This document shows, one piece after another, positions 1-64,000 of a stretch of 64,000 bases of DNA. The DNA is from Nitrospira sp. MA-1 (GTDB lineage Bacteria > Nitrospirota > Nitrospiria > Nitrospirales > UBA8639): assembly GCA_032139905.1 (NCBI GenBank), contig JAQJDB010000006.1, forward strand, positions 620,001-684,000, given 5' to 3'. The notes under the pieces are model-generated. The model was not told where the DNA came from and did not search any database. It worked only from the letters and a program-made list of their open reading frames with translations. Every line of letters starts with the position of its first letter. Position 1 is the stretch's first letter. A program made the translations under genes and the position numbers.

Positions 1-2605
1 GGGTAAGGAAGCTCCTGTCATTGACCCCTACGGGTTAATTTATGTCCTCCATGAAGAGGAGGAGGAAACACGAAAAAATAACGACAAAAAATTACCGTTG
101 GTGTTTCGTGCCAACATTTATGATTGTATTGACTATACGTTGACCAGCGAATGGTTGGATGACGACTTTACAAACTTCCAATCCTCCAAAATTAATATTC
201 ATCCTCATTTTCTCCAATTCGACAACCAGGCATCGGATGGAGTGATCACCGGTTTTTCATATGAACAGTCTGTCCGTCCGTTTACAATGCTGGAGAAAAA
301 GACCAAGAAGGGTCTTCCTGTGCCGATGAATACAGTCTTTACGGCAAAGGCAAAAAAAGGCGATTCCAGCATTAAGGTCAAAAATGCGGCGCAATACCAT
401 GTCAATACGGAATTGTTGGTTGGTGCCGATAATGTCAAGGGCAACGAGATTCGTCGCATCAAATCTATTAAGGGCGACACCATTACCTTTGTTCGACCCC
501 TGAAGCATGATCATCCCGTCGGGGATATCGTGACGGTGGAATTTGTGCGGTCACGCCTTTGGGCTGATGCTGACGTGGGAACCGTGTTTTGGCATGATCA
601 TGCCTTCGGGGCCACTACTTGGCCTCATGGTGGATTCGGCACCTTAGTCGTGGAACCAGTTGGATCAACCTATCATGATCCTAAGACCGGGAAACTGGTC
701 AGGAGCGGTCCAATTGCGGATATCCATACCGTTGAACCGGTTGGCTATGGTGTAGATAATAGCTTCCGGGAAATGGTGGTCCAAGTTCATGATACGGTTC
801 CTCATACGGTCAATATTGTGACCGCTGGCAACCCGCCAGGGCAGCCGGTCGAGGTAGCGTTGGAAGCCGGTAAAACAGTGTCATTTATGATGCCGGAAAA
901 AATTCTTATGACCCCAATGCCCTTCCTCAACGGAGGGACACATACAACGGGAAGCGGTCTGAATTTCAGGGCGGAACCTATCGCTCAACGTTTAGCCGTT
1001 AATCCAGATGCCTCAAAAATATTCAGTAGTGCCGAGCATGGTGATCCGGATACGCCATTATTGCGTGCGTACCTGGGTGATACTGTGGTGATCCGTCTTT
1101 TGCATACCCTCATGAATGAAACGATGACCTGGACAATATCAGGGCATACGTTTTTGAGTGAGCGATATGCCGGTGATGCCAATAGGAAAAATTCCATGCA
1201 TATTGGGATCGCTGAGCGATATGATTTAGTGGTTCCAAAGGCAGGGGGTCCTCGTCTGCAGCCTGGGGACTATATTCATTTTAATGGACGGTCTTCAAAG
1301 TTTTCCGAGGGAGGTTGGGGAATCCTGAGGGTCTTGGATAAGGAGACGCCAGACCTGAAGCCGCTCCCAGCCGGGTATTCAGGTCGAAATGAGATTCCCA
1401 AGCCCCTTCCTGTTTGTCCTGAAGAGGCTCCGGTGAAATCATTTAATGTGGTCGCGATGGACTTTCCAGGGATGAGTTTTAATCCCAGTGCTCCGGAATC
1501 CATTGAGATTGACTTTGAGAGGACCATTGAGCTGAGAAATCCTGAGGGCAAGATCTACGTCCTTGAGGATGAGGTCACTAAAGTGGCAGGGGATTATCAC
1601 CCGATGCCATTGACTATTCGAGCAAACGTGGGAGATTGCATTAAAGTTAATCTCAAAAATAAAATGAAGGAGAGCCGGGCTTCCTTCTCGGCAATATCAT
1701 TGGCCTTTAATCCCCAAGATTCATTGGGGGCAAATGTCGGTAATAACAAAGGGGATCAAACGATTGCCCCAGGAGAGTCAAAGACCTATACCTATTATGC
1801 AGATCCTTTTAACGGAGAGATTTCTTCCCTGGTATGGGACTGGGGAAATGTGATGTTAAACCCACGAAACGGTTTGTTCGGGGCGGTCATCATCGGGCCT
1901 AAAGGGTCGCAATACCGTGATCCGAAGACTGGTGCGGACATTTCCTTAAAAAATAGCTGGGAAGCGGATGTGATTGTCGATAAGACCATTCCAGGTCAAG
2001 AAAACCGCAAAAATTACCGTGATGTGGCTTTACTCTTTCAAGATGAAGACAACATTATCGGCACCAGCTTTATGCCATATGTTCAGAATGTAGCCGGTCT
2101 CACCGGTGTCAATTATCGATCCGAACCTTATCTTCACAGAGAAGAGGCTGGTTGTACGCTTGGACGCATGTTTCAGCCTTGTGAGGTTGAAAATCCACAA
2201 GATCCGGTTACACCGCTTATCCAGGCGCATGCTGGCGACCCCGTGAGGATTCATGTGTTCGGTGCCAGCAGTGAGCAAAACGGGATGTTTAGTGTGGAAA
2301 AACATGAATGGCCGATCGAACCATTCATGCCGGGAGCCGACGAAATCAGTGTGGTGGAGTTCGCCGGTTCAGAAACGATCGATGTATTTATCCCGTCCGC
2401 TGGTGGACGTGATATGCTTCCCGCGGATTATGTCTGGAATAATCAGCGGCTCCCTTACTCGCAATCAGGTCAGTGGGGCTATTTAAGGGTACTCCCGAAA
2501 AATGACCAACGGATCCTGCCTCTGGAAAGAGGAGCGAGTGAGATCAAGCAAGCTTCGATCGACGCGGTGGAGACTGGAAGGGTGTTGCCGGTGGCAGCCA
2601 AATAA
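1..2605 (+). CDS. Multicopper-oxidase-like protein with duplicated cupredoxin halves (5' partial)
   Basis: The reading frame is open from base 2, so the true start lies upstream of the window; the TTG at 98 is internal. The visible part is about 867 residues of cupredoxin-type beta domains. The first half carries histidine pairs typical of copper oxidases: HPHFLQFD (near base 200) and WHDHAFG followed by WPHG (bases 590-630). The second half repeats the layout (for example GSTYHDPKTG near 665 against GSQYRDPKTG near 1905, and LQPGDY against MLPADY) but the matching positions read WDWGN and VWNNQ, so its copper ligands are gone. No C-terminal HCHxxxH signature is present. It is probably periplasmic, a ceruloplasmin- or MnxG-like multi-domain oxidase or a degenerate relative. 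The substrate is unknown. A terminator follows directly. Confidence 0.75.
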   Translation, partial: GKEAPVIDPYGLIYVLHEEEEETRKNNDKKLPLVFRANIYDCIDYTLTSEWLDDDFTNFQSSKINIHPHFLQFDNQASDGVITGFSYEQSVRPFTMLEKKTKKGLPVPMNTVFTAKAKKGDSSIKVKNAAQYHVNTELLVGADNVKGNEIRRIKSIKGDTITFVRPLKHDHPVGDIVTVEFVRSRLWADADVGTVFWHDHAFGATTWPHGGFGTLVVEPVGSTYHDPKTGKLVRSGPIADIHTVEPVGYGVDNSFREMVVQVHDTVPHTVNIVTAGNPPGQPVEVALEAGKTVSFMMPEKILMTPMPFLNGGTHTTGSGLNFRAEPIAQRLAVNPDASKIFSSAEHGDPDTPLLRAYLGDTVVIRLLHTLMNETMTWTISGHTFLSERYAGDANRKNSMHIGIAERYDLVVPKAGGPRLQPGDYIHFNGRSSKFSEGGWGILRVLDKETPDLKPLPAGYSGRNEIPKPLPVCPEEAPVKSFNVVAMDFPGMSFNPSAPESIEIDFERTIELRNPEGKIYVLEDEVTKVAGDYHPMPLTIRANVGDCIKVNLKNKMKESRASFSAISLAFNPQDSLGANVGNNKGDQTIAPGESKTYTYYADPFNGEISSLVWDWGNVMLNPRNGLFGAVIIGPKGSQYRDPKTGADISLKNSWEADVIVDKTIPGQENRKNYRDVALLFQDEDNIIGTSFMPYVQNVAGLTGVNYRSEPYLHREEAGCTLGRMFQPCEVENPQDPVTPLIQAHAGDPVRIHVFGASSEQNGMFSVEKHEWPIEPFMPGADEISVVEFAGSETIDVFIPSAGGRDMLPADYVWNNQRLPYSQSGQWGYLRVLPKNDQRILPLERGASEIKQASIDAVETGRVLPVAAK

Positions 2606-2630
2606 CCAACTTCATCATTAAGGTTTTAAG

Positions 2631-2664
2631 AATGGGGGATTCGCAAGGATCCCCCATTTTTTTA
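2631..2664 (+). terminator. Rho-independent terminator after the multicopper oxidase gene
   Basis: A perfect 10-bp stem (2631-2640 with 2649-2658), an 8-base loop and a run of T make a classic intrinsic terminator 26 bases after the stop codon. It separates the oxidase transcript from the SUMF1 gene at 3046. Confidence 0.9.
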
Positions 2665-2853
2665 TATTTGTATTGGATTTCTTTTATCGGTTGTGAAACG
2701 AAACGGATCAAAGTTTTAATTTAAGCCAAATTGAAAATGCCGTTAGGTAAGCTGTTATGATATTTCTACAAGAAGTATCCCTCATTTAAGCGAATCTCGG
2801 ATTATTAATTCTAATGGTTTTTTTTAAGCCAATTATGGCTTTTGGCAAATGCC

Positions 2854-2882
2854 TTGACCTCGTCGAAAGGTGAAGCTACGAT
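2854..2882 (+). promoter_or_regulatory. Possible sigma70 promoter for the SUMF1-like gene
   Basis: TTGACC (2854-2859), a 17-base spacer and TACGAT (2877-2882) match the sigma70 pattern fairly well in an otherwise empty 440-base gap. A partly overlapping TGGCA...TTG (2843-2856) resembles a sigma54 site but has GA instead of the required GC at -12. The leader to the ATG would be about 160 bases. Confidence 0.35.
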
Positions 2883-3045
2883 TTGCTCAATTAAATGACC
2901 ATACTGACATAAAAATATTGGGGTTCCCAGCGAATGCCTTCTTTTCCGGGCGAAATGAAGTCATCCGAATTCGGCCTTGGGGTGGTGAATTCTCCAATTT
3001 TTCCATCAGTGGCGTCTTAGTCATCGGATTAATTTGGAGGGGTTT

Positions 3046-3987
3046 ATGCGTGGAAGACAAAGTAAGAAACGTCTTGTTGCGACCGGTTTGTTGGTGATCG
3101 GGTTTACTTTGATATCGGTGATGATGACATGGGCGTTGGACGTGTCAGACATACGACCGGAATGGACTGAAGCTGGTAAGAAATTGGCTTTACAGCGAGC
3201 CCAATGGCCGACTAAAGAAAAGAGAGTGGTAATTCCAGCCGGATGGTTTACGATGGGGAGTAATAAAAAAATTGATCGGAAGGCCTACCGGCCTGAGATG
3301 CCCCAACGCCAGGTGTACCTGGATGCCTTTGAGATTGATGCCTATGAAGTCACGGCTTTGGAGTATTTGCGTTTTGTCGTGGACACGGGTCGTCCGCCAT
3401 TACCGGATTGGAAGTTCGACGGAGGAAACTTTCAGGAGAGTATGGCCCATCATCCCGTGATGCATGTCTCGTGGTTTGAAGCCGATGCCTATTGCCGGTG
3501 GGCAGGAAAGCGGCTGCCTACGGAAGCGGAGTGGGAAAAAGCTGCCAGAGGAACGGACGCACGAATTTATCCATGGGGAAATACCCCGGCAGGGCTTACG
3601 CGAGCAAATTTTGGGAGATCGGGCATTTCCGGCCCAGTTCGTGATCGACCTGAACGGCTGCTTCTTTATCCACCTATAATCTCCGTTGATAAGTATGAAA
3701 TCGGGGTCAGTCCTTATAACGTTTTTCAAATGGCAGGGAATGTCGCAGAATGGGTGAACGATTGGTACGATCCGGAATATTATCAGACGGCTCCTGACCG
3801 GAATCCGCAAGGCCCGTCGACCGGTGAACATCGGGTATTTCGTGGCGGTGGCTGGATGGATAGTACTCCGACTGTGCGGACAGCCCAGCGCAATGGAAAA
3901 GCTCCTGAGGCACAGGCCAACTGGCTGGGCTTTCGGTGTGCTGCTGGATTGAAGAATGACCTCACTCATTCGATTTCCACTCCCTAA
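3046..3987 (+). CDS. SUMF1/formylglycine-generating-enzyme-like exported protein (1 of 3)
   Basis: The ATG at 3046 follows GGAGGGG (3036-3042), so the in-frame TTG at 3034 is rejected. The N-terminus has a basic patch and one hydrophobic stretch (signal peptide or anchor). The rest is a SUMF1 (C-type-lectin-like) fold: FTMGS, then CRWAGKRLPTEAEWEKAARG, AGNVAEWVNDWY and a C-terminal RGGGW...GFRCA. True formylglycine-generating enzymes carry a cysteine pair soon after the GGSW-like motif; here that stretch has none, so sulfatase activation is unlikely. The family also includes EgtB-like and structural members. It lies between the multicopper oxidase and two cupredoxin-like genes, which suggests a periplasmic role in the same system. 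Confidence 0.8.
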   Translation: MRGRQSKKRLVATGLLVIGFTLISVMMTWALDVSDIRPEWTEAGKKLALQRAQWPTKEKRVVIPAGWFTMGSNKKIDRKAYRPEMPQRQVYLDAFEIDAYEVTALEYLRFVVDTGRPPLPDWKFDGGNFQESMAHHPVMHVSWFEADAYCRWAGKRLPTEAEWEKAARGTDARIYPWGNTPAGLTRANFGRSGISGPVRDRPERLLLYPPIISVDKYEIGVSPYNVFQMAGNVAEWVNDWYDPEYYQTAPDRNPQGPSTGEHRVFRGGGWMDSTPTVRTAQRNGKAPEAQANWLGFRCAAGLKNDLTHSISTP

Positions 3988-4351
3988 TGGTGAGAAATGG
4001 ATGCGTTCTCGTTGCTGAGTTGCTCTCCATTTCATCTCATAAAGATTATTGATGTATTTTTCAATACTTCTTACTAAACGCAGGGGACGGTCCTAATTTC
4101 AGAGGGTTTGAGTTCGCAAAAGGTTTAAATCTGAATTTCTGGTGATTCGAATGTGATAGGGTGATATGAGAGGAGTGGCTCACCAAAGAAAGTTACCAAT
4201 CACTATGAGATGCTCGCAAGGATATTTTAATGCTCGAGTGTCTTGTCGTATGTGACCGGGAGTACTTCCTGATTATTGGGTTTTTGGGAAGAAGGCAGAT
4301 ATAACACATTGATATTTTTGGGCCGGCAGTGATGAGAAGGAGGGCGTTGGA
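3988..4351. other. 364-base intergenic region without a recognisable gene
   Basis: No convincing small ORF, RNA or strong promoter was seen. The only solid signal is AAGGAGGG at about 4338-4345, which serves the ATG at 4352. Confidence 0.5.
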
Positions 4352-5269
4352 ATGATGATGAGAGTTTTGGTGGTCGTGATCTTCCTGATGATGGTGTCAT
4401 CCATGGGGTGGGCCTATCAAGAGAGCCAGGTCAGCAATGGAGGGGCAATTCAAGGGCATGTCCGTTTACTTGGTGAACCCCCAAGACCGATGGCGTTTAA
4501 TCTCGTCACGATCCCGGATGCCGTATATTGTGGAAGAATTTCTACCGGAACTGGGTGGCGCATTGTTGAGGATTTTATTATTGGGCCTCAGGGATCGCTT
4601 AAGGATGCGGTGGTGATGGTAAAAGGGGTAGACAAAGGCAAACCGTTTTCTTTGCCAAAGGTCGAGGTTGAGGCGATTGATTGCGATTTTTTGCCATTTG
4701 TCAATGTCTTAAAGGACCAGGATGAAATCACCGTGATTAATATGGATCCGGTAGAACATGATATCCAGGGATATGAAACGGCAAGAGAACGAGGGGCCAG
4801 GGTCTTGTTTAATCGTCCGTTGCCCATGAACCCCTTTCACAATGTAGTTGGTATGTTTGGGGAAAATGTCCATACCCATCTTCCCGGAAAACCGATGATT
4901 GAAAAAATTCATTTGCGAAAGGGCCGTGATGTGTTTGTTATGCAATGTGGATTTCATCCCTATATGTTTTCTTGGGGATTAGTGGTGGAAAATCCCTATT
5001 ATTCGATTTCCAAAGAGGATGGAGCCTACGAAATTAGCGATATTCCAGCAGGAGAATATGAGGTGGCTGTTTGGCATCCTGGTATGAAAACCTATTTAGA
5101 AAAAACAGTCCGGGTGGAATCGGGAAAAACGCTGACATTAGACTTTCAATATGAGTCTCCCCAGGGACGGCGAAGCGTGCATGAAATGCAGGAAAATCCG
5201 CATTTTGGGCTGGAGATGCTTGGAGAGGGCGTTGAGATTATCCCGTCGTTACGACGACAAGTTCCCTGA
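4352..5269 (+). CDS. Exported cupredoxin-like / carboxypeptidase-regulatory-like protein A
   Basis: About 20 N-terminal residues form a signal peptide (hydrophobic run ending GWAYQ). A beta-rich region follows with a plastocyanin-like first copper ligand (NMDPVEHD, around residue 135) and the C-terminal ligand cluster CGFHPYM (around residue 200), which has the Cys-x2-His-x3-Met spacing of type 1 copper sites. The last 80 residues (DGAYEISDIPAGEYEVAVWHPG) are a carboxypeptidase-regulatory-like domain. The next gene is a clear paralogue (shared YCGRIS, GKPFSLPKVE and MDPVxHDIQ), and a third lies at 10645. A periplasmic copper electron carrier is the simplest reading, but metal binding is inferred. 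The start is supported by AAGGAGGG. Confidence 0.75.
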   Translation: MMMRVLVVVIFLMMVSSMGWAYQESQVSNGGAIQGHVRLLGEPPRPMAFNLVTIPDAVYCGRISTGTGWRIVEDFIIGPQGSLKDAVVMVKGVDKGKPFSLPKVEVEAIDCDFLPFVNVLKDQDEITVINMDPVEHDIQGYETARERGARVLFNRPLPMNPFHNVVGMFGENVHTHLPGKPMIEKIHLRKGRDVFVMQCGFHPYMFSWGLVVENPYYSISKEDGAYEISDIPAGEYEVAVWHPGMKTYLEKTVRVESGKTLTLDFQYESPQGRRSVHEMQENPHFGLEMLGEGVEIIPSLRRQVP

Positions 5270-5283
5270 GAGAAGGGGTGAGC

Positions 5284-6207
5284 ATGAAACAGAAGCGAGT
5301 GATGGAAATTGTCGTGATAATAGGCTTGCTCTGGATCACCAGTTCGACCGCTTTCGGTTATGAAGTGATTGACGTAACGGATGGGGCCACCATTGTCGGC
5401 ACGGTGACTCTCAAGGGCATTCCGCCTTCTCCTAAAGCGTACAACCTGGTGACGTTCCCTGATCCAGAGTATTGCGGCCGCATTTCTGATGGCCAGGGTT
5501 GGCGACTCCTTAAGGACTTTGTGGTGAATGATCACAATCAACTTCAAGGGGTCGTGATTGTAATTGAAGGTGTAAATGCCGGGAAACCGTTTTCCCTTTC
5601 TATTCCGAAGGTGGAAGCTCGCGACTGTCAATTTCTCCCATTTACGACGGTTGTTCGTGATGAGCATGGGATTGAAGTGGTGAATATGGATCCGGTCATG
5701 CATGATATTCAAGCCTATGAGACGTCGTTGAGCCAAGGTACACGGGTGTTATTTAATTCTCCTCTGCCCTTTAATCCCCGGCATCAACGTGAAGATATTC
5801 ATGCGACACATGAGCATCTGCCGGGGAAATCCTTGGTCCATCAATTTCAACTGAGCAAGGGACGTAAAACCTTTGTGATGCAGTGCGGGTTTCATGCCTA
5901 CATGGAAAGCTGGGGGATTGCGGTGGATAATCCCTATTTCAACTTTACCAATGAAAGGGGAGAGTATGTTATTTCATCACTCCCGCCTGGAAGTTATCGC
6001 ATTCGTGCATGGCATCCAAGTGTGAAGCATGAGCAGGTTTATGAATTTTCCGTGGAACCGAATCAAACCGTGAGAAGGGATTTTTCCTTGGAATCTCCCG
6101 TAGGCCGTTGGACGGCACATACCATCAGGACCCCGCCTCGATTTTCTGCCGCTGCTCTGGGCCACCCTGTTCTAATAGAGCCTTTGGTTGAACACCAAAG
6201 ACCATGA
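5284..6207 (+). CDS. Exported cupredoxin-like / carboxypeptidase-regulatory-like protein B
   Basis: Tandem paralogue of the preceding gene, 14 bases downstream. The ATG at 5284 sits five bases after AGAAGGGG and is preferred to the in-frame GTG at 5278. Signal peptide, NMDPVMHD (first copper ligand) and QCGFHAYM (Cys-x2-His-x3-Met) are all kept, followed by the same C-terminal regulatory-like beta domain (NERGEYVISSLPPGSYRIRAWHP). The stop codon overlaps the next gene's start (ATGA), so the two are probably translationally coupled. It is likely a soluble or loosely attached periplasmic copper protein; partner oxidase or reductase not known. Confidence 0.75.
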   Translation: MKQKRVMEIVVIIGLLWITSSTAFGYEVIDVTDGATIVGTVTLKGIPPSPKAYNLVTFPDPEYCGRISDGQGWRLLKDFVVNDHNQLQGVVIVIEGVNAGKPFSLSIPKVEARDCQFLPFTTVVRDEHGIEVVNMDPVMHDIQAYETSLSQGTRVLFNSPLPFNPRHQREDIHATHEHLPGKSLVHQFQLSKGRKTFVMQCGFHAYMESWGIAVDNPYFNFTNERGEYVISSLPPGSYRIRAWHPSVKHEQVYEFSVEPNQTVRRDFSLESPVGRWTAHTIRTPPRFSAAALGHPVLIEPLVEHQRP

Positions 6208-6878
6208 AATGGATAGACGTTTTCCTTCTTTTCTCCCGAATTTGTGATAAGAAATTGGCGGGCGTGGTGGGTTGTGCCATTTTTGGAATGGTGGCTTGGT
6301 TCCCGCCCGGTTGGGCCTTCGCCGACTCTCCCAACATCTCTGACCACATACCCAGGGAATTCTCCGCAAGACTCATCTGGAAGACGGGAGGCCATATCGC
6401 CAAAGCCCAGTTGTTTGCGAAAAAGGATCGCTATCGCATTGAGCCGGCAGGGGGAATACGAACAGGGTTAGGCTATGCGGGCGTTCTCATTATTCGATTG
6501 GATAAACAAAAAACCTGGTATATGTTGTCGCAACGGCGAATGATCTTAAGCGTTCCCTTAATTTTGGATTATTTGTTACCATTTTCTATCCGGTTGGAGG
6601 GAGAGACGAATCGAACGGTTATTGGGGAATCCGTGGTAGGGGATCAACCTGCCCTGCTCTATGACGTGGAGGTCAAAGATCGTTTTGGCCAACTCGAACG
6701 ATTTTTCGAATGGGTGGATCTTCAACGGGAGGTTCTCTTGAAACTCTTAAGCCAGGATCGGGACTGGTTTGTGGAATATCATCATGTGGTGCTTTCTTCG
6801 CAACCAGATTATTACTTTGAAGCACCATTAGGCTATCGAATTATTGAGGCTCAGGAAGCCCCGATTCCGAGGGGGTAG
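6204..6878 (+). CDS. Exported LolA-like hypothetical protein
   Basis: A 224-residue protein with an N-terminal hydrophobic segment ending WAFA-DSP (signal peptidase site). The body alternates short beta strands of the kind seen in LolA/LppX-fold periplasmic proteins: FSARLIWKTGG, KAQLFAKKDRYRIEP, TWYMLSQRRMIL and a C-terminal YYFEAPLGYRIIE. Recognition of the fold is by pattern only. It overlaps the upstream cupredoxin-like gene by four bases and is followed by a HEAT-repeat gene, so it belongs to the same operon-like run. No metal motifs or cysteine pairs are visible in the mature part. Confidence 0.6.
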   Translation: MKWIDVFLLFSRICDKKLAGVVGCAIFGMVAWFPPGWAFADSPNISDHIPREFSARLIWKTGGHIAKAQLFAKKDRYRIEPAGGIRTGLGYAGVLIIRLDKQKTWYMLSQRRMILSVPLILDYLLPFSIRLEGETNRTVIGESVVGDQPALLYDVEVKDRFGQLERFFEWVDLQREVLLKLLSQDRDWFVEYHHVVLSSQPDYYFEAPLGYRIIEAQEAPIPRG

Positions 6879-6918
6879 ACATATGATGTGGCTAGCAGAT
6901 GGGGGTAAATAAAAAAGG

Positions 6919-8262
6919 ATGAATCGTTATAATGCAATGTTTTTTCTGGGAGTCCTGTGGATTTTCTCAGGTTCGGTTTGGGCGGAAGAGGCACAGGAGG
7001 AAACGGTTGTTCAGGTGCAAAAAGCCTATGAGCAGGGTCTTTTTCAGCAGGTCGTTGACCTCGTTAAGCCATTAGAAAAAGAGTTCTCTTCCCCCTCGCA
7101 AGTTTCTCGCCTGTACATTCTTGCCTTGGCTAACCTGGGAAAAACTCCTGAAGCCATTGAAACCTATGATAAAGAGGTTGGCGTAACCAAGCGGGAAGAT
7201 GAGCCTTTGCTACGGCAGATGGCCATTGCCAGTATATTGCCTCTCCGTTCCGATATGCGGGAGCAAATGCGAGGGGCCGCCTATACCGCGTTAAAGGAAA
7301 TCGAATCTGATAATGCCGTGGAATATTTGGAAAAAGGCTTAACTGATGAAAACGGCATGGTGAGAACATTGGTGGCAGAAGCTTTAGGGCAAAGAAAAGC
7401 CGGACTGCGTTCCAAGGTGTTTCGTGAGGCATTGAACGACGAGGCCGGTTTGGTACGGGCAACCGTTCTGGGTGGACTTGGACAATCTGGAGACGTGAGT
7501 CTGGTGCCATTGATTGAACCATCGTTAAACGATGAGCAGCATCTTGTCCAAATTGCCGCAGCAAGAGCATTATATCAGTTAGGTCACAAGCAATATTGGG
7601 CTCGTTTGGAGCAAGGTGCGAAAAGCGAGGAAGGGTATGAACGGGGGGCAGCTATCCGTGCCTTTGGCGAATTAGGGGATCGTCGGGCAATACCAATATT
7701 GGAAAAAACTATTTCTGACTCACAGCCTTCGATCCGTGCCGCGGCTATTGCATCCCTAGGGAAATTGAAGGCTCCTGAATCCCTACCGACTTTGAAAGCA
7801 ATGTTGTTTGATCGTATTCCTGCGGTACGGAGTGTGGCGGCTTTTAGCATGGGGTATTACGAACAACATCAAGTGTTAACACCGTTAACCAGAGCCTTGG
7901 CCGATTCCAATTCCGGTGTGCAGGCGGCGGCCGTGGCGTCATTGCTAAAGTCAGGAGCGCCTTATTCAGTAGTTAGGAATACCGTCCAGCATCTTCTCAA
8001 TGACCAAAATCCGGCCATACGGTCCGGTGCAGTCAAGGCGCTTGGAAATGGGAAAGGTCAGGATGTCCTCAATGCTCTCATGTTGGCTCTCAATGATCCG
8101 TTGCCTCGTCCCAGAATTGGGGCTTCGCGCGCACTGGGTCGTATTGGCGACCGCACTCTCTTACCGACTTTGAAGCGCACACTTCGAGATACTGATGAAG
8201 CGGTGCGGGTGACCGCCGCCGCCGCCATTGTGAGGATTTTGGATAAGGAGATCGGTATTTAA
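6919..8262 (+). CDS. Exported HEAT-repeat protein
   Basis: A signal peptide (MNRYNAMFFLGVLWIFSGSVWA) precedes a TPR-like stretch (about residues 25-95). Roughly ten PBS-lyase-type HEAT repeats follow: recurring units such as VRTLVAEALGQRK, VRATVLGGLGQSGD, IRAAAIASLGKLK and VRVTAAAAIVRIL at about 31-residue spacing. Such solenoids are binding scaffolds and have no catalytic residues. Located in the periplasm, it could serve assembly or partner docking for the neighbouring copper proteins, but that is inference from position. Confidence 0.8.
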   Translation: MNRYNAMFFLGVLWIFSGSVWAEEAQEETVVQVQKAYEQGLFQQVVDLVKPLEKEFSSPSQVSRLYILALANLGKTPEAIETYDKEVGVTKREDEPLLRQMAIASILPLRSDMREQMRGAAYTALKEIESDNAVEYLEKGLTDENGMVRTLVAEALGQRKAGLRSKVFREALNDEAGLVRATVLGGLGQSGDVSLVPLIEPSLNDEQHLVQIAAARALYQLGHKQYWARLEQGAKSEEGYERGAAIRAFGELGDRRAIPILEKTISDSQPSIRAAAIASLGKLKAPESLPTLKAMLFDRIPAVRSVAAFSMGYYEQHQVLTPLTRALADSNSGVQAAAVASLLKSGAPYSVVRNTVQHLLNDQNPAIRSGAVKALGNGKGQDVLNALMLALNDPLPRPRIGASRALGRIGDRTLLPTLKRTLRDTDEAVRVTAAAAIVRILDKEIGI

Positions 8263-8333
8263 CCAGTTTGGTTGTTGCCCTATAAGCGGTCTTCCTGAAG
8301 ATGGACAGGTACGACCAGATAAAGGGTGTTCAC

Positions 8334-10343
8334 ATGTTCCTCCAACTTGTGCGGTTCATTGGGAAATGCACCCCTTTGGGCCAATTCTGGCGCACGATCA
8401 TCAAGTTCGCATTCGTCTCGGTGACTGAGGTGCGGAATGACTTATGCCGTATCCAGGGAGGTTGCAGATTATGGATGCTGGCCGGATTCGGTGCATGGCT
8501 TCTCGTCAGTCCCGTTCATGCTGAAATACGGCCTCATAGTGAGTCTATCGACCATCCAATTATTCAATGGCATGAATGGGGAAATGAAGCGTTCGAACGT
8601 GCGCAAGCCGAAGACAAATTAATTATTTTGGATCTAACCGCCGTATGGTGTCATGCCTGCCATGTGATGGATCAGACGACTTACGCTAACCCTCGTATCG
8701 TACAGTTGCTCAACACCAAATTTATTCCTGTTCGGGTCGATACGGATCAGCGCCCAGATTTGGATGCTCGTTATCGAGCGGGAGGGTGGCCGACGACCAA
8801 CGTCCTTCTGCCGACCGGAGAAATTCTTTTTCAGGCGAACGCCTTGGGTTCTGAGGAAATGGAAACCATGCTCCTTGAGGTGCAGTCTATTTATGTCGCC
8901 GACAAAGGTGAGTTGCTCAAGCAGGCCTCTCATTTATGGGAGCGGGTAAACGAGAAGGTGAAGAACGATTCTTCCAGAGGGAATGAGCTTCAGGCGTCTA
9001 TGGCAAAGCAAAGTGTGGCTATGATGAGAGCTCAATTTGACGCTGTCAATGGAGGGTTTCGGGATGCCCCTAAATTCTTCGAACCGGAAGCCATCCAAAT
9101 GGTTTTTGCCTATGGCTTCTTTGAGGAGGATCCTGAGCTACTCAAGATAGGATTGGATACCTTAAAAAGACAAGTGCGCTTACTTGATCCGGTTTGGGGA
9201 GGATTTTACCGCTATGCCGAACAAGCAGATTGGAGTCAACCGCATTTTGAAAAGATGTTGTCGATTCAAGCTCTGAATCTTCGCAACTATGTTGAAGCCT
9301 TCCAACTCACCGGGGATCTTCAATTTAAACGCGTCGCCCTGGCGCTCATTGAATATGTTTCGCGGTTTTTAACCGATTCGCAAACGGGGTTATTGTATGA
9401 AAGCCAAGATGCCGACGTTCTGGGAACTGAAGGGGAAGCTTTCATGCCTGGAGCCGAGTACTATTCTCTCAATGAGAGCAAACGATTGGCCGTCGGTATC
9501 CCATATGTGGACCAACGAGTTTTTACGGGGAGTAATGCATTGATGGCTTGGGCCTATTTGCATGCCTCATTGGTATTGGAAAAATTCGAAATAGGGAACA
9601 TGGCTCTTCAGATGTTGAGCCGATTGTATGAGAAGCGTTTTGACATGGAAAAGGGGCTTGCTCATGTTGAGACGGGAGGGGTTCCAAGCCTTTACGGTTT
9701 ATTGTCTGATCATGTGCTCTTTGGTCAAGCGTTACTTGAGGCCTTTAAAGTGACAGGGCAATCTCAGTATTTACAAAAGGCTGAAGCCCTCGCCGATGTA
9801 AGCCGGCGGTTATTGCACGATTCGGAGAATGGGGGATTTTTTGATCATCCACAGACGTCTGGTAAATTAGGTCTTCTGAAGTTCCCAGCTAAACCGGTGA
9901 AGGGAAATCTTCAAGCCGCCATTTGGTACCTCGATCTTTTTCATCTGACGGGGAAGCAACCATATCGTTTTCTGGCTGAGAATGCCTTGCAGGCCATGGT
10001 CATGTCCCGGGAGCCACTCCCCCTCGCATTGTCCGGATTGGCTATCGATCAATGGTTTCGGATCCCTATTCATATTGCGGTGGTAGGAGATTTTGACGAT
10101 GCCATGACCAAAACCCTATTGGTGGAAGGTCAGCGAATGTTTTGCCCTGGAAAAATTGTGAAAAGTTTTGACTCCAAGGAGGGACCGCCGAAATGGGGTG
10201 ACATTATTTTTCCCTATGAGGAACGACCTGTCGCGTTTGTCTGTACTGACCGGATGTGTTCGGCTCCGGTCTTTCATGCAGAGGACATGAAAAAGAGTGT
10301 GGCCGACATGGTGGCCCTACTCAGGGACCCTGTACAAAAATGA
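8334..10343 (+). CDS. Thioredoxin-domain / YyaL-like protein
   Basis: A hydrophobic segment ending SPVHA-E looks like a signal or anchor. It is followed by a DUF255/YyaL-type thioredoxin domain: LDLTAVWCHACHVMDQTTY gives a CHAC active site, with cis-proline region GWPTTNVLLPTG. The remaining 450 residues are an (alpha/alpha)6-barrel-like region as in YyaL/SSP411 proteins (KFFEPEAI, PHFEKMLSIQALNLRNY). The start is uncertain: ATG 8334 has AAAGGG upstream and is used here, ATG 8301 is possible, and a start near 8430-8473 would give a more ordinary signal peptide. A periplasmic thiol-disulphide role near copper and heme proteins would be sensible, but is not shown. Confidence 0.75.
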   Translation: MFLQLVRFIGKCTPLGQFWRTIIKFAFVSVTEVRNDLCRIQGGCRLWMLAGFGAWLLVSPVHAEIRPHSESIDHPIIQWHEWGNEAFERAQAEDKLIILDLTAVWCHACHVMDQTTYANPRIVQLLNTKFIPVRVDTDQRPDLDARYRAGGWPTTNVLLPTGEILFQANALGSEEMETMLLEVQSIYVADKGELLKQASHLWERVNEKVKNDSSRGNELQASMAKQSVAMMRAQFDAVNGGFRDAPKFFEPEAIQMVFAYGFFEEDPELLKIGLDTLKRQVRLLDPVWGGFYRYAEQADWSQPHFEKMLSIQALNLRNYVEAFQLTGDLQFKRVALALIEYVSRFLTDSQTGLLYESQDADVLGTEGEAFMPGAEYYSLNESKRLAVGIPYVDQRVFTGSNALMAWAYLHASLVLEKFEIGNMALQMLSRLYEKRFDMEKGLAHVETGGVPSLYGLLSDHVLFGQALLEAFKVTGQSQYLQKAEALADVSRRLLHDSENGGFFDHPQTSGKLGLLKFPAKPVKGNLQAAIWYLDLFHLTGKQPYRFLAENALQAMVMSREPLPLALSGLAIDQWFRIPIHIAVVGDFDDAMTKTLLVEGQRMFCPGKIVKSFDSKEGPPKWGDIIFPYEERPVAFVCTDRMCSAPVFHAEDMKKSVADMVALLRDPVQK

Positions 10344-10644
10344 TGCGAGTGTGTTCAGGTGCCCGGTTACCATACCATTGATTTTTAGGGAAAATATTGT
10401 CTGTTCAAACTTTTCAAGTTTCCGCGAACTAAAAGGCCTAATGGTTAGCACAAAGGACCTAGTTCTTGTTGGGTTTCTTGACACGTTTTTTTTATTCCTG
10501 ATATATACGGAAGTGGGTGCTGTCGGACGATCCATTTCAAGATCAGCTTTTTTATACCTGGCCGGGGTAAAAGGGGTTGATCTCATCAAGTTAGGTTGTT
10601 TTCCCACGTCAACTCAATTTCATTCTTAACTAGGAGGAAGAATC
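10344..10644. other. Intergenic region with promoter and long leader
   Basis: About 300 bases without a convincing gene. It carries the strong promoter at 10478-10507, a leader of about 130 bases and the SD TAGGAGGAAG just before 10645. Confidence 0.6.
10478..10507 (+). promoter_or_regulatory. Strong sigma70-type promoter
   Basis: A perfect TTGACA (10478-10483) and TATATA (10502-10507) are separated by 18 bases that include a T8 tract. This is the best promoter match in region 1 and would drive the cupredoxin-like gene at 10645 on its own transcript, closed by the terminator at 11471. Confidence 0.65.
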
Positions 10645-11439
10645 ATGAGGAACCGTCAGTCTTTAACTATGTCTTTTTTAGTGGGCTGCATGCTTATTGC
10701 TGCCCCATTAGTCGCCCAGGCGGGGGGAACTATTAAAGGGAAAGTCACGTTTGCCGGAGAAGTACCCCCACCGAAAGAATTTGCCTTCTCAAAATTTCCC
10801 AATGTGGAGTTTTGCAAAAAAAATGAGAGCAAAAGTGCGGATGGAGAGACTCGATTGCTGAAGGAAGTAGAAGTAGATGGAAGCAAGGGTTTAAAGAATG
10901 CGGTGGTGGCGGTTACGGATATTCAAGACAAAGCATTCTTAGGCAAAGCCGACAAGGAAGCTCCGCAATTGGTGGAGGCTGAATTGTGTGAGTTTAAGCC
11001 ATATACCGGTGTGGCCGTCAGTAAAGGACTGTTTAAGGTAGTCAATAATGATGCCGATCCCAGCGACCCTAAGTCGGCGGAAGGTGTGTTGCACAATCCT
11101 CATAGCTTTGATCAATTAGGTGCCAAGTCCAGCACCGAGTTCAATATCGGTCTGGCCAAAAAAGGTGATTCTTTAGAAAAAAGCGTCAAATTAAAAATGT
11201 CGAAAAAGGGGTCTGTGTTGCGGTTGCAATGTGACCAACATGAATTTATGCAGGGCTGGTATTTGCCGGTGACCAATGCGCATTATAGTGTGGCCGGTGC
11301 CGACGGAACCTTTGAAATCAAGGACGTGCCTGCTGGTAAGCACAAAGTGAAGGCCTGGCATCCTATTGCCGGGGAAGTGGAAGCCGATGTGGATGTGAAG
11401 GACGGGGGAACCGTCGAAGCGAATTTCGAGATTAAATAA
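10645..11439 (+). CDS. Exported cupredoxin-like / carboxypeptidase-regulatory-like protein C
   Basis: Signal peptide (cleavage near VAQA-GGT) followed by GGTIKGKVTFAG, a beta-rich region and the ligand-like elements HNPHSFD (around residue 152) and CDQHEFM (around residue 197, Cys-x2-His-x3-Met). The C-terminal domain DGTFEIKDVPAGKHKVKAWHP is carboxypeptidase-regulatory-like. It is shorter and very lysine-rich compared with the two paralogues at 4352 and 5284. A strong SD (TAGGAGGAAG), a consensus-like promoter and a perfect terminator suggest an abundant monocistronic product, fitting a mobile periplasmic electron carrier. Copper binding is inferred from ligand spacing. Confidence 0.8.
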   Translation: MRNRQSLTMSFLVGCMLIAAPLVAQAGGTIKGKVTFAGEVPPPKEFAFSKFPNVEFCKKNESKSADGETRLLKEVEVDGSKGLKNAVVAVTDIQDKAFLGKADKEAPQLVEAELCEFKPYTGVAVSKGLFKVVNNDADPSDPKSAEGVLHNPHSFDQLGAKSSTEFNIGLAKKGDSLEKSVKLKMSKKGSVLRLQCDQHEFMQGWYLPVTNAHYSVAGADGTFEIKDVPAGKHKVKAWHPIAGEVEADVDVKDGGTVEANFEIK

Positions 11440-11470
11440 GTCTCTTTCGATTGAGGCATAGCTCTTCTGT

Positions 11471-11510
11471 CAAGGGCAACTAGCCACGGGCTAGTTGCCC
11501 TTGTTTTTTG
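11471..11510 (+). terminator. Strong Rho-independent terminator
   Basis: A perfect 15-bp stem (11471-11485 with 11489-11503), a 3-base loop and a T tract directly after it. It ends the transcript of the cupredoxin-like gene at 10645. Confidence 0.95.
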
Positions 11511-11537
11511 TGAGAACCTTAGACGATTTTTCTGATC

Positions 11538-12602
11538 GTGCAGCATTTGACCTCGCAAAATGACCCCGTTAAGATCGACATCGAAAATGATTTTTCATGT
11601 TGCCAGTTGAGTTTGAGGCCCCATGTGATTCGTGAATCATCTCTCGCAGATATTTTTCAGATAGGCTACTACTGGGAAACCAAAATTCTCCTTACCGCTG
11701 TGAAGCTGGATCTTTTTACCGCACTCAAGGGACAGTCGCTCACGGTTAATGAGGTTGCCGATTCTCTGAAGCTCAATCCACGGGCCTTGGAGTTGGTGAT
11801 GAACGCCTTAGTGGCGATGCGTGTGTTAACGAAAGAAGAGAAGTTGTATGCCAATACTCCTGTGGCTGAACGACATTTGGTGCAATCAAGCTCAGAGTAT
11901 GTAGGGCATTTATTACTGTTGCATGATGCGGAGTGGAGTCATTGGGGACAGCTAGAACAGACAGTAAGAACCGGACGGTCACCGGTAACCCAACATGTGT
12001 TTGAAACCAACCCGGAATTGGGGGCCCATGTGCTTACCGTCTTGGATCGGATCGGGCAGGGAAGCGGGCAGGGATTGGCGAAAAGTGTCCCCATTCATGG
12101 AGCGGTGCGAATGCTGGATGTTGGCGGTGGGGCAGGAACCAATGCCATTGCCTTTTGCCTGGAACATCCCGGATTGTCCGCCACGGTTTTCGATCTTCCA
12201 CAAACACTGAAGGTAACTAAACAACATGTCGAGCGTGCGGGATTAGCGGATCGTATTCACTTGCAAAGCGGCAACTTTCATGTTGATGCATTTCAGGGAT
12301 CGTATGATCTTGCCCTCATGTCGGATATTCTTCATTATCAGGATGGCAAAACCAATGCGGAATTGGTGAAAAAAGTCTATGCCTGTCTGAGTGAGGGTGG
12401 AAGACTGATCATTAAAGACCGGTTTTTGGATCAGACCAAAACGAGTCCTGCTTGGACGACAGCCTTTGCTGTTCATATCCTGGTGAATACCGAATGTGGC
12501 GAATGCTTTACGATTCAGGAAAGTCGCCAATGGATGGATCAAGCCGGGTTTCGAATCGTGGAAGAATTAGAACCGCGTGCCATGATTCAAGGCACCAAAT
12601 AA
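11538..12602 (+). CDS. SAM-dependent O-methyltransferase family protein (BchU/acetylserotonin-type)
   Basis: About 354 residues. The N-terminal part is the winged-helix dimerisation domain of plant-type O-methyltransferases (LFTALKGQSLTVNEVADSL, NPRALELVMNALVAM). It is followed by the Rossmann SAM site MLDVGGGAGTNAI (around residue 193), then VFDLPQ, LMSDILHYQD and GGRLIIKDRFL. The GTG start at 11538 is the first one after the terminator. The fold is shared by the bacteriochlorophyll methyltransferase BchU and many small-molecule methyltransferases, so the substrate is open. It begins a run (with DUF420 and PCP_red genes) leading to the bd-like oxidase at 14979. Confidence 0.8.
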   Translation: MQHLTSQNDPVKIDIENDFSCCQLSLRPHVIRESSLADIFQIGYYWETKILLTAVKLDLFTALKGQSLTVNEVADSLKLNPRALELVMNALVAMRVLTKEEKLYANTPVAERHLVQSSSEYVGHLLLLHDAEWSHWGQLEQTVRTGRSPVTQHVFETNPELGAHVLTVLDRIGQGSGQGLAKSVPIHGAVRMLDVGGGAGTNAIAFCLEHPGLSATVFDLPQTLKVTKQHVERAGLADRIHLQSGNFHVDAFQGSYDLALMSDILHYQDGKTNAELVKKVYACLSEGGRLIIKDRFLDQTKTSPAWTTAFAVHILVNTECGECFTIQESRQWMDQAGFRIVEELEPRAMIQGTK

Positions 12603-12624
12603 CAGAAGGGCATGGCACAAAATT

Positions 12625-13350
12625 ATGGATGAAATGGCGGTATGGCTGAGAGAACCCGGATTTTTCGGCACCCATGCCACGGTTGGAGCGGATGTGAGCC
12701 AACTCATGGCGACGTTCTTTACGGCATTGTTTATTGTCGGATGGATTCAGGCGAGGCAGCACAACAATGATCGGCACCATTGGCTGATGTTCGGTGGGAT
12801 GATTGCCATGCTCGCCTTCTTTATCAGCTATTATTTGTTTCGCAGTCTGGGTGTCCTGGCTTTTGAGGGAAAGGAAGGCTTTGGCGGACCTCAATGGTTA
12901 TATGACCAGGTGTTTGTCCCTGTCTTGACCCTTCATATTCTCCTGGTCGTGATCGGCCTCGTGATGGCCATTTATATGATGGTGTTGGGGTTCCGGTCAC
13001 AGACTTTCGTGGAAGGGAAGCGGGTTTTGAAGGATGCGATATTAAAGACTTCCGGGAGACGTATTGCGATGATCCTGGGAGGGGTGACCACCATTGTCCT
13101 CCTATTTTTCCTGTCACGGGTCATGACCTCTGGATTTTCCATGGGAAAATTCAGTGTGTATCTTGGTCTTATTCTTCTCATTGCATTGGTGTTTGGCATT
13201 GAAATATCTATCCAGCGGATTTGGCCAAATGGGGCCAGACGGCATCGAGTGCTTGGACGATTCACCATGGTGATTTACTGTGTCTTGTTCGTAACGGGAA
13301 CGTTCACCTACACGATGCTCTACATCCTCTATCCAGGAAAAATTGGGTAG
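12625..13350 (+). CDS. DUF420-family membrane protein
   Basis: About 241 residues with roughly six hydrophobic segments and the histidine-containing loops of the DUF420 (YozB/CtaM-like) family: LMATFFTALFIVGWIQAR, HHWLMFGGMIAM, HILLVVIGLVMAIYM and RRHRVLGRFTMVIYCVL. CtaM-type proteins of this family help mature terminal oxidases in some bacteria. Its position upstream of a bd-like oxidase fits a similar role here, which is inference. It ends seven bases before the next start. Confidence 0.75.
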   Translation: MDEMAVWLREPGFFGTHATVGADVSQLMATFFTALFIVGWIQARQHNNDRHHWLMFGGMIAMLAFFISYYLFRSLGVLAFEGKEGFGGPQWLYDQVFVPVLTLHILLVVIGLVMAIYMMVLGFRSQTFVEGKRVLKDAILKTSGRRIAMILGGVTTIVLLFFLSRVMTSGFSMGKFSVYLGLILLIALVFGIEISIQRIWPNGARRHRVLGRFTMVIYCVLFVTGTFTYTMLYILYPGKIG

Positions 13351-13357
13351 GCTGTTC

Positions 13358-13837
13358 ATGCAATGCGGTTGTGATTATTTCTTGCGGCTCATGGATATTG
13401 AAGAGTTGCCCTCCGATTCTGTGTTTGCCAAATTTCATTGCGATCGGTGTGAATTTTCTCTCGGGGCCGAAGGAAGTGCCAAGGAATTGGATTCTATGGT
13501 CCCTCACACTTTATGGTCAGATGAGGCTTTATATCAGTTGAGCCGGCTTCCTCCCTATTTACTTCCCCTTGTTCGGGAAGAGGTGGAGGAGTTTGCCTCT
13601 ACCAGGGGGCAAAGGGTTGTGACGGTTTCCCGAGTTGGGTCGGCGCGGAATAAGGGGATGGTAGAGTGGAGCCCGGACGCAGAGCGCCGTATCAATAATG
13701 TTCCGTCAGGAATTCGGGCAATGGCGAGAATTGAATTGGAGCGTACAGCTTTGGATCGCGGGATGCCTGCGGTCACGGTTGCACTCATGGAAGAGGTGAA
13801 AGCCCGTTATTTTGGTATGGCGGCAGGGCGCGGATGA
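13358..13837 (+). CDS. PCP_red-domain protein with N-terminal Cys motifs
   Basis: About 159 residues from ATG 13358; the in-frame TTG at 13343 overlaps the upstream gene and is less likely. The C-terminal 50 residues (WSPDAERRINNVPSGIRAMA, then ARYFG) match the small PCP_red domain found at the end of light-independent protochlorophyllide reductase subunit B and in stand-alone proteins of non-phototrophs. The N-terminus has CGC and CDRC, which may bind zinc or a cluster. There is no chlorophyll pathway in sight, so a role in oxidase or heme-related assembly is a guess from context. Confidence 0.65.
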   Translation: MQCGCDYFLRLMDIEELPSDSVFAKFHCDRCEFSLGAEGSAKELDSMVPHTLWSDEALYQLSRLPPYLLPLVREEVEEFASTRGQRVVTVSRVGSARNKGMVEWSPDAERRINNVPSGIRAMARIELERTALDRGMPAVTVALMEEVKARYFGMAAGRG

Positions 13838-13903
13838 AACGCCTTGTGAGCGAATTAGCGAAAACGATTAATCTCTGGAAATCTCTTTAAAGCGAGTAAC
13901 GAT

Positions 13904-14977
13904 ATGTTGCATCGACTTTCCCTTCGTGTTCTTCCGCAATTGAATGCCTTAGTAACGGATCAACCCGTTCGCAAGCGGAAACGTTTGGTGATGCTGGCTC
14001 CCGGCTTAGTGGCCTTTGGGATCTATCACCTTCTCAAGCCTGTCTTGCCGTTTGCCGATCCGTTGGTGCTTCTGGCATTCACCGGCTGTATTTGTATGCT
14101 TACCGCCATCTGGTCCTATCGACAGGGACGTGGAGTCTCTCTCATGGAATCCTGGCGCGAAGACGGGGTAAAGCAGTGGGTCTGGTTGGTGGGATGGATT
14201 GGTCTAGTCTATGGGATTCAATTATCCCTTTTGGTTTTGGCGATTCTTCAAGTTTTTGTGGCCTATGATTTTTTGCTCCATCCGGAAGGTCCAGCCATGA
14301 TGGCAACCATCATTTCATGCACGTCTGTCACCCGGGATGCCTTTGAAATCGGGCATGTGCAACGGATGAGGCAACAAGGGGTTGTCGTCCCAACCTTTCC
14401 TGACGGAGAGGCATTACGAAAATGGATTCCGCAGGAAATAGGAAACATTGTGAAATGGAGCGCGTTGGCAACCATGATAGGGATAGCCGGTTCGTGGCTC
14501 CTGTTCACTGTGGGGCCGATTGAACTGCAACCCATCCTTCAATCATTGCTTGTTCCCGTTATGATCGCCTCCATCGGAATGAAGACGTTTTTCAGCGGGG
14601 AATCGTTATATGCTCAAAATACACAGGGAAGTAGGCCACGAACCTGGCTGTCATCCCTTTGGTTTTGGATGTGGCCAAATCTGACCTTTTCAGCGACGTA
14701 TTTTCTGGTTCTCATGGGGATGGCCGCCTTTGTCTTGCGGGTGGAGCAGATTTCCCAAGTAGGATTTATGGGGATAGCCGCCTGTACCGCCATGGTGATG
14801 GCGCTGTATACCCTCTTTCTTGGTTGGCGCAAATCCTATGAAGAACAGCTTGTCGGCATTCCTGAATCCATACAACGGTGTCCCTTTGTGATGGGGATAC
14901 TCCAAAATTCTAAATCCTCAGAACCTCTTCCTTCCCTCGCTGATGCCAAAGTCGGGCATGGCAATTTGGTGAATTAA
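13904..14977 (+). CDS. Multi-pass membrane protein of unknown function
   Basis: About 357 residues with seven or eight hydrophobic helices. I do not recognise the family. A soluble-looking loop (VTRDAFEIGHVQRMRQQG, around residues 145-165) sits between helices. The stop codon is one base before the TTG of the bd-like oxidase at 14979, so the two are almost certainly co-expressed; it may be an accessory or second membrane subunit taking the place of CydB, though no heme-ligand pattern is obvious. Confidence 0.6.
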   Translation: MLHRLSLRVLPQLNALVTDQPVRKRKRLVMLAPGLVAFGIYHLLKPVLPFADPLVLLAFTGCICMLTAIWSYRQGRGVSLMESWREDGVKQWVWLVGWIGLVYGIQLSLLVLAILQVFVAYDFLLHPEGPAMMATIISCTSVTRDAFEIGHVQRMRQQGVVVPTFPDGEALRKWIPQEIGNIVKWSALATMIGIAGSWLLFTVGPIELQPILQSLLVPVMIASIGMKTFFSGESLYAQNTQGSRPRTWLSSLWFWMWPNLTFSATYFLVLMGMAAFVLRVEQISQVGFMGIAACTAMVMALYTLFLGWRKSYEEQLVGIPESIQRCPFVMGILQNSKSSEPLPSLADAKVGHGNLVN

Positions 14978-14978
14978 A

Positions 14979-16850
14979 TTGAAAAATCTTTTCAAACCAT
15001 TATTGAGTGTGCTGTTCATCTTTCTCATGCAGTCCGGAATTGCGTTGGGTATGGATGCTTATTCCTTACCGGCAACTGATGGGCAGGCAAGCCAGGATAT
15101 TTTCTACAAAACTCCCGGAACGATTGAGGGTCCATCTGTCGCGGAGACCCACCAGGATTATTCAGCTTATCCTCTCGTGGATAACCGGTTGGTGGTCTGG
15201 TTTGTGACTCAGCAACACACCTACTTTGGGGGATTTGTCTTATCAATTCCCCTATTTTGTCTATTATTGGAATTCATAGGAATTACTCGAAAGCAGCCGG
15301 CATCCCAACAGAAGTTCGATGGACTGGCTCGTGATATTTTGCGCGTGGCCCTGTTGTCCTTGTCCATTACCGCTTTATTAGGCTGTCTCATGCTCATAAC
15401 CTTTGTGACTCTTTACCCTGGGTTTATGAGTTACATGGGGTCGACGTTTAAGCCCGTCATGCCGGTGTATGCCACGGTGTTTGTGAGTGAAGCATTCCTG
15501 TTGGCCCTCTATTATTACACCTGGGATTTTCTCAAGACTCCGGCGGCAAAGTGGGTCCATATGACTCTTGGAGTTCTTTCAAACGCAACCGGAGTGGTTT
15601 TACTGTTGTTAGCCAATTCATGGGCTTCGTTTATGATGGCACCAGCCGGAGTTGATGCCGAAGGGCACTTTTTAGGAAATGTGTGGCATCTTTTGCATTC
15701 TCCATTATGGAATCCACTGAACACGCATCGCTTTTTGGCGGATATTATGTCAGGTGGCGCCGTGGTCGTCGCCTATGCGACCTACCGGTATTTCATGGCA
15801 AAAACCCCTGAGGATCGGGCGTATTATGATTGGGTTGGGCATGTCTTTATTGTGGTTGTGGTCTGTGCGCTCCTGCCCATGCCACTTGCAGGCTACTGGT
15901 TGATGCGCTCTGTGTTTGAGTTTCGGCAAACTATGGGCATGGCCATGATGGGGGGAATGTTGTCGTGGCTGTTTGTGCTTCAAGCTATTATGGTTGGTGT
16001 CTTGTTTTTGGGAATTAATTATTACATCTGGCAATCATTGGCCCGCCTTCAGGGTGGTGAGCGCTTTCATCCACATTTTAAGGCCATTCTCTTTACATTG
16101 ATGGTGTGTTTTCTCGTGTGGTTTACCCCGCACACCATTGCGATGAGTGGGAGTGAGATGAAAGCCATGGGCGGGCAACAGCATCCGGTGCTTGGGAATT
16201 ATGGGGTCATGTCCGCAAAGAATGGTGCGGTTAATGTCATGATCTGTTTAACCGCACTGAGTTACATTCTGTATCGGCGAGCCAATTATGTGATGACAGT
16301 ACCGTGGGCATCCAAGGGAAATATTTTTCTTGTGGGGTTGTTCCTCATGGGGATTGCCAATATTGTGTGGTTGGCTATTTACGGATTTTATATTCCGGCA
16401 AATGTCCGCGTGGGCCTTTCTTACCCTCAAGGGATGACGACCGCGACTCTAGTGGTTGGTGGGTTATTGTTGAATCGGTTGTTATTGCGTGGCGCTCACA
16501 TGAACGGGCCTGTGCATTGGGGACGAATTACCCCGCGTGGGATTGTGGCATTGTTTGTTGTGGCTGCCGCCTTTACCTGGGTAATGGGGTTGATGGGGTA
16601 TATACGGTCCGTTGGCCGATTGGAGTGGCATATTTCCGAAATAATGCCGGATCAATCCTCGTGGGCATTTACCCCTTCTCTGGGATTTGCAGCAAAAATG
16701 GTCACCCTCAATATGATTGTTTTTTGGTCTTCAGTCTTTTTCGTGTTTTGGCTTAGCCGACGGGATCAACAAGTGGTAGAGCGGCGAACGGCTGAATTTG
16801 CAAGGCCTTCTCCGGTGATTCAGGTTATTTCAGAAGAGGAATCCGCATAA
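14979..16850 (+). CDS. bd-like terminal oxidase, paralogue 1
   Basis: About 623 residues, a signal-like N-terminus and around 14 membrane spans. CydA-like elements are present: TQQHTYFGGF (His80, heme ligand candidate), ANSWASFMMAPAGVD (compare NGW...P.GAD in CydA), NTHRFLADI, and GYWLMR. The C-terminal half has PHTIAMS and GGQQHPVLGNYGVMSAKNG, histidine motifs not found in ordinary CydA. The protein is closely similar to the one at 20587 over its whole length. There is no CydB gene. The TTG start (14979) is supported by the signal-like N-terminus and tight packing with the upstream stop. The stop overlaps the next start (TAATG). In Nitrospira such proteins are regarded as candidate terminal oxidases; the electron donor of this copy may be a copper protein from the same region. 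Confidence 0.8.
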   Translation: MKNLFKPLLSVLFIFLMQSGIALGMDAYSLPATDGQASQDIFYKTPGTIEGPSVAETHQDYSAYPLVDNRLVVWFVTQQHTYFGGFVLSIPLFCLLLEFIGITRKQPASQQKFDGLARDILRVALLSLSITALLGCLMLITFVTLYPGFMSYMGSTFKPVMPVYATVFVSEAFLLALYYYTWDFLKTPAAKWVHMTLGVLSNATGVVLLLLANSWASFMMAPAGVDAEGHFLGNVWHLLHSPLWNPLNTHRFLADIMSGGAVVVAYATYRYFMAKTPEDRAYYDWVGHVFIVVVVCALLPMPLAGYWLMRSVFEFRQTMGMAMMGGMLSWLFVLQAIMVGVLFLGINYYIWQSLARLQGGERFHPHFKAILFTLMVCFLVWFTPHTIAMSGSEMKAMGGQQHPVLGNYGVMSAKNGAVNVMICLTALSYILYRRANYVMTVPWASKGNIFLVGLFLMGIANIVWLAIYGFYIPANVRVGLSYPQGMTTATLVVGGLLLNRLLLRGAHMNGPVHWGRITPRGIVALFVVAAAFTWVMGLMGYIRSVGRLEWHISEIMPDQSSWAFTPSLGFAAKMVTLNMIVFWSSVFFVFWLSRRDQQVVERRTAEFARPSPVIQVISEEESA

Positions 16851-17584
16851 TGAAAGTTTATCATGGGCAATACAATAATTTAGGAAATGTGAAGCGAGTC
16901 CGTGCAAGGTCTTCTTTTTTGGCCTGTTTAATCGTGAGTATTTTAGTATATGGAAGTGGTGCCGCATGGGCCCAAGAGGTTTCGAACACAGGGTCTTCCA
17001 GTAGTTCGATGGTGTTGGAGGATTTTCAGCATCCTGATGCTAAAGGATTTCCCGTGGGATGGGAAGCGCAGCGGAGTACGGTCACTGCCCATGAAACCTA
17101 TACGATTCAGGAAGAGGATGGGACTTTTTTCCTTTCGGCAAAAGACGCCAATCAACGAGTTTATACCAAGCACATGACGTGGGACCCGAAGCAGCACCCT
17201 ATTCTGACCTGGCGTTGGCGGATTCAGACGGTTCCCGATAACGCCGATTTCCTGGCCGCAATCTACCCGTCATTGGATGTTGACTTGATGTTTATTCCCG
17301 TGAATACGAAATATGTGTGGAGTGCAACGCTTCCGGTAGGGTCAGTCAAAGAGGGTGGCATGTTTAGCTCCACGGAAATTGTCATTCGTAGTGGGACTGA
17401 ATCCCTTGGGACGTGGGTTGAGGAGCGGGTTAATGTATATGAAGATTTTCTGAGGATTCATGATCATGAGCCGGCTCCACATGCCTGGGGTATTTCTTTG
17501 TTAGGAGGGCCGGGAGTGGAAGTGGACTTTGGGTCCATTCAGGTTCAGGCTGAATCATCCAAAGGTGAGCTTGTGCGTGAATGA
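16850..17584 (+). CDS. Exported DUF3047-family protein
   Basis: About 244 residues; the start overlaps the stop of the oxidase gene. A signal peptide (cleavage near AWAQ) leads into a beta-sandwich protein of the DUF3047 type: VLEDFQHPDAKGFPVGWEAQ, LTWRWRIQTVPDNADF and LLGGPGVEVDFGSIQV. The biochemical role of the family is unknown. Tight coupling to the bd-like oxidase implies a periplasmic partner or assembly factor. Confidence 0.7.
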   Translation: MKVYHGQYNNLGNVKRVRARSSFLACLIVSILVYGSGAAWAQEVSNTGSSSSSMVLEDFQHPDAKGFPVGWEAQRSTVTAHETYTIQEEDGTFFLSAKDANQRVYTKHMTWDPKQHPILTWRWRIQTVPDNADFLAAIYPSLDVDLMFIPVNTKYVWSATLPVGSVKEGGMFSSTEIVIRSGTESLGTWVEERVNVYEDFLRIHDHEPAPHAWGISLLGGPGVEVDFGSIQVQAESSKGELVRE

Positions 17585-17594
17585 AGAGTGAAAA

Positions 17595-17969
17595 GTGAAG
17601 ATAACTCCAGCTAAAATTTTTGATGTCCTCCTTGGAGTCCTGGGATTAGGGACAGTGGGCCTCTTGATCGGGGTCTTCATGGGAGATGGGTGGCTTCCTG
17701 TTGCGTTAGCATTGGGAGCCATTCTTGGGGCCGGAGTGGGCTTGGTAGGCGGACGAGGATTTTTTTTGAGTATTTTTATCGGAACCATTTTAGGTGGTTT
17801 GTTGACATTAGGAGTGAGTGGAACCGAGGCTGTGACGGTTGGCGCAGCCTCGGGTGCGGCAATGGGTGGATTTTTGGGAATTTGGATTTCGATGCTTATA
17901 GAGACGTGGCGACAACGGAATCAAACCGTTCCTGAGTGCGATAAGCATCCTAATCATTTACAACCGTAA
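17595..17969 (+). CDS. Small glycine-rich membrane protein
   Basis: About 124 residues from GTG 17595, ten bases after the DUF3047 gene. Four hydrophobic segments are rich in Gly and Ala (VLLGVLGLGTVGLLIGVFMG, ALALGAILGAGVGLVGG, GAASGAAMGGFLGIWISML), ending in a charged cytoplasmic tail. No family recognised. Probably co-transcribed with the oxidase. Confidence 0.55.
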   Translation: MKITPAKIFDVLLGVLGLGTVGLLIGVFMGDGWLPVALALGAILGAGVGLVGGRGFFLSIFIGTILGGLLTLGVSGTEAVTVGAASGAAMGGFLGIWISMLIETWRQRNQTVPECDKHPNHLQP

Positions 17970-18019
17970 TCAATCTGAATCATCGAGGTGAGTGTGTCAA
18001 AGCGAGAGGCAAGGTAGTC

Positions 18020-18940
18020 ATGGAAAATCAGCGGGTACTCATCGGCTCAATTTTATTTGTATTCGGCTCATTTATCATGATGATCGTGATGTTGATTTAT
18101 ATGACTTATAAAGGGAAGGCTGATTTGGCGGAATTGTCGGCCGGCCAACCGGCCAACGTCAGGGTCTTGCAGCCAATGCCCACACAAGATTTTTCCATGT
18201 ATAAAACGTTTGTCGGGGATGATGGCCGGGAAATGGTCGAAATTCCTGAAGGGCCGTTTACCATGGGCATTGAGGATGGGGATCCCGATGAAGGGCCATC
18301 GCATCCGGTGTATCTCCAAACGTTTTATATCGACCTTAAAGAAGTCACACAAGCAGATTATGATCGGTATATCAAGATGACGAAACGGGACAAACCTAAG
18401 GTGCCGGTCTTTGAAGATGATGTCTCCAAGCTGGTCGGTCTCGATTATCCGGTGGTGGCTGTGACCTGGAACGATGCCTTTGGGTATTGTCAGTGGGCTG
18501 GGAAGCGGTTGCCGACCGAAGCGGAGTGGGAAAAGGCGGCCAGGGGAGAAGGGAAGCGGCGTTATCCTTGGGGGGAAAAATTCGAATATCAGTTTGCCAA
18601 TGTTGATGGGAAGGAAGATGGCTTTCAGTATTTAGCTCCTGTGGGATCCTTTGAGGTAGGGAGAAGCCCTTTCGGACTCTATGATGCCACCGGCAATGTA
18701 GCCGAGTGGGTCATGGATAGTTATGCTGCTGACTATTATCAACAGGCCCCATATCGGGATCCCCCAGGACCAAAAGTCGAAGATGAGAATAAAGTCATTC
18801 GTGGGGGCTCTTGGCGAGAATCTCGTATCGGCGCCAGGGTTACCAAGCGTTTTGCAGCTAAAATGTGGAGGAACGATGCCAGTGTTGGATTTCGGTGCGC
18901 AAAAGATCCTCCGGCCACTGAGACTCCTCAATCCTCCTAA
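18020..18940 (+). CDS. SUMF1/formylglycine-generating-enzyme-like anchored protein (2 of 3)
   Basis: About 306 residues with one N-terminal transmembrane anchor (LIGSILFVFGSFIMMIVMLIY) and a SUMF1 domain: EIPEGPFTMGIEDGDPDEGP, CQWAGKRLPTEAEWEKAARG, GNVAEWVMDSY and RGGSWRESRI...GFRCAKDP. The catalytic cysteine pair of formylglycine-generating enzymes is absent. It is followed by a second copy of the family at 19026. Periplasmic, function unknown. Confidence 0.8.
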   Translation: MENQRVLIGSILFVFGSFIMMIVMLIYMTYKGKADLAELSAGQPANVRVLQPMPTQDFSMYKTFVGDDGREMVEIPEGPFTMGIEDGDPDEGPSHPVYLQTFYIDLKEVTQADYDRYIKMTKRDKPKVPVFEDDVSKLVGLDYPVVAVTWNDAFGYCQWAGKRLPTEAEWEKAARGEGKRRYPWGEKFEYQFANVDGKEDGFQYLAPVGSFEVGRSPFGLYDATGNVAEWVMDSYAADYYQQAPYRDPPGPKVEDENKVIRGGSWRESRIGARVTKRFAAKMWRNDASVGFRCAKDPPATETPQSS

Positions 18941-19025
18941 GCGGTAAGCAGGCTCCTCGCCGGCGTGAATAATCGCCCATGGTTTCTCGAAATAGGACAC
19001 ATTGACGGATAAGGAATAGGGAGAC

Positions 19026-19898
19026 ATGGACGGTCGATTTAAATTAATTTTTCTGATTGCGGTCCTGTTTATGACTGGCCTGCCATTATTAGGGATTTTG
19101 AAAGGGACCGACACTCCCCCAAGTCTCCAGGACCCAACTCCCCAATCAATGCCTTCTTCAGCATTGGAGCCGTCCACAGAATCGATGGTTCCTGATCCTG
19201 ACATAGGGAATGAGATGGTTGAGATACCTGCAGGGGAATTCATTCTTGGCAGTAATGAAGGCGGATTTAATGAAAAGCCTGCCCACGTCGCTAATTTAGG
19301 GACGTACTGGATTGATCGATATGAAGTCACCTATAAACGGTATATGGAATTTGTGGAAGCTACAGGCCATCGGCAACCTGGCCCGCCATCTCGTTATGCC
19401 GCAAAGCTCGGACTGTTAAGAGGGCCTTATCAGCCGATTACCTATGTGTCATGGAGCGATGCGAATGACTATTGTCAGTGGAAAGGCAAGCGTCTCCCTA
19501 CCGAACAGGAATGGGAAAAAGCTATGCGAGGGACAGATGGACGCACCTGGCCGTGGGGTGATGGGTTGACCGGACATCCTGCCAATTTTGCAGGGGAGGG
19601 CGATGGGTTTGAAGTATCGGCTCCAGTAGGTTCGTTTCCCCTTGATCAAAGTGTATTCGGGGTCTTTGACGGGGCAGGAAATGTTATGGAATGGACGGAT
19701 AATTGGTACGTGGAGGATCTATATCTACAGAAAGATTCAGTTTCGCAAGAAAATAATCGGCCAACCTCGACTTACAAGACAATGAGAGGAAGTGGGTATA
19801 CGAGCCGAGGCGTAGATCTCCGAATCACCAATAGGAGTTTTATGGTTCCTGATTTTCGAGATGAGACAATTGGTTTCAGATGTGCACGTTCAAATTAA
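19026..19898 (+). CDS. SUMF1/formylglycine-generating-enzyme-like anchored protein (3 of 3)
   Basis: About 290 residues: N-terminal membrane segment, a proline- and serine-rich linker (residues 30-65) and a SUMF1 domain (FILGSNEGGFNEKPAH, CQWKGKRLPTEQEWEKAMRG, GAGNVMEWTDNWY, MRGSGYTSR...GFRCARSN). The catalytic cysteines are again missing. The ATG at 19026 follows ATAGGGAG. With the copies at 3046 and 18020 it makes three divergent members within 17 kb. Confidence 0.8.
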   Translation: MDGRFKLIFLIAVLFMTGLPLLGILKGTDTPPSLQDPTPQSMPSSALEPSTESMVPDPDIGNEMVEIPAGEFILGSNEGGFNEKPAHVANLGTYWIDRYEVTYKRYMEFVEATGHRQPGPPSRYAAKLGLLRGPYQPITYVSWSDANDYCQWKGKRLPTEQEWEKAMRGTDGRTWPWGDGLTGHPANFAGEGDGFEVSAPVGSFPLDQSVFGVFDGAGNVMEWTDNWYVEDLYLQKDSVSQENNRPTSTYKTMRGSGYTSRGVDLRITNRSFMVPDFRDETIGFRCARSN

Positions 19899-19942
19899 TG
19901 ACAATAAAGGTGACGAAATTCTGTTGAGGAAAATCAAAAAAA

Positions 19943-20047
19943 TTAAAGAAAATCAAAATAGTAGAGGATGAGAAAGACGGCAAGCAGAATATTGACAACC
20001 ATTCCGGCCAAAACTATAATGTCGAACACTTTTGCATTTGTACGCAT
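19943..20047 (-). CDS. 34-residue single-span membrane protein (minus strand)
   Basis: Reading from ATG at 20047 down to TAA at 19943 gives 34 residues: a short polar start (MRTNAKVFD) and one long hydrophobic helix rich in Ile, Val and Leu ending YYFDFL. AGAGGG stands seven bases before the ATG. The overlapping plus-strand frame (19968-20174) is polar and has no good SD, so the minus-strand reading is preferred. It lies divergently to the small genes that precede the bd-like oxidase. It could be a small oxidase or cytochrome subunit; no family is recognised. Confidence 0.5.
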   Translation of the reverse strand: MRTNAKVFDIIVLAGMVVNILLAVFLILYYFDFL

Positions 20048-20175
20048 GTGCAATCCCTCTTTTTACGTGATCAATAAATGTTTGAATAGCACGAAAAATT
20101 ATATTATGTCAATGAAGTTTATTAGGGAAAATCATTTAAGATTCAGTTTCGAATTAAGCACAGGGAGGAATTGAA

Positions 20176-20310
20176 ATGGGTGATTCGACGGCTGTCATAA
20201 GAGAGTCAACGGAGTTAGAGACTAAAATTGGAAAAGCGATTTTTTATGTAACCTGCTCGGTAAGCCTTTGGTTTTTCTATTGGTTTTCAGGCATTCAGTG
20301 CCCCTGCTAA
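20176..20310 (+). CDS. 44-residue single-span membrane protein upstream of bd-like oxidase
   Basis: ATG 20176 follows AGGGAGG (20162-20168) by seven bases. The polar N-terminus is followed by one hydrophobic helix with many aromatics (KAIFYVTCSVSLWFFYWFSG) and the protein ends IQCPC. The good SD, membrane pattern and position before another tiny membrane gene and the oxidase suggest a real small subunit or assembly factor, comparable in size to CydX-type subunits though not recognisably homologous. Confidence 0.6.
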   Translation: MGDSTAVIRESTELETKIGKAIFYVTCSVSLWFFYWFSGIQCPC

Positions 20311-20372
20311 AAAAGCATGATTTCCAATAAGACAATCAATTATTTAATACTCTTAGACGCAAGGAGGGGCGC

Positions 20373-20489
20373 ATGCAGACAGCTCTGTATGTAATAGTTT
20401 CATTGGTTATTTGTTTTGTGTATTTTCAGGCACTGGATTATGTACTGATGGACGCTCAGGGGTTGGACTATTTCTACATGTTCAGATAG
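20373..20489 (+). CDS. 38-residue single-span membrane protein upstream of bd-like oxidase
   Basis: ATG 20373 follows AAGGAGGGG (20361-20369), an excellent SD. The product is a hydrophobic helix (ALYVIVSLVICFVYFQAL) and a short acidic and aromatic tail (DYVLMDAQGLDYFYMFR). The size and single span recall CydX/CbdX-like subunits of bd oxidases. The oxidase gene starts 97 bases later. The functional link is inference. Confidence 0.6.
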   Translation: MQTALYVIVSLVICFVYFQALDYVLMDAQGLDYFYMFR

Positions 20490-20586
20490 TCGTAAGAATG
20501 GAAATATTTAAGATTCACATTCATGACGAATTTTAGGTAAATTTGATGGGTTTAAACACAACACGTTTTCACAAGGAGGTAGGTCA

Positions 20587-22554
20587 ATGGGTCGCCTGTT
20601 CAATCAAATGACCCGGGGGAAGAAAAAGTTGTTCGCCGTTTCGGCCCTGATGGTAATGGGCGGTCTGCTTTTGCTGCCAATTTTCCTGTCAGTCTCAGCT
20701 GTGGCGAGTGGTGGCGGGGCACCAGCAGGTGGTCCTCCACCAGATGTCGTTGCCGCACAAAAGGCGGGAGAGGAAGGCGAGGCGGAAAAGGTGGAGATGG
20801 GCCGTGACATTTATTACAAGACGGAAGGTCCAGCCATTGGAGAGGGCGCACCGGTAACGGCCGACAACGAAACTTTTTATCCTCGGTATAACTTCGAGAG
20901 TCGTGTCCTCCTTTGGGTAGCCAACCAGCAGCATCTTTACTACGGTAGCTTTGTGTTGGCGGTTCCAATCTTTTGTATGTGTATCGAATTTGCCGGTATG
21001 GTGAGCAAAGATAAGGCTATGGCCAAGAAGTATGACCAATTGGCTTATGATTTTATCAAGATCAGTCTGACGGCCTATTCTTTAACTGCGATCCTGGGTG
21101 GGATCCTGATCTTTACCTTCCTGACTCTTTATCCTGCCTTTTTTGGATACTTATCTAGTATTTTCCGTCCGGTCATGCACATTTATGCATTAACATTCGT
21201 GGCGGAAAGTGCAACCCTCTACATTTATTACTACGGATGGGACAAGATGAGGGAAGGGGTCCTGAAGTGGGTTCATCTCAGCATGTCGGTGATTCTGAAT
21301 GTGATTGGAACGGTGCTGATGTTCCTCGCTAATTCATGGATTGCGTTTATGATGTCCCCGGCTGGAGTTGATGAGCAGGGGAGATATCTTGGAAATATTT
21401 GGCATGTAATTCATACGGCCCTTTGGAATCCTTTGAATGTTCATAGGATTCTTGGGAACATGGCATTTGGTGGTGGTGTGGTAGCTGCCTATGCTGCCTA
21501 TCGCTTCCTTTCATCAAAAACGGATGAAGAGCGTGCTCATTATGACTGGATGGGCTATATCGCAATGAGTTTAGGTGTGGCGTTTTTAATTCCGCTACCC
21601 TTTGCCGGATATTGGTTGATGCGGGAGGTGTATGCCTACCGTCAGCAGATGGGAATTACCTTAATGGGTGGGTTGCTGGCTTGGTTATTTATTATTCAAG
21701 CCACCATGATTGGAATTCTATTCCTCACCACCAATTATTACCTGTGGCAAGCTCTTGGCCGTATGACGGGTGGAGAGCGTTTCCAAAGGTATATTAAATA
21801 TCTCGTGTTTATCTTAGTGGTTGGGCTTCTGGTGTTTATTACGCCGCACACGATCGTGATGTCTCCCGCGGAATTGAAAGCGATGGGCGGGCAGCAGCAT
21901 CCGGTCCTCGGAAATTATGGTGTCATGTCTGCCAAAAATGGTGGAATTAACGCCATTATCATGACAACCATTCTGAGTTTTATTTGGTACCAGCGAGGGA
22001 ACAGGGTCCCCACAGTTAGCTGGGCTAAGTTTGGTAATATTTTTATGGGCTGTTTTTTTGTCATAGCACAGCTAAATAATGTTTGGTTGGCTTGTTATGG
22101 GTACTTTATACCTGCAAACGTACGAATCGGTTTGTCTGTGCCTCAGGTGGCGGGAACCTTGTCTTGTCTGCTCTTAATGACCCCGCTCAACCTGGCGATG
22201 TTGAAAAATGGAAGACAATTGGGGCCGATCAGATGGGGCCAAATTCCACCACGTTCACAATATGCGATCATCATGTTGGCCACAGCATTCACGTGGATGA
22301 TGGGATTAATGGGGTATATCCGTTCTTCGGTGCGATTATTCTGGCACGTGAATGAAGTAATGCGGGATAATTCTCCATGGGCCTATACCCATACAATTGG
22401 TTTTGCGGCAAACGTTATTTCGTTTAATGTGCTGTTTTTCTGGATCAGTATAATGTTTGTCTTTTGGCTTGGCACACTAGGTGCTAAAAAAATACCGGTT
22501 CCTTCGCCTGCAGGGCAGCCAGTTCCATCTCCTCAATCTGCAACTGGTCATTAA
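20587..22554 (+). CDS. bd-like terminal oxidase, paralogue 2 (main respiratory copy)
   Basis: About 655 residues with an N-terminal signal-like segment, a Gly/Pro-rich linker and some 14 membrane spans. CydA-like features: ANQQHLYYGSF (His116), ANSWIAFMMSPAGVD, NVHRILGNMAFGGG. The second half keeps TPHTIVMS and GGQQHPVLGNYGVMSAKNG as in the copy at 14979. The start has a perfect SD (AAGGAGGT, 20573-20580). No CydB follows; instead there are three cytochrome c genes, so electrons probably come from cytochrome c rather than quinol. A bd-like oxidase of this kind, reported to carry histidines reminiscent of heme-copper oxidases, was described in Nitrospira genomes and is the presumed terminal oxidase of nitrite respiration. 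Confidence 0.85.
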   Translation: MGRLFNQMTRGKKKLFAVSALMVMGGLLLLPIFLSVSAVASGGGAPAGGPPPDVVAAQKAGEEGEAEKVEMGRDIYYKTEGPAIGEGAPVTADNETFYPRYNFESRVLLWVANQQHLYYGSFVLAVPIFCMCIEFAGMVSKDKAMAKKYDQLAYDFIKISLTAYSLTAILGGILIFTFLTLYPAFFGYLSSIFRPVMHIYALTFVAESATLYIYYYGWDKMREGVLKWVHLSMSVILNVIGTVLMFLANSWIAFMMSPAGVDEQGRYLGNIWHVIHTALWNPLNVHRILGNMAFGGGVVAAYAAYRFLSSKTDEERAHYDWMGYIAMSLGVAFLIPLPFAGYWLMREVYAYRQQMGITLMGGLLAWLFIIQATMIGILFLTTNYYLWQALGRMTGGERFQRYIKYLVFILVVGLLVFITPHTIVMSPAELKAMGGQQHPVLGNYGVMSAKNGGINAIIMTTILSFIWYQRGNRVPTVSWAKFGNIFMGCFFVIAQLNNVWLACYGYFIPANVRIGLSVPQVAGTLSCLLLMTPLNLAMLKNGRQLGPIRWGQIPPRSQYAIIMLATAFTWMMGLMGYIRSSVRLFWHVNEVMRDNSPWAYTHTIGFAANVISFNVLFFWISIMFVFWLGTLGAKKIPVPSPAGQPVPSPQSATGH

Positions 22555-22580
22555 CGAAAAATACAATTACAAACAATCGT

Positions 22581-22601
22581 GGGGCTGCATTAGGCAGCCC
22601 C
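22581..22601 (+). other. Intercistronic hairpin between oxidase and cytochrome genes
   Basis: An 8-bp GC-rich stem (22581-22588 with 22594-22601) and a 5-base loop lie just before the SD of the next gene. There is no T tract, so it is more likely an RNA processing or stability element than a terminator. Confidence 0.55.
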
Positions 22602-22620
22602 CAAGTTGGAGGATTGCACT

Positions 22621-23934
22621 GTGGTTGAGTTATTGGGACGGGCGATAGGAATGGGTTGGCCAGTATTACTGATGCTGGTTGGGCTATTGCTGTATTTCCA
22701 GGCAACTATTTCGGATCCTGAAAAAAAGAAAAGGGCAAGTTTTCAGACCATAATTGGAATTTTTTGTGCTTTTTTAGCGTTTATCGCTATTTCCAATTAT
22801 ACCCATAATTTTGAAGGGGAAAGTCGGTTGCTGCCGGTTTCCCTTGTCATGATCACTATCATGTCTTTTATTATGGGTCTCTATTTTCCGAATATCAGTG
22901 CCCTAATGAAAATTGGAGGGTTCATGTTTTTTGTGGCGGCCGCGCTTTCCGGGTACGGAAATTGGCTGCCTCAGGTCGAGGGCGGATTCCCTCCACCGGT
23001 CGTGAAGTTAGACTTCCAAAGTATGTCACCGCAACAACTTGGTGATGAAGGGGAAAAAATTATATTTGGTGGGATTGGGCAAAGTAAAACCCAAGGAGCC
23101 ATAGGGAAAGGCCAGTGCCCGTTGTGTCATGGGTTCCAACAGGGATTTTTAAGTGAACGGGCACCTAATTTATTTGGAATTCCTGAAAGATCTGAAGAAA
23201 GATTAAAAGAGCCAAATTACCATATGAATAATGCCGCTGCTCGAACTACTGAACAAAAGGAAGCTTTTGAAGGATCGGGGACGGCTACAAATGCTCAGGA
23301 ATACATTGCTGAGTCACATGCATGCCCGAGTTGTTTTGTAGTAACGGGATTTGGGGTCAAAGGATCAAATGATACCGTAAGTCCCATGCCTAAGATTCAT
23401 AAACCACCGATATCTTTAACAATCGGCGAAATGGCAGCAGTGGATACCTGGATGTATACGAGGGAAGGAAAAGAAGCTCCTGCTTATGATGTGATTGCTA
23501 CCTCATATGAAAAGTTCATTCCAGAAGCCGATCGCCCCTCTGCGGGTGGAGAAGAAGAAGCTGGTGGTGGTGGTGGGAATCTTTTAGCTGACGGGAGCGA
23601 GCCTTACGACAAGCTCTTTATGAAAGCCGGTTGTCCTGCCTGTCATACCATTCCCGGGATTGAAGGAGCCACGGGAAAAGTTGGTCCTCTTCTCATGGAG
23701 GGATCAAATGCTCCCAATCGGATTAAAGATCCCAACTATAAGGGTAAAGCAAAATCTCCTAAGGAGTACATTACTGAATCGATATTAGACCCAAGTGCCT
23801 ACGTGGTAAAAGATTTTCCTGACGATCAAATGCCAAAGGACTTTGGTGTAAGGCTCACAGGCGGTGCACTTAGTAAGATGGTCGATTACTTGGCGCAATT
23901 AAAAGAAGGCCAACCTTTACCTCCAAAAGAATAA
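22621..23934 (+). CDS. Membrane-anchored diheme cytochrome c
   Basis: GTG 22621 follows GGAGG (22608-22612). Five or so hydrophobic segments occupy the first 120 residues. Two class I cytochrome c domains follow: CPLCH at residue 166 and CPACH at residue 338, with methionine ligand candidates in SPMPK and DQMPKDFG. A third motif, CPSCF at residue 235, has Phe in place of the heme-binding His and cannot bind heme in the usual way. A Gly/Glu-rich linker (around residues 305-320) joins the domains. It is probably the electron-donating partner of the bd-like oxidase just upstream. Confidence 0.85.
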   Translation: MVELLGRAIGMGWPVLLMLVGLLLYFQATISDPEKKKRASFQTIIGIFCAFLAFIAISNYTHNFEGESRLLPVSLVMITIMSFIMGLYFPNISALMKIGGFMFFVAAALSGYGNWLPQVEGGFPPPVVKLDFQSMSPQQLGDEGEKIIFGGIGQSKTQGAIGKGQCPLCHGFQQGFLSERAPNLFGIPERSEERLKEPNYHMNNAAARTTEQKEAFEGSGTATNAQEYIAESHACPSCFVVTGFGVKGSNDTVSPMPKIHKPPISLTIGEMAAVDTWMYTREGKEAPAYDVIATSYEKFIPEADRPSAGGEEEAGGGGGNLLADGSEPYDKLFMKAGCPACHTIPGIEGATGKVGPLLMEGSNAPNRIKDPNYKGKAKSPKEYITESILDPSAYVVKDFPDDQMPKDFGVRLTGGALSKMVDYLAQLKEGQPLPPKE

Positions 23935-23979
23935 GAAATATTAATTTAGGGTATAACCCTTTATAAGGAGTAAGGAAGA

Positions 23980-24948
23980 ATGACGTGGCTTAAATTAGTT
24001 GAAGGCTACATGCCGATGCAGATGATTTCCGAGTTGGCGATCTGCATCCTTGTGTTTTCTATTATTAATTACTCTCTCAAGAGAGCAGGCATGGGATTGC
24101 CAAAGTTTTGGGCAGGAATCTTTGTCTGGTGTTTCGTGAATTTGTTTTATTTGAAATATCGAATTTACCCACCAATACCATTTAGTGTGCGGGCTATTTA
24201 TGGCACCGTGGCCGCTTGCGGTATTTTTATGTGGGTTTCGGGGTCACAGCAGGAATGGGAAGAATTCAAGCGCCCAATTATCAATGTGTTGGACGCAAAA
24301 ACGGGTTTGACCAAGTTCGTTCGTACGGCCCTATTGATTTTATTACCTATTGGACTCTGGGGATTTGCCTACAACTCCTTCCTGCCAAGTTTTGATGAAC
24401 CCATTGAGCTAAGAACTGTGCATCCGGCCCCACCGGCCACAACTAAAGTTCATGGAAAAACATATGTATTACAAACCGCAGCTAATCCTTTTCGTATCAA
24501 TACTGAAGGGAAATACGATCAGGCATACAGCAACGCTCATATCGTCAGCCAGGATATGGGGCGATTAATGAAGGATGTGAAAAATCCGGAAGATAACCCC
24601 TGGGATCCCAATGCGAAAGGCTACATCAAACATGTTCGTGAGGGGGGGGAGATCTTTTTTCAAAATTGCCATTTTTGCCATGGGGATAATTTAAATGGCC
24701 GGGGTCTTTGGGCATTCGCGTTTAATCCAATACCTGCCAATTTTACGGATGCAGGAACCATCGCTCAGCTACAAGAAACCTTTGTTTTCTGGAGGGTTGC
24801 TAAAGGTGGAATTGGTCTTCCTGGTGAGGGGTTCCCATGGGCATCAGTTATGCCACCGTGGGAACAGCATTTAACCGTTGATGAAATATGGAAAGTCATC
24901 ATGTTTGAATACTGGCACACCGGGTATTACCCGCGGACTTGGGAATAA
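23980..24948 (+). CDS. Membrane-anchored monoheme cytochrome c
   Basis: About 322 residues; ATG preceded by AAGGAGTAAGGAAG. Four membrane spans in the first 140 residues lead into a periplasmic class I cytochrome c domain with CHFCHGDNLNGRG (heme Cys at residue 230) and a C-terminal PWASVMPPW methionine ligand candidate. Four bases before its stop begins the SD of the next gene. It is part of the oxidase cluster and likely relays electrons between the periplasm and the oxidase. Confidence 0.85.
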   Translation: MTWLKLVEGYMPMQMISELAICILVFSIINYSLKRAGMGLPKFWAGIFVWCFVNLFYLKYRIYPPIPFSVRAIYGTVAACGIFMWVSGSQQEWEEFKRPIINVLDAKTGLTKFVRTALLILLPIGLWGFAYNSFLPSFDEPIELRTVHPAPPATTKVHGKTYVLQTAANPFRINTEGKYDQAYSNAHIVSQDMGRLMKDVKNPEDNPWDPNAKGYIKHVREGGEIFFQNCHFCHGDNLNGRGLWAFAFNPIPANFTDAGTIAQLQETFVFWRVAKGGIGLPGEGFPWASVMPPWEQHLTVDEIWKVIMFEYWHTGYYPRTWE

Positions 24949-24961
24949 GGAGGACGCGGAC

Positions 24962-26836
24962 ATGAATGGTAATAAATCCCAAAATGGACTTTTTGAAAAG
25001 AGGATGGTCATGAACGAAACGACGACACCGGCCGAATATGGAAGGAGGGGTTTAGGAGCCTGGCTTCTGAGTTGCGGTCTCCTGATTGGTAGCCTAGGCC
25101 TAGCAACCACCTCCCACGCGGAAATGGCGGAAGGATTTGCCGAAGGGAGTCGCCCCGCCCCGCCATCTGCGGAACAGGTTGAAGCAGGGAAGCGAGTGTA
25201 TTTCACCAAATGTGTATGGTGTCATGGGGTTGAGGGGGCTGGTGACGGACCCGGAGCCGATCGATTATGGCCGCGTCCACGGAATTTTAATGCAGGGACA
25301 TTTAAAATCCGACATACCGCGAGCGGTGAATTGCCCCTAATAGACGTGGATTTATTTCAAACCGTTACCCATGGATTGCCTGGTTCGGCCATGCCGTCAT
25401 GGGAGGGTATTTTGACCGAAGATCAACGCAGAGATGTATTGGCTTTTGTGACAACTGAGTTAGTCAAGGATCGTAGTTGGCAGGATACGGAATTTGAAGA
25501 ATTCCATGTATTGCAATTGGATAAAATTCAACCGGTTGCTCCCTCGGCTGAATCAATCAAACGCGGTTCGGAGTTAGTAAAAGAAATGAAATGTATAGAA
25601 TGCCATGGGGTAGAAGGTCGGGGAGATGGGAATGCCTTTAATCTCAAAGATGACTGGGGCTTTTCCATTCAACCTGCGGATTGGCATAAATGCTGGAATT
25701 TCAGAGGCAGCCGACAAGATGCCTATAATGTAAAAAACATTTTCCGGACATTTTCCACAGGGGTAAGTGGAACGCCGATGCCATCTTTTGCAGATAATAC
25801 TACTGTAGAGGACAGGTGGCATATTGCCAATTACGTCAATCATCTTTGTGAACGTGATGTTGATGTGGATATTGCCGGAGGTAATGTGACGGATGAAATC
25901 GCTGCGGCTTTACTAGCGGCAAAGCCCAGGGGAATTGATCCTCTTACGGATAAACCCAAAGTTGATTTCGTGGTTCCTTCTAAGTTTGTCGAAGGAGAGT
26001 TGCCGGCTGACGAACATGATGAACGTTGGAAACTGGTTGACCGTCGCATTGTAGCCATGGGAGGGCAGATCACCCATAAACCAAGAAACTTTGTGACAAG
26101 AATTGACGATGTGTGGGTTCAATCCTTGTACAATGAAACCCATATCTCATTTATGTTCCGTTGGGATGACCGGACCAAGAGTGTGCAGCAAGATAGCGTT
26201 GACTGGGAACCCTATGAGGTAAATCTTGGAGATTACGGTATAGAAGAACAGGCACCAGGAGGATCAAAATTTGCCGATGATCCTGAACACCCTGAATCGA
26301 TTGCCGCGAAACAAACGGCCTATCAAGTGTTTAATGACGGGCTGGCTTTTCAGTTCCCAATAAAATGGCAGGAATTGCCTGCGCCAAGAAAGCCTAGATA
26401 TTTCTGGGGAGATGAGGGATTTCCCGTGGACATCGCCAAATGGACGGCTGATGGAGAATTGAAAGCGTACCAAGGTGAAGGTTGGGATGTTGATTTCGAA
26501 GATCGTGACGATTTCACCGAAGAACTGAAAACTGTGAAAGCTGAATGGAAAGATGGACGATGGACGGTTATCATAACGCGCCCACTCAAGGGTGACTATG
26601 AGGAAGATGCTTACATTGAATTGGGAAAATATATTCCTATTAATTTCTTTGTTTGGGATGGTCACAATGGGGATGTCGGGCGAAAGATGGCAGTCTCCGC
26701 TTTCTATTATCTGGTGTTAGAGCCACCCATAGAAAAAGAAACATATATTTACCCAACACTGGCCGCCATTGGGTTGGTCCTTGTTGAAGGGTGGATTTTG
26801 ACCCGACGCGCTAATCGTCGTAAGGGTAAAGTCTAA
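24962..26836 (+). CDS. Diheme cytochrome c fused to an NxrC/EbdC-like heme b domain
   Basis: ATG 24962 is preceded by AAGGAGGA (24947-24954). A signal-type segment (GAWLLSCGLLIGSLGLA) is followed by two cytochrome c domains (CVWCH at residue 84, CIECH at residue 211, with SAMPSW and TPMPSF methionines). The C-terminal 280 residues belong to the ethylbenzene-dehydrogenase gamma family: RWDDRTKS, FQFPIKW, INFFVWDGHNGDVGRK. The lysine in GRKMAVSA aligns with the lysine heme b ligand region of EbdC. One helix near the C-terminus anchors it. It probably links a type II DMSO-reductase-like enzyme such as Nxr to the oxidase. Confidence 0.85.
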   Translation: MNGNKSQNGLFEKRMVMNETTTPAEYGRRGLGAWLLSCGLLIGSLGLATTSHAEMAEGFAEGSRPAPPSAEQVEAGKRVYFTKCVWCHGVEGAGDGPGADRLWPRPRNFNAGTFKIRHTASGELPLIDVDLFQTVTHGLPGSAMPSWEGILTEDQRRDVLAFVTTELVKDRSWQDTEFEEFHVLQLDKIQPVAPSAESIKRGSELVKEMKCIECHGVEGRGDGNAFNLKDDWGFSIQPADWHKCWNFRGSRQDAYNVKNIFRTFSTGVSGTPMPSFADNTTVEDRWHIANYVNHLCERDVDVDIAGGNVTDEIAAALLAAKPRGIDPLTDKPKVDFVVPSKFVEGELPADEHDERWKLVDRRIVAMGGQITHKPRNFVTRIDDVWVQSLYNETHISFMFRWDDRTKSVQQDSVDWEPYEVNLGDYGIEEQAPGGSKFADDPEHPESIAAKQTAYQVFNDGLAFQFPIKWQELPAPRKPRYFWGDEGFPVDIAKWTADGELKAYQGEGWDVDFEDRDDFTEELKTVKAEWKDGRWTVIITRPLKGDYEEDAYIELGKYIPINFFVWDGHNGDVGRKMAVSAFYYLVLEPPIEKETYIYPTLAAIGLVLVEGWILTRRANRRKGKV

Positions 26837-26870
26837 GGAAAATGTGAACTTCGGAAATATCCGAAAAATG

Positions 26871-26899
26871 AAGGGGGTGGGCAACCACCCCCTTTTTTT
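26871..26899 (+). terminator. Rho-independent terminator closing the oxidase cluster
   Basis: A 10-bp G/C-rich stem (26871-26880 with 26885-26894), GCAA loop and seven T. The T tract ends at 26899, exactly before the mobA ATG. A weaker hairpin (26850-26865) precedes it. Confidence 0.9.
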
Positions 26900-27520
26900 A
26901 TGACCAATATTAAAAAATTTACAAATATTTCCGGTGTAGTCTTAGCAGGCGGGAAAAGCCGGAGGATGGGGAAAGATAAGAGAATCCTCGAATGGGAGGG
27001 GGTTAAATTTCTCGATAAAGTTTGCCTCACCCTCGTAGAATTATTTGATGAAATCATTGTGGTGACTGCCATTGAAGATTACCCTTGCGGACACCTCCCT
27101 GTTAGATCAGTGACCGACGCCATTCCTCATACAGGTTCCTTAGGGGGCATGTTTACCGGGATCAAGGAGGCCTCTCATTCTTCTGTATTTGTAGTGGCCT
27201 GTGATATGCCATTTTTAAATCCATCGGTTATTTCAAGACTCTGCGCTTTACCTGATAATGATGTGGTGATGGCCAATCTTTCAACCGGATATCAACCTCT
27301 TCATGCACGATATTCCAAACGTTGCTCCCTCATAATGGAGAGGATGATTCAGGACGGGAATCTTCGAATTCATAGCCTGATTCAGGACTCATCTCTCTCG
27401 GTCCAAATCGTTGAGGAATCTTTATTCGATGATATCGATCCTCATGGGTATTCTTTTTTGAATATTAATACTCCCTTTGATTTTGAATTCGCTAGAAAAG
27501 CTGCTTCTCATCTGAAATAA
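26900..27520 (+). CDS. mobA: Molybdenum cofactor guanylyltransferase MobA
   Basis: About 206 residues with the MobA nucleotide-binding signature GVVLAGGKSRRMGKDK near the N-terminus, TGSLGGMFTGI and the catalytic-type VVACDMPFLNPS. It transfers GMP to molybdopterin to make the bis-MGD cofactor used by Nxr and other DMSO-reductase-family enzymes. The ATG sits right behind the T tract of the preceding terminator, leaving no room for an SD, so expression probably uses read-through or a leaderless transcript. The next gene starts four bases after its stop. Confidence 0.9.
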   Translation: MTNIKKFTNISGVVLAGGKSRRMGKDKRILEWEGVKFLDKVCLTLVELFDEIIVVTAIEDYPCGHLPVRSVTDAIPHTGSLGGMFTGIKEASHSSVFVVACDMPFLNPSVISRLCALPDNDVVMANLSTGYQPLHARYSKRCSLIMERMIQDGNLRIHSLIQDSSLSVQIVEESLFDDIDPHGYSFLNINTPFDFEFARKAASHLK

Positions 27521-27524
27521 TAGT

Positions 27525-28604
27525 ATGCCTCTCTCCCACCACAATTTATTGATTATTCATCCTGGAGCATTAGGGGATGGGTTATTAGCTCTGCCTGCTC
27601 TTCGGATATTGCAGATTAGATTTCCTGACCATCGTCTAATTTGGTTTGGTCATAAGGAATTGGGTGAGGTACTTATGCATACGCAGGAGGTTCATCAGGC
27701 CTATTCTTTTGATAGACTGGAATTTTTGGCATATCGTGTGGAAAATGACTCCCTTCAAGAGAATTTTCTGTCGATTCTCCGTCGTTGCGATAGAGCCATT
27801 TGTTGGTTAGAGGACACAGACGGAATTTGGCTAAGTTGGTTGAAGACCGCGGGAATTCCAAACTGTATTCTTCGGTCCCCTCGTGACCCGACATTGATAA
27901 ATAAACATATGGTTGATCGGTATGTTGAAATACTTCAACCTTGGGCTAGGACGACAGAGGTCCGGAGTGACATAGGAGCACATGAGAGGCCTGCACGGCA
28001 TCTTGTTTTCCACAAATCACTCTCGTTAAGAGTCCATTCTCCCATCAAGGAGCCACTTATTGTTCTTCATGTTGGAAGCGGGTGTCGATATAAATGTGCC
28101 TCTCCGATGTTTTGGGCGAGTATTGTAAATGGCCTGATGAGGACGAATCCGAAACGGAAGATTTGTCTTGTAGGAGGACCCGCAGATATTGACTCTCTTC
28201 GAAATGTGCAAGGGTTACTGACTGACATTGAGTATGCCACTCTTACCGGAATGGATCTGCTTCAGGTCGCAAAATATTTACAATATGCCCAAATATTTAT
28301 TGGGCATGATTCTGGACTTTCGCATTTCGCTGCAAGCTTTGGCATTTCTTCCGTATTGTTGTTTGGGCCAACCGATCCGGCAAAATGGGCGCCGCAGGGA
28401 GCTCATGTAACCATTATACGAAAATCCTGTCATTGCATTGGTAAGACGTCCATTGCTGGTTGTATGGATAGACAATGTCTTTCTGTTTCTCCACTTGAAG
28501 TCCTCGGAAAGGTTGAAGAGGTATTATGTGGAGTGAAGACAGCCGTAAATTACCCAGCCTTTGAGTGCGTTGATGAAGACTTAACTGTGCCTTGCCTTGG
28601 TTAG
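27525..28604 (+). CDS. Glycosyltransferase family 9 (heptosyltransferase-like)
   Basis: About 359 residues with the GT9 N-terminal pattern LLIIHPGALGDGLLALPALR, the central LIVLHVGSG-type strand and the C-terminal donor site IFIGHDSGLSHFAASFG plus FGPTDPAKWAP. Such enzymes add heptose or related sugars to lipopolysaccharide core. The downstream kdsD and ligase genes in the window fit an LPS-bearing organism. Confidence 0.85.
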   Translation: MPLSHHNLLIIHPGALGDGLLALPALRILQIRFPDHRLIWFGHKELGEVLMHTQEVHQAYSFDRLEFLAYRVENDSLQENFLSILRRCDRAICWLEDTDGIWLSWLKTAGIPNCILRSPRDPTLINKHMVDRYVEILQPWARTTEVRSDIGAHERPARHLVFHKSLSLRVHSPIKEPLIVLHVGSGCRYKCASPMFWASIVNGLMRTNPKRKICLVGGPADIDSLRNVQGLLTDIEYATLTGMDLLQVAKYLQYAQIFIGHDSGLSHFAASFGISSVLLFGPTDPAKWAPQGAHVTIIRKSCHCIGKTSIAGCMDRQCLSVSPLEVLGKVEEVLCGVKTAVNYPAFECVDEDLTVPCLG

Positions 28605-28672
28605 AATGCTGTGCTACATTCGCCGCGGCTATTGAAAAACCCATATATTCTGCGTAGATAGGATGTTTCAGC

Positions 28673-30454
28673 GTGGAGAAAATCCTCCAAAACCAAGTCA
28701 TTGAGGCCATTGGGGTTATCCTTAGCACGGCCAAGGAATCCGGCGAGTTAATGGTGGACACGATTCCTAGCATCGTTGTGGAACCTCCTAAACGACCGGA
28801 ATGGGGAGACTTTTCTTCTAGTGTCGCAATGACATTGGCCTCACAAGCTCGACAACCACCTTTGAATGTAGCCGAACTGTTGGCAGCAGGCCTTCGTGCG
28901 CAGTTTTCAGATCTATTCGTCCACGTTAACGTTGTCCCTCCAGGATTTTTGAATTTGACCCTCCATCCCATCCGGTGGATTCAAGTCCTACGGATGATTC
29001 AGGACAAGGGATCGTTATATGGAACCAGCGACATTGGAAAAGGGAAACGCATCCTCCTGGAGTTTGTGAGCGCGAATCCGACAGGGCCGTTGCATGTCGG
29101 CCATGGACGAGGAGCGGCATTGGGGCAAGCCATTGCCAGCTTATTGAAATCTACCGGATTTTCAGTTTTCCGTGAATATTATATTAACGATGCCGGTCGC
29201 CAATTACAGTTGTTGGGTCGTTCCGTCCATGCCCGTTATCGAGAGCATTGGGGCAAACCGTCATCGTTTCCCGAGGATGGCTATCATGGAGACTATATAA
29301 AAATTGTGGCTGAATCGGTGGCGAAGACTCATGGGCAAACCTTACTGGAGGACTCATCGGAAAAGGCGGAGACACTCTGTGCGCAATTGGCCAGTCAGAT
29401 GCTTTTGGATCGAATCAAAGAAGATTTGGCCACATTTGGTGTTGAATTTGAAACCTGGTTTAGCGAGACATCCCTGCATACGACTGGTCTTATTCAACAA
29501 TCGTTGGACGAACTTAGACAGAAAAGGCTGCTCATAGAAGAGGAGGGAGCCTGGTGGTTTCGTTCATCTCAGTTTGGAGATGAAAAAGATCGTGTGGCTC
29601 AAAAACAGGATGGGAGCTATACCTATTTAGCGGCCGATATAGCCTACCATCGACAAAAATTAGAACGTGGTTTTGATACCTTAATAAATATTTGGGGTGC
29701 TGATCATCATGGCTATATTCCACGGATGGAAGCCACAGTTCAAGCGTTTGGCTTTGCCAAAGAGACTTTGCGGATCGTTTTGGTGCAAATGGTGAGTCTG
29801 CGACGTGGTGGGCAAAAAATTGAGATGTCGAAGCGAGCTGGTGAATTTGTGACCCTACGCGAGGTGATTGATGAGGTGGGTCCAGATGCCGCTAAGTTTT
29901 TTTTCCTGATGAGACGAGCCGATACGCATTTGGATTTTGACTTGGATTTAGCCAAACAACAGTCTTCGGATAATCCCGTCTATTATGTTCAGTATGCGCA
30001 TGCTCGATTGGCCAGTCTCTTTCGAGTGGCCCAGGAACGCCAAGTACGCCTTCCGGTCATCCAGGACGTTAAGCAGGCATTATTGATTCAGGATGAAGAG
30101 TTGGGGCTTATTAAAACATTGGCACAATATCCTTTGGTGGTCGAAAGCAGTGCTCTCGCGTTAGAGCCTCATCGGGTGACGTTTTATCTCCAAGAGCTTG
30201 CTGCGCAATTGCATGCCTACTACAACAAAAATCGGGTCCTTCCCTCATTGGATTCTGAGAGGGACACTGGGGGTAGGGGAGAAAATATTAAATTCGAGAC
30301 AAGTGGGAATACTGGAGCATTGAATCAGGAGCTCAGGTACGAAAGTATTTCGCCGGATTTGACCGCCGCTCGCTTAGCCCTGCTTCGGCAAGTCCAGACG
30401 GTTCTTGGTAATGGGCTATCTCTCCTGGGAATATCCGCACCGGAGAAAATGTAA
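28673..30454 (+). CDS. argS: Arginyl-tRNA synthetase with a C-terminal-region insertion
   Basis: About 593 residues. HIGH-type motif in SANPTGPLHVGHGRGA, KMSKR-type motif EMSKRAGEFVTL, and the C-terminal anticodon-binding helix bundle (YYVQYAHARLASLF, AARLALLRQVQTVLGNGL, ending LGISAPEKM). Between YYNKNRVL and AARLALL, where related enzymes normally have about ten residues, there are some 40 (DSERDTGGRGENIKF onward). GTG 28673 is taken as start; the product then begins MEKILQNQ. Confidence 0.93.
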   Translation: MEKILQNQVIEAIGVILSTAKESGELMVDTIPSIVVEPPKRPEWGDFSSSVAMTLASQARQPPLNVAELLAAGLRAQFSDLFVHVNVVPPGFLNLTLHPIRWIQVLRMIQDKGSLYGTSDIGKGKRILLEFVSANPTGPLHVGHGRGAALGQAIASLLKSTGFSVFREYYINDAGRQLQLLGRSVHARYREHWGKPSSFPEDGYHGDYIKIVAESVAKTHGQTLLEDSSEKAETLCAQLASQMLLDRIKEDLATFGVEFETWFSETSLHTTGLIQQSLDELRQKRLLIEEEGAWWFRSSQFGDEKDRVAQKQDGSYTYLAADIAYHRQKLERGFDTLINIWGADHHGYIPRMEATVQAFGFAKETLRIVLVQMVSLRRGGQKIEMSKRAGEFVTLREVIDEVGPDAAKFFFLMRRADTHLDFDLDLAKQQSSDNPVYYVQYAHARLASLFRVAQERQVRLPVIQDVKQALLIQDEELGLIKTLAQYPLVVESSALALEPHRVTFYLQELAAQLHAYYNKNRVLPSLDSERDTGGRGENIKFETSGNTGALNQELRYESISPDLTAARLALLRQVQTVLGNGLSLLGISAPEKM

Positions 30455-30455
30455 C

Positions 30456-31661
30456 GTGCGTGAAGGTCAAGCATTCACGAAGATAATGCCTCAAGAGCCA
30501 TCCATCTCACAGTCAGGTCCAAATCGTTTCCATATTCAGCATACTGTGCCTTCGGGTCGTGCGAGGGGTGGACGATTATTTACCGCCCATGGAGAGATCG
30601 AGACTCCGGCTTTTATGCCGGTTGGCTCACAGGGGACGGTCAAGGGACTGGACCCGAAGGAAGTCCGCGAATGCGGGTTTCATATGATTTTGGCGAATGC
30701 CTATCATCTCTTTTTGCGACCTGGCCATGAACTCATTGAATCTCTGGGAGGGCTTCATGCCTTTATGCAATGGTCCGGAGCGATTTTGACTGATAGTGGT
30801 GGGTACCAGATGGTGAGCCTGGCAGATCTTTGTAAGGTGACGGAGGAGGGAGTCGGCTTTCGTTCCCATATCGACGGTGCGTGGCATTTACTCTCACCGG
30901 AAAAAAGTATGGCCATCCAAGTCGCACTTGGATCCGATATTATGATGGTTCTTGACCATTGTCCGACCTTTCCTTGTACCGAGCAGCAAGCGCGCGAAGC
31001 CGTACAGCGAACGACCAGGTGGGCCAAGCGATGTGCGGTGGTGCCGAGAAAAGAGCACCAATGGTTGTTTGGAATTGTTCAGGGTGGAGTCTTTACCCAG
31101 TTGAGGGAAGAGTCGACTCAGGAGTTGGTTAATCTGAACATGGATGGGTATGCCTTGGGTGGATTATCCTTGGGGGAAGAAAAGCCGGCCATGTTGACCA
31201 TGATCGAGACGGTCATTGATCAGCTTCCCCCTAGCCACCCGCGTTACTTAATGGGAGTTGGGCTTCCTGAAGATATTGTGGAAGGGGTAGCCCAAGGATT
31301 GGATTTATTTGATTGCGTCATCCCGACCCGCCATGGAAGAACTGGCTGGCTGTTTACCTCTACAGGGAAGGTGTTGATTAAACAGGCCCGCTACTCCCGT
31401 GATCCAAATCCCATTGATGCCGAATGTGGGTGTCCTGTATGCCACCGGTTTTCCAGGGCATATTTACGACACCTGTTTTTATCGCATGAAATGTTGGGTG
31501 TACGTCTGAATACGGTCCATAATCTTTGGTATTATGGCTCGCTCATGAAGGGGTTGCGACAAGCTATCAGCGCGAATCAGTTTGACGACTATCGGAGAGA
31601 TTTTTACCGGCGACGCGAATGTGATCCGAGTGAAACGCTCATTCAGGATGTGACGACCTGA
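30456..31661 (+). CDS. tgt: Queuine tRNA-ribosyltransferase
   Basis: About 400 residues. SGRARGGRLFTAHGEIETP, FMPVGSQGTVKGL, the nucleophile-loop motif LTDSGGYQMVSL, GIVQGGVF, YALGGLSLGE, MGVGLPEDIVEGV and the zinc site CGCPVCHRFS with the downstream His in LNTVHN are all present. It exchanges guanine for the queuosine precursor at position 34 of GUN tRNAs. GTG 30456 has GGAGAA upstream; ATG 30486 is the alternative and lacks an SD. It precedes yajC-secD-secF, a common bacterial order. Confidence 0.93.
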   Translation: MREGQAFTKIMPQEPSISQSGPNRFHIQHTVPSGRARGGRLFTAHGEIETPAFMPVGSQGTVKGLDPKEVRECGFHMILANAYHLFLRPGHELIESLGGLHAFMQWSGAILTDSGGYQMVSLADLCKVTEEGVGFRSHIDGAWHLLSPEKSMAIQVALGSDIMMVLDHCPTFPCTEQQAREAVQRTTRWAKRCAVVPRKEHQWLFGIVQGGVFTQLREESTQELVNLNMDGYALGGLSLGEEKPAMLTMIETVIDQLPPSHPRYLMGVGLPEDIVEGVAQGLDLFDCVIPTRHGRTGWLFTSTGKVLIKQARYSRDPNPIDAECGCPVCHRFSRAYLRHLFLSHEMLGVRLNTVHNLWYYGSLMKGLRQAISANQFDDYRRDFYRRRECDPSETLIQDVTT

Positions 31662-31702
31662 TCGAATGGATTGACCACAGAAACATTTACATTGAGGTAC
31701 TT

Positions 31703-32026
31703 ATGAATTTAGATTCCTATGCCTGGGCCCAAGCCGGAGGAGCCGGCCCCGATTCCTCAGCCGGCTTATTATCGCTCATTCCTTTTCTTCTAATTTTTGT
31801 AGTGTTTTATTTTTTGCTTATTTTGCCGCAGCAACGTCGACAAAAAAAACAACGGGAATTGTTGGATAGCCTCAAAAAAGGCGATAAGGTGATTACGTCT
31901 TCAGGGATTTGGGGAACCGTGACCAATTTGGATAAGGAAACGGCTACCCTACAAGTCGCGGATAATACAAAAATCCGGTTGCAACGCGATCATGTCGCGA
32001 GCATCCGTACGTCGAATGAATCATGA
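31703..32026 (+). CDS. yajC: Sec translocon accessory protein YajC
   Basis: About 107 residues with one membrane helix (IPFLLIFVVFYFLLILPQQ) followed by the typical RRQKKQRELLDSLKKGDKV and TSSGIWGTV. It is a component of the SecDF-YajC complex, placed directly before secD. Confidence 0.93.
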   Translation: MNLDSYAWAQAGGAGPDSSAGLLSLIPFLLIFVVFYFLLILPQQRRQKKQRELLDSLKKGDKVITSSGIWGTVTNLDKETATLQVADNTKIRLQRDHVASIRTSNES

Positions 32027-32045
32027 TGGATCAAGAGGTAGATGA

Positions 32046-33680
32046 ATGAAAAAGCTTCGTGGGAGGTTGTTTCTCCTTTTCGTGGTCACGGTGGTGTCCG
32101 CCATCCTGGCCCTTCCTTCGTTTCCAGGTCTGTTCCAGTCGTTACCTGATGGGGTCAAGAGGGTATTGAGTCATCGCGGACTCTCCTTGGGCCTGGATCT
32201 TCAGGGAGGAATTCACCTGGTCCTGGAAGTAGAAGAGGAGCGTGCGGTGGAGATTGCCGTTGATCGAATTCGAAAGGCTGTCGAGGATCTGCTGAAGGAT
32301 AAGGCAATCGAGGTGGAGGGTGTGCGTCGTGAGGGCTCGAAAATGATTGTCATCACCCTTCAACAAGAGGCGGATGGGGAGGCAGTCCGAACGCTTCTCG
32401 ATGAGTCTTTCCCGAACTTTATGTCGCAAAATCCAGCGGGAACGCGCTTAGTATACGAACTCCGAGACACCGAGGAAGAGCGAGTTAAAACTTCAGCCAT
32501 CAATCAGGCACTTGAAACCCTCAGAAACCGGATTGATGAATTTGGCGTGGCGGAACCTCTCATTCAGCGGTTGGGGCTCAACCAAATTGCAATTCAATTG
32601 CCTGGGGTCAAGGACCCTCAACGGGCTAAAGATCTCATTCAAGAAACGGCTCTCTTGGAATTTAAATTATTGGAGGAGTCCAAGGCGGCATTGGATTTAC
32701 CGCCTCAAGTGGAAAAAGGCCAAGAAGACACGGTACGGAAGACGTTGGAAGGAAAAATTCCTGAAGGGGCAGAAATTCTATTTGAAACGGCGGTTTCGGA
32801 ACCCGATGGGCGGGCGTATAGTATTCCCTATCTTGTGAAAAAAGATGCGGTTCTCATTGGGGATGTGTTGCAGGATGCACGCGTGTCAATTGGTGAGTTC
32901 AATGAGCCGATTGTCAGTATTACCTTTGACAGCAAAGGGGCACGAGAATTTGATGAGCTGACGGCTGCCAATATCGGTAAGCGGATGGCTGTGGTCTTGG
33001 ATGGAAAGGTGTATTCAGCGCCGGTCATTCGAGATCGGATCAGCGGCGGACGAGCGATCATTGAAGGTACCTTTTCCACGGCAGAAGCGAATGATCTGGC
33101 TGTGGTGCTCCGGGCCGGTGCATTACCGGCACCGTTAAAAACCTTGCAGGATTTAACCGTGGGGCCCTCACTGGGACAGGATTCAATTGAGAAAGGGTTA
33201 CGAACAACTATTATTGCCGGGTCGTTGGTCCTGATCTTTATGATTGTGTATTACCGACTTTCCGGCGTCATTGCGAATATGGCCGTTTTTCTTAATTTAA
33301 TTTGTTTGCTGGGAGCCTTATCTGGGCTCAATGCCACCTTAACTTTGCCGGGTATTGCCGGAATTATTTTGACTATTGGAATGGGAGTCGATTCCAATGT
33401 CTTGATATTTGAGCGAATTAGGGAGGAGCTTCGTCAGGGCCGCCCCGTTCGTTTAGCCGTAGATAGTGGGTATAATAAGGCCTTTTTAACAATCGTCGAT
33501 TCCCATGTGACGACCCTGATTACCGGGTTAGCACTGTTTTTATTTGGAACCGGACCCATCAAGGGGTTTGCGGTGACCTTGTGCTTGGGCATTGCTATTA
33601 ACTTGTTTACGGCGTTGGTCGGGACAAAGGTGGTATTTGATTTCATGAATCGACGAAAGTTGGATACGCTCAGTATCTAA
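32046..33680 (+). CDS. secD: Protein translocase subunit SecD
   Basis: About 544 residues with an N-terminal helix, the large P1 head domain (GLSLGLDLQGGIHLVLEV) and six C-terminal RND-type helices, including GIILTIGMGVDSNVLIFERI. It uses the proton motive force to assist late steps of Sec-dependent export. Twenty bases after yajC. Confidence 0.95.
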   Translation: MKKLRGRLFLLFVVTVVSAILALPSFPGLFQSLPDGVKRVLSHRGLSLGLDLQGGIHLVLEVEEERAVEIAVDRIRKAVEDLLKDKAIEVEGVRREGSKMIVITLQQEADGEAVRTLLDESFPNFMSQNPAGTRLVYELRDTEEERVKTSAINQALETLRNRIDEFGVAEPLIQRLGLNQIAIQLPGVKDPQRAKDLIQETALLEFKLLEESKAALDLPPQVEKGQEDTVRKTLEGKIPEGAEILFETAVSEPDGRAYSIPYLVKKDAVLIGDVLQDARVSIGEFNEPIVSITFDSKGAREFDELTAANIGKRMAVVLDGKVYSAPVIRDRISGGRAIIEGTFSTAEANDLAVVLRAGALPAPLKTLQDLTVGPSLGQDSIEKGLRTTIIAGSLVLIFMIVYYRLSGVIANMAVFLNLICLLGALSGLNATLTLPGIAGIILTIGMGVDSNVLIFERIREELRQGRPVRLAVDSGYNKAFLTIVDSHVTTLITGLALFLFGTGPIKGFAVTLCLGIAINLFTALVGTKVVFDFMNRRKLDTLSI

Positions 33681-33838
33681 TGGGTCATCTGGATTGAGAA
33701 GTGCTTCGTGAGCTTAATTGTCGTGGTTGGTGGGAGAATAGACATGCGGATTTATTGGGCTTGAGCATTCTTTCATGCGGGGCGTCAACGCAAGCATATG
33801 GGCATGAGACATTCTTTGGGGAGGAGCGCTGATAGATT

Positions 33839-34759
33839 ATGATGGAAATTCTGGGGAAAACAGATATTGATTTTATGGGAAAGCGGAACATTGCCTTCAT
33901 GGTATCAGGCTTTCTGGTTTCTCTGGGATTGTTGGCCGTTATCGCCATTCTGGTGGGATGGGCCAATTTGGGGATTGATTTTGCCGGGGGGACGGCCGTC
34001 CAACTGAAGTTTGATAAGCCCCTCCTGATTGCCGACGCCAGAAAAGCCTTGGATGCGCATGGACTGGGTGCCGCGGAACTTCAGGAGTTTCCCCAGGATC
34101 AAAAACTTTTGATACGCGTGAAAACTGAAACCACAATTGAAGAGGGCGTCAGTAAGAATATCATTCAGGCTTTTCAAGCTGAATTTCCTGATCATGGGTT
34201 TGTGGTGGACTCCAGTACGTCAATAGGTCCCACGATTGGGAAGAAACTACAAGAAGATGCCTTGATTGCCGTTATACTTTCGCTCGCAGGAATTATTCTC
34301 TATGTTGCCGTTCGTTTTGAGTTTCGTTTTGGCGTGGCTGCGGCCATTGCCACATTTCATGACGTCCTTGCAGTATTGGGGATTTATTTTTTGTTGAATA
34401 CCGAAATTACGTTGCTGGTGGTGACGGCCCTATTGACCCTGGCAGGATATTCTTTGACCGATACCGTGATTGTGTTCGACCGTATTCGTGAAAATCTTCG
34501 ACAGAGGAGACGTGAGACGACGACGACGATGATCAATAACGGGATTAATCAGGTCTTAAGCCGGACATTAATTACGACGTTGACTGTTGTTCTGGTCCTG
34601 GTTCCATTGACCATTTGGGGAGGAGAAGTGTTACACGATTTTTCTTTGGCCTTATTGTTGGGCGTTCTCATTGGAACCTATTCCTCGATTTTTGTCGCGA
34701 GTCCGCTCCTCTTACTGTGGCCTGGTGCAGAGGGAAAGCTATTAGGTCGAGGTAAATAG
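33839..34759 (+). CDS. secF: Protein translocase subunit SecF
   Basis: About 306 residues with ANLGIDFAGGTAVQL after helix 1 and the paired motif SLTDTVIVFDRIRENLR in the C-terminal helices. GGGGAGGAG (33818-33826) precedes ATGATG at 33839; the second ATG (33842) is equally good. The 158-base gap to secD is longer than usual but holds no gene. Confidence 0.95.
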   Translation: MMEILGKTDIDFMGKRNIAFMVSGFLVSLGLLAVIAILVGWANLGIDFAGGTAVQLKFDKPLLIADARKALDAHGLGAAELQEFPQDQKLLIRVKTETTIEEGVSKNIIQAFQAEFPDHGFVVDSSTSIGPTIGKKLQEDALIAVILSLAGIILYVAVRFEFRFGVAAAIATFHDVLAVLGIYFLLNTEITLLVVTALLTLAGYSLTDTVIVFDRIRENLRQRRRETTTTMINNGINQVLSRTLITTLTVVLVLVPLTIWGGEVLHDFSLALLLGVLIGTYSSIFVASPLLLLWPGAEGKLLGRGK

Positions 34760-34822
34760 ACTTCTCTGTTACTGTTTCTTGACAGCAAGGAAAAAGGAGC
34801 ACCAAAATGTAGAAAAATATAG

Positions 34823-37800
34823 GTGTTAGATGTTCTCTATGGATTTTTCATTGTTGCCAAAGTGAAAAGCTTTGGGTTTCCCCTCCAACTGAAGGGCAAG
34901 ACGATCCTGGCTATGGTGCTGGTCGGTCTATTGCCCCTTATTCTTTCTCTTCTCCTCACCTATTTTGAAGAAAAACGGGCACTACGGGAAGCCGCCGGTA
35001 TCACCATGAAGGGGATTGCCGTGGAAGTGGCTCGTAAAGTCGAGACCCAGATTATTCGTGGGATCAATGAAGCACAACAGTTGGCCACCATTCCCTTTAT
35101 TCGAAGTGCCGTCCTAAATTCGAACCGGAGTTATGCTGATAAAAATCCAGACGAAATTCAGGCCCTTATTCAACAGTGGCAGGAAAGTTGGCGGATCCAA
35201 TCCAGTCTGGATGAGTTTCCGGTATTTCTGAACAAATATGCCACGGACTACCTGATTCAATGGCATGCGATCAGAAAATCGGATTATCTCGCCATAGTTG
35301 TGGTCGATGCGCAAGGAGCGCTGGTATTAAGCTCTTTCCCACAAGTCAATTTTTTCCATGGAAACAGTCTCTGGTGGGAGGCGGTCGTTCAACATCATGA
35401 AACCCAAGCATTTGTGAGTGATTTGTCATTTGATCCAGAGTTTGGGACTCATGTCCTGAATGTTGGTGTCCCTATTTGGGACGATCTTCGTCAGCATGTA
35501 GTGGGAGCCATTAGTATTCTTCTGAGGAGAGACTCGTTATTTCGGTCGATTTCTGAAGTGGCGGCCGGGAAAACAGGTCATGCCATGTTAACTGCTTCTG
35601 ATGGGATGCCAATTCTCTGCCCAGCATTTTCCTTGGAAGAGCATGTGATGCCCTCTAATGTGGTCAGTGCGTTCCAACAAGGTGGTGTGGGGTGGTTGGT
35701 TGCTGATCCGGATTCACATGGTATGCCGAATGCCATAGTTGGCTATGCTCCTCTCCACTTGGGGATGCCACTTGCTCCAGAAAGTTTTGGAGGTAAGTCC
35801 TGGCATATGTTGACCAGTCAAGACTCTGCCGAAACGTATGCTCCGCTGGATCAATTATTAAGCAAGGTCATCTTCTATGGAATCGCCGTTTTTGTCATCT
35901 TGTGGGGGGCGGGGGTCGTGGTTGCTGGCCGGATTGTGAAGCCCATTCAGGTCTTATCCCAAGGAGTTGAGCAATTTGGAAGTGGGAATCTTTCGGAAAA
36001 GATTGCCATCCGTTCCGGTGATGAAATCGAACGTTTGGCTGACACATTTAATGCCATGGCGGAGAATCTTCAACATTCGTTTTTTGAGTTGAATCAGAAA
36101 GTTGATGAAATTGGGCGTTTGGAGCAGAAATATCGTGATCTCATTGAAAATGCTCCGGAAATGATTCATCAATTGGATCCTTCAGGGCGGTTCGTGCATG
36201 TCAATACGACCGAGTTGCAAAAGCTGGGATACTCACTAGCCGAAATGCTTGAGATGTCGCTCTGGGATATTGTTCCGGCGGAACAACAAGAAGTGGTGCA
36301 GGCCTACGTCCAAGGGTTAGCCTTAGGCGGGGCTCGCTCCATCGAAACTGTCTTTCGGACGCAATCGCGTGAAGTGATGGATGTGGAAATTCATTCCACG
36401 ACTTTGATGGATCCAGGAACCCATTTGGTGGTGTATTCGAGAGGATTTGTGAGGGATATCACAGCACGAAAGGCTCTGGAGCGTGAGGTTGAGCGGTATA
36501 CGAACCAACTGGAAGGGATTGTGGCTGAACGAACCCAACAATTGTCTGAATCAGAGGCGGGATATAAGGCGCTTTTCAATTTGGCTGCCGATTCAATTTT
36601 TGTGGTCGATTCGGAAGGCCGGATCTTGGATGTCAATGCCCGTGAACGGGATATTCTAGGGTATGTCCCTTCTGATTTAGAGGGTGCTTCCTTCGTGAAG
36701 CTTGTGCCACCGGCGTTCCAAGTCGTCAGTCAGAGTTTGTTAGATCGGGTCAGCGGTGAGGAGCCAAAGGTGCCCACGACAGAGATTGAAGTTTATGATC
36801 GGCAAGGCGTGATGAAATCCGTGGAGATGGACCTCGTTCGGATTGATATGGGAGGAAGAGCCTCAATCATGGTCCAGTTACGAGATATAACCGAGCATAA
36901 AAAGTTTGAAGCTGAACTACAACGATACAATGAAGTCTTGGAAGAGAAAGTCTCTGAGCGTACTCGGGAAATTGAACAAGCCAAACTGTACATTGAAAGT
37001 TTGTTGGAAAATGCGAATGACGTGATTTATACCTTGGACGTTGATTTACGGTTTACTTATGTCAATGGAAAAGTTGATGCCTGGGGATATCGAAAAGAGG
37101 ACTTGATTGGTAAGCCGTATCTCTCGTTACTCTCCAAGCGGTATCGTGGACGGTATTTGAAAGAGACATTGGATCTCGGGACAAAGCAAGTCTACGAAGT
37201 GGAGGTGGTGAGTCGAGAGGGAGAGTTGCGGGCGGTGATGGTGAGTGTGGCACCGCTTCTCAATGATGCAGGCGTCTACACAGGAGTCTTGGGCATCGCC
37301 AGGGATATTACGGAGCGCAAGCATTTGGAACGCCAGGTGCAGAATTCTGAGCGATTAGCGTCCATTGGGAAGCTGGCCGCCGGGGTTGCCCATGAAATCA
37401 ACAATCCGTTAGGGGGAATTTTGAATTGTTTATACAATATCCGAAAAGGGACGTTGACGCCTGAGCGATCTCAGGAATATTTGCATTTTATGGAGGATGG
37501 GTTGCGACGGGTTCAACGTATCGTTCGCCAGCTCCTGGATTTTTCTCAGCAACGCGAACCGGAATTAGCCATGACAGATCTGCATCAAATTTTAGACCGG
37601 GTCCTGGTATTGACCGAGCATGTATTTTTGGTCAAACATGCTACGTTGAGTAAGTTCTATGATGAGACACTTCCTTTGGTGATGGTCGATGCGCATATGA
37701 TTGAGCAGGTGATTATGAACTTAGTCCTGAACGCGGTTCAGGCACTCAAAGAAGGTGGCCAGGTGACGTTGCGGACTCGAAAACAGGAAGATGGATATGA

Positions 37801-38047
37801 AATTGAGGTTGAGGATACTGGGTGCGGAATACCTCCAGAGATTCGTCCTCATATTTTTGATCCTTTTTTTACGACGAAAGGGACCGGTGAGGGGACCGGG
37901 TTGGGATTGTCGGTGAGTTTGGGAATTGTCCAGCGGCATGCAGGTGAGATGTTGGTGGACAGTGAAGAGGGGAAAGGGACTCGGTTTACCATTCGCATGC
38001 CATTGGTTCGATCTCGTTCTGGCATTCCTGTGAAGGTAGGCACATGA
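34823..38047 (+). CDS. Membrane sensor histidine kinase (Cache-HAMP-PAS x3-HisKA-HATPase)
   Basis: About 1,074 residues. One helix (TILAMVLVGLLPLILSLLL), an extracytoplasmic Cache-like sensor (about 45-345), a second helix (FYGIAVFVILWGAGVVVAG), HAMP (GRIVKPIQVLSQGV), three PAS domains (starting near 440, 575 and 725), a HisKA box with GVAHEINNPLGG (His near 857), the N box MNLVLNAVQAL and the ATP lid DTGCGIPPEI plus GTGLGLSVS. GTG 34823 is used; GTG 34862 just before the first helix is also possible. Neither has a good SD. The stop overlaps the regulator gene (ATGA). The signal is unknown. Confidence 0.88.
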   Translation: MLDVLYGFFIVAKVKSFGFPLQLKGKTILAMVLVGLLPLILSLLLTYFEEKRALREAAGITMKGIAVEVARKVETQIIRGINEAQQLATIPFIRSAVLNSNRSYADKNPDEIQALIQQWQESWRIQSSLDEFPVFLNKYATDYLIQWHAIRKSDYLAIVVVDAQGALVLSSFPQVNFFHGNSLWWEAVVQHHETQAFVSDLSFDPEFGTHVLNVGVPIWDDLRQHVVGAISILLRRDSLFRSISEVAAGKTGHAMLTASDGMPILCPAFSLEEHVMPSNVVSAFQQGGVGWLVADPDSHGMPNAIVGYAPLHLGMPLAPESFGGKSWHMLTSQDSAETYAPLDQLLSKVIFYGIAVFVILWGAGVVVAGRIVKPIQVLSQGVEQFGSGNLSEKIAIRSGDEIERLADTFNAMAENLQHSFFELNQKVDEIGRLEQKYRDLIENAPEMIHQLDPSGRFVHVNTTELQKLGYSLAEMLEMSLWDIVPAEQQEVVQAYVQGLALGGARSIETVFRTQSREVMDVEIHSTTLMDPGTHLVVYSRGFVRDITARKALEREVERYTNQLEGIVAERTQQLSESEAGYKALFNLAADSIFVVDSEGRILDVNARERDILGYVPSDLEGASFVKLVPPAFQVVSQSLLDRVSGEEPKVPTTEIEVYDRQGVMKSVEMDLVRIDMGGRASIMVQLRDITEHKKFEAELQRYNEVLEEKVSERTREIEQAKLYIESLLENANDVIYTLDVDLRFTYVNGKVDAWGYRKEDLIGKPYLSLLSKRYRGRYLKETLDLGTKQVYEVEVVSREGELRAVMVSVAPLLNDAGVYTGVLGIARDITERKHLERQVQNSERLASIGKLAAGVAHEINNPLGGILNCLYNIRKGTLTPERSQEYLHFMEDGLRRVQRIVRQLLDFSQQREPELAMTDLHQILDRVLVLTEHVFLVKHATLSKFYDETLPLVMVDAHMIEQVIMNLVLNAVQALKEGGQVTLRTRKQEDGYEIEVEDTGCGIPPEIRPHIFDPFFTTKGTGEGTGLGLSVSLGIVQRHAGEMLVDSEEGKGTRFTIRMPLVRSRSGIPVKVGT

Positions 38048-39504
38048 CTCACGGTTCAATCCTGATTATTGATGATGAGCCCTTGATGCGAGTCTCTATG
38101 GTGGATGCGCTGAAGGCGATCGGCTATGTGGTACAAGAAGCCAGTTCCGGGTTGGAGGGACTGGAGCGGTTGCGGACTTCCCGGTTTAATTTGGTGATTA
38201 CTGATTTGCGATTACCAGGTGTGGACGGCCTTCATATTGTAAAACAGTGTAAGGAGCATTGCCCTGGCACGGAAGTGATTGTCATAACTGCCCATGGCTC
38301 TGTTGACACGGCTGTGGATGCGATGAAAAGCGGTGCTTACGATTACATCACGAAGCCCTTTTCCATGGATGAATTGTTGTTGAGTGTGGAGCGAGTCTGT
38401 GCAGTGGTGGCTCTTCGGGAAGAGAATCGGGTCTTACGGGATGAATTGGAAAAGAAATTTAGTTTTCAAGGGATTGTGGGAAAAAACGAGCGAATGCGCC
38501 AAGTACTGGAAAAGATCAAGTTAGTTTCGGTCACCGACGCGACGGTATTAGTGGTTGGTGAAAGTGGAACGGGAAAAGAGTTGATCGCAAATGCCATACA
38601 TGCCAATAGCGCCCGCCGAAATCATGCTTTGGTCAAAGTGAGTTGTGCCGCGCTACCGGAAACGCTATTAGAGGCTGAGCTGTTTGGCCATGAGAAAGGG
38701 GCGTTTACGGGGGCTCTCCGGCAACGGCATGGTCGATTCGAACTTGCTCATCAGGGCACCCTCTTTTTGGATGAAATCGGCGAAATTTCCCCTTTGGTCC
38801 AAGTTAAATTACTTCGTGTCCTACAGGAACGGCAGTTTGAACGCGTCGGGGGAAATGACACGATTGAAGTGGATGTGCGATTGGTGTGTGCAACACAGAA
38901 GGATTTACGGAAAGAAGTTGAACAAGGAAGATTCCGGGAGGATCTCTATTATCGATTGAATGTGGTGCCGGTTCAGCTTCCCCCTCTCCGAGAACGTCGA
39001 GAAGATATATTCATGATTGCCCAGCATTTTTTGAAGACGATGTCAGGTCGAAATCACCAAGAACCAAAAGCCTTGTCACGGCAAGCTCGCGAGGTGTTGT
39101 TGCAGTATTCCTTTCCGGGGAATGTCAGAGAATTAGAAAATACCATTGAACGTGCGTTAGCTTTGGCACAACACACTCAAGAAATCCAGGTTTGGGATCT
39201 CTGTGGGCAGAGTCGATGTCCATATGCGGGTGGGGAACCGCAAAAAGGATGCGGGCTTTGCGGGGACCAGGAGGGGAGGAGAGGCGGGAAGAACGGGGCG
39301 ATGGAAACCTTGGCCGAAGCGCGAGAAAATTTTGAACGGGGGCATATTCTCGAAATACTTAATCGAACGGGGTGGAGTCGGATGACGGCTTCGAGGGTTT
39401 TGGGATTATCCAGAAAAGGTCTTTGGGAAAAATGTAAACGGTATGGGATTGTTCGGGCATGCGACGACACGAATTCTGAAAAGGACGATCGGGATGACGA
39501 TTGA
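38044..39504 (+). CDS. NtrC-type sigma54-dependent response regulator
   Basis: About 486 residues: receiver domain with phosphoacceptor Asp54 in LVITDLRLPG, AAA+ domain with Walker A GESGTGKE, the sigma54 contact loop GAFTGA (around residue 220) and a C-terminal Fis-type helix-turn-helix (MTASRVLGLSRKGLWEKCKR). Between AAA+ and helix-turn-helix there is an unusual cysteine group (CPYAGG, then CGLC, from about residue 391). It overlaps the kinase gene by four bases, so the two form one system. Targets are not evident; no clean sigma54 promoter was found in the intergenic regions. Confidence 0.92.
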   Translation: MTHGSILIIDDEPLMRVSMVDALKAIGYVVQEASSGLEGLERLRTSRFNLVITDLRLPGVDGLHIVKQCKEHCPGTEVIVITAHGSVDTAVDAMKSGAYDYITKPFSMDELLLSVERVCAVVALREENRVLRDELEKKFSFQGIVGKNERMRQVLEKIKLVSVTDATVLVVGESGTGKELIANAIHANSARRNHALVKVSCAALPETLLEAELFGHEKGAFTGALRQRHGRFELAHQGTLFLDEIGEISPLVQVKLLRVLQERQFERVGGNDTIEVDVRLVCATQKDLRKEVEQGRFREDLYYRLNVVPVQLPPLRERREDIFMIAQHFLKTMSGRNHQEPKALSRQAREVLLQYSFPGNVRELENTIERALALAQHTQEIQVWDLCGQSRCPYAGGEPQKGCGLCGDQEGRRGGKNGAMETLAEARENFERGHILEILNRTGWSRMTASRVLGLSRKGLWEKCKRYGIVRACDDTNSEKDDRDDD

Positions 39505-39506
39505 AA

Positions 39507-39535
39507 GCGCAGCCCTTTTTTGAAAAGAGCTGCGC
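39507..39535. terminator. Possible terminator hairpin between convergent genes
   Basis: A 7-bp stem (39507-39513 with 39529-39535) with further pairing across the T6/A4 stretch in its arm, located between the regulator stop (39504) and the convergent WD40 gene end (39578). Confidence 0.4.
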
Positions 39536-39577
39536 CATGAGTGCTTGCCCCTTAGGGTTTCTTAGTCGGAAAATAGA

Positions 39578-40672
39578 TTATTCTCCACCCTCCCAGAGGG
39601 TGATGATCCGGTCGTTTCCAGCCGTGGCAAGGTATTTCCCATCAGATGAAAGGGTAATCCCTCTGACAGGTCCCTTGTGTGACCGAATCGTCCTGAACTG
39701 ACGCCCAGTTTGAATATCCCACATTTTGACGGTCCCATCATCACTGGCGCTGATAAGCACCTGTCCATCCTGGGTCACAAGAAGATTTCTAACCCATGCC
39801 GAGTGGCCTTTCAGTGTGCGGCATTCTTCCATCGTCGGCATGTCCCAGAACTTAATCGTACAGTCGCGACTTCCGGAAATCATGGTGCCCCCATCAGGAG
39901 TGAAGGTGAGCGCCCCAATCCAATATTCCATGGGCTTTTGAAATCCGCCCTGGTCGTCTACGTAAAAACCACGACTTTCGGTCGATTCGTCGTCGGCATC
40001 ATCTCTCCAATGGCCGTTGTGAACAATTCTTTCTTCCCCGCTTGGTAGAACTTCATAGAGCTTAATTTTCCCGACATCGGTACCAGCAACTAGGTGGATA
40101 CCGTCCGGGGAAAACGCTGTGCAGACGCTCCAATTATGGTCATATTGGTCTTTCCCAAGGAGCGTCATGAGTTCAGTGCCTGTGGTTACTTCCCAGATTT
40201 TAATGTCTTTATTCTGGCCAGCCCTAGCGAGCATGAGGCCATCTGGGGAAAATGAAATGCTGGTCACGCCATGGTCGTAACGAGTAAAGAGTAATCGAAG
40301 TGATTCCCCTGTTTGAGGATTCCAAAGCCGAATGGTCCGGTCTTCACTTGCTGAAGCGATCATTTGCCCATCAGGGCTATGCTTGACCTCTCGAACGGTA
40401 AGGGTGTGGCCTCGTAGAGATCGAAGAAGACGGCCGGTTTCAATATCCCAAATCCTAATAAAACGATCATTTCCTCCGCTGGCAAGTGTCAGGCCATCAG
40501 GGGAAAAGGAGACAGACCATATTTCCTGTGTGTGACCACGAAATGACTTCAGTTCCCTAACACCGCTTTTCCAATAGGCGAGTGAATCAATGAGTGGCGT
40601 GGGTTGGAAATCTGGATTATGGATGAACCCGGGATTGGAACTTAGTGTGTCAGGACTTGTCGGCTGGGTCAT
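39578..40672 (-). CDS. WD40-repeat protein
   Basis: About 364 residues forming seven WD40 blades: repeated GHT/GHS, VSFSPDGLTLASGGNDRFIR, IWDIETGR units. A polar insertion (RDDADDESTESRGFYVDDQG) sits in the fifth blade. No signal peptide is seen, so it is probably cytoplasmic. ATG 40672 follows GAGGAA. WD40 propellers are protein-binding platforms; its divergent neighbour is the HELTH-motif protein at 40928, with which it could share regulation. Confidence 0.88.
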   Translation of the reverse strand: MTQPTSPDTLSSNPGFIHNPDFQPTPLIDSLAYWKSGVRELKSFRGHTQEIWSVSFSPDGLTLASGGNDRFIRIWDIETGRLLRSLRGHTLTVREVKHSPDGQMIASASEDRTIRLWNPQTGESLRLLFTRYDHGVTSISFSPDGLMLARAGQNKDIKIWEVTTGTELMTLLGKDQYDHNWSVCTAFSPDGIHLVAGTDVGKIKLYEVLPSGEERIVHNGHWRDDADDESTESRGFYVDDQGGFQKPMEYWIGALTFTPDGGTMISGSRDCTIKFWDMPTMEECRTLKGHSAWVRNLLVTQDGQVLISASDDGTVKMWDIQTGRQFRTIRSHKGPVRGITLSSDGKYLATAGNDRIITLWEGGE

Positions 40673-40927
40673 GAAATTCCTCGCTTCGGAAACAGATTGA
40701 CAATAAATGGTCGGTTATATGACCTCGGGAATGGATCAAGGGAATTCTCTTGCCAAAGGGGAAAACTCATTCCTATAATTCAACTAGTTATGATACTAAA
40801 CGGCGCTTTTCGAGGGAGTCAAGATAGCTACCTCCCAAATCCAATGGGAATTTATAATTACGGTGATCATCTTTCGAGAAACGAAACTCGTCTTGTGGTG
40901 ATCTTGCGGTAAACGGAGGTTTTGCTC

Positions 40928-41926
40928 ATGGAAATTCGTTTTCAACCCGCCCTCCTTCAGGAGGTGATTGACTCATTTGCTGAAAAGACTGAGCGTGAGG
41001 GCGATCCGACTTATTTTAATGAGTTTCATGAGTTTGCGGATCCCATTTACGAGAAGTTTTCTCTTGATGACCGGGATCCGGAGTTCAAGCGGCTCTATCA
41101 ACATTTATTTGCTAAATGGGGGTTTGCTGAAATTCTCAGGGATGCTTTTGATGATTTCCCGGTTTTGCGAGATAAAACTGGGATTGTATTGGTGCGAGGG
41201 GTATTAAAAGAAGATCAGGAAGGGGTTGATGTCCTCCGGAAGTGGGGGGTGGTCGAGGAGAAACTGTCCCGCAAATTTGAGGAGGCCGGGAAAAAAGGGG
41301 TAGGAATTAAATTGATCCCCCGGCGATTTTATGATCCAGCCATTACCCGTTACCTACGACATGAGTTAACGCATATTTCTGATATGTTAGATGAGGCCTT
41401 TGGTTACGATCCTGACACAAAAGTGGGGTTGAACCCCGGTGAAGAACATTTGATTTTAAATCGTTACCGTGTGCTGTGGAACCTTCATGTCGATAGCCGG
41501 ATTGCCCGAACAGGAAAAGAGCCGATGTTTTCCAAGGAATATCGGTTTCGGGAGTTTCGTTCCTGGTATCGAAAGATTCTTCCCGGTCAGGTGGAATCCG
41601 TGTTTGAAGGGATCTGGCAGGCGGATTATCTCACTCATGCTGAATTAGTAGAGATGGCTTCGGATACGATACGAGTTATCGAGAGGGCTATTGAGGTTGA
41701 GGACAGTGAAGTCCCTGATGTGCCAACCAAGCCCATGCTTCTCCCGGGATTCCCTTGCCCTCTTTGTCGATTCCCAACCTATACCTGGGTAGAAAACATG
41801 GATGAGACCCTAGAAGGCTTTGTCTTAGATTATATTCGCGAAAACCATCCAGGATGGGATGTGGAGTATGGGGCCTGTGACAGATGTGTCGAGGTGTATA
41901 AGCTGCGGGCCTCTGGAGTGGTATAA
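40928..41926 (+). CDS. HELTH-motif zinc-metallopeptidase-like protein with zinc ribbon
   Basis: About 332 residues; ATG 40928 follows ACGGAGG, so the in-frame TTG at 40922 is not used. The centre has YLRHELTHISDMLDEAFGY, a perfect HExxH zinc-peptidase signature around residue 145. The C-terminus has CPLCRFPTYTW and later CDRC, which should form a zinc ribbon. I do not recognise a named family and see no export signal. It precedes the Tat-ferredoxin and TorD-like genes, so a part in maturing or degrading redox proteins is conceivable. Confidence 0.65.
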   Translation: MEIRFQPALLQEVIDSFAEKTEREGDPTYFNEFHEFADPIYEKFSLDDRDPEFKRLYQHLFAKWGFAEILRDAFDDFPVLRDKTGIVLVRGVLKEDQEGVDVLRKWGVVEEKLSRKFEEAGKKGVGIKLIPRRFYDPAITRYLRHELTHISDMLDEAFGYDPDTKVGLNPGEEHLILNRYRVLWNLHVDSRIARTGKEPMFSKEYRFREFRSWYRKILPGQVESVFEGIWQADYLTHAELVEMASDTIRVIERAIEVEDSEVPDVPTKPMLLPGFPCPLCRFPTYTWVENMDETLEGFVLDYIRENHPGWDVEYGACDRCVEVYKLRASGVV

Positions 41927-41986
41927 ATTCTTAAAATGCCTTTCCTCTTGTCCAATTTGGTTTATTAAGCTATTGAAAGTGGCATA

Positions 41987-42598
41987 ATGGCGGAATCCGA
42001 TATGTCAAGACAGCCTTCATCTAATCCGACATTAGGTCGGAGAATGTTTCTTCGACAATCCGCAATTTCCATTGGCGCGACTGTTCATGAATTTGTGAAG
42101 CACAGAGATGCTCCTTCCCCGATAAAAAAGGAGCAGCCTGTTCCTGAAAAAACGGGGTGGCTTCGTCCCCCAGGAGCCGTGGAGGAGAAGTTGTTTTTGG
42201 AGCGCTGTACCGGATGCGCTGATTGCGTCGAAGTCTGTCCTCACGACGCCATTCAAGTGTTATCGAGTAATGACACTCCCGTTATCTATCCTGGAGAATC
42301 CCCATGCAAATTATGTGATGATCTTCCTTGTATTGGAGCGTGTACTACGGAAGCCCTTTTACCTGTTGAGGATAGTTTTCAGGTCAATATGGGGGTGGCG
42401 GAAGTTTGGGCAAAAATGTGTACGGCAGGAACCGGCTGCAATGCGTGTGTTTCTAAATGTCCCACTGATGCTCTCTCGATGGATTTTTCCTCATATCACA
42501 TTCGTGTAGATGATTCGGTATGTGTGGGTTGTGGAATATGCCAATATATCTGTGGAACGGTAAATGACCGTACAGCTATTCGAATTGTTCCCAGGTAA
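41987..42598 (+). CDS. Tat-targeted ferredoxin with four [4Fe-4S] motifs (NapF/NapG-like)
   Basis: About 203 residues. The N-terminus carries a twin-arginine motif (GRRMFLRQSAISIG), though the hydrophobic part is short. Four cysteine groups follow: CTGCADCVEVCP, CKLCDDLPCIGACT, CTAGTGCNACVSKCP and CVGCGICQYICG, the layout of NapF/NapG/MauM-type ferredoxins. It could deliver electrons to, or assist assembly of, a molybdoenzyme such as Nxr, in keeping with the TorD-like and NxrC-like genes downstream. Confidence 0.82.
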   Translation: MAESDMSRQPSSNPTLGRRMFLRQSAISIGATVHEFVKHRDAPSPIKKEQPVPEKTGWLRPPGAVEEKLFLERCTGCADCVEVCPHDAIQVLSSNDTPVIYPGESPCKLCDDLPCIGACTTEALLPVEDSFQVNMGVAEVWAKMCTAGTGCNACVSKCPTDALSMDFSSYHIRVDDSVCVGCGICQYICGTVNDRTAIRIVPR

Positions 42599-42919
42599 TG
42601 GGTCGAGGGCATTGTTTGGATGGATGGAACCTTTGGGAAAGAAAAATGCGAATATGGAAATTTTGGATTGGGGGTATGGGAAATGGATAGAGGGGTAAAG
42701 GGGGGAGTCTTTTGTGGACTTTTTAAGTTAAGAGTAGGGGATTCAGGTTGATCAAAAACTCTGGAAATCTGTGGGGCTATGAGGGATATTGAAGTCTTGA
42801 CTTCATAGGCCTGTTGTCCTATTATCTGATCCCTTTTTCATGAAGTATAAATGGTCCTGAGATGATCCTAATTGAAGCAAAAGCTTGTGAAATGAAAAAT
42901 TTTAAAAGTTAGGTGAAAT
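42599..42919. other. Intergenic region before the chaperone gene
   Basis: No gene recognised; holds the promoter at 42797-42825 and a short leader. Confidence 0.5.
42797..42825 (+). promoter_or_regulatory. Strong sigma70-type promoter upstream of the TorD-like gene
   Basis: TTGACT (42797-42802), an exact 17-base spacer and TATTAT (42820-42825), about 95 bases before the ATG at 42920. Confidence 0.65.
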
Positions 42920-43891
42920 ATGACATCAGGCGTTAAAGAGGGGAAAAAAGCAGGAAAAAACGGAATGACAGTTTCCGGAAGTGAAAAGTCCGTCAAGATA
43001 TCTCCAAAGGATGCGCCAGCTGTTGATCGAGCACTTTGTCGGAGTAAGCTCTATCTTCTTGTGTCATGGGGTTATCTGTATCCAGAAGATGAGGAATTTT
43101 TGGATTATCTTCAAAGTGGAGAATTTGTTGAAGATGGGAAATTAGCCCTGGAGGGTTTGAAAAAAGAACTGCAAAGTATAGGCGGAGAAGAGGCACAGGA
43201 GCGTCTTGCTGCATTGGTTGGCAATTTTAATGCGATTGAAGCCTGGATATCATCCGAAGGGGAAAATTGGAGCCTCCAGGATTTACGTGATGAGCATCGA
43301 AGGGTGTTTAGTAATGTCATTGCCTTGGATTGTCCGCCGTACGAAACATTGTTTGGAAATGATCATGTGTTTGGCCAGTCATACGTAATGGGAGATATTT
43401 CTGGTTTTTATAGTGCCTTTGGCCTTCAGCTTTCTCCTGATATTCATGAGCGCCTTGATCATTTAAGTGTAGAGTTAGAATTTATGCATTATTTGGCCTA
43501 TAAAGAATCATATGCCATTCTTCATGATGGAGCAGAAAAACTTAAGACCGTCATTGAAGCGGAGAAGAAATTCGTCAAAGAGCATATTGGTCGATGGGTG
43601 CCTTTGTTTTCAGGAATGTTAATTAGAAAAGCCGATTATGGATTTTATAAAATTTTGGCCGATTTCACATCAAATTGGATGGCCTTCGACATTGCATTTT
43701 TAGGGGTAACTCCTCAGCCTTATTCGGAAACTGATTATCGCCCTGCAACATACAATAACCCTGAAGGTCAAAGCTTTGAATGTGGAGCTCAAGATAAAGG
43801 GAACGAACTGAGCCTTCTTATGAGTGAAGTTGGGGCTGATGCCTTTTTGGATAAGGAAAGTGGAGCATCCGAGCAATCAGATAATGATTAG
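42920..43891 (+). CDS. TorD/DmsD-family molybdoenzyme chaperone
   Basis: About 323 residues, longer than typical TorD (around 200) because of a charged N-terminus and an extended C-terminal tail. Family hallmarks are DCPPYETLFGNDHVFGQSY (E..Y..-type region) and LDHLSVELEFMHYLAYKE, with a C-terminal helix VKEHIGRWVPLFSGML. Such chaperones bind Tat signal peptides and insert molybdenum cofactor into DMSO-reductase-family subunits. Its position just before an NxrC-like gene suggests nitrite oxidoreductase as the client. Confidence 0.85.
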   Translation: MTSGVKEGKKAGKNGMTVSGSEKSVKISPKDAPAVDRALCRSKLYLLVSWGYLYPEDEEFLDYLQSGEFVEDGKLALEGLKKELQSIGGEEAQERLAALVGNFNAIEAWISSEGENWSLQDLRDEHRRVFSNVIALDCPPYETLFGNDHVFGQSYVMGDISGFYSAFGLQLSPDIHERLDHLSVELEFMHYLAYKESYAILHDGAEKLKTVIEAEKKFVKEHIGRWVPLFSGMLIRKADYGFYKILADFTSNWMAFDIAFLGVTPQPYSETDYRPATYNNPEGQSFECGAQDKGNELSLLMSEVGADAFLDKESGASEQSDND

Positions 43892-43949
43892 TGAATTTTT
43901 GAAAAAGTCATTTTTAAATTTTGTTTTGAGTGGTGATAGGTTTGAGGAA

Positions 43950-43965
43950 ACAGTTAGTTAACTGT
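43950..43965. repeat. Inverted repeat between chaperone and nxrC-like gene
   Basis: A 16-base near-perfect palindrome (arms 43950-43955 and 43960-43965, extendable by one pair), followed by a weak T-rich stretch. It could be a weak terminator or an operator before the SD AAAGGAGGA of the gene at 44007. Confidence 0.4.
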
Positions 43966-44006
43966 CTTTTCGGTTTTAATCTTTTATCAAAGGAGGATGC
44001 GTCATT

Positions 44007-44963
44007 ATGAGATTGGTGCAGACGCGTAACAAACGACTGGTGTTTGGCGTTCTTCTGTCTGTCTTAGTGGTCTGTGTAGGTTTGACCATGGGACAGATTC
44101 CGCTGGCCGTCTCGCAACCGGTAACGATTCCGGTTGGCAAAATTACTGGCCCAATCCCTATGGATGCGGCAAATCCTGTATGGGAATCAGTGCCTGGAAT
44201 CGTTGCTCCATTAAGTGGGCAGACGATAACGACCCCAATGCATCCGAACATCTCAGTGAAAACTGTGATGATCAAAATGGCAACAAATGGCGAAGAAATC
44301 GGAGTTTGGGCCAACTGGGGTGATCAAACATTAAATAATACCACCATTGGTCCTCAAGATTTCAGGGATCAAGTGGCGGTGCAATTCCCGGTGCAATCTG
44401 CAGGGGCTCCTCCATTCCAATGTATGGGACAGTCTGGTGGGACGGTCAACATATGGCGTTGGAATGCGGAATGGCAAAAAGATCTTGGTGCTGGCGTAGC
44501 AGGCATGTGGGATGTTGACAATCAATATCCATCCATTGCCTGGGATTATTACTATGAAGAGCCAGCTGGTGGTGTGACCTATCCTGACCGAATTGGTCGG
44601 AGCCTTGGGCCATTTAACCCAGGAATTTGGTCTGGCAACATTATGTCAGATCCTAACCTGCGGTTGGGATCAGTCGAAGATTTGAATGCAAATGGATTTA
44701 GCACGTTGACAACCCAAGCGTCACAAGACGTGGTGGGAAATGGATTATGGGAGCCGTATGGATCATTGAAGGGTGGCTGCTGCAGCGGCCCAACCTGGCG
44801 GGTGGTTATGAAGCGAAGCCTCAAAACCCAAGACCCCAATGATGTTCAATTCGCGGCAGGTGCCAGCTTCCCGGTAGCTTTTGCAGTCTGGGACGGTTCC
44901 AACGTAGAAAGAAACGGAATGAAAGGGATTTCCACTTGGTTCACGGCTCAAATGCCAAACTAA
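44007..44963 (+). CDS. Nitrite oxidoreductase gamma-subunit-like protein NxrC (copy 1)
   Basis: About 318 residues with an N-terminal signal peptide or anchor (VFGVLLSVLVVCVGLTMG). The remainder is an EbdC/NxrC-type heme b domain: MDAANPVWESVPG, VWANWGDQTLNN, FQCMGQSGGTVNIWRWNAEW and FAVWDGSNVERNGMKG. The lysine in NGMKG sits where EbdC has its lysine heme ligand, and Met in CMGQ is the likely second ligand. ATG 44007 follows AAAGGAGGA. In Nitrospira, NxrC is thought to carry electrons from the periplasmic NxrAB to cytochrome c. The catalytic genes are not in this window. Confidence 0.88.
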   Translation: MRLVQTRNKRLVFGVLLSVLVVCVGLTMGQIPLAVSQPVTIPVGKITGPIPMDAANPVWESVPGIVAPLSGQTITTPMHPNISVKTVMIKMATNGEEIGVWANWGDQTLNNTTIGPQDFRDQVAVQFPVQSAGAPPFQCMGQSGGTVNIWRWNAEWQKDLGAGVAGMWDVDNQYPSIAWDYYYEEPAGGVTYPDRIGRSLGPFNPGIWSGNIMSDPNLRLGSVEDLNANGFSTLTTQASQDVVGNGLWEPYGSLKGGCCSGPTWRVVMKRSLKTQDPNDVQFAAGASFPVAFAVWDGSNVERNGMKGISTWFTAQMPN

Positions 44964-45022
44964 GTTCCAGCCTTTTCTGGATCAGGTCCATTTTCATTTA
45001 GGACTTTGATTGGTTTAAAAGA

Positions 45023-45074
45023 CCTCCGGTAATGGACTCCAGTAATGGGGAAAATTATCGGAGGTTTTTTTTTA
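45023..45074 (+). terminator. Rho-independent terminator after nxrC-like copy 1
   Basis: A 7-bp stem (45023-45029 with 45060-45066) around a 30-base loop, followed by an unbroken run of T to 45074. The long loop makes it less typical. Confidence 0.65.
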
Positions 45075-45126
45075 AACACCTACTCCTTATGAAATGCAAA
45101 TTTATGTGACAGGGAGTGACCAATTG

Positions 45127-45156
45127 TTGCATTGAAGAGAATGCGACGTGTATAAA
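45127..45156 (+). promoter_or_regulatory. Possible sigma70 promoter for the radical SAM gene
   Basis: TTGCAT (45127-45132), an 18-base spacer and TATAAA (45151-45156), about 57 bases before the GTG at 45213 and downstream of the terminator. Confidence 0.45.
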
Positions 45157-45212
45157 TTTAAAATAGGCAATTTTCGCGTTTCTTATTATACCCATTACCT
45201 GGGAGCCGCATT

Positions 45213-46985
45213 GTGAAAATTTCACTTTTATTCCCTCCAAGTTGGCATCCCTCACAGCCCTATTTGAGTGTGCCCTGCCTTTCAGCCTTTCTTGAAAAAT
45301 CCGGTGTTCCTGTTCATCAGCAACGTGATTTAAATATTGAGTTACTTGATAGGGTCTTAACTAAAGGTTTTGGGTTGGATATTCATCCGCGGTTAGTTGA
45401 TTTGGTGAAAAAGCTGGAAGAGTCCGTTTCTGGAGAAACCGGCTATGGGAGTAAGGAGCATTACGCTCGTGTGGTGGAATCCCTTGATCGTTTTCCTTAT
45501 TTAATAGATGAAATCGAGCCAGTTAAAGCCTCCTTGCGTAGTGAAGAATTTTATGATCTTGAGCGGTACCGAGAATGCCTCTTTTTGATTGATCGGTGGT
45601 TGGAAGTTGTCTCTTCCCTATATTTCCCGACCAGGCTGACGGTAGTTGACAACCAATTTGCGTATTCTATCTATTCTTCACGCGAAATTCTTCAAGCTAT
45701 CCATGATGAAAGCCAAAACCCCTATCTGGATCTTTACCGGAAATTCTTTCTTCCTGCCTTTGGTGAAGACCTTCCAAACTTTGTCGGGGTCTCCATTACC
45801 GCAACATCACAGATTATCCCTGGGTTAACCCTTTGTAAATTAATTAAGGAAATTCATCCTGATGTTCATGTAACCGTCGGGGGAAGTATTTTCACCAGGT
45901 TGGTTGATAATCTCAGGCGATGTGATCGGTTATTCCAATTGACTGATGATTTCATTGTTTTTGAAGGAGAAACAGCCCTGTTGGAACTGATAAATCAGTT
46001 AGATGGAAAAAGAGATTTCAGTAAAGTACCAAATCTCATTTGGCGGCAAGATGGAAAAATCATAGTGAATCAGCCATTTTACTCGGAAAACCTCGCGGAG
46101 CATCCAGCACCGAATTATGATGGGTTTCCTTTGGGAGAATATTTAGCGCCCCATACAGTGTTGCCAGTACAATTTTCTAGAGGGTGCTATTATAAGGATT
46201 GCGCTTTTTGTGCACTGACTTTAGATCATCAGAATTTTCGTCAAAAGGATCCGATGAAAGTTGTTGATGAATTGGAAGCCTTATCCAATAAATATGAAAC
46301 ACCGTATTTTTTCTTTACTGATGAGTGCCTGGCACTTTCACCAACTAAACGGTTGTGTAAGGAACTCATTCATCGAGGGTTGGATTTACAGTGGACGGCC
46401 GAGTTGAGATTTGAGAAGAATTTATCTCGTGAGTTACTGGCCTCCATGCGTGAGGCAGGATGTCAGAAAATTGTCTTTGGATTGGAAACCTATAATGCCA
46501 GGCTGATGGATTTTATGGTGAAGGGGATCACCCAAGGAAATGTTGATCGAATCTGTTCCGATTGTGTTGACCTTGGAATTGCGGTGCATTGCTACGTGAT
46601 CGTGGGATTTCCGACTGAAACGGAAGAAGAGTCCTTGGAAACATTGAATTTTATTGTCAATAATACAAAGCTGCATTCTTCCTATGGATTTTCCTGTCAA
46701 CCTTGTCTGTTTGATCTAGAAAAGGAAGCCCCCATTATGAGTGATCCAGGGGGATATGGGATTCAACGAATAATGCGGCCAGCTTCGGAAGATCTGAGCT
46801 TAGGGTTCTTTTATGAAGTAAAATCAGGCATGACTCCGGAGCAAGCTGAAAAAGTGTACCAATACGTGTATGAAAAGATCAGTGAAGTTGTGTGTGAATT
46901 ACCATTTAATTACTCCATGGCGGATGGGTTGCTATATATCACCCGCCATAACAAACAGGTTGAGGTGGAACCCTCTAGGGTTTAG
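45213..46985 (+). CDS. B12-binding-domain radical SAM protein
   Basis: About 590 residues. The N-terminal third looks like a cobalamin-binding domain (VTVGGSIFTRL, with FVGVSITATSQ before it). The radical SAM core begins VQFSRGCYYKDCAFCAL, whose cysteines are spaced Cx4Cx2C instead of the usual Cx3Cx2C, a spacing I recall from a subgroup of B12-type enzymes. Later core features are YFFFTDECLAL, KIVFGLETYN and VIVGFPTETEEESLE. GTG 45213 has GGGAG upstream. The substrate is unknown; methylation or RiPP-like chemistry is possible. It is separated from nxrC by a terminator. Confidence 0.82.
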   Translation: MKISLLFPPSWHPSQPYLSVPCLSAFLEKSGVPVHQQRDLNIELLDRVLTKGFGLDIHPRLVDLVKKLEESVSGETGYGSKEHYARVVESLDRFPYLIDEIEPVKASLRSEEFYDLERYRECLFLIDRWLEVVSSLYFPTRLTVVDNQFAYSIYSSREILQAIHDESQNPYLDLYRKFFLPAFGEDLPNFVGVSITATSQIIPGLTLCKLIKEIHPDVHVTVGGSIFTRLVDNLRRCDRLFQLTDDFIVFEGETALLELINQLDGKRDFSKVPNLIWRQDGKIIVNQPFYSENLAEHPAPNYDGFPLGEYLAPHTVLPVQFSRGCYYKDCAFCALTLDHQNFRQKDPMKVVDELEALSNKYETPYFFFTDECLALSPTKRLCKELIHRGLDLQWTAELRFEKNLSRELLASMREAGCQKIVFGLETYNARLMDFMVKGITQGNVDRICSDCVDLGIAVHCYVIVGFPTETEEESLETLNFIVNNTKLHSSYGFSCQPCLFDLEKEAPIMSDPGGYGIQRIMRPASEDLSLGFFYEVKSGMTPEQAEKVYQYVYEKISEVVCELPFNYSMADGLLYITRHNKQVEVEPSRV

Positions 46986-47042
46986 AAATTATCTGGGATG
47001 AAAATCTAGCCATCTCAATACACACATGCGCTTCAATTTCTA

Positions 47043-48167
47043 ATGTACAAAAATATGATTTCTACTACTGGAAAGAGCCAAGAAAGAATAGACGGCCCCG
47101 GGCTTCTTTTTGAATGGGGTCTCAAGAGTTTGTTGTTTGCAGCCTTTTTTGAATTGGTGCTGTATCGGCTGGTTTCACGGTTGGGTATGCACCTTGGCAA
47201 GTTAGCCGAAAAATATGAAGCGGTTAGAATAGGATTTCGCACGCTCTCTTCCTTAGGGTTTGTACTATTGAATATGACTGCGATTCTGGTTTTTCTGATT
47301 TTAGGGATTTTGCTGGTTCAAAAAATACGGACAAAGCTTTGGGTGGGAGAATGGGATAAATTCGTTATTCCATTGGCGGCCTTATTGGTAGCCTGTACGG
47401 TGGGCTATTTACTCTTTCCTCCGGTTATGGTCGGAACGATTGTCTATAATGTTTTGGCGTTTGGATTGCTCGTTTTTCTTGTTTTGGAATACTGGGCTAC
47501 TCACCGGGTGTTGAGCCAACGGCTCATGGTGGGTACTTTTTTCCTTGGGATTAGCGGATGGTTGTATTATCAGACGATGTCAACGACTTATGGATGGCTC
47601 AATATTTTTGATGCCCCACCCCTGGTGCATGAAGGTAATAGGCTTGGGGAGGCATTAATGGTGCTTTCAAGCATTCTGGTGTTTTGGGCCTATGGGACCA
47701 CGTCGATCATCACCAAAAACAAGCAACAGCGCCGATGGGGGTTAACCCTGGTTATTAGCGGGGGGAGTGCCTTTCTAGCCCTACTTTTCATGGATTTTTT
47801 CCTTTCTCTCTGGAACCCTGAAGTGGCGAAGGAGGTCAGAAAGGCTGGCGAGGGGATAGGCTGGATTTTTCAAATGGGAATGGGCTATACCTTTTATCTT
47901 CCCTTTGCATTTTATGTGTTGGGATTTACCTGTTGGGCGTATACCGTGATTAAGTTGGTGTTGATCGGTCGGTTAGCAGGATATGGGCTGGGACTCATGT
48001 TTATGGCTGGCTATGCGCTCCAATTATCCCATTTGACCTTGATGGTAGTGCTTGGGTTAATGTTGCTAAATATTGATAAAAAAGGAACTTTGGGAAAGCT
48101 TCGTAAGAAAGCCCAAGAAGGGGTAGTCTATCAACCAATTCGTCCCGTTTACGGGCAAACACAGTAG
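47043..48167 (+). CDS. Multi-pass membrane protein of unknown function
   Basis: About 374 residues with around nine or ten hydrophobic helices and few polar loops. Not recognised. Conserved-looking elements include LVHEGNRLGEALMVLSSILV and MGMGYTFYLPFAFYVLGF. Starts 57 bases after the radical SAM gene with no clear SD. Fifteen bases separate its stop from the TPR gene, so the two are probably co-transcribed. Confidence 0.65.
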   Translation: MYKNMISTTGKSQERIDGPGLLFEWGLKSLLFAAFFELVLYRLVSRLGMHLGKLAEKYEAVRIGFRTLSSLGFVLLNMTAILVFLILGILLVQKIRTKLWVGEWDKFVIPLAALLVACTVGYLLFPPVMVGTIVYNVLAFGLLVFLVLEYWATHRVLSQRLMVGTFFLGISGWLYYQTMSTTYGWLNIFDAPPLVHEGNRLGEALMVLSSILVFWAYGTTSIITKNKQQRRWGLTLVISGGSAFLALLFMDFFLSLWNPEVAKEVRKAGEGIGWIFQMGMGYTFYLPFAFYVLGFTCWAYTVIKLVLIGRLAGYGLGLMFMAGYALQLSHLTLMVVLGLMLLNIDKKGTLGKLRKKAQEGVVYQPIRPVYGQTQ

Positions 48168-48181
48168 TTAGGACACACGCA

Positions 48182-48997
48182 ATGGAAGAACAAAGTGCTG
48201 CAAGCCAAACGATGGAACCGCAGTCTGGCGAGACGACCACAGAAGAACGCCCATTAACGGTTGATGAGGAAATTGCAGAGATTGAAAAGTTGTTGAGCGA
48301 GGAGCCGGACGACTTTCAAGCACGGTGTCGATTGGGCGAGCTCTATTTCAATAAAGGCCGGATGGATGAAGCTTTGGCAGAAGTAAAGAAGTCGATTGAG
48401 ATGGCAGAAGGCATTCGGGTAGAAATGGATCGGTCTCTGGCCATGTACTATTCGAACCTTGGAACGATTTATGGAACGAAGGGGATGCTGGAGGAGGCTA
48501 CGGCTCAATTTAAACGAGCATTGGAATTAAACCCCTATGATGTACTTGCTCTTTTTAATGTCGGCCGACTCTATAATGATAAAAATGCATTTTTAGAGGC
48601 CAAGGAGTATTTCGAACGTCTGATTGAAATTTCACCTGAGGATCCCATTGCCTGGTATAATTTGGCCGGAGTCTATGAAAAATTAGATGACCCTAATATC
48701 TCCGACTTTAATACGTTAGACATGGCAATGCAGGCTTATATGAAAGTACTCCAGTTTGATCCAAGTAATTTGGAATCGAGTTTTAAGCTTATGGAAATTG
48801 CCTTAAATCTCAAGAAATCAGATCTGGCAGTTAAAATAATGGAAGATGCCGTTGAAAATAATCCTGATGAACCATTGGCCTATTATAATCTGATTAACAC
48901 CTATGAAAAGTGTAAGATGTTTGAGCAAGCGGAAGAGGCCAGAAATCGTCTCAAAGATCGGTTTAGCAAGCGTTCGAGAGAAATGGTAAAAAAGTGA
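48182..48997 (+). CDS. TPR-repeat protein
   Basis: About 271 residues, acidic N-terminus, no signal peptide, then six or so tetratricopeptide units: [61 protein letters not shown] and [21 protein letters not shown] protein-interaction scaffold, followed 22 bases later by tatA. Confidence 0.88.
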
Positions 48998-49019
48998 TAC
49001 CCCAACAAGGAGAGGTACC

Positions 49020-49343
49020 ATGTTCGGAAGCTTAGGATTTACAGAATTAATTCTCATCCTCATGATTGTGCTGATCATTTTTGGGGCGGGGAAATTGCCG
49101 CAATTGGGCGAAGGGGTTGGAAAAGCGATTAAAGGTTTCAAAAAATCTGTCCATGAGGCAGAGGCGTATGACCTGGACCCCCAAACCAAGGCCGAAAACA
49201 CAGCCTCAGCCAACCATGGCAATCCTCAAGCACAAATTTCACAGCCTATGCAAACTGTCCAGACTGAAACGGTTCCCCCAATCCAAACGGAGGCAGCAAA
49301 CCCTGCTCCACAAGAACAGGTTCCTGCGTCTTCTAAAGCCTAG
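49020..49343 (+). CDS. tatA: Twin-arginine translocase subunit TatA/TatE
   Basis: About 107 residues with the TatA pattern: short periplasmic start, one helix ([20 protein letters not shown]) with the FGxGKLP hinge, then amphipathic [17 protein letters not shown] and a polar Gln/Pro-rich tail. SD AAGGAGAGG. It forms the pore for folded, cofactor-loaded proteins, which matches the twin-arginine ferredoxin and TorD-like chaperone nearby. TatA and TatB are hard to tell apart by sequence; the short helix and tail favour TatA. Confidence 0.88.
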
Positions 49344-49434
49344 TTTTGCTTAAACGGAAATGGGGTAAAAGTCTTTTTCGTAGGGGTCGTCGAACCAGAT
49401 TGTTTTCGGAATAACCATAAAGGGTAAATTTTCT

Positions 49435-50688
49435 ATGAGCATAGAGACCGCGTTGGAAATCGGGGTAATTGAAACCTTCGCCGGCAACGGAAAATCACGG
49501 AGCACAGGGGATGGCAAGCGAGCCGTGAAATCTGGAATTCCGTTGCCTAACCATGTCACCGTTGATCGGGATGGGCGGTATTTCTATATTGCGGAATCTG
49601 GGTCTGACCGAATCAGGCGAGTGGACATGGAGACCGGGCTGTTGCATAACTTCGCGGGGACTGGTGAGACATGTTATAGCGGCGATTACGGGCCATGTGG
49701 GGAAGCTGGTCTCTATCTTCCATTAGATGTCTTGTGTGATTCACAGAATCATATTTATGTCTGTGATTCAGGTAGCAATCGAATTCGAAAAATTGACGCG
49801 GATTCGGGAATTATTACAACCATCGTTGGTACGGGGCAGTGGGGATTTAATGGTGATGGGCCAGCATTGGAATGCAATTTAACGTATCCGGCAGCCATAG
49901 CCATTGACGATCAGGATCATCTTTATATTGCAGATACGCAAGCCCATCGCATTCGGCATTATAATCCTCAGACAGGAATGATTACGACAATTGCTGGTTG
50001 TTGGACGGCAGAAGATGATGAGCGTGTGAGTCCTTTGACAGCCCAAAATCTTATTGTCCTTTCCGGCGATGCGATTGGGATTGATTTTAGCAATGATGAA
50101 GGTTTATTGAGGCCGCGGTGTTCAGATGGACTGGATTTATCGTTATATCTTGACGATGGCAAGTCTGCTTTAGAGTGCAAATTGTACGATGTGGTTGATA
50201 TCGATGTTGACCGGCATGGGGATTTGTACATCACGGATAAGGGAACAAACCGCATTCGAAAGCTAGATCGGAAAACTGGCACGATGTCCACCGTGGCTGG
50301 AATCTGCCGCTATGGGTTTGACGGTGATGGAAAATTAGCAGTGAAATCCATGCTTAATGTCCCTGAAGGCGCTGTGGTAGACTCCGAGGGGAATGTCTAT
50401 ATTTCCGACTCGATGAATCACCGGGTTCGTAAAGTTGATAGCCAGACCGGTGTGATTACTACCATAGCGGGAAATGGGGATAGTGGCTATGATGATAAAA
50501 ATATGGGTGGGTGCGGTGCTGCTCGCTTTGTGGCAAAAGAAGACGCTGGGATGTTGAAGCATGGTGATGGACTCATTGCCATAGAGGCGATAGTGAACAC
50601 TCCAGCTGGCTTAACCTTGGACTCACAGGGGTATTTGTATATTTGTGAACGAAATGAAAATAAAATCCGTCGATTGAAATTGCGATAA
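49435..50688 (+). CDS. NHL-repeat beta-propeller protein
   Basis: About 417 residues, no signal peptide. Six NHL-type units of the form LPLDVLCDSQNHIYVCDSGS plus NRIRKID and ITTIVGTG...GFNGDGPA. A longer insertion is seen in the fourth blade (EDDERVSPLTAQNL onward, about residues 190-240). NHL propellers bind proteins or ligands; some have enzyme activity, but nothing indicates that here. Confidence 0.85.
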   Translation: MSIETALEIGVIETFAGNGKSRSTGDGKRAVKSGIPLPNHVTVDRDGRYFYIAESGSDRIRRVDMETGLLHNFAGTGETCYSGDYGPCGEAGLYLPLDVLCDSQNHIYVCDSGSNRIRKIDADSGIITTIVGTGQWGFNGDGPALECNLTYPAAIAIDDQDHLYIADTQAHRIRHYNPQTGMITTIAGCWTAEDDERVSPLTAQNLIVLSGDAIGIDFSNDEGLLRPRCSDGLDLSLYLDDGKSALECKLYDVVDIDVDRHGDLYITDKGTNRIRKLDRKTGTMSTVAGICRYGFDGDGKLAVKSMLNVPEGAVVDSEGNVYISDSMNHRVRKVDSQTGVITTIAGNGDSGYDDKNMGGCGAARFVAKEDAGMLKHGDGLIAIEAIVNTPAGLTLDSQGYLYICERNENKIRRLKLR

Positions 50689-51060
50689 CGAGGCTAAGTT
50701 AATTTTTCAATAGAAATTGCCTGAATTCGGTGGAGCCATTCTTATCCCAGTGAGTAAATAATTTGCTGCCCCACGTACTGGTTCAAGGCTATATTATTCG
50801 TTTTTCTTCTCCCCCCCATCCTGTTGGCGGAGTTCAGTTATTTCCCAGTTGCCATTATTCGTCGAAACTCTTGAAACTTTCTTCCCGGTTTGTACTACGT
50901 ATCGCTCTGCATTTAAAATAGGGCAATGCAGTTATTCGAGAACCACGCATTCAAATTGAAAACGATCCTCCAGAATGGATGTGTTCGAGAATGGACTGAT
51001 TTTTTTATTTTTGAATTATCATTGGTATTGAATCTTTAGGAATTCCAAGGGAACCAAGTA
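50689..51060. other. 372-base intergenic region without a recognisable gene
   Basis: AT-rich near the downstream end; no convincing terminator, small ORF or RNA was seen. AAGGGA at about 51047-51052 may act as SD for the TTG at 51061. Confidence 0.45.
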
Positions 51061-51936
51061 TTGAGCACAATTCACGCCAAAAAACGGATTGCTTTGTTTG
51101 TGGTTTTTGCTGTGGTGGTTTTATTCGGATTGACTTGGTATCAAGTCCCCCTTGTCAGTTCACAGGGCATGGTTGTTCTTGCCCATTTTTCAAAAGGGGA
51201 AGTCCCTACCCATCCTTCCGATTCCGCGTGGGAATCCGTGGCTCCTCTCCCTGTTCCTCTCAGTGGCCAAATCATTACCAGACCGGTTTGGCCTGAGCCC
51301 AGTGCACGAGCTCTCTCCATCCGATCAATTCATAACGGGAAAGACATTGCGTTTTTACTGGAATGGCAAGATGCCACAATTAATGAATCGTTGACGCCTG
51401 GGGTCTTCAGGGATGGGGTTGCATTAGCTCTTCCTCTGGGAGATGCACCGGCCTTTTTTTGCATGGGGCAACTCGATCATTATGTGAATATTTGGCATTG
51501 GAAAGCGGATTGGCAGAGCGATGTGGACCGACGTGCCGAGCGAGCCAAAGAATCCAAGCGTGAGAAATCAGGTCCTCGTCGGTTTGAAGTGATCCCGCGT
51601 CGGCCCTCATCGGTCGAGGACCTCGTAGGAGGGGGTTTTAGCACCCTAACGAGCAAGGAACAGCAGGGACGCATTCAAGGGCAAGCGGAGTGGAAAAACG
51701 GTTTATGGCGAGTGGTCATGAAACGGCCCCTGACCTCCACTGGAGATGATTTGGACAATGAAGCAATGCTGGTTCCCGGGCGAATGCAAGCCATAGCCTT
51801 TGCGGTTTGGAATGGAGAAAATAAGGAGCGGAATGGGCAAAAGTCGGTTGCCTCCTGGATGCAATTACTCATTGATCCGGTTCCACTATCACAAAATGGG
51901 CCAGGGGTAATGGAATCCACGCATAGGTCATCATGA
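51061..51936 (+). CDS. Nitrite oxidoreductase gamma-subunit-like protein NxrC (copy 2)
   Basis: About 291 residues from TTG 51061. N-terminal signal/anchor (IALFVVFAVVVLFGLTWY), then the NxrC/EbdC domain: HPSDSAWESVAPLPVPLSGQ, FFCMGQLDHYVNIWHWKADW and FAVWNGENKERNGQKSVASW. Both heme ligand candidates seen in copy 1 (Met of CMGQ, Lys of NGQKS) are kept. It differs in a charged insertion (RRAERAKESKREKSGPRR) where copy 1 has a Gly/Pro/Tyr-rich stretch. The stop overlaps the next start (ATGA). Confidence 0.85.
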   Translation: MSTIHAKKRIALFVVFAVVVLFGLTWYQVPLVSSQGMVVLAHFSKGEVPTHPSDSAWESVAPLPVPLSGQIITRPVWPEPSARALSIRSIHNGKDIAFLLEWQDATINESLTPGVFRDGVALALPLGDAPAFFCMGQLDHYVNIWHWKADWQSDVDRRAERAKESKREKSGPRRFEVIPRRPSSVEDLVGGGFSTLTSKEQQGRIQGQAEWKNGLWRVVMKRPLTSTGDDLDNEAMLVPGRMQAIAFAVWNGENKERNGQKSVASWMQLLIDPVPLSQNGPGVMESTHRSS

Positions 51937-52406
51937 GAATCTTAGAAATGAAAAGGATGAGATCTATAGGTGGAATGCGAATTTTCTTAAGTATTTTGTG
52001 CCTGTGGTTTGGATTGATTGCCCTCCAAGCAAAGACATTTGGGCAGCTTCCAAATGAGAATATGACCGAAGAAAAAGCCATGATATTGGCCGAACAATTT
52101 GGAATTGATGTGGGGGAAGTAGACGAGGAAATCAAGAAAATTCTTGGATTGACTAAAGCTGAAGGGGTTGTAGTGTATGCCGTCATAGGAGGGTCTCCTG
52201 CCGAATTATCAGGAATAAAGGTGAAAGCGATCATTAAGGAAGTTGATAAGTATGAAATCAAAACCCTTGTAGATTTGGGAACGGCCTTGGAACAGACCCT
52301 CCCCACAAAGAATTTTACTGTCGCCACCTATGAACCTGCAGATCCAGAGAATCAAGGGGTTACCGGCGGGCTTAATTTCCATTTTGTACGAATTCTTCAG
52401 GATTAA
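51933..52406 (+). CDS. Small exported PDZ-like protein
   Basis: About 157 residues with one hydrophobic N-terminal segment (FLSILCLWFGLIALQA) and a PDZ-like core: GVVVYAVIGGSPAELSGIKV, then IKEVDKYEIKTLVDLGTAL. No protease domain is attached. It overlaps nxrC-like copy 2 by four bases, so it may help its assembly or quality control. The real start could be one of the internal ATGs (codons 6, 9 or 15). Confidence 0.65.
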   Translation: MRILEMKRMRSIGGMRIFLSILCLWFGLIALQAKTFGQLPNENMTEEKAMILAEQFGIDVGEVDEEIKKILGLTKAEGVVVYAVIGGSPAELSGIKVKAIIKEVDKYEIKTLVDLGTALEQTLPTKNFTVATYEPADPENQGVTGGLNFHFVRILQD

Positions 52407-52415
52407 CCCATTTGC

Positions 52416-53753
52416 ATGGAAAATCTGTTTAGCAAAAATTTTCGGTTGTTGAAAATTGTACCCTTGCACAACCGATGGATTTTAACGGCCCTATTGGGGA
52501 TTTTCTGTTTGTCTGGAGTCGGGCTTGGTCAACAGCCTAGCTCAGTTATTGGTGAGGGAGATGAATCCTGGATTGAGGAAATTGAGCAGGTTTTTATCCC
52601 TTCTGAACAATGCAAACAATGTCATGACCGGCATTATGAAGAGTGGAAGGGGATGCGTGAGCAGACCATGGATTTGAAGACCTTTGGCCGGGTGGATGGA
52701 GCTCTTCTCCATGGGACAGCTCTCACCTCACCGGTGTTCAAAACTGTCTTGGGCCTGTGGCTTCAAACCGATCCCGATCAGGAACAACGTACTCGTTGCC
52801 TTTCTTGTCATGCTCCCGCGGTGACCGTGTTCCCACAGCACACTGATCGGATTATTGATCAAGTGATGAAGGGAGGAAAGCGGGGTAAAATTGAAGGCAT
52901 TAGCTGTAGTGCCTGTCATCTCATTACGGGGATTCAAGAAAATGCCTATGGACATCCCACTTTCAAAATTGAATCAGGGGCGATTCTTTACGGACCATAC
53001 GCCGAACCAGATGAGAATCTCGTGCATCCCTCTGCGCAGGCGGATATTTATCGAGGAGCACATTACTGCGCATCCTGCCATTTTGATAAAGTTAAGGACG
53101 TCACTCGGCCTGATATCCCTGGGGAAATTCTGAAAGGCACGATTTGTCAGGATTGTCATATGGAGCGTTCTACGGGGAGTTCAACCTCTCAACGTGGAGC
53201 CCTCACTCGTCCAATCGGAAGGCATTGGTTTCAAGGTATTGTGATTCCTGGGATTATGCTGAGTAATAGGAATTTACAGGCCGAATGGTTTTCAAGGGTG
53301 GATATTGAAGCTAAAAAGGTTAATGGACAGGTTGAGGGAGAGGTCCTGCTACGGAATGGTGCCTTGCCTCATACATTTCCCGGTGGCGATCCAGTATTGA
53401 AGCAATTTTATGTCACGATTACGCTCAAAAATTCAGATGGACAGGTTATCGACCAATATCAGGAACGCTTTGGCCGAACATTTGAGGAACTGCTTCGCGG
53501 TCCGATCCCCAGACCATTTGTCAATGGAGGTACAACCAGGCATATTCCATTTACATTGAAAGTTCCCCAAGGTACAGAGGTTACCCTGATTGAGGCTGCA
53601 GTGAGTTATTCTCTCATTCCCGAGCCATCTAAGGCTCTTTCCACGAAATTCATCGAAGGCCTGGCCACCGATAAAGAACGGGAAACGGCAGAACGGATTA
53701 TTAAAGATTATTCTTCCCCGCGGCTCCTCACGTTTCGCACCATGAGTTTATAG
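52416..53753 (+). CDS. Pentaheme cytochrome c (paralogue 1)
   Basis: About 445 residues with a signal peptide (ILTALLGIFCLSGVGLGQ). Five CxxCH sites: CKQCH (66), CLSCH (128), CSACH (164), CASCH (218) and CQDCH (244), arranged like cytochrome c554 / NrfB-type multiheme proteins. The C-terminal 200 residues are a heme-free beta domain (LLRNGALPHTFPGGDPVLKQ, IPFTLKVPQGTEV). Ten bases after the PDZ-like gene. It is probably periplasmic and may accept electrons from the NxrC-like protein of the same operon. Confidence 0.87.
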   Translation: MENLFSKNFRLLKIVPLHNRWILTALLGIFCLSGVGLGQQPSSVIGEGDESWIEEIEQVFIPSEQCKQCHDRHYEEWKGMREQTMDLKTFGRVDGALLHGTALTSPVFKTVLGLWLQTDPDQEQRTRCLSCHAPAVTVFPQHTDRIIDQVMKGGKRGKIEGISCSACHLITGIQENAYGHPTFKIESGAILYGPYAEPDENLVHPSAQADIYRGAHYCASCHFDKVKDVTRPDIPGEILKGTICQDCHMERSTGSSTSQRGALTRPIGRHWFQGIVIPGIMLSNRNLQAEWFSRVDIEAKKVNGQVEGEVLLRNGALPHTFPGGDPVLKQFYVTITLKNSDGQVIDQYQERFGRTFEELLRGPIPRPFVNGGTTRHIPFTLKVPQGTEVTLIEAAVSYSLIPEPSKALSTKFIEGLATDKERETAERIIKDYSSPRLLTFRTMSL

Positions 53754-53803
53754 ACAGTCAAAACTTGCAGATTGTTTGTTGGAAAACATAAAAGGATTGT
53801 CTG

Positions 53804-55060
53804 ATGACCAAAAGCTACAAAGAGAGAACACCCGGGGGTGAAGTTATGAGGGGGGGGATATTGTTGTTGTTGGGATGTTTTCTGCTGGCGATGCCTCCTC
53901 AGGCCTCTGTGGCAAGTGAATCGTCTTTAAACAAAAAACCAATAGAAAAATCATTTCCCAATTCTGAAAAATGTAAACGTTGTCATCTTCGAGTCTTTGA
54001 TGAATGGGAAGCTTCGGCTCAATCGCGTTCTATTGTGACTGCCGCTTTCCGGGTCACCCTGGACAAATTTCTCGCTTCATCCGATAAAAAAGACCATGCA
54101 ATGTGTTTTCGTTGTCACGCTCCGCACATTCTTGAATATGGCGACCATCTGCCTCATTTTATTAAAGAGGTTCAATCAAAGGATCCACGGATGGATGGAG
54201 TCGGATGTCCGCAATGCCATCTTATTCAGGATGTAGACATGAATTCGCATCCTCCAACGCCAACATTCCAATTGGGAACAACAATTTTTGGAGGATATGA
54301 TAAAGCCGCTGAGAATTTGGCACATCAATCACAGAAGCTGGAACTCTATCGAGAGTCTAAATTCTGCGTGACCTGTCACGATTCCCTTCCAAAGATCACG
54401 GACTCTGCCAAGGACCTCCCTGGTTGGCTAGGATCTTGGGAAAAAACTAACGCTGAAACCAGTGGGAAACCCTGTCAAACCTGTCATATGCCAGAGGCAG
54501 TTGATGAATCTGCAAATGGAGAGAAGGTCAGGAAGGTCGCCAATCACAGCTTCCCTGGTAGGTTCGGAAAGGTCCGTGCGGATGCTGTTACCTTGGACTT
54601 TTCGACTGAAGCCTCCGCCGAAACTTCTCAAGTCCAGGTCAATATTCAGAGCCTGGTCCCACATAATTTGCCTTTGCCGCATCCTGGGTGGTCTCGGGTG
54701 GTCGTTGATCTTTCTATTTTTGGAAAAAATCTCAAAAAGGTTTATAACGAACAACGGTTTTATGAGCGCACGTTTGGCAATACGGAGGGAAAGGAGACGG
54801 TCTTTGATTTTGAGGCAAAAAAGGTTTTACACGATACCCTTCTTAAGCCTGAAGAAATGCGGGTAGAGGTCTTTACGTTTCCCACCCCAAAGGATGCGCC
54901 TTCCATGGATGTGGTGGTGACCCTTACGTATGCCCCAGTCCACGGACCACAGGATTTCCTTGAAAAAGTGGAAGAAGAAGCGGCACTCGGGCAAAAGGAC
55001 AAGGCCTTTCAATCAGTCCAAATTGCCCAAAAGAAAATGAACATTCCCCTCAAAAAATAA
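53804..55060 (+). CDS. Pentaheme cytochrome c (paralogue 2)
   Basis: About 418 residues with a signal peptide (ILLLLGCFLLAMPPQASVA; the start may be the internal ATG at 53846). Five CxxCH sites: CKRCH (57), CFRCH, CPQCH, CVTCH and CQTCH (224), at the same relative positions as in the preceding gene. The C-terminal beta domain has the same LVPHNLPLPHPG-type motif. It lies 50 bases downstream of paralogue 1, a tandem duplication. Confidence 0.87.
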   Translation: MTKSYKERTPGGEVMRGGILLLLGCFLLAMPPQASVASESSLNKKPIEKSFPNSEKCKRCHLRVFDEWEASAQSRSIVTAAFRVTLDKFLASSDKKDHAMCFRCHAPHILEYGDHLPHFIKEVQSKDPRMDGVGCPQCHLIQDVDMNSHPPTPTFQLGTTIFGGYDKAAENLAHQSQKLELYRESKFCVTCHDSLPKITDSAKDLPGWLGSWEKTNAETSGKPCQTCHMPEAVDESANGEKVRKVANHSFPGRFGKVRADAVTLDFSTEASAETSQVQVNIQSLVPHNLPLPHPGWSRVVVDLSIFGKNLKKVYNEQRFYERTFGNTEGKETVFDFEAKKVLHDTLLKPEEMRVEVFTFPTPKDAPSMDVVVTLTYAPVHGPQDFLEKVEEEAALGQKDKAFQSVQIAQKKMNIPLKK

Positions 55061-55062
55061 TC

Positions 55063-55103
55063 GCATCTCTCTGGAGAATCGCATCCCTCTTGAGGAGAAT
55101 CGT
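55063..55103. repeat. Two imperfect tandem repeats between convergent genes
   Basis: Two copies of a unit of about 18-21 bases beginning TCGCATC and ending GGAGAA, each with a short internal inverted repeat, fill the gap between the cytochrome stop and the ilvD end. Confidence 0.5.
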
Positions 55104-56776
55104 TAGGAAGTCACGGCTCCCAGAGATGCGGAGGAAACCATCTTGGCATATTTGGCTAGCACGCCGGTTGTATATCGTGGTGCCGGTGGATTCCATTTTG
55201 CCAGACGGGATTGAATGTCTTGATCTGATAGTTCAACATCCAAACGTCGTGCAGTAATGTCTATATTAATCAGGTCTCCGTTTTGAACTGCCGCAATTGG
55301 TCCGCCTTTCGCGGCCTCTGGGGCGACGTGTCCAGCCATGAAGCCAAAGGTGGCTCCTGAAAACCGTCCGTCCGTCAAAAGGGCGACTGATTCGCCTAAC
55401 CCTGCCCCAACAATAGCACTCGTCACGCCTAACATCTCCCGCATCCCTGGTCCTCCTTGTGGTCCTTCATAGCGGATAACGACCACGTCTCCTGGCACGA
55501 TTTTGCCTTTTTGGACTGCCTGAAACGCATCCTCTTCGCAATCGAAGACTTTGGCGGGTCCATGGTGGGCTAATTTGGCATGCCCCGCTACCTTGACGAC
55601 ACAACCTTCCGGGGCAAGATTGCCTTTCAGTATCACAAGCCCTCCCGTTGGTTTAATTGGATGAGAAGGGGAAAAGAGAACTTTTTGACCGGGAGTTTCC
55701 TTGGCTGAGAAAGCTTCTTCAGCTAAGGTTCGTCCTGTGACAGTCATTTGGTCCCCATGGAGATGGCCAGATTCCAAAAGCCACTTTGCCACCAACGGGG
55801 TTCCTCCTGCTTGATAGAGATCGGCTGCCATGAACTGACCCCCTGGTTTCAGGTCAGCCAGGAGCGGGACTTGGCGGTTAATAGTATCAAAATCATCAAT
55901 ATTTAATGGGAGTGACATTTCATGTGCCAGGGCTAAAAGATGGAGAACGCCATTGGTGGATCCACCGGTAGTGGCGATTGCCGCGATGGCGTTTTCCAAT
56001 GCGGAGCGAGTAATAATATCCCTGGGGCGAAGATCATTTTTCAGGAGATTGATCAGGATTTTTCCGCATTCCTTGGCCACTTGGTGCTTTTTGGGGTCGA
56101 GGGCTGGCACGCCATTGAATCCCATTGGGGAAATTCCTAAAAACTCAAACGCAATTGACATGGTATTCGCCGTAAATTGACCACCGCACGCGCCGGCTCC
56201 TGGACAGGCTCGGCGTTCTAATTCAATCAGCTCCTCCGTTGTCACTTTCCCTTTGGCGTGTGATCCGACGGCTTCAAAGACATCCTGGATCGACACAGGT
56301 TTTCCATGGAATTCTCCAGGCATGATGGAGCCTCCATAGAGCATGATTGATGGAAGATTCAGACGGGCCAGGGCCATCACGCATCCCGGAATGGTTTTGT
56401 CGCAACCTGATAAGGCAATGACTCCGTCAAACAGATGTCCTCGAACCACTAATTCAATGGAGTCTGCCACTACTTCCCGACTAATCAAGGAGGCTTTCAT
56501 GCCCTCCGTCCCCATGCTGATGCCGTCTGAGACCACGATCGTGTTGAATTCGATAGGGGTCCCTCCCGCCTCACGAATCCCTTGCTTCACACTTGCTGCG
56601 AGATCGCGGAGATGATAATTGCAAGGAGTGATTTCAGACCAGGTATTGGCGATCGCGATAAGGGGCCTGGTAAAGTCTTCGTCGGTCAAGCCGACGGCCC
56701 TGAGCATCGCACGAGCGGGGGCACGGTCGGGTCCCTCAGTCAGGACAAGGCTATTTTTTTTCAAGGTTTTTGACAT
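55103..56776 (-). CDS. ilvD: Dihydroxy-acid dehydratase IlvD
   Basis: About 557 residues with the family signatures [20 protein letters not shown] and [17 protein letters not shown], plus the iron-sulphur cysteine in ITPCNYHL. It makes 2-keto acids for valine, leucine and isoleucine synthesis. ATG at 56776 follows AAGGAGC by nine bases. Convergent with the cytochrome gene upstream in the window. Confidence 0.96.
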
Positions 56777-57510
56777 GAAACGGTGCTCCTTCGATCATAA
56801 CCGTTGATGAATGGAATATTGGGTCAGCCAATAATTCGATGCCTGAATGTCTCATAATGCTAGGAAAATGGTCAATGTTAGAGGGCCAAAATATTGCACG
56901 TATTTTAGCCATAGCGATCATGCTTTCCCATGAAATCAGCTGGAGAAGAGAAGAAGACGGGCGGTGAGTAACGCCGGACAGTCCTTTCCTCTGAAACGGA
57001 AAGAGGAGGGAGGTCTTGATCCTGAAATTCCCGGGAGGTGAGTTTACGAAGTGTCACCGATGAAAGGCTACGTTGTAGCCGGAACTTCCATCCATTCCTG
57101 GGGATGAGGGAGTAAACAATATGAGCAAATAGGGATTGGAGAAATAATAGGTCTCACCATGACGGTAAAACTTTACAAGCTGTCGTAATCTGGAATGCTT
57201 CAACTAATTTCGCAGGGGCTTTGATTCCATGGCCCCTTGTTGAAGGTATTCCAAGAGTCGATCATGCCGGATTGAAATGCTGTGGGTGCAGGATTTTCTC
57301 AAAAATTAATTATCGCTTTTAATACTATCTAAGCCAGCAATTACCGGCTCTACAGGAAAATAGGGCACTGGGGCGTGGGAAGAGCCTTTTTGAAAGAAGG
57401 TGTGTTGAAGTTGTGGAAAAGGTCTCCTGCTTGGTGATGACAATACATGCAGTTCCCAGAAATGACTGTAGTGCACAAATGAGCCACGACAATGAAGCTT
57501 GGAGGTAGGG
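56777..57510. other. 734-base intergenic region with several hairpins
   Basis: No ORF with credible coding features. Between 56960 and 57088 three hairpins occur: 56960-56963 with 56972-56975, 56984-56989 with 56998-57003, and a 6-bp stem 57066-57071 with 57075-57080 enclosed by 57048-57052 with 57084-57088. It might be a leader or small RNA upstream of the gene at 57511, but no known family was recognised. Confidence 0.35.
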
Positions 57511-58344
57511 ATGAACCTAACCACGGTTTTGCTGAAACCTGGAGGCGGAAAGCGAATGGTTCATAGAATCAAAGGACAGGTGAAAGACATGAGTTCGTTG
57601 ATCTACCAGGGCGGCAATCGTAAAGTGTGGTGGATCTCCCTGACTGTATGGGGCGTGGTGACTGTCCTGCTCGTGTGGGGGATTGGTGAAAGTAGAAGTG
57701 AAGGAGGCTTGGAGAATGAAGTTTCATCAGGAGTTGAAAACCTTGAGCCATTTCAGAAGGAGAAGGTAAACGTTTCCTTCGCCGATATCTATAAACAGCG
57801 GCTACAGGGTCATGTATTTCTCGCTCACAGCGAAATTGCCTCGTCGCCCCAGCCTTCGCCGGATATTGCTTCAAAGGGAGATGGTTCGGCCTTAGTTGGG
57901 TCCGTCATGGCCCTCTTAGCCACATTTGGGGATGCCAGTGTTCTTCCGCCTGAGGGGACCTCCCAGGCCAATCAACTGATTCATGGTCTCATCCAATTGC
58001 AGTCGGCTTTAGTGAAATCCCAATCTTCAGAGTTGAGCGAATATTTTATAGCGGCGGTTGAGCAGCGTTTTGATAAGGAAGGTGCAGGGATTTTACAGTC
58101 AATTTATCAGAGAGGGTTGACATCCAAAATGTTAGATGCCCTCGTGAACTATAACCACAAAATACAAATGTGGGAAAAGCCAGCTCTTACTGAACTCTTT
58201 CAACGTTATAATGTTTCCCGGCAAGATTGGGAATTAATTGAGAAAATCTTTGGCGAAGCCGACGTAGCCTATCATAGGAAAGGATCATCAATCCATGACG
58301 CCTATGAGCTGTGGAGAGCACAAATGCCGGGAAGTCGGCCATGA
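57511..58344 (+). CDS. Single-span membrane protein of unknown function
   Basis: About 277 residues from ATG 57511, five bases after GGAGG (57501-57505). A basic N-terminus, one hydrophobic helix (VWWISLTVWGVVTVLLVWGIG), an acidic linker and a mostly helical C-terminal part (LIHGLIQLQSALVKSQSSEL, LWRAQMPG). An internal start at MSSLIYQ, nearer the helix, is possible. No family recognised. It ends 11 bases from the convergent oxidoreductase gene. Confidence 0.6.
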   Translation: MNLTTVLLKPGGGKRMVHRIKGQVKDMSSLIYQGGNRKVWWISLTVWGVVTVLLVWGIGESRSEGGLENEVSSGVENLEPFQKEKVNVSFADIYKQRLQGHVFLAHSEIASSPQPSPDIASKGDGSALVGSVMALLATFGDASVLPPEGTSQANQLIHGLIQLQSALVKSQSSELSEYFIAAVEQRFDKEGAGILQSIYQRGLTSKMLDALVNYNHKIQMWEKPALTELFQRYNVSRQDWELIEKIFGEADVAYHRKGSSIHDAYELWRAQMPGSRP

Positions 58345-58355
58345 AGATACAGAAA

Positions 58356-59324
58356 TTAATTGAGGAAAACGGGTTTCCCGGTTTGTGCTGATCGGTAACA
58401 CGCATCGGCAAGTTCGACTGCTCGTAACCCATCTTCCGCAGTAACGGGCATCGGTCCTCCAGTTCGAATCGCCTGACAAAAGTCTCGAAGTACTTCAATT
58501 AACGTGGCACTGGGAGGGCAGGAATGGTCTAATATCTCGCTGCCCCTGGAAATTTTTCGAACGATGTTGGTCGTCCAATCGGCGAATGCTTGGCCATATG
58601 ACCCCATAATTTCTGCGCGGGTGACTCGTCCCTGGCTTACGCGTGAAATATCGAGGTAACAGGGAAGTCCTTTTTGCGTAACCAGTTTAATGAAAGCCCG
58701 ATTTTCGGGGTCATCGGCCCCAGGCCGACTAATGTCAGCCGAGACCGAATGGATCTCATCCTGAGTGAGGACACGGACCAGATCCAGCAAGTGAATCCCA
58801 AACTCCATGAGGGCCCCATAATTGATCCATGACGGGTTTTTTCCCGGCAATGCTGAGCGGGATTCGAATCGCATGGTGCAAACAAGATATTGCCATTGGC
58901 CTAAGGATGAGGCGAAGGCTTGCAATTGGCGTATCGCTGGCTCATACCGCAGAGTCTGAGCAGTCATTACAGGGACTTTAGCTTTGGTGGCGGCCTCAAC
59001 GATTTGGCTGCTCTGGATTTGGTTCAGAGCGAGGGGTTTTTCCAGAAGAACCGCTTTGCCATGTTGAATGGCTTCTAATGCAATGGGAAGATGGAGTGAG
59101 GGAGGGGTCACGATCAGAACGGCCTGAATAGCCGGATCGGCTAAGAGATCGTGATAGTTCGGGTAAAAGCGGAGAGGGTATTCTGTGGCGAGTCGAATGC
59201 CTTCTTCCATGTTTTTTCGGCTGATGGCAATCAATTTTCCTCCCGTCTCGATGGAGAGCAAATGATGAAGGTAACGGGAGCCGTGTCGTCCTACGCCAAT
59301 CAATCCAAGGGGAATCGGTTTCAT
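58356..59324 (-). CDS. Gfo/Idh/MocA-family NAD(P)-dependent oxidoreductase
   Basis: About 322 residues. The N-terminal Rossmann domain starts PLGLIGVGRHGSRYLHHL, followed by VLIVTPPSLHLPIALEAI and the family motif VLLEKPLAL. The C-terminal alpha/beta domain has YGALMEFGIHLLDLVRVL. Such enzymes oxidise or reduce sugars, inositols or related alcohols. It lies downstream of the minus-strand gene at 60075 and next to LPS genes, so a sugar-nucleotide role is plausible. Confidence 0.87.
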   Translation of the reverse strand: MKPIPLGLIGVGRHGSRYLHHLLSIETGGKLIAISRKNMEEGIRLATEYPLRFYPNYHDLLADPAIQAVLIVTPPSLHLPIALEAIQHGKAVLLEKPLALNQIQSSQIVEAATKAKVPVMTAQTLRYEPAIRQLQAFASSLGQWQYLVCTMRFESRSALPGKNPSWINYGALMEFGIHLLDLVRVLTQDEIHSVSADISRPGADDPENRAFIKLVTQKGLPCYLDISRVSQGRVTRAEIMGSYGQAFADWTTNIVRKISRGSEILDHSCPPSATLIEVLRDFCQAIRTGGPMPVTAEDGLRAVELADACYRSAQTGKPVFLN

Positions 59325-59379
59325 GTCAGCCCTGGTTTTTTCCTTTATCCCGCGTGAGTATTAAGTAAATGAGGTGTCT

Positions 59380-60075
59380 TCATCCAATCCGTATAAAACA
59401 CACAGGATCGCCTACTAAGGCAGTTGGATAGGTCCGATCCTCCACTTGATAGGGAATACCATGTAAGTGGCACCAGTGTTCAACCCAGGGCATTTCTTCA
59501 ACCGAGGTCGTGAGCAACCCTGGCAGGGTAAGTTTGGCCATGCAATTGGCAAATAAGCGAACTCCTGTTTCCCGTTCGTGTGAAAAGGCCGATAGGTCAA
59601 AGGCCAGAGGGTCCGCACGGCCGTAAGAAAAAAGGACTGACAGATTGGGGAATTCTTCCGGGTCATTCAGAACGCTGACAATCCAAAGATGATCAACCTT
59701 GCCTGTCGCCGTCTCTGCCGACCCGCAGTAAAAATGGATTCCGTTTTCACCCCCGGCTTGGTTGAGAATATCCACTTCTGCTTGTCGAAGATTATAGGGA
59801 CATACCGTTCGATTTAATTCCAGCCGTTCCATGAGCAAAACGGGAATCTCCGGGACTCCTGCACCCACATATAAACTTCGCCCCATAGCAGGCAAACGGG
59901 TGCGGAGGGCTCTCGCAATCGCGATCCCCAGTTTCTTGCAGGGACCTCGGCGATCCTCCCAAAACGCGTCTCCACCTTCGTCACAATAGACCGGGCCAAG
60001 CCCATCATAGTCCAACACATTATACATTCTGGAAATTTCTTGAGTCGTGGCAGATGATAAGTTGGGGATTTTCAT
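59380..60075 (-). CDS. Unknown protein, possibly methyltransferase-like
   Basis: About 231 residues from ATG 60075 (a TTG at 60132 would add 19). The segment RSLYVGAGVPEIPVLLMERL resembles the SAM-binding strand-loop-helix of Rossmann methyltransferases, followed by CPYNLRQAEVDILNQAG and LWIVSVLNDPEEFPNLSVL. No other motif is clear. It ends 55 bases before the oxidoreductase gene start, suggesting one transcript. Confidence 0.55.
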   Translation of the reverse strand: MKIPNLSSATTQEISRMYNVLDYDGLGPVYCDEGGDAFWEDRRGPCKKLGIAIARALRTRLPAMGRSLYVGAGVPEIPVLLMERLELNRTVCPYNLRQAEVDILNQAGGENGIHFYCGSAETATGKVDHLWIVSVLNDPEEFPNLSVLFSYGRADPLAFDLSAFSHERETGVRLFANCMAKLTLPGLLTTSVEEMPWVEHWCHLHGIPYQVEDRTYPTALVGDPVCFIRIG

Positions 60076-60132
60076 ACCCTGTGTAGGCCTTTCGATATGT
60101 CTCGGTTTCCTTCTTTGTACCAGGTTCGGCAA

Positions 60133-60509
60133 AGGAGATAATAGCCCTTAAAGGAAGAGGTGGTGTCATGATCTAAGCCAGGAAAGTTAGCTCTATCTCA
60201 ACTTGACCCATATTACGATTTTGTGTATTGATACACTTGAAATGGCTTAGACGTTCTTCTAGGTAAAGAGGTCTAATCCCAAAAGTGGCAAAGGTTCCTC
60301 CTATCACCGATTCCATTCCTCCTTTACTGTGCGTCATGGGAAATTCCTTGGTTGGGGTCTCAGTATAGCGAAGGTACTCCTCAGGAGTGGGACACACCTC
60401 GCGCCTTAAGGCTGAACCATTCGGTGCTGATTTAGCTAATGATTGTTTTACCTTGAAAGTTTTTTGCCAGCATAGCCTGTTTTTCTAGAGATCACGAGGT
60501 CAGATCCTT
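60133..60509. other. 377-base divergent intergenic region
   Basis: Lies between the minus-strand unknown gene and kdsD. A minus-strand frame of 74 codons (60173-60397) starts with GTG and lacks a clear SD, so it is not called. No hairpin or promoter stands out. Confidence 0.4.
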
Positions 60510-61475
60510 ATGGATATTCTTCAAGAAATTCGCCGGGTGATCAGGCTGGAAGGTCAAGCCATTGCGCACCTTGAGGAGAGCATAGGTCTTCCTTTCGAGG
60601 AGGCGATAAAGATGTTGCAATCCTGTCAGGGAAAAGTGATTCTTACGGGGGTAGGGAAATCCGGCCTGATAGCGAACAAAATTTCGGCTACGATGGTATC
60701 CACCGGCACGCCTGCGGTGTTTTTACATGGCTCGGAGGGGTTGCATGGGGACATTGGGATTGTGGCAAAAGAAGATATCGTGATTGCGGTAGGAAAGTCA
60801 GGCGAAAGCGAAGAATTGCTAGCACTACTTCCGTTTATTCGAAAAATGGGCGCACGAATTATTGCCATTACCGCGCAGGTAAATTCCACCCTGGCACGCG
60901 GGAGTGATCTTGTTCTTGTGACGCCCATTCAAGAAGAAGCTTGTCCGCTCAATATGGCTCCTACGTGCAGCACCACTGCAGCCTTGGTCTTAGGGGATGC
61001 GTTGGCCATGGCCTTGATGAAATTGCGAAACTTTCAGCCAGCCGACTTTGCCATGTTTCACCCTGGTGGACAATTGGGTAAACGACTGCTTTTGAACGTT
61101 GGGGATCTGATGCGAACAGGTGAGGGAAATGCGGTAATTCGTCTTTCTCATACGATTCAATTCATGTTGTGTGAAATGACGAGTAAACGTGCTGGCGCAG
61201 TGTCTGTGCTGGATGAGGAAGATCGTTTATTGGGATTGATCACCGACTTTGATATTCGTCGGGTGCTGGAAGGGGGGCAAAACATTTTTGCTCTCACCAT
61301 TGCCACGGTCATGAATCCAAAGCCCAGTTGGGTATATCAGGATGAAAAAGCCGTCAAGGTTCTTCAATTTATGGAAAAACGGGAAAAGCCCATCTCCGTG
61401 TTACCCGTCCTTGATCGACAGGAAAAAGTCGTCGGCATGATTCATATTCATGACCTGATTTCCCGTGGTCTATAG
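60510..61475 (+). CDS. kdsD: Arabinose-5-phosphate isomerase KdsD/KpsF
   Basis: About 321 residues: SIS domain (VILTGVGKSGLIANKIS, STGTPAVFLHGSEGLHGDIG, AVGKSGESEELL, CSTTAALVLGDALA, FHPGGQLGKRL) and two C-terminal CBS domains. It converts ribulose-5-phosphate to arabinose-5-phosphate, the first step to Kdo of lipopolysaccharide. Length and motifs are standard. Confidence 0.95.
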   Translation: MDILQEIRRVIRLEGQAIAHLEESIGLPFEEAIKMLQSCQGKVILTGVGKSGLIANKISATMVSTGTPAVFLHGSEGLHGDIGIVAKEDIVIAVGKSGESEELLALLPFIRKMGARIIAITAQVNSTLARGSDLVLVTPIQEEACPLNMAPTCSTTAALVLGDALAMALMKLRNFQPADFAMFHPGGQLGKRLLLNVGDLMRTGEGNAVIRLSHTIQFMLCEMTSKRAGAVSVLDEEDRLLGLITDFDIRRVLEGGQNIFALTIATVMNPKPSWVYQDEKAVKVLQFMEKREKPISVLPVLDRQEKVVGMIHIHDLISRGL

Positions 61476-61708
61476 CCAATATTCGTGTTCAATGCGAAGA
61501 GTCTTGGATTTGATTCAAGAGGTGCGTCGTAGTAGGGGGACAGCGTGATGGTTAGCATCCATATCGATTCCTTAAATTCGGGTAGCCGGTTTGTCTGCGT
61601 ATGGGGCAACAGAGTTTCAAATGTTTTTGCCCACAGCTGAATGACTATTGAGGGTTGGCTTAAAAGCGTACCTTCTGCCAGACTGCTTGTCTCAAATGAA
61701 TTGAAACA

Positions 61709-62995
61709 ATGAGCATCCACTTAGACGTGGGACAAGTCGGTAACAACCCCTCTTCAAAGGTTTTCTCCAGCTCCGATCTTTGGGTTGCCCTGGGGTGGGC
61801 CCTTTGTGCGGTCATTCTTTTAGGATTCTCTCCCAGACTATTTCATATTCAAGAATATTTCTTTTTCCCTCTTCTGGGTATGGCAATCCTCCTTTGTTTA
61901 TGGGAGCGAAAGCCTTTCTGGATTCATGTCTCACTCCTTATCCCGTTTATCTGTTTTGTATCCTGGGTTGCGTTTACGATTCCTTTTTCAATTGATCCTA
62001 TGATCAGTCTACGGGAATGGCAAAAAGTTGTGGCACAGTTTGCGGTTTTCTATGGAACCTGTTTGATTGTGCAGGAACAACGAAATGATTATTTATTAAA
62101 AAAAGTTCTCCCCGTCGTCCTCTTGGGGGCCATTGCTTGTTACACCTATTCCCTTCTGGATTTTTTTGACCGAGGAGGGAATCTTTTAGATCGCACAATT
62201 CGTGCGGGTTTTCCAAAAATAGACGGTGCAGACTTTACCTGGTTGAGTACCAATGTGTTGATGGTTTTTCCTCTGTTTATCACGGGATTTTTAGCGGTGA
62301 CTCATCCATGGAAACGGGTGATGTTGGTCTGTGGCATACTCCTCTCTTTCTTGGCCCTCCTGCTTTCCTATAGTCGTGGTGTCTGGTTAGCAGCCCTGGC
62401 GCAAATAATTGTCGGAGGATATCTAGTTCATAAACGGCATACGCTCCGATTGCTGATCATAGGAATAGCGGTATTCCTTTCAATTGGAGTCGTCCTTAGT
62501 CAATTGGGGCTACATCGTGAAACCTTCAATTCCTGGACTATTAAGGCTCGGTTAGCGGTATGGAATCTTAGTGTTTCAGATGTTTTGAACCATCCCATTG
62601 TTGGAGTCGGTTATGGCGTACCTATTTTAGAAAAACGTCATGGGCAAAATATTGTTGACTTGGAAGCAATGAATCTAGGAATTCCTGATATTCCGGAAAA
62701 ACCGCATAACTGGTATCTCATGGTGGTCACGGGGACGGGATTACCAGGGCTGGCCTTGTTTCTTTGGTTGCTCGCCAAAGTGGGATCGGCCATTTATGAG
62801 GAATGGACAAAAGCTAAAACTTCCGCACATCGGTGGTTACAGATGGGAGTATTTCTGATGGTTCTTGGATTTTCCATTCGTATTTTTTTTGAGGACAGCT
62901 TCGGCGGGAGCCATTCCTATCTGTTTTGGATACTTGTCGGTACAAGTGCGGTGCTTGTGGAAATTAGGAGTGGAGAGCAAAAGCCAATTGGGTGA
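61709..62995 (+). CDS. O-antigen ligase/polymerase-family membrane protein
   Basis: About 428 residues with ten to twelve helices and the Wzy_C/WaaL hallmarks: LLSYSRGVWLAALAQ before a periplasmic loop and HNWYLMVVTGTGLPGLALFLW after it, with GVGYGVPILEKR and VLNHPIVGVG between. It attaches or polymerises polysaccharide on a lipid carrier. ATG 61709 follows directly after ATTGAAACA with only a weak SD. Confidence 0.85.
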   Translation: MSIHLDVGQVGNNPSSKVFSSSDLWVALGWALCAVILLGFSPRLFHIQEYFFFPLLGMAILLCLWERKPFWIHVSLLIPFICFVSWVAFTIPFSIDPMISLREWQKVVAQFAVFYGTCLIVQEQRNDYLLKKVLPVVLLGAIACYTYSLLDFFDRGGNLLDRTIRAGFPKIDGADFTWLSTNVLMVFPLFITGFLAVTHPWKRVMLVCGILLSFLALLLSYSRGVWLAALAQIIVGGYLVHKRHTLRLLIIGIAVFLSIGVVLSQLGLHRETFNSWTIKARLAVWNLSVSDVLNHPIVGVGYGVPILEKRHGQNIVDLEAMNLGIPDIPEKPHNWYLMVVTGTGLPGLALFLWLLAKVGSAIYEEWTKAKTSAHRWLQMGVFLMVLGFSIRIFFEDSFGGSHSYLFWILVGTSAVLVEIRSGEQKPIG

Positions 62996-63448
62996 GCTGA
63001 GAAGTTCCTAGCCGAAAAATGTATGGAGATGGTTAGGGGTATTTCAGAGGCAGTAATCCATCATTTCTTTAGCTGATCGGCAATTCCCCACATTTTTCCG
63101 AGCCGTACGCTGAAAAGTGATGTGTGACCTCATCCGGGTATATGGTAAGTGAGCCTTGCTTACTCCACATTTGGGAGCGCGCAAAGAGTCCATCGCTTTA
63201 GGAGGTCAGTAGTTCTATAGATCACGGGCGTCAGGACGTAAGCAGGGTCCGGGCTATCGGAAAGGACGGTGACCGTTTGTTGAAAACCAACGGTAGGAGA
63301 GGAGCGTACCCTGTCCAGCCATCCATTTGAGCGGGGGGCTGGGTTTAACCCCACTTTCTAAATGAAGTGGAAAATGTGGTCCAGACACATGGGAGATATG
63401 GAGTAGTGAGATTCTTTCGAGGATCCCTGTTCTTTCATCTTTGCCGCA
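62996..63448. other. Non-coding or remnant region after the ligase gene
   Basis: No intact gene. The minus strand of 63160-63354 has a 64-codon frame with coding-like composition (TVTVLSDSPDPAYVLTPVIY near its C-terminus) but no credible start. A hairpin with stem GTAAG/CTTAC lies near 63146-63164. This may be a decayed gene or mobile-element end. Confidence 0.3.
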
Positions 63449-63808
63449 ATGGCCGCGGAAGCTTTAATGATTGTGTGTCATTTCGGCACACGAGCTTTCC
63501 ACCCCAACACAGCTTTCATTGACCTCCACAGGACCAACCAGTCGGTCTCTTTCAGGACGCCCCCTTTTTCATGGGAGTTCGTGGAGCCATGGCTAAAAGG
63601 TAAAGTAACTGGCCAAGCCAAGGACTCGTTGCAATCGACGAGCTTTCGCGCTGTATTTCTGACTCGTCAAATTCCAGATGGTGCACAGTCGAAAGTGCTT
63701 CTGGATTCCCTCAAATATTATTCCCCCAATCGCACCTGTTTCCCACAGAGTTGGCGCGACCTTTTATGGGGGAAGAAACCAAATAAATCCTCCAAGGTGG
63801 GCGAATAG
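63449..63808 (+). CDS. Doubtful hypothetical protein
   Basis: An open frame of 119 codons from ATG 63449 with no SD, no signal peptide and no recognised motif. It is rich in Ser, Phe and Pro and could be chance or part of a decayed gene. Listed because it is the only sizeable frame in this last kilobase. Confidence 0.2.
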   Translation: MAAEALMIVCHFGTRAFHPNTAFIDLHRTNQSVSFRTPPFSWEFVEPWLKGKVTGQAKDSLQSTSFRAVFLTRQIPDGAQSKVLLDSLKYYSPNRTCFPQSWRDLLWGKKPNKSSKVGE

Positions 63809-64000
63809 ACGCTCAATTTAGCCCAAATTGCTGTCGGGACTCCCGGGCCATAAAGTTATTATGAATTCCCCATAATTGGAATTAGGAGTAGAAAAGACCG
63901 TCATCCAGAAATATTCAACGGAAAGATTTAGAAATGATTTGAAATTCTTTAAATAGTTAAAGAATTAATCATCTGACTCGGAATACCAGGTAAAGAGGAT
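63809..64000. other. AT-rich tail of the window with nothing recognised
   Basis: No ORF, hairpin or promoter of note was found in the last 190 bases. Confidence 0.4.

Follow-up and report, generated by a model that had tools for sequence, protein, structure and literature searches.

Three very small genes, here called sA, sB and sC, lie beside a cytochrome bd-like gene, bd-like_3, in Nitrospira sp. MA-1; on comparison of related genomes they are conserved protein genes under purifying selection. Because they are conserved beside this bd-like oxidase gene, their products are probably new small subunits of its complex. So far as the family libraries and the parts of the literature covered here show, the three are unnamed. 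The back strand of sC, furthermore, carries the probable promoter of sA, sB and the oxidase gene in the order Nitrospirales, and this placing of a promoter inside a gene is the most unusual part of the locus. The window, as we use the term, is the whole stretch of 64 000 nucleotides that was analysed.

A preliminary description of the window had listed three frames of 44, 38 and 34 codons, the last on the minus strand, each encoding one hydrophobic helix, and we found them to be as described. The sA frame (20176..20310, + strand) encodes a 44 amino acid protein, MGDSTAVIRESTELETKIGKAIFYVTCSVSLWFFYWFSGIQCPC, with a charged N-terminus, one helix and the C-terminal residues WFFYWFSGIQCPC; the Shine-Dalgarno region ahead of its start is AGGGAGGA. 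The sB frame (20373..20489, + strand; Shine-Dalgarno region AAGGAGGGG) encodes 38 amino acids, MQTALYVIVSLVICFVYFQALDYVLMDAQGLDYFYMFR, in which one helix is followed by DAQGLDYFYMFR. The sC frame (19943..20047, − strand), which starts with the ATG at 20047 and has AGAGGGA ahead of it, encodes a single-helix protein of 34 amino acids, MRTNAKVFDIIVLAGMVVNILLAVFLILYYFDFL. There is a single hydrophobic stretch per protein (Kyte-Doolittle 19-residue maxima: sA, 1.42; sB, 2.17; sC, 3.06), the weakest being that of sA, which is rich in Trp and Tyr; the AlphaFold model of sB has one helix (residues 2–36). When the 688-bp gap was randomized by 2000 Markov shuffles, frames with an ATG start and at least 30 amino acids, a Shine-Dalgarno sequence and a mean hydropathy over 19 residues of 1.6 or more (a cut that sA itself does not reach) arose at 0.018 per region, and never three together. 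Another frame, of 68 codons (19968–20174, + strand), overlaps sC in antisense; it is not a gene, its conserved first part being a shadow of sC and of the promoter.

The preliminary description had made the reality of the frames depend on their conservation between related genomes, and conserved they are. A family survey (48 genomes searched, 30 loci examined) found 27 loci at which each of the three begins with ATG and has a near-constant stop, the remaining three loci (L013, L025 and L026) being cut short upstream. A Shine-Dalgarno-like sequence is present at the family loci, weaker in some sA and sC copies. Identity to the window copy ranges from 59 to 100% for sA, from 57 to 100% for sB and from 91 to 100% for sC, and all three helices are near-invariant in the family. 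The pN/pS ratios of sA, sB and sC are 0.07, 0.06 and 0.10 in the closest set and 0.10, 0.23 and 0.08 in the whole family. The phylum was sampled evenly with 295 genomes; among the 98 that belong to Nitrospirales, sA occurs in 94, sB in 93 and sC in 96. Absences coincide with a missing oxidase (G017 and G221, where none was found) or with contig breaks (the oxidase runs from contig base 51 in G136, and sA lies at the edge in G246); in G286 the oxidase and sC are on separate contigs.

The same description placed the small genes before the main oxidase, which proved to be incorrect. In the portions of the N. moscoviensis study covered here, the proposed terminal oxidase is bd-like_2, near alt_nxrC_1 (NITMOv2_0740), and bd-like_3 is a separate gene that clusters with two c-type cytochromes and alt_nxrC_2 (NITMOv2_3640; diheme, 66.8 kDa), bd-like_4 lying a few genes off (PMC6606698). 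In the window, a 655 amino acid CydA-like large subunit (20587..22554, + strand; PF01654, E 3.9e-19) is followed on the same strand by two membrane cytochromes c, both syntenic in the class Nitrospiria (22606..23934, Pfam Cytochrom_C; 23980..24948, Cytochrome_CBB3, E 3e-6), and then by an alt_NxrC_2-type diheme cytochrome c of ~67 kDa with an ethylbenzene-dehydrogenase-type (EB_dh) domain (24956..26836, start codon provisional). The second CydA-like protein of the cluster, of 623 amino acids, is encoded at 14979..16850 (+ strand; PF01654, E 3.4e-20). N. moscoviensis has the same large genes in the same order, with an ortholog of the large subunit at 3441966–3443855 (81% identical), a counterpart of the 623-residue protein at 3447467–3449179 and an alt_NxrC_2 ortholog at 3437676–3439415 (67.3 kDa, two CxxCH motifs); its bd-like_1/2 pair lies at 0.70 Mb and is at most 44% identical to the window oxidase. 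Since the ortholog of the window oxidase sits at the 3.44-Mb locus with alt_NxrC_2, the window, judged by gene order and chromosomal position, holds bd-like_3 and bd-like_4. Synteny and position on the N. moscoviensis chromosome thus rule out the proposed terminal oxidase (bd-like_2, NIDE0901-like).

The large subunit has both the CydA domain and the fold of the cytochrome bd superfamily: its AlphaFold model (mean pLDDT 72, moderate confidence) gave ten structural matches at E ≤ 1e-3, all to CydA-type chains (TM-score by query length 0.33–0.42). By sequence, the only match among solved structures is a weak one to a bd menaquinol oxidase (9r2g). As far as the parts of the two papers covered here go, the bd-like_3 cluster is among the 40 most transcribed genes of N. 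moscoviensis (PMC6606698), is reported to be conserved in Nitrospina and anammox bacteria (PMC6606698, PMC3578206), and the quinol-binding residues are reportedly missing from such bd-like proteins (PMC3578206); in those parts the large genes are described and the small ones are nowhere mentioned. Two tandem FGE-sulfatase-type proteins (18020–18940 and 19026–19898), conserved across the class Nitrospiria, are encoded beside the bd-like genes.

The genome of Nitrospira sp. MA-1 also contains an 80%-identical paralog of bd-like_3 (L007:5146–13033, C5), which directly precedes a molybdopterin protein (~1150 residues) and an iron-sulfur protein, taken here to be NxrA and NxrB. The NxrA-like protein is found at the same place in other paralog loci (L108, L119, L127 and L169–L171), and none of sA, sB and sC was seen beside the oxidase at the paralog loci. 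That the paralog stands immediately ahead of nxrAB-like genes makes it more plausible that the complex serves nitrite oxidoreductase.

In the genomes compared, the three small genes are tied to one oxidase gene, bd-like_3. At 109 oxidase loci (some of which repeat one genome) sA and sB share the strand of the oxidase and lie no more than 1.2 kb from it, with sC no more than 4 kb away on the opposite strand. The N. moscoviensis copies are at L116:3604–3723 (sA, + strand), L116:3794–3913 (sB, + strand) and L116:3385–3486 (sC, − strand). In other orders of the class Nitrospiria, including Candidatus Manganitrophus, which has all three genes, diverged sA and sB directly precede the oxidase. There sC is present in nine genomes; it is encoded on the opposite strand throughout the class, and in several outgroup orders it lies ~2 kb away, between the two FGE-type genes. 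Outside the class, families f13 and f18 have the colinear order sC-sA-sB-oxidase on one strand (L182, L183 and L185). Profiles built without f13 and f18 sequences recover sA (E 1e-8 to 1e-10) and sB (~5e-5 to 7e-8) in these families; for sC the profile E-values, from a small database, are a modest 1e-4 to 0.07, to which position adds weight. For the most distant sC and sA copies, homology is judged from modest profile scores over short hydrophobic stretches. In Nitrospinota, sB alone of the three was seen, just ahead of the oxidase, and its core there is D(Y/F)FLQAYQGL..FP; in family f6 and its relatives the core reads QNL..PY. Common to the sB cores are an acidic residue close to where the helix ends, then Q-G/N-L and then an aromatic residue, and the sB motif can be written D..L...QGL..F. 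Around bd-like_1/2 no small frame is conserved between the genes; those found lie within the large genes or overlap them. Second copies of sA that stand alone and keep the ending WFFYWLNGIQCPC occur at ~4751–4925 (+ strand) of L051 and ~8130–8340 (− strand) of L052, with no recognised oxidase-cluster gene in the surrounding 12 kb.

Small single-helix partners of a bd-family protein are a known kind, though, in the literature covered here, not previously named for this one. CydX, AppX and CydS likewise have 30–45 residues and one helix, are encoded with a CydA-type subunit and share a likely structural role, which for CydX and CydS in canonical bd oxidases lies in assembly and stability (PMC8951039). 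The comparison with CydX-type subunits in the preliminary description holds for anatomy: 44, 38 and 34 residues fall within the range of about 30–50, each protein has one membrane helix, and each gene is linked to a CydA-type gene. It does not extend to recognisable kinship. No Pfam or NCBIfam family matches sA or sB at E ≤ 10, the CydX and AppX models included, sC has only chance-level matches to unrelated families there, and profiles of the three searched against all PDB chains of at least 20 residues (E ≤ 10) retrieved no CydX, CydS or CydH chain; homology to CydX, CydS or CydH was accordingly rejected. The arrangement also differs: the small genes stand upstream of the large-subunit gene and come as a set of two or three different ones, and the partner is a bd-like protein. 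CydH (CydY, YnhF) of E. coli bd-I, which is encoded off the operon and known from proteobacteria (PMC8951039), shares its enzyme with an unrelated small subunit of one helix, so two such proteins can coexist; it too has no sequence match to sA, sB or sC.

The predicted promoter (19992..20020, + strand) is a TTGACA-N17-TATAAT sequence inside sC, on the opposite strand; it matches the sigma-70 consensus at 12 of 12 positions and is directed at sA-sB-oxidase. The site inside sC is the single occurrence of this exact sequence in the 4.76-Mb genome; 16 other genomes have one to five exact matches each, the sC site always among them, and the exact promoter is present at 89 of 91 Nitrospirales loci. 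In N. moscoviensis it occupies 3444422–3444394 (− strand). In the outgroups it is absent from sC although the sC protein is conserved. Synonymous variation in sC is low (pS 0.15, in comparison to 0.54–0.74 in 34-codon windows of the oxidase) because the perfect promoter occupies the opposite strand: codons 10, 11, 17 and 18 are fixed by the hexamers and have a pS of 0.014, while in codons 19–34, outside the promoter, pS is 0.72 and pN 0.056 (pN/pS 0.08). Even the third base of codon 19, just beyond the hexamer, is free (AAT 61, AAC 27). From the codon usage of the oxidase in each genome, the probability of finding all four required codons together is only ~0.001; taken with the freezing of the hexamer codons, this shows selection at the DNA level on top of selection on the protein. 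Thus −35 and −10 hexamers, a spacing within 16–18 nt and constraint on the DNA are all found here, and in Nitrospirales the back strand of sC carries the probable promoter of sA-sB-oxidase. The minus-strand frame, presented in the preliminary description as a third small gene, is indeed a gene; it is not a simple neighbour of the other two, since it carries their probable promoter. It offers a clean case of two codes in the same DNA, read in opposite directions and kept across a whole order.

Weaker evidence points to a candidate promoter of sC facing this one (20083..20112, − strand), with TTGACA at 20112–20107, an N18 spacer and an extended −10, TGC-TATTCA (hexamer 20088–20083). It forms a conserved block in the alignment of the 128-bp sC-sA spacer, and in most of 89 loci the exact TTGACA is the best minus-strand −35, at a near-constant distance from the extended −10 (TGn-TAT...); the −10 itself is weak, and the site falls below the threshold of the promoter scan. 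Usual spacing from the −10 places the predicted starts near 20027 (+ strand) and 20076 (− strand). No Rfam element was found in 17000–27000 and, with a simple scan, no intrinsic terminator in the intergenic region.

In nitrite-oxidizing and comammox bacteria the bd-like proteins hold a central place, and the cluster of bd-like_3 is highly transcribed in N. moscoviensis. Tight linkage to one oxidase gene across the phylum, single helices and small size are best read as those of accessory subunits, and we infer, on good grounds, that the bd-like_3 complex includes sA, sB and, probably, sC as accessory subunits of one helix each, with the operon promoter inside sC; this reading is the probable one. 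The preliminary description had likewise suggested new oxidase subunits: the frames are conserved, unnamed in family libraries and tied to bd-like_3, and their standing as subunits is a matter of likelihood. The complex would comprise bd-like_3, the two membrane cytochromes c, alt_NxrC_2 and perhaps bd-like_4, in addition to the small subunits. Packed against the CydA-like protein, these would be required for its assembly or for the stability of its heme, a role like that of CydX and CydS in canonical bd oxidases but separately evolved. In Nitrospirales the sA-sB-bd-like_3 operon would be driven from the perfect sigma-70 promoter inside sC, and sC expressed from its own weaker promoter facing it. 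Transcripts from two facing promoters would have overlapping 5' ends (~50 nt) and might interfere with each other; what is observed is the sequence of the operon promoter and the constraint on it, and activity and interference are what they suggest. If accessory subunits they are, the overlooked proteins would offer handles for tagging and purification and missing chains for cryo-EM.

Several observations count against subunits. The 80%-identical paralog before nxrAB-like genes has none of the three beside it, so that either it shares the small proteins in trans or this fold does not depend strictly on them. Some copies of sA stand alone, with no oxidase gene nearby. The orientation of sC against the operon, held throughout the class, would be unusual for a subunit present in stoichiometric amounts, and the profile scores of the most distant sC and sA copies are modest. 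Alternatively, sA, sB and sC may be assembly factors that help to insert heme or metal, or to dock cytochrome c or NXR, and are not part of the mature complex. We consider this unlikely: the genes do sit with the paired FGE-type proteins, sA does have lone paralogs and its tail could mean metal handling, but constitutive subunits would account no less well for the conserved gene order directly before the large subunit and for the near-invariance of the helices. By the positive-inside rule the N-termini of sA and sC would be inside, in which case the sA tail faces the periplasm. Almost every Nitrospirales copy closes this tail with Cys-Pro-Cys, and most outgroup copies have a His as the last residue or close to it (exceptions being L041 and its relative L042); that it binds metal is speculation from these residues.

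It is similarly doubtful that sC is regulatory and not a subunit, its transcription or its small protein tuning the operon via the facing promoters. The antisense position of sC throughout the class, the embedding of the promoter in its frame in Nitrospirales and the candidate facing promoter would all suit such a role, for which scbA-scbR of Streptomyces coelicolor, with facing promoters and a 53-bp overlap, provides a modelled precedent (PMC3134472). There, too, divergent genes have transcripts overlapping by ~50 nt at their 5' ends, whereas here one predicted promoter lies inside a conserved membrane-protein gene. Against regulation by sC stand the codirectional sC-like genes outside the class, the outgroup orders in which sC lies ~2 kb off without such a promoter and the protein is still conserved, and the low pN/pS of codons 19–34, beyond the promoter. 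Rather improbable is the most elaborate version of the accessory-subunit reading, in which three tiny subunits are integral to an NXR-linked bd-like machine, a metal ligand comes from the outer tail of sA (through Cys-Pro-Cys in Nitrospirales and His in other groups) and the back-strand promoter of sC couples expression by facing transcription, the set being conserved in Nitrospirota and partly in Nitrospinota. That sC is not a gene and its frame a mere by-product of the conserved promoter, as the four hexamer-fixed codons might suggest, is very improbable and was rejected, since codons 19–34 keep the protein while synonymous change is free and the protein is conserved in outgroups without the promoter.

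Two minor features were noted in the same clusters. Upstream of bd-like_4 the window encodes a DUF420 membrane protein (12625–13350) and a protein with a protochlorophyllide-reductase-type domain (PF08369; 13343–13837). In one Nitrospiraceae genome (L046, reverse strand, 4968–5171) sB is 67 amino acids long and has an additional N-terminal hydrophobic stretch.
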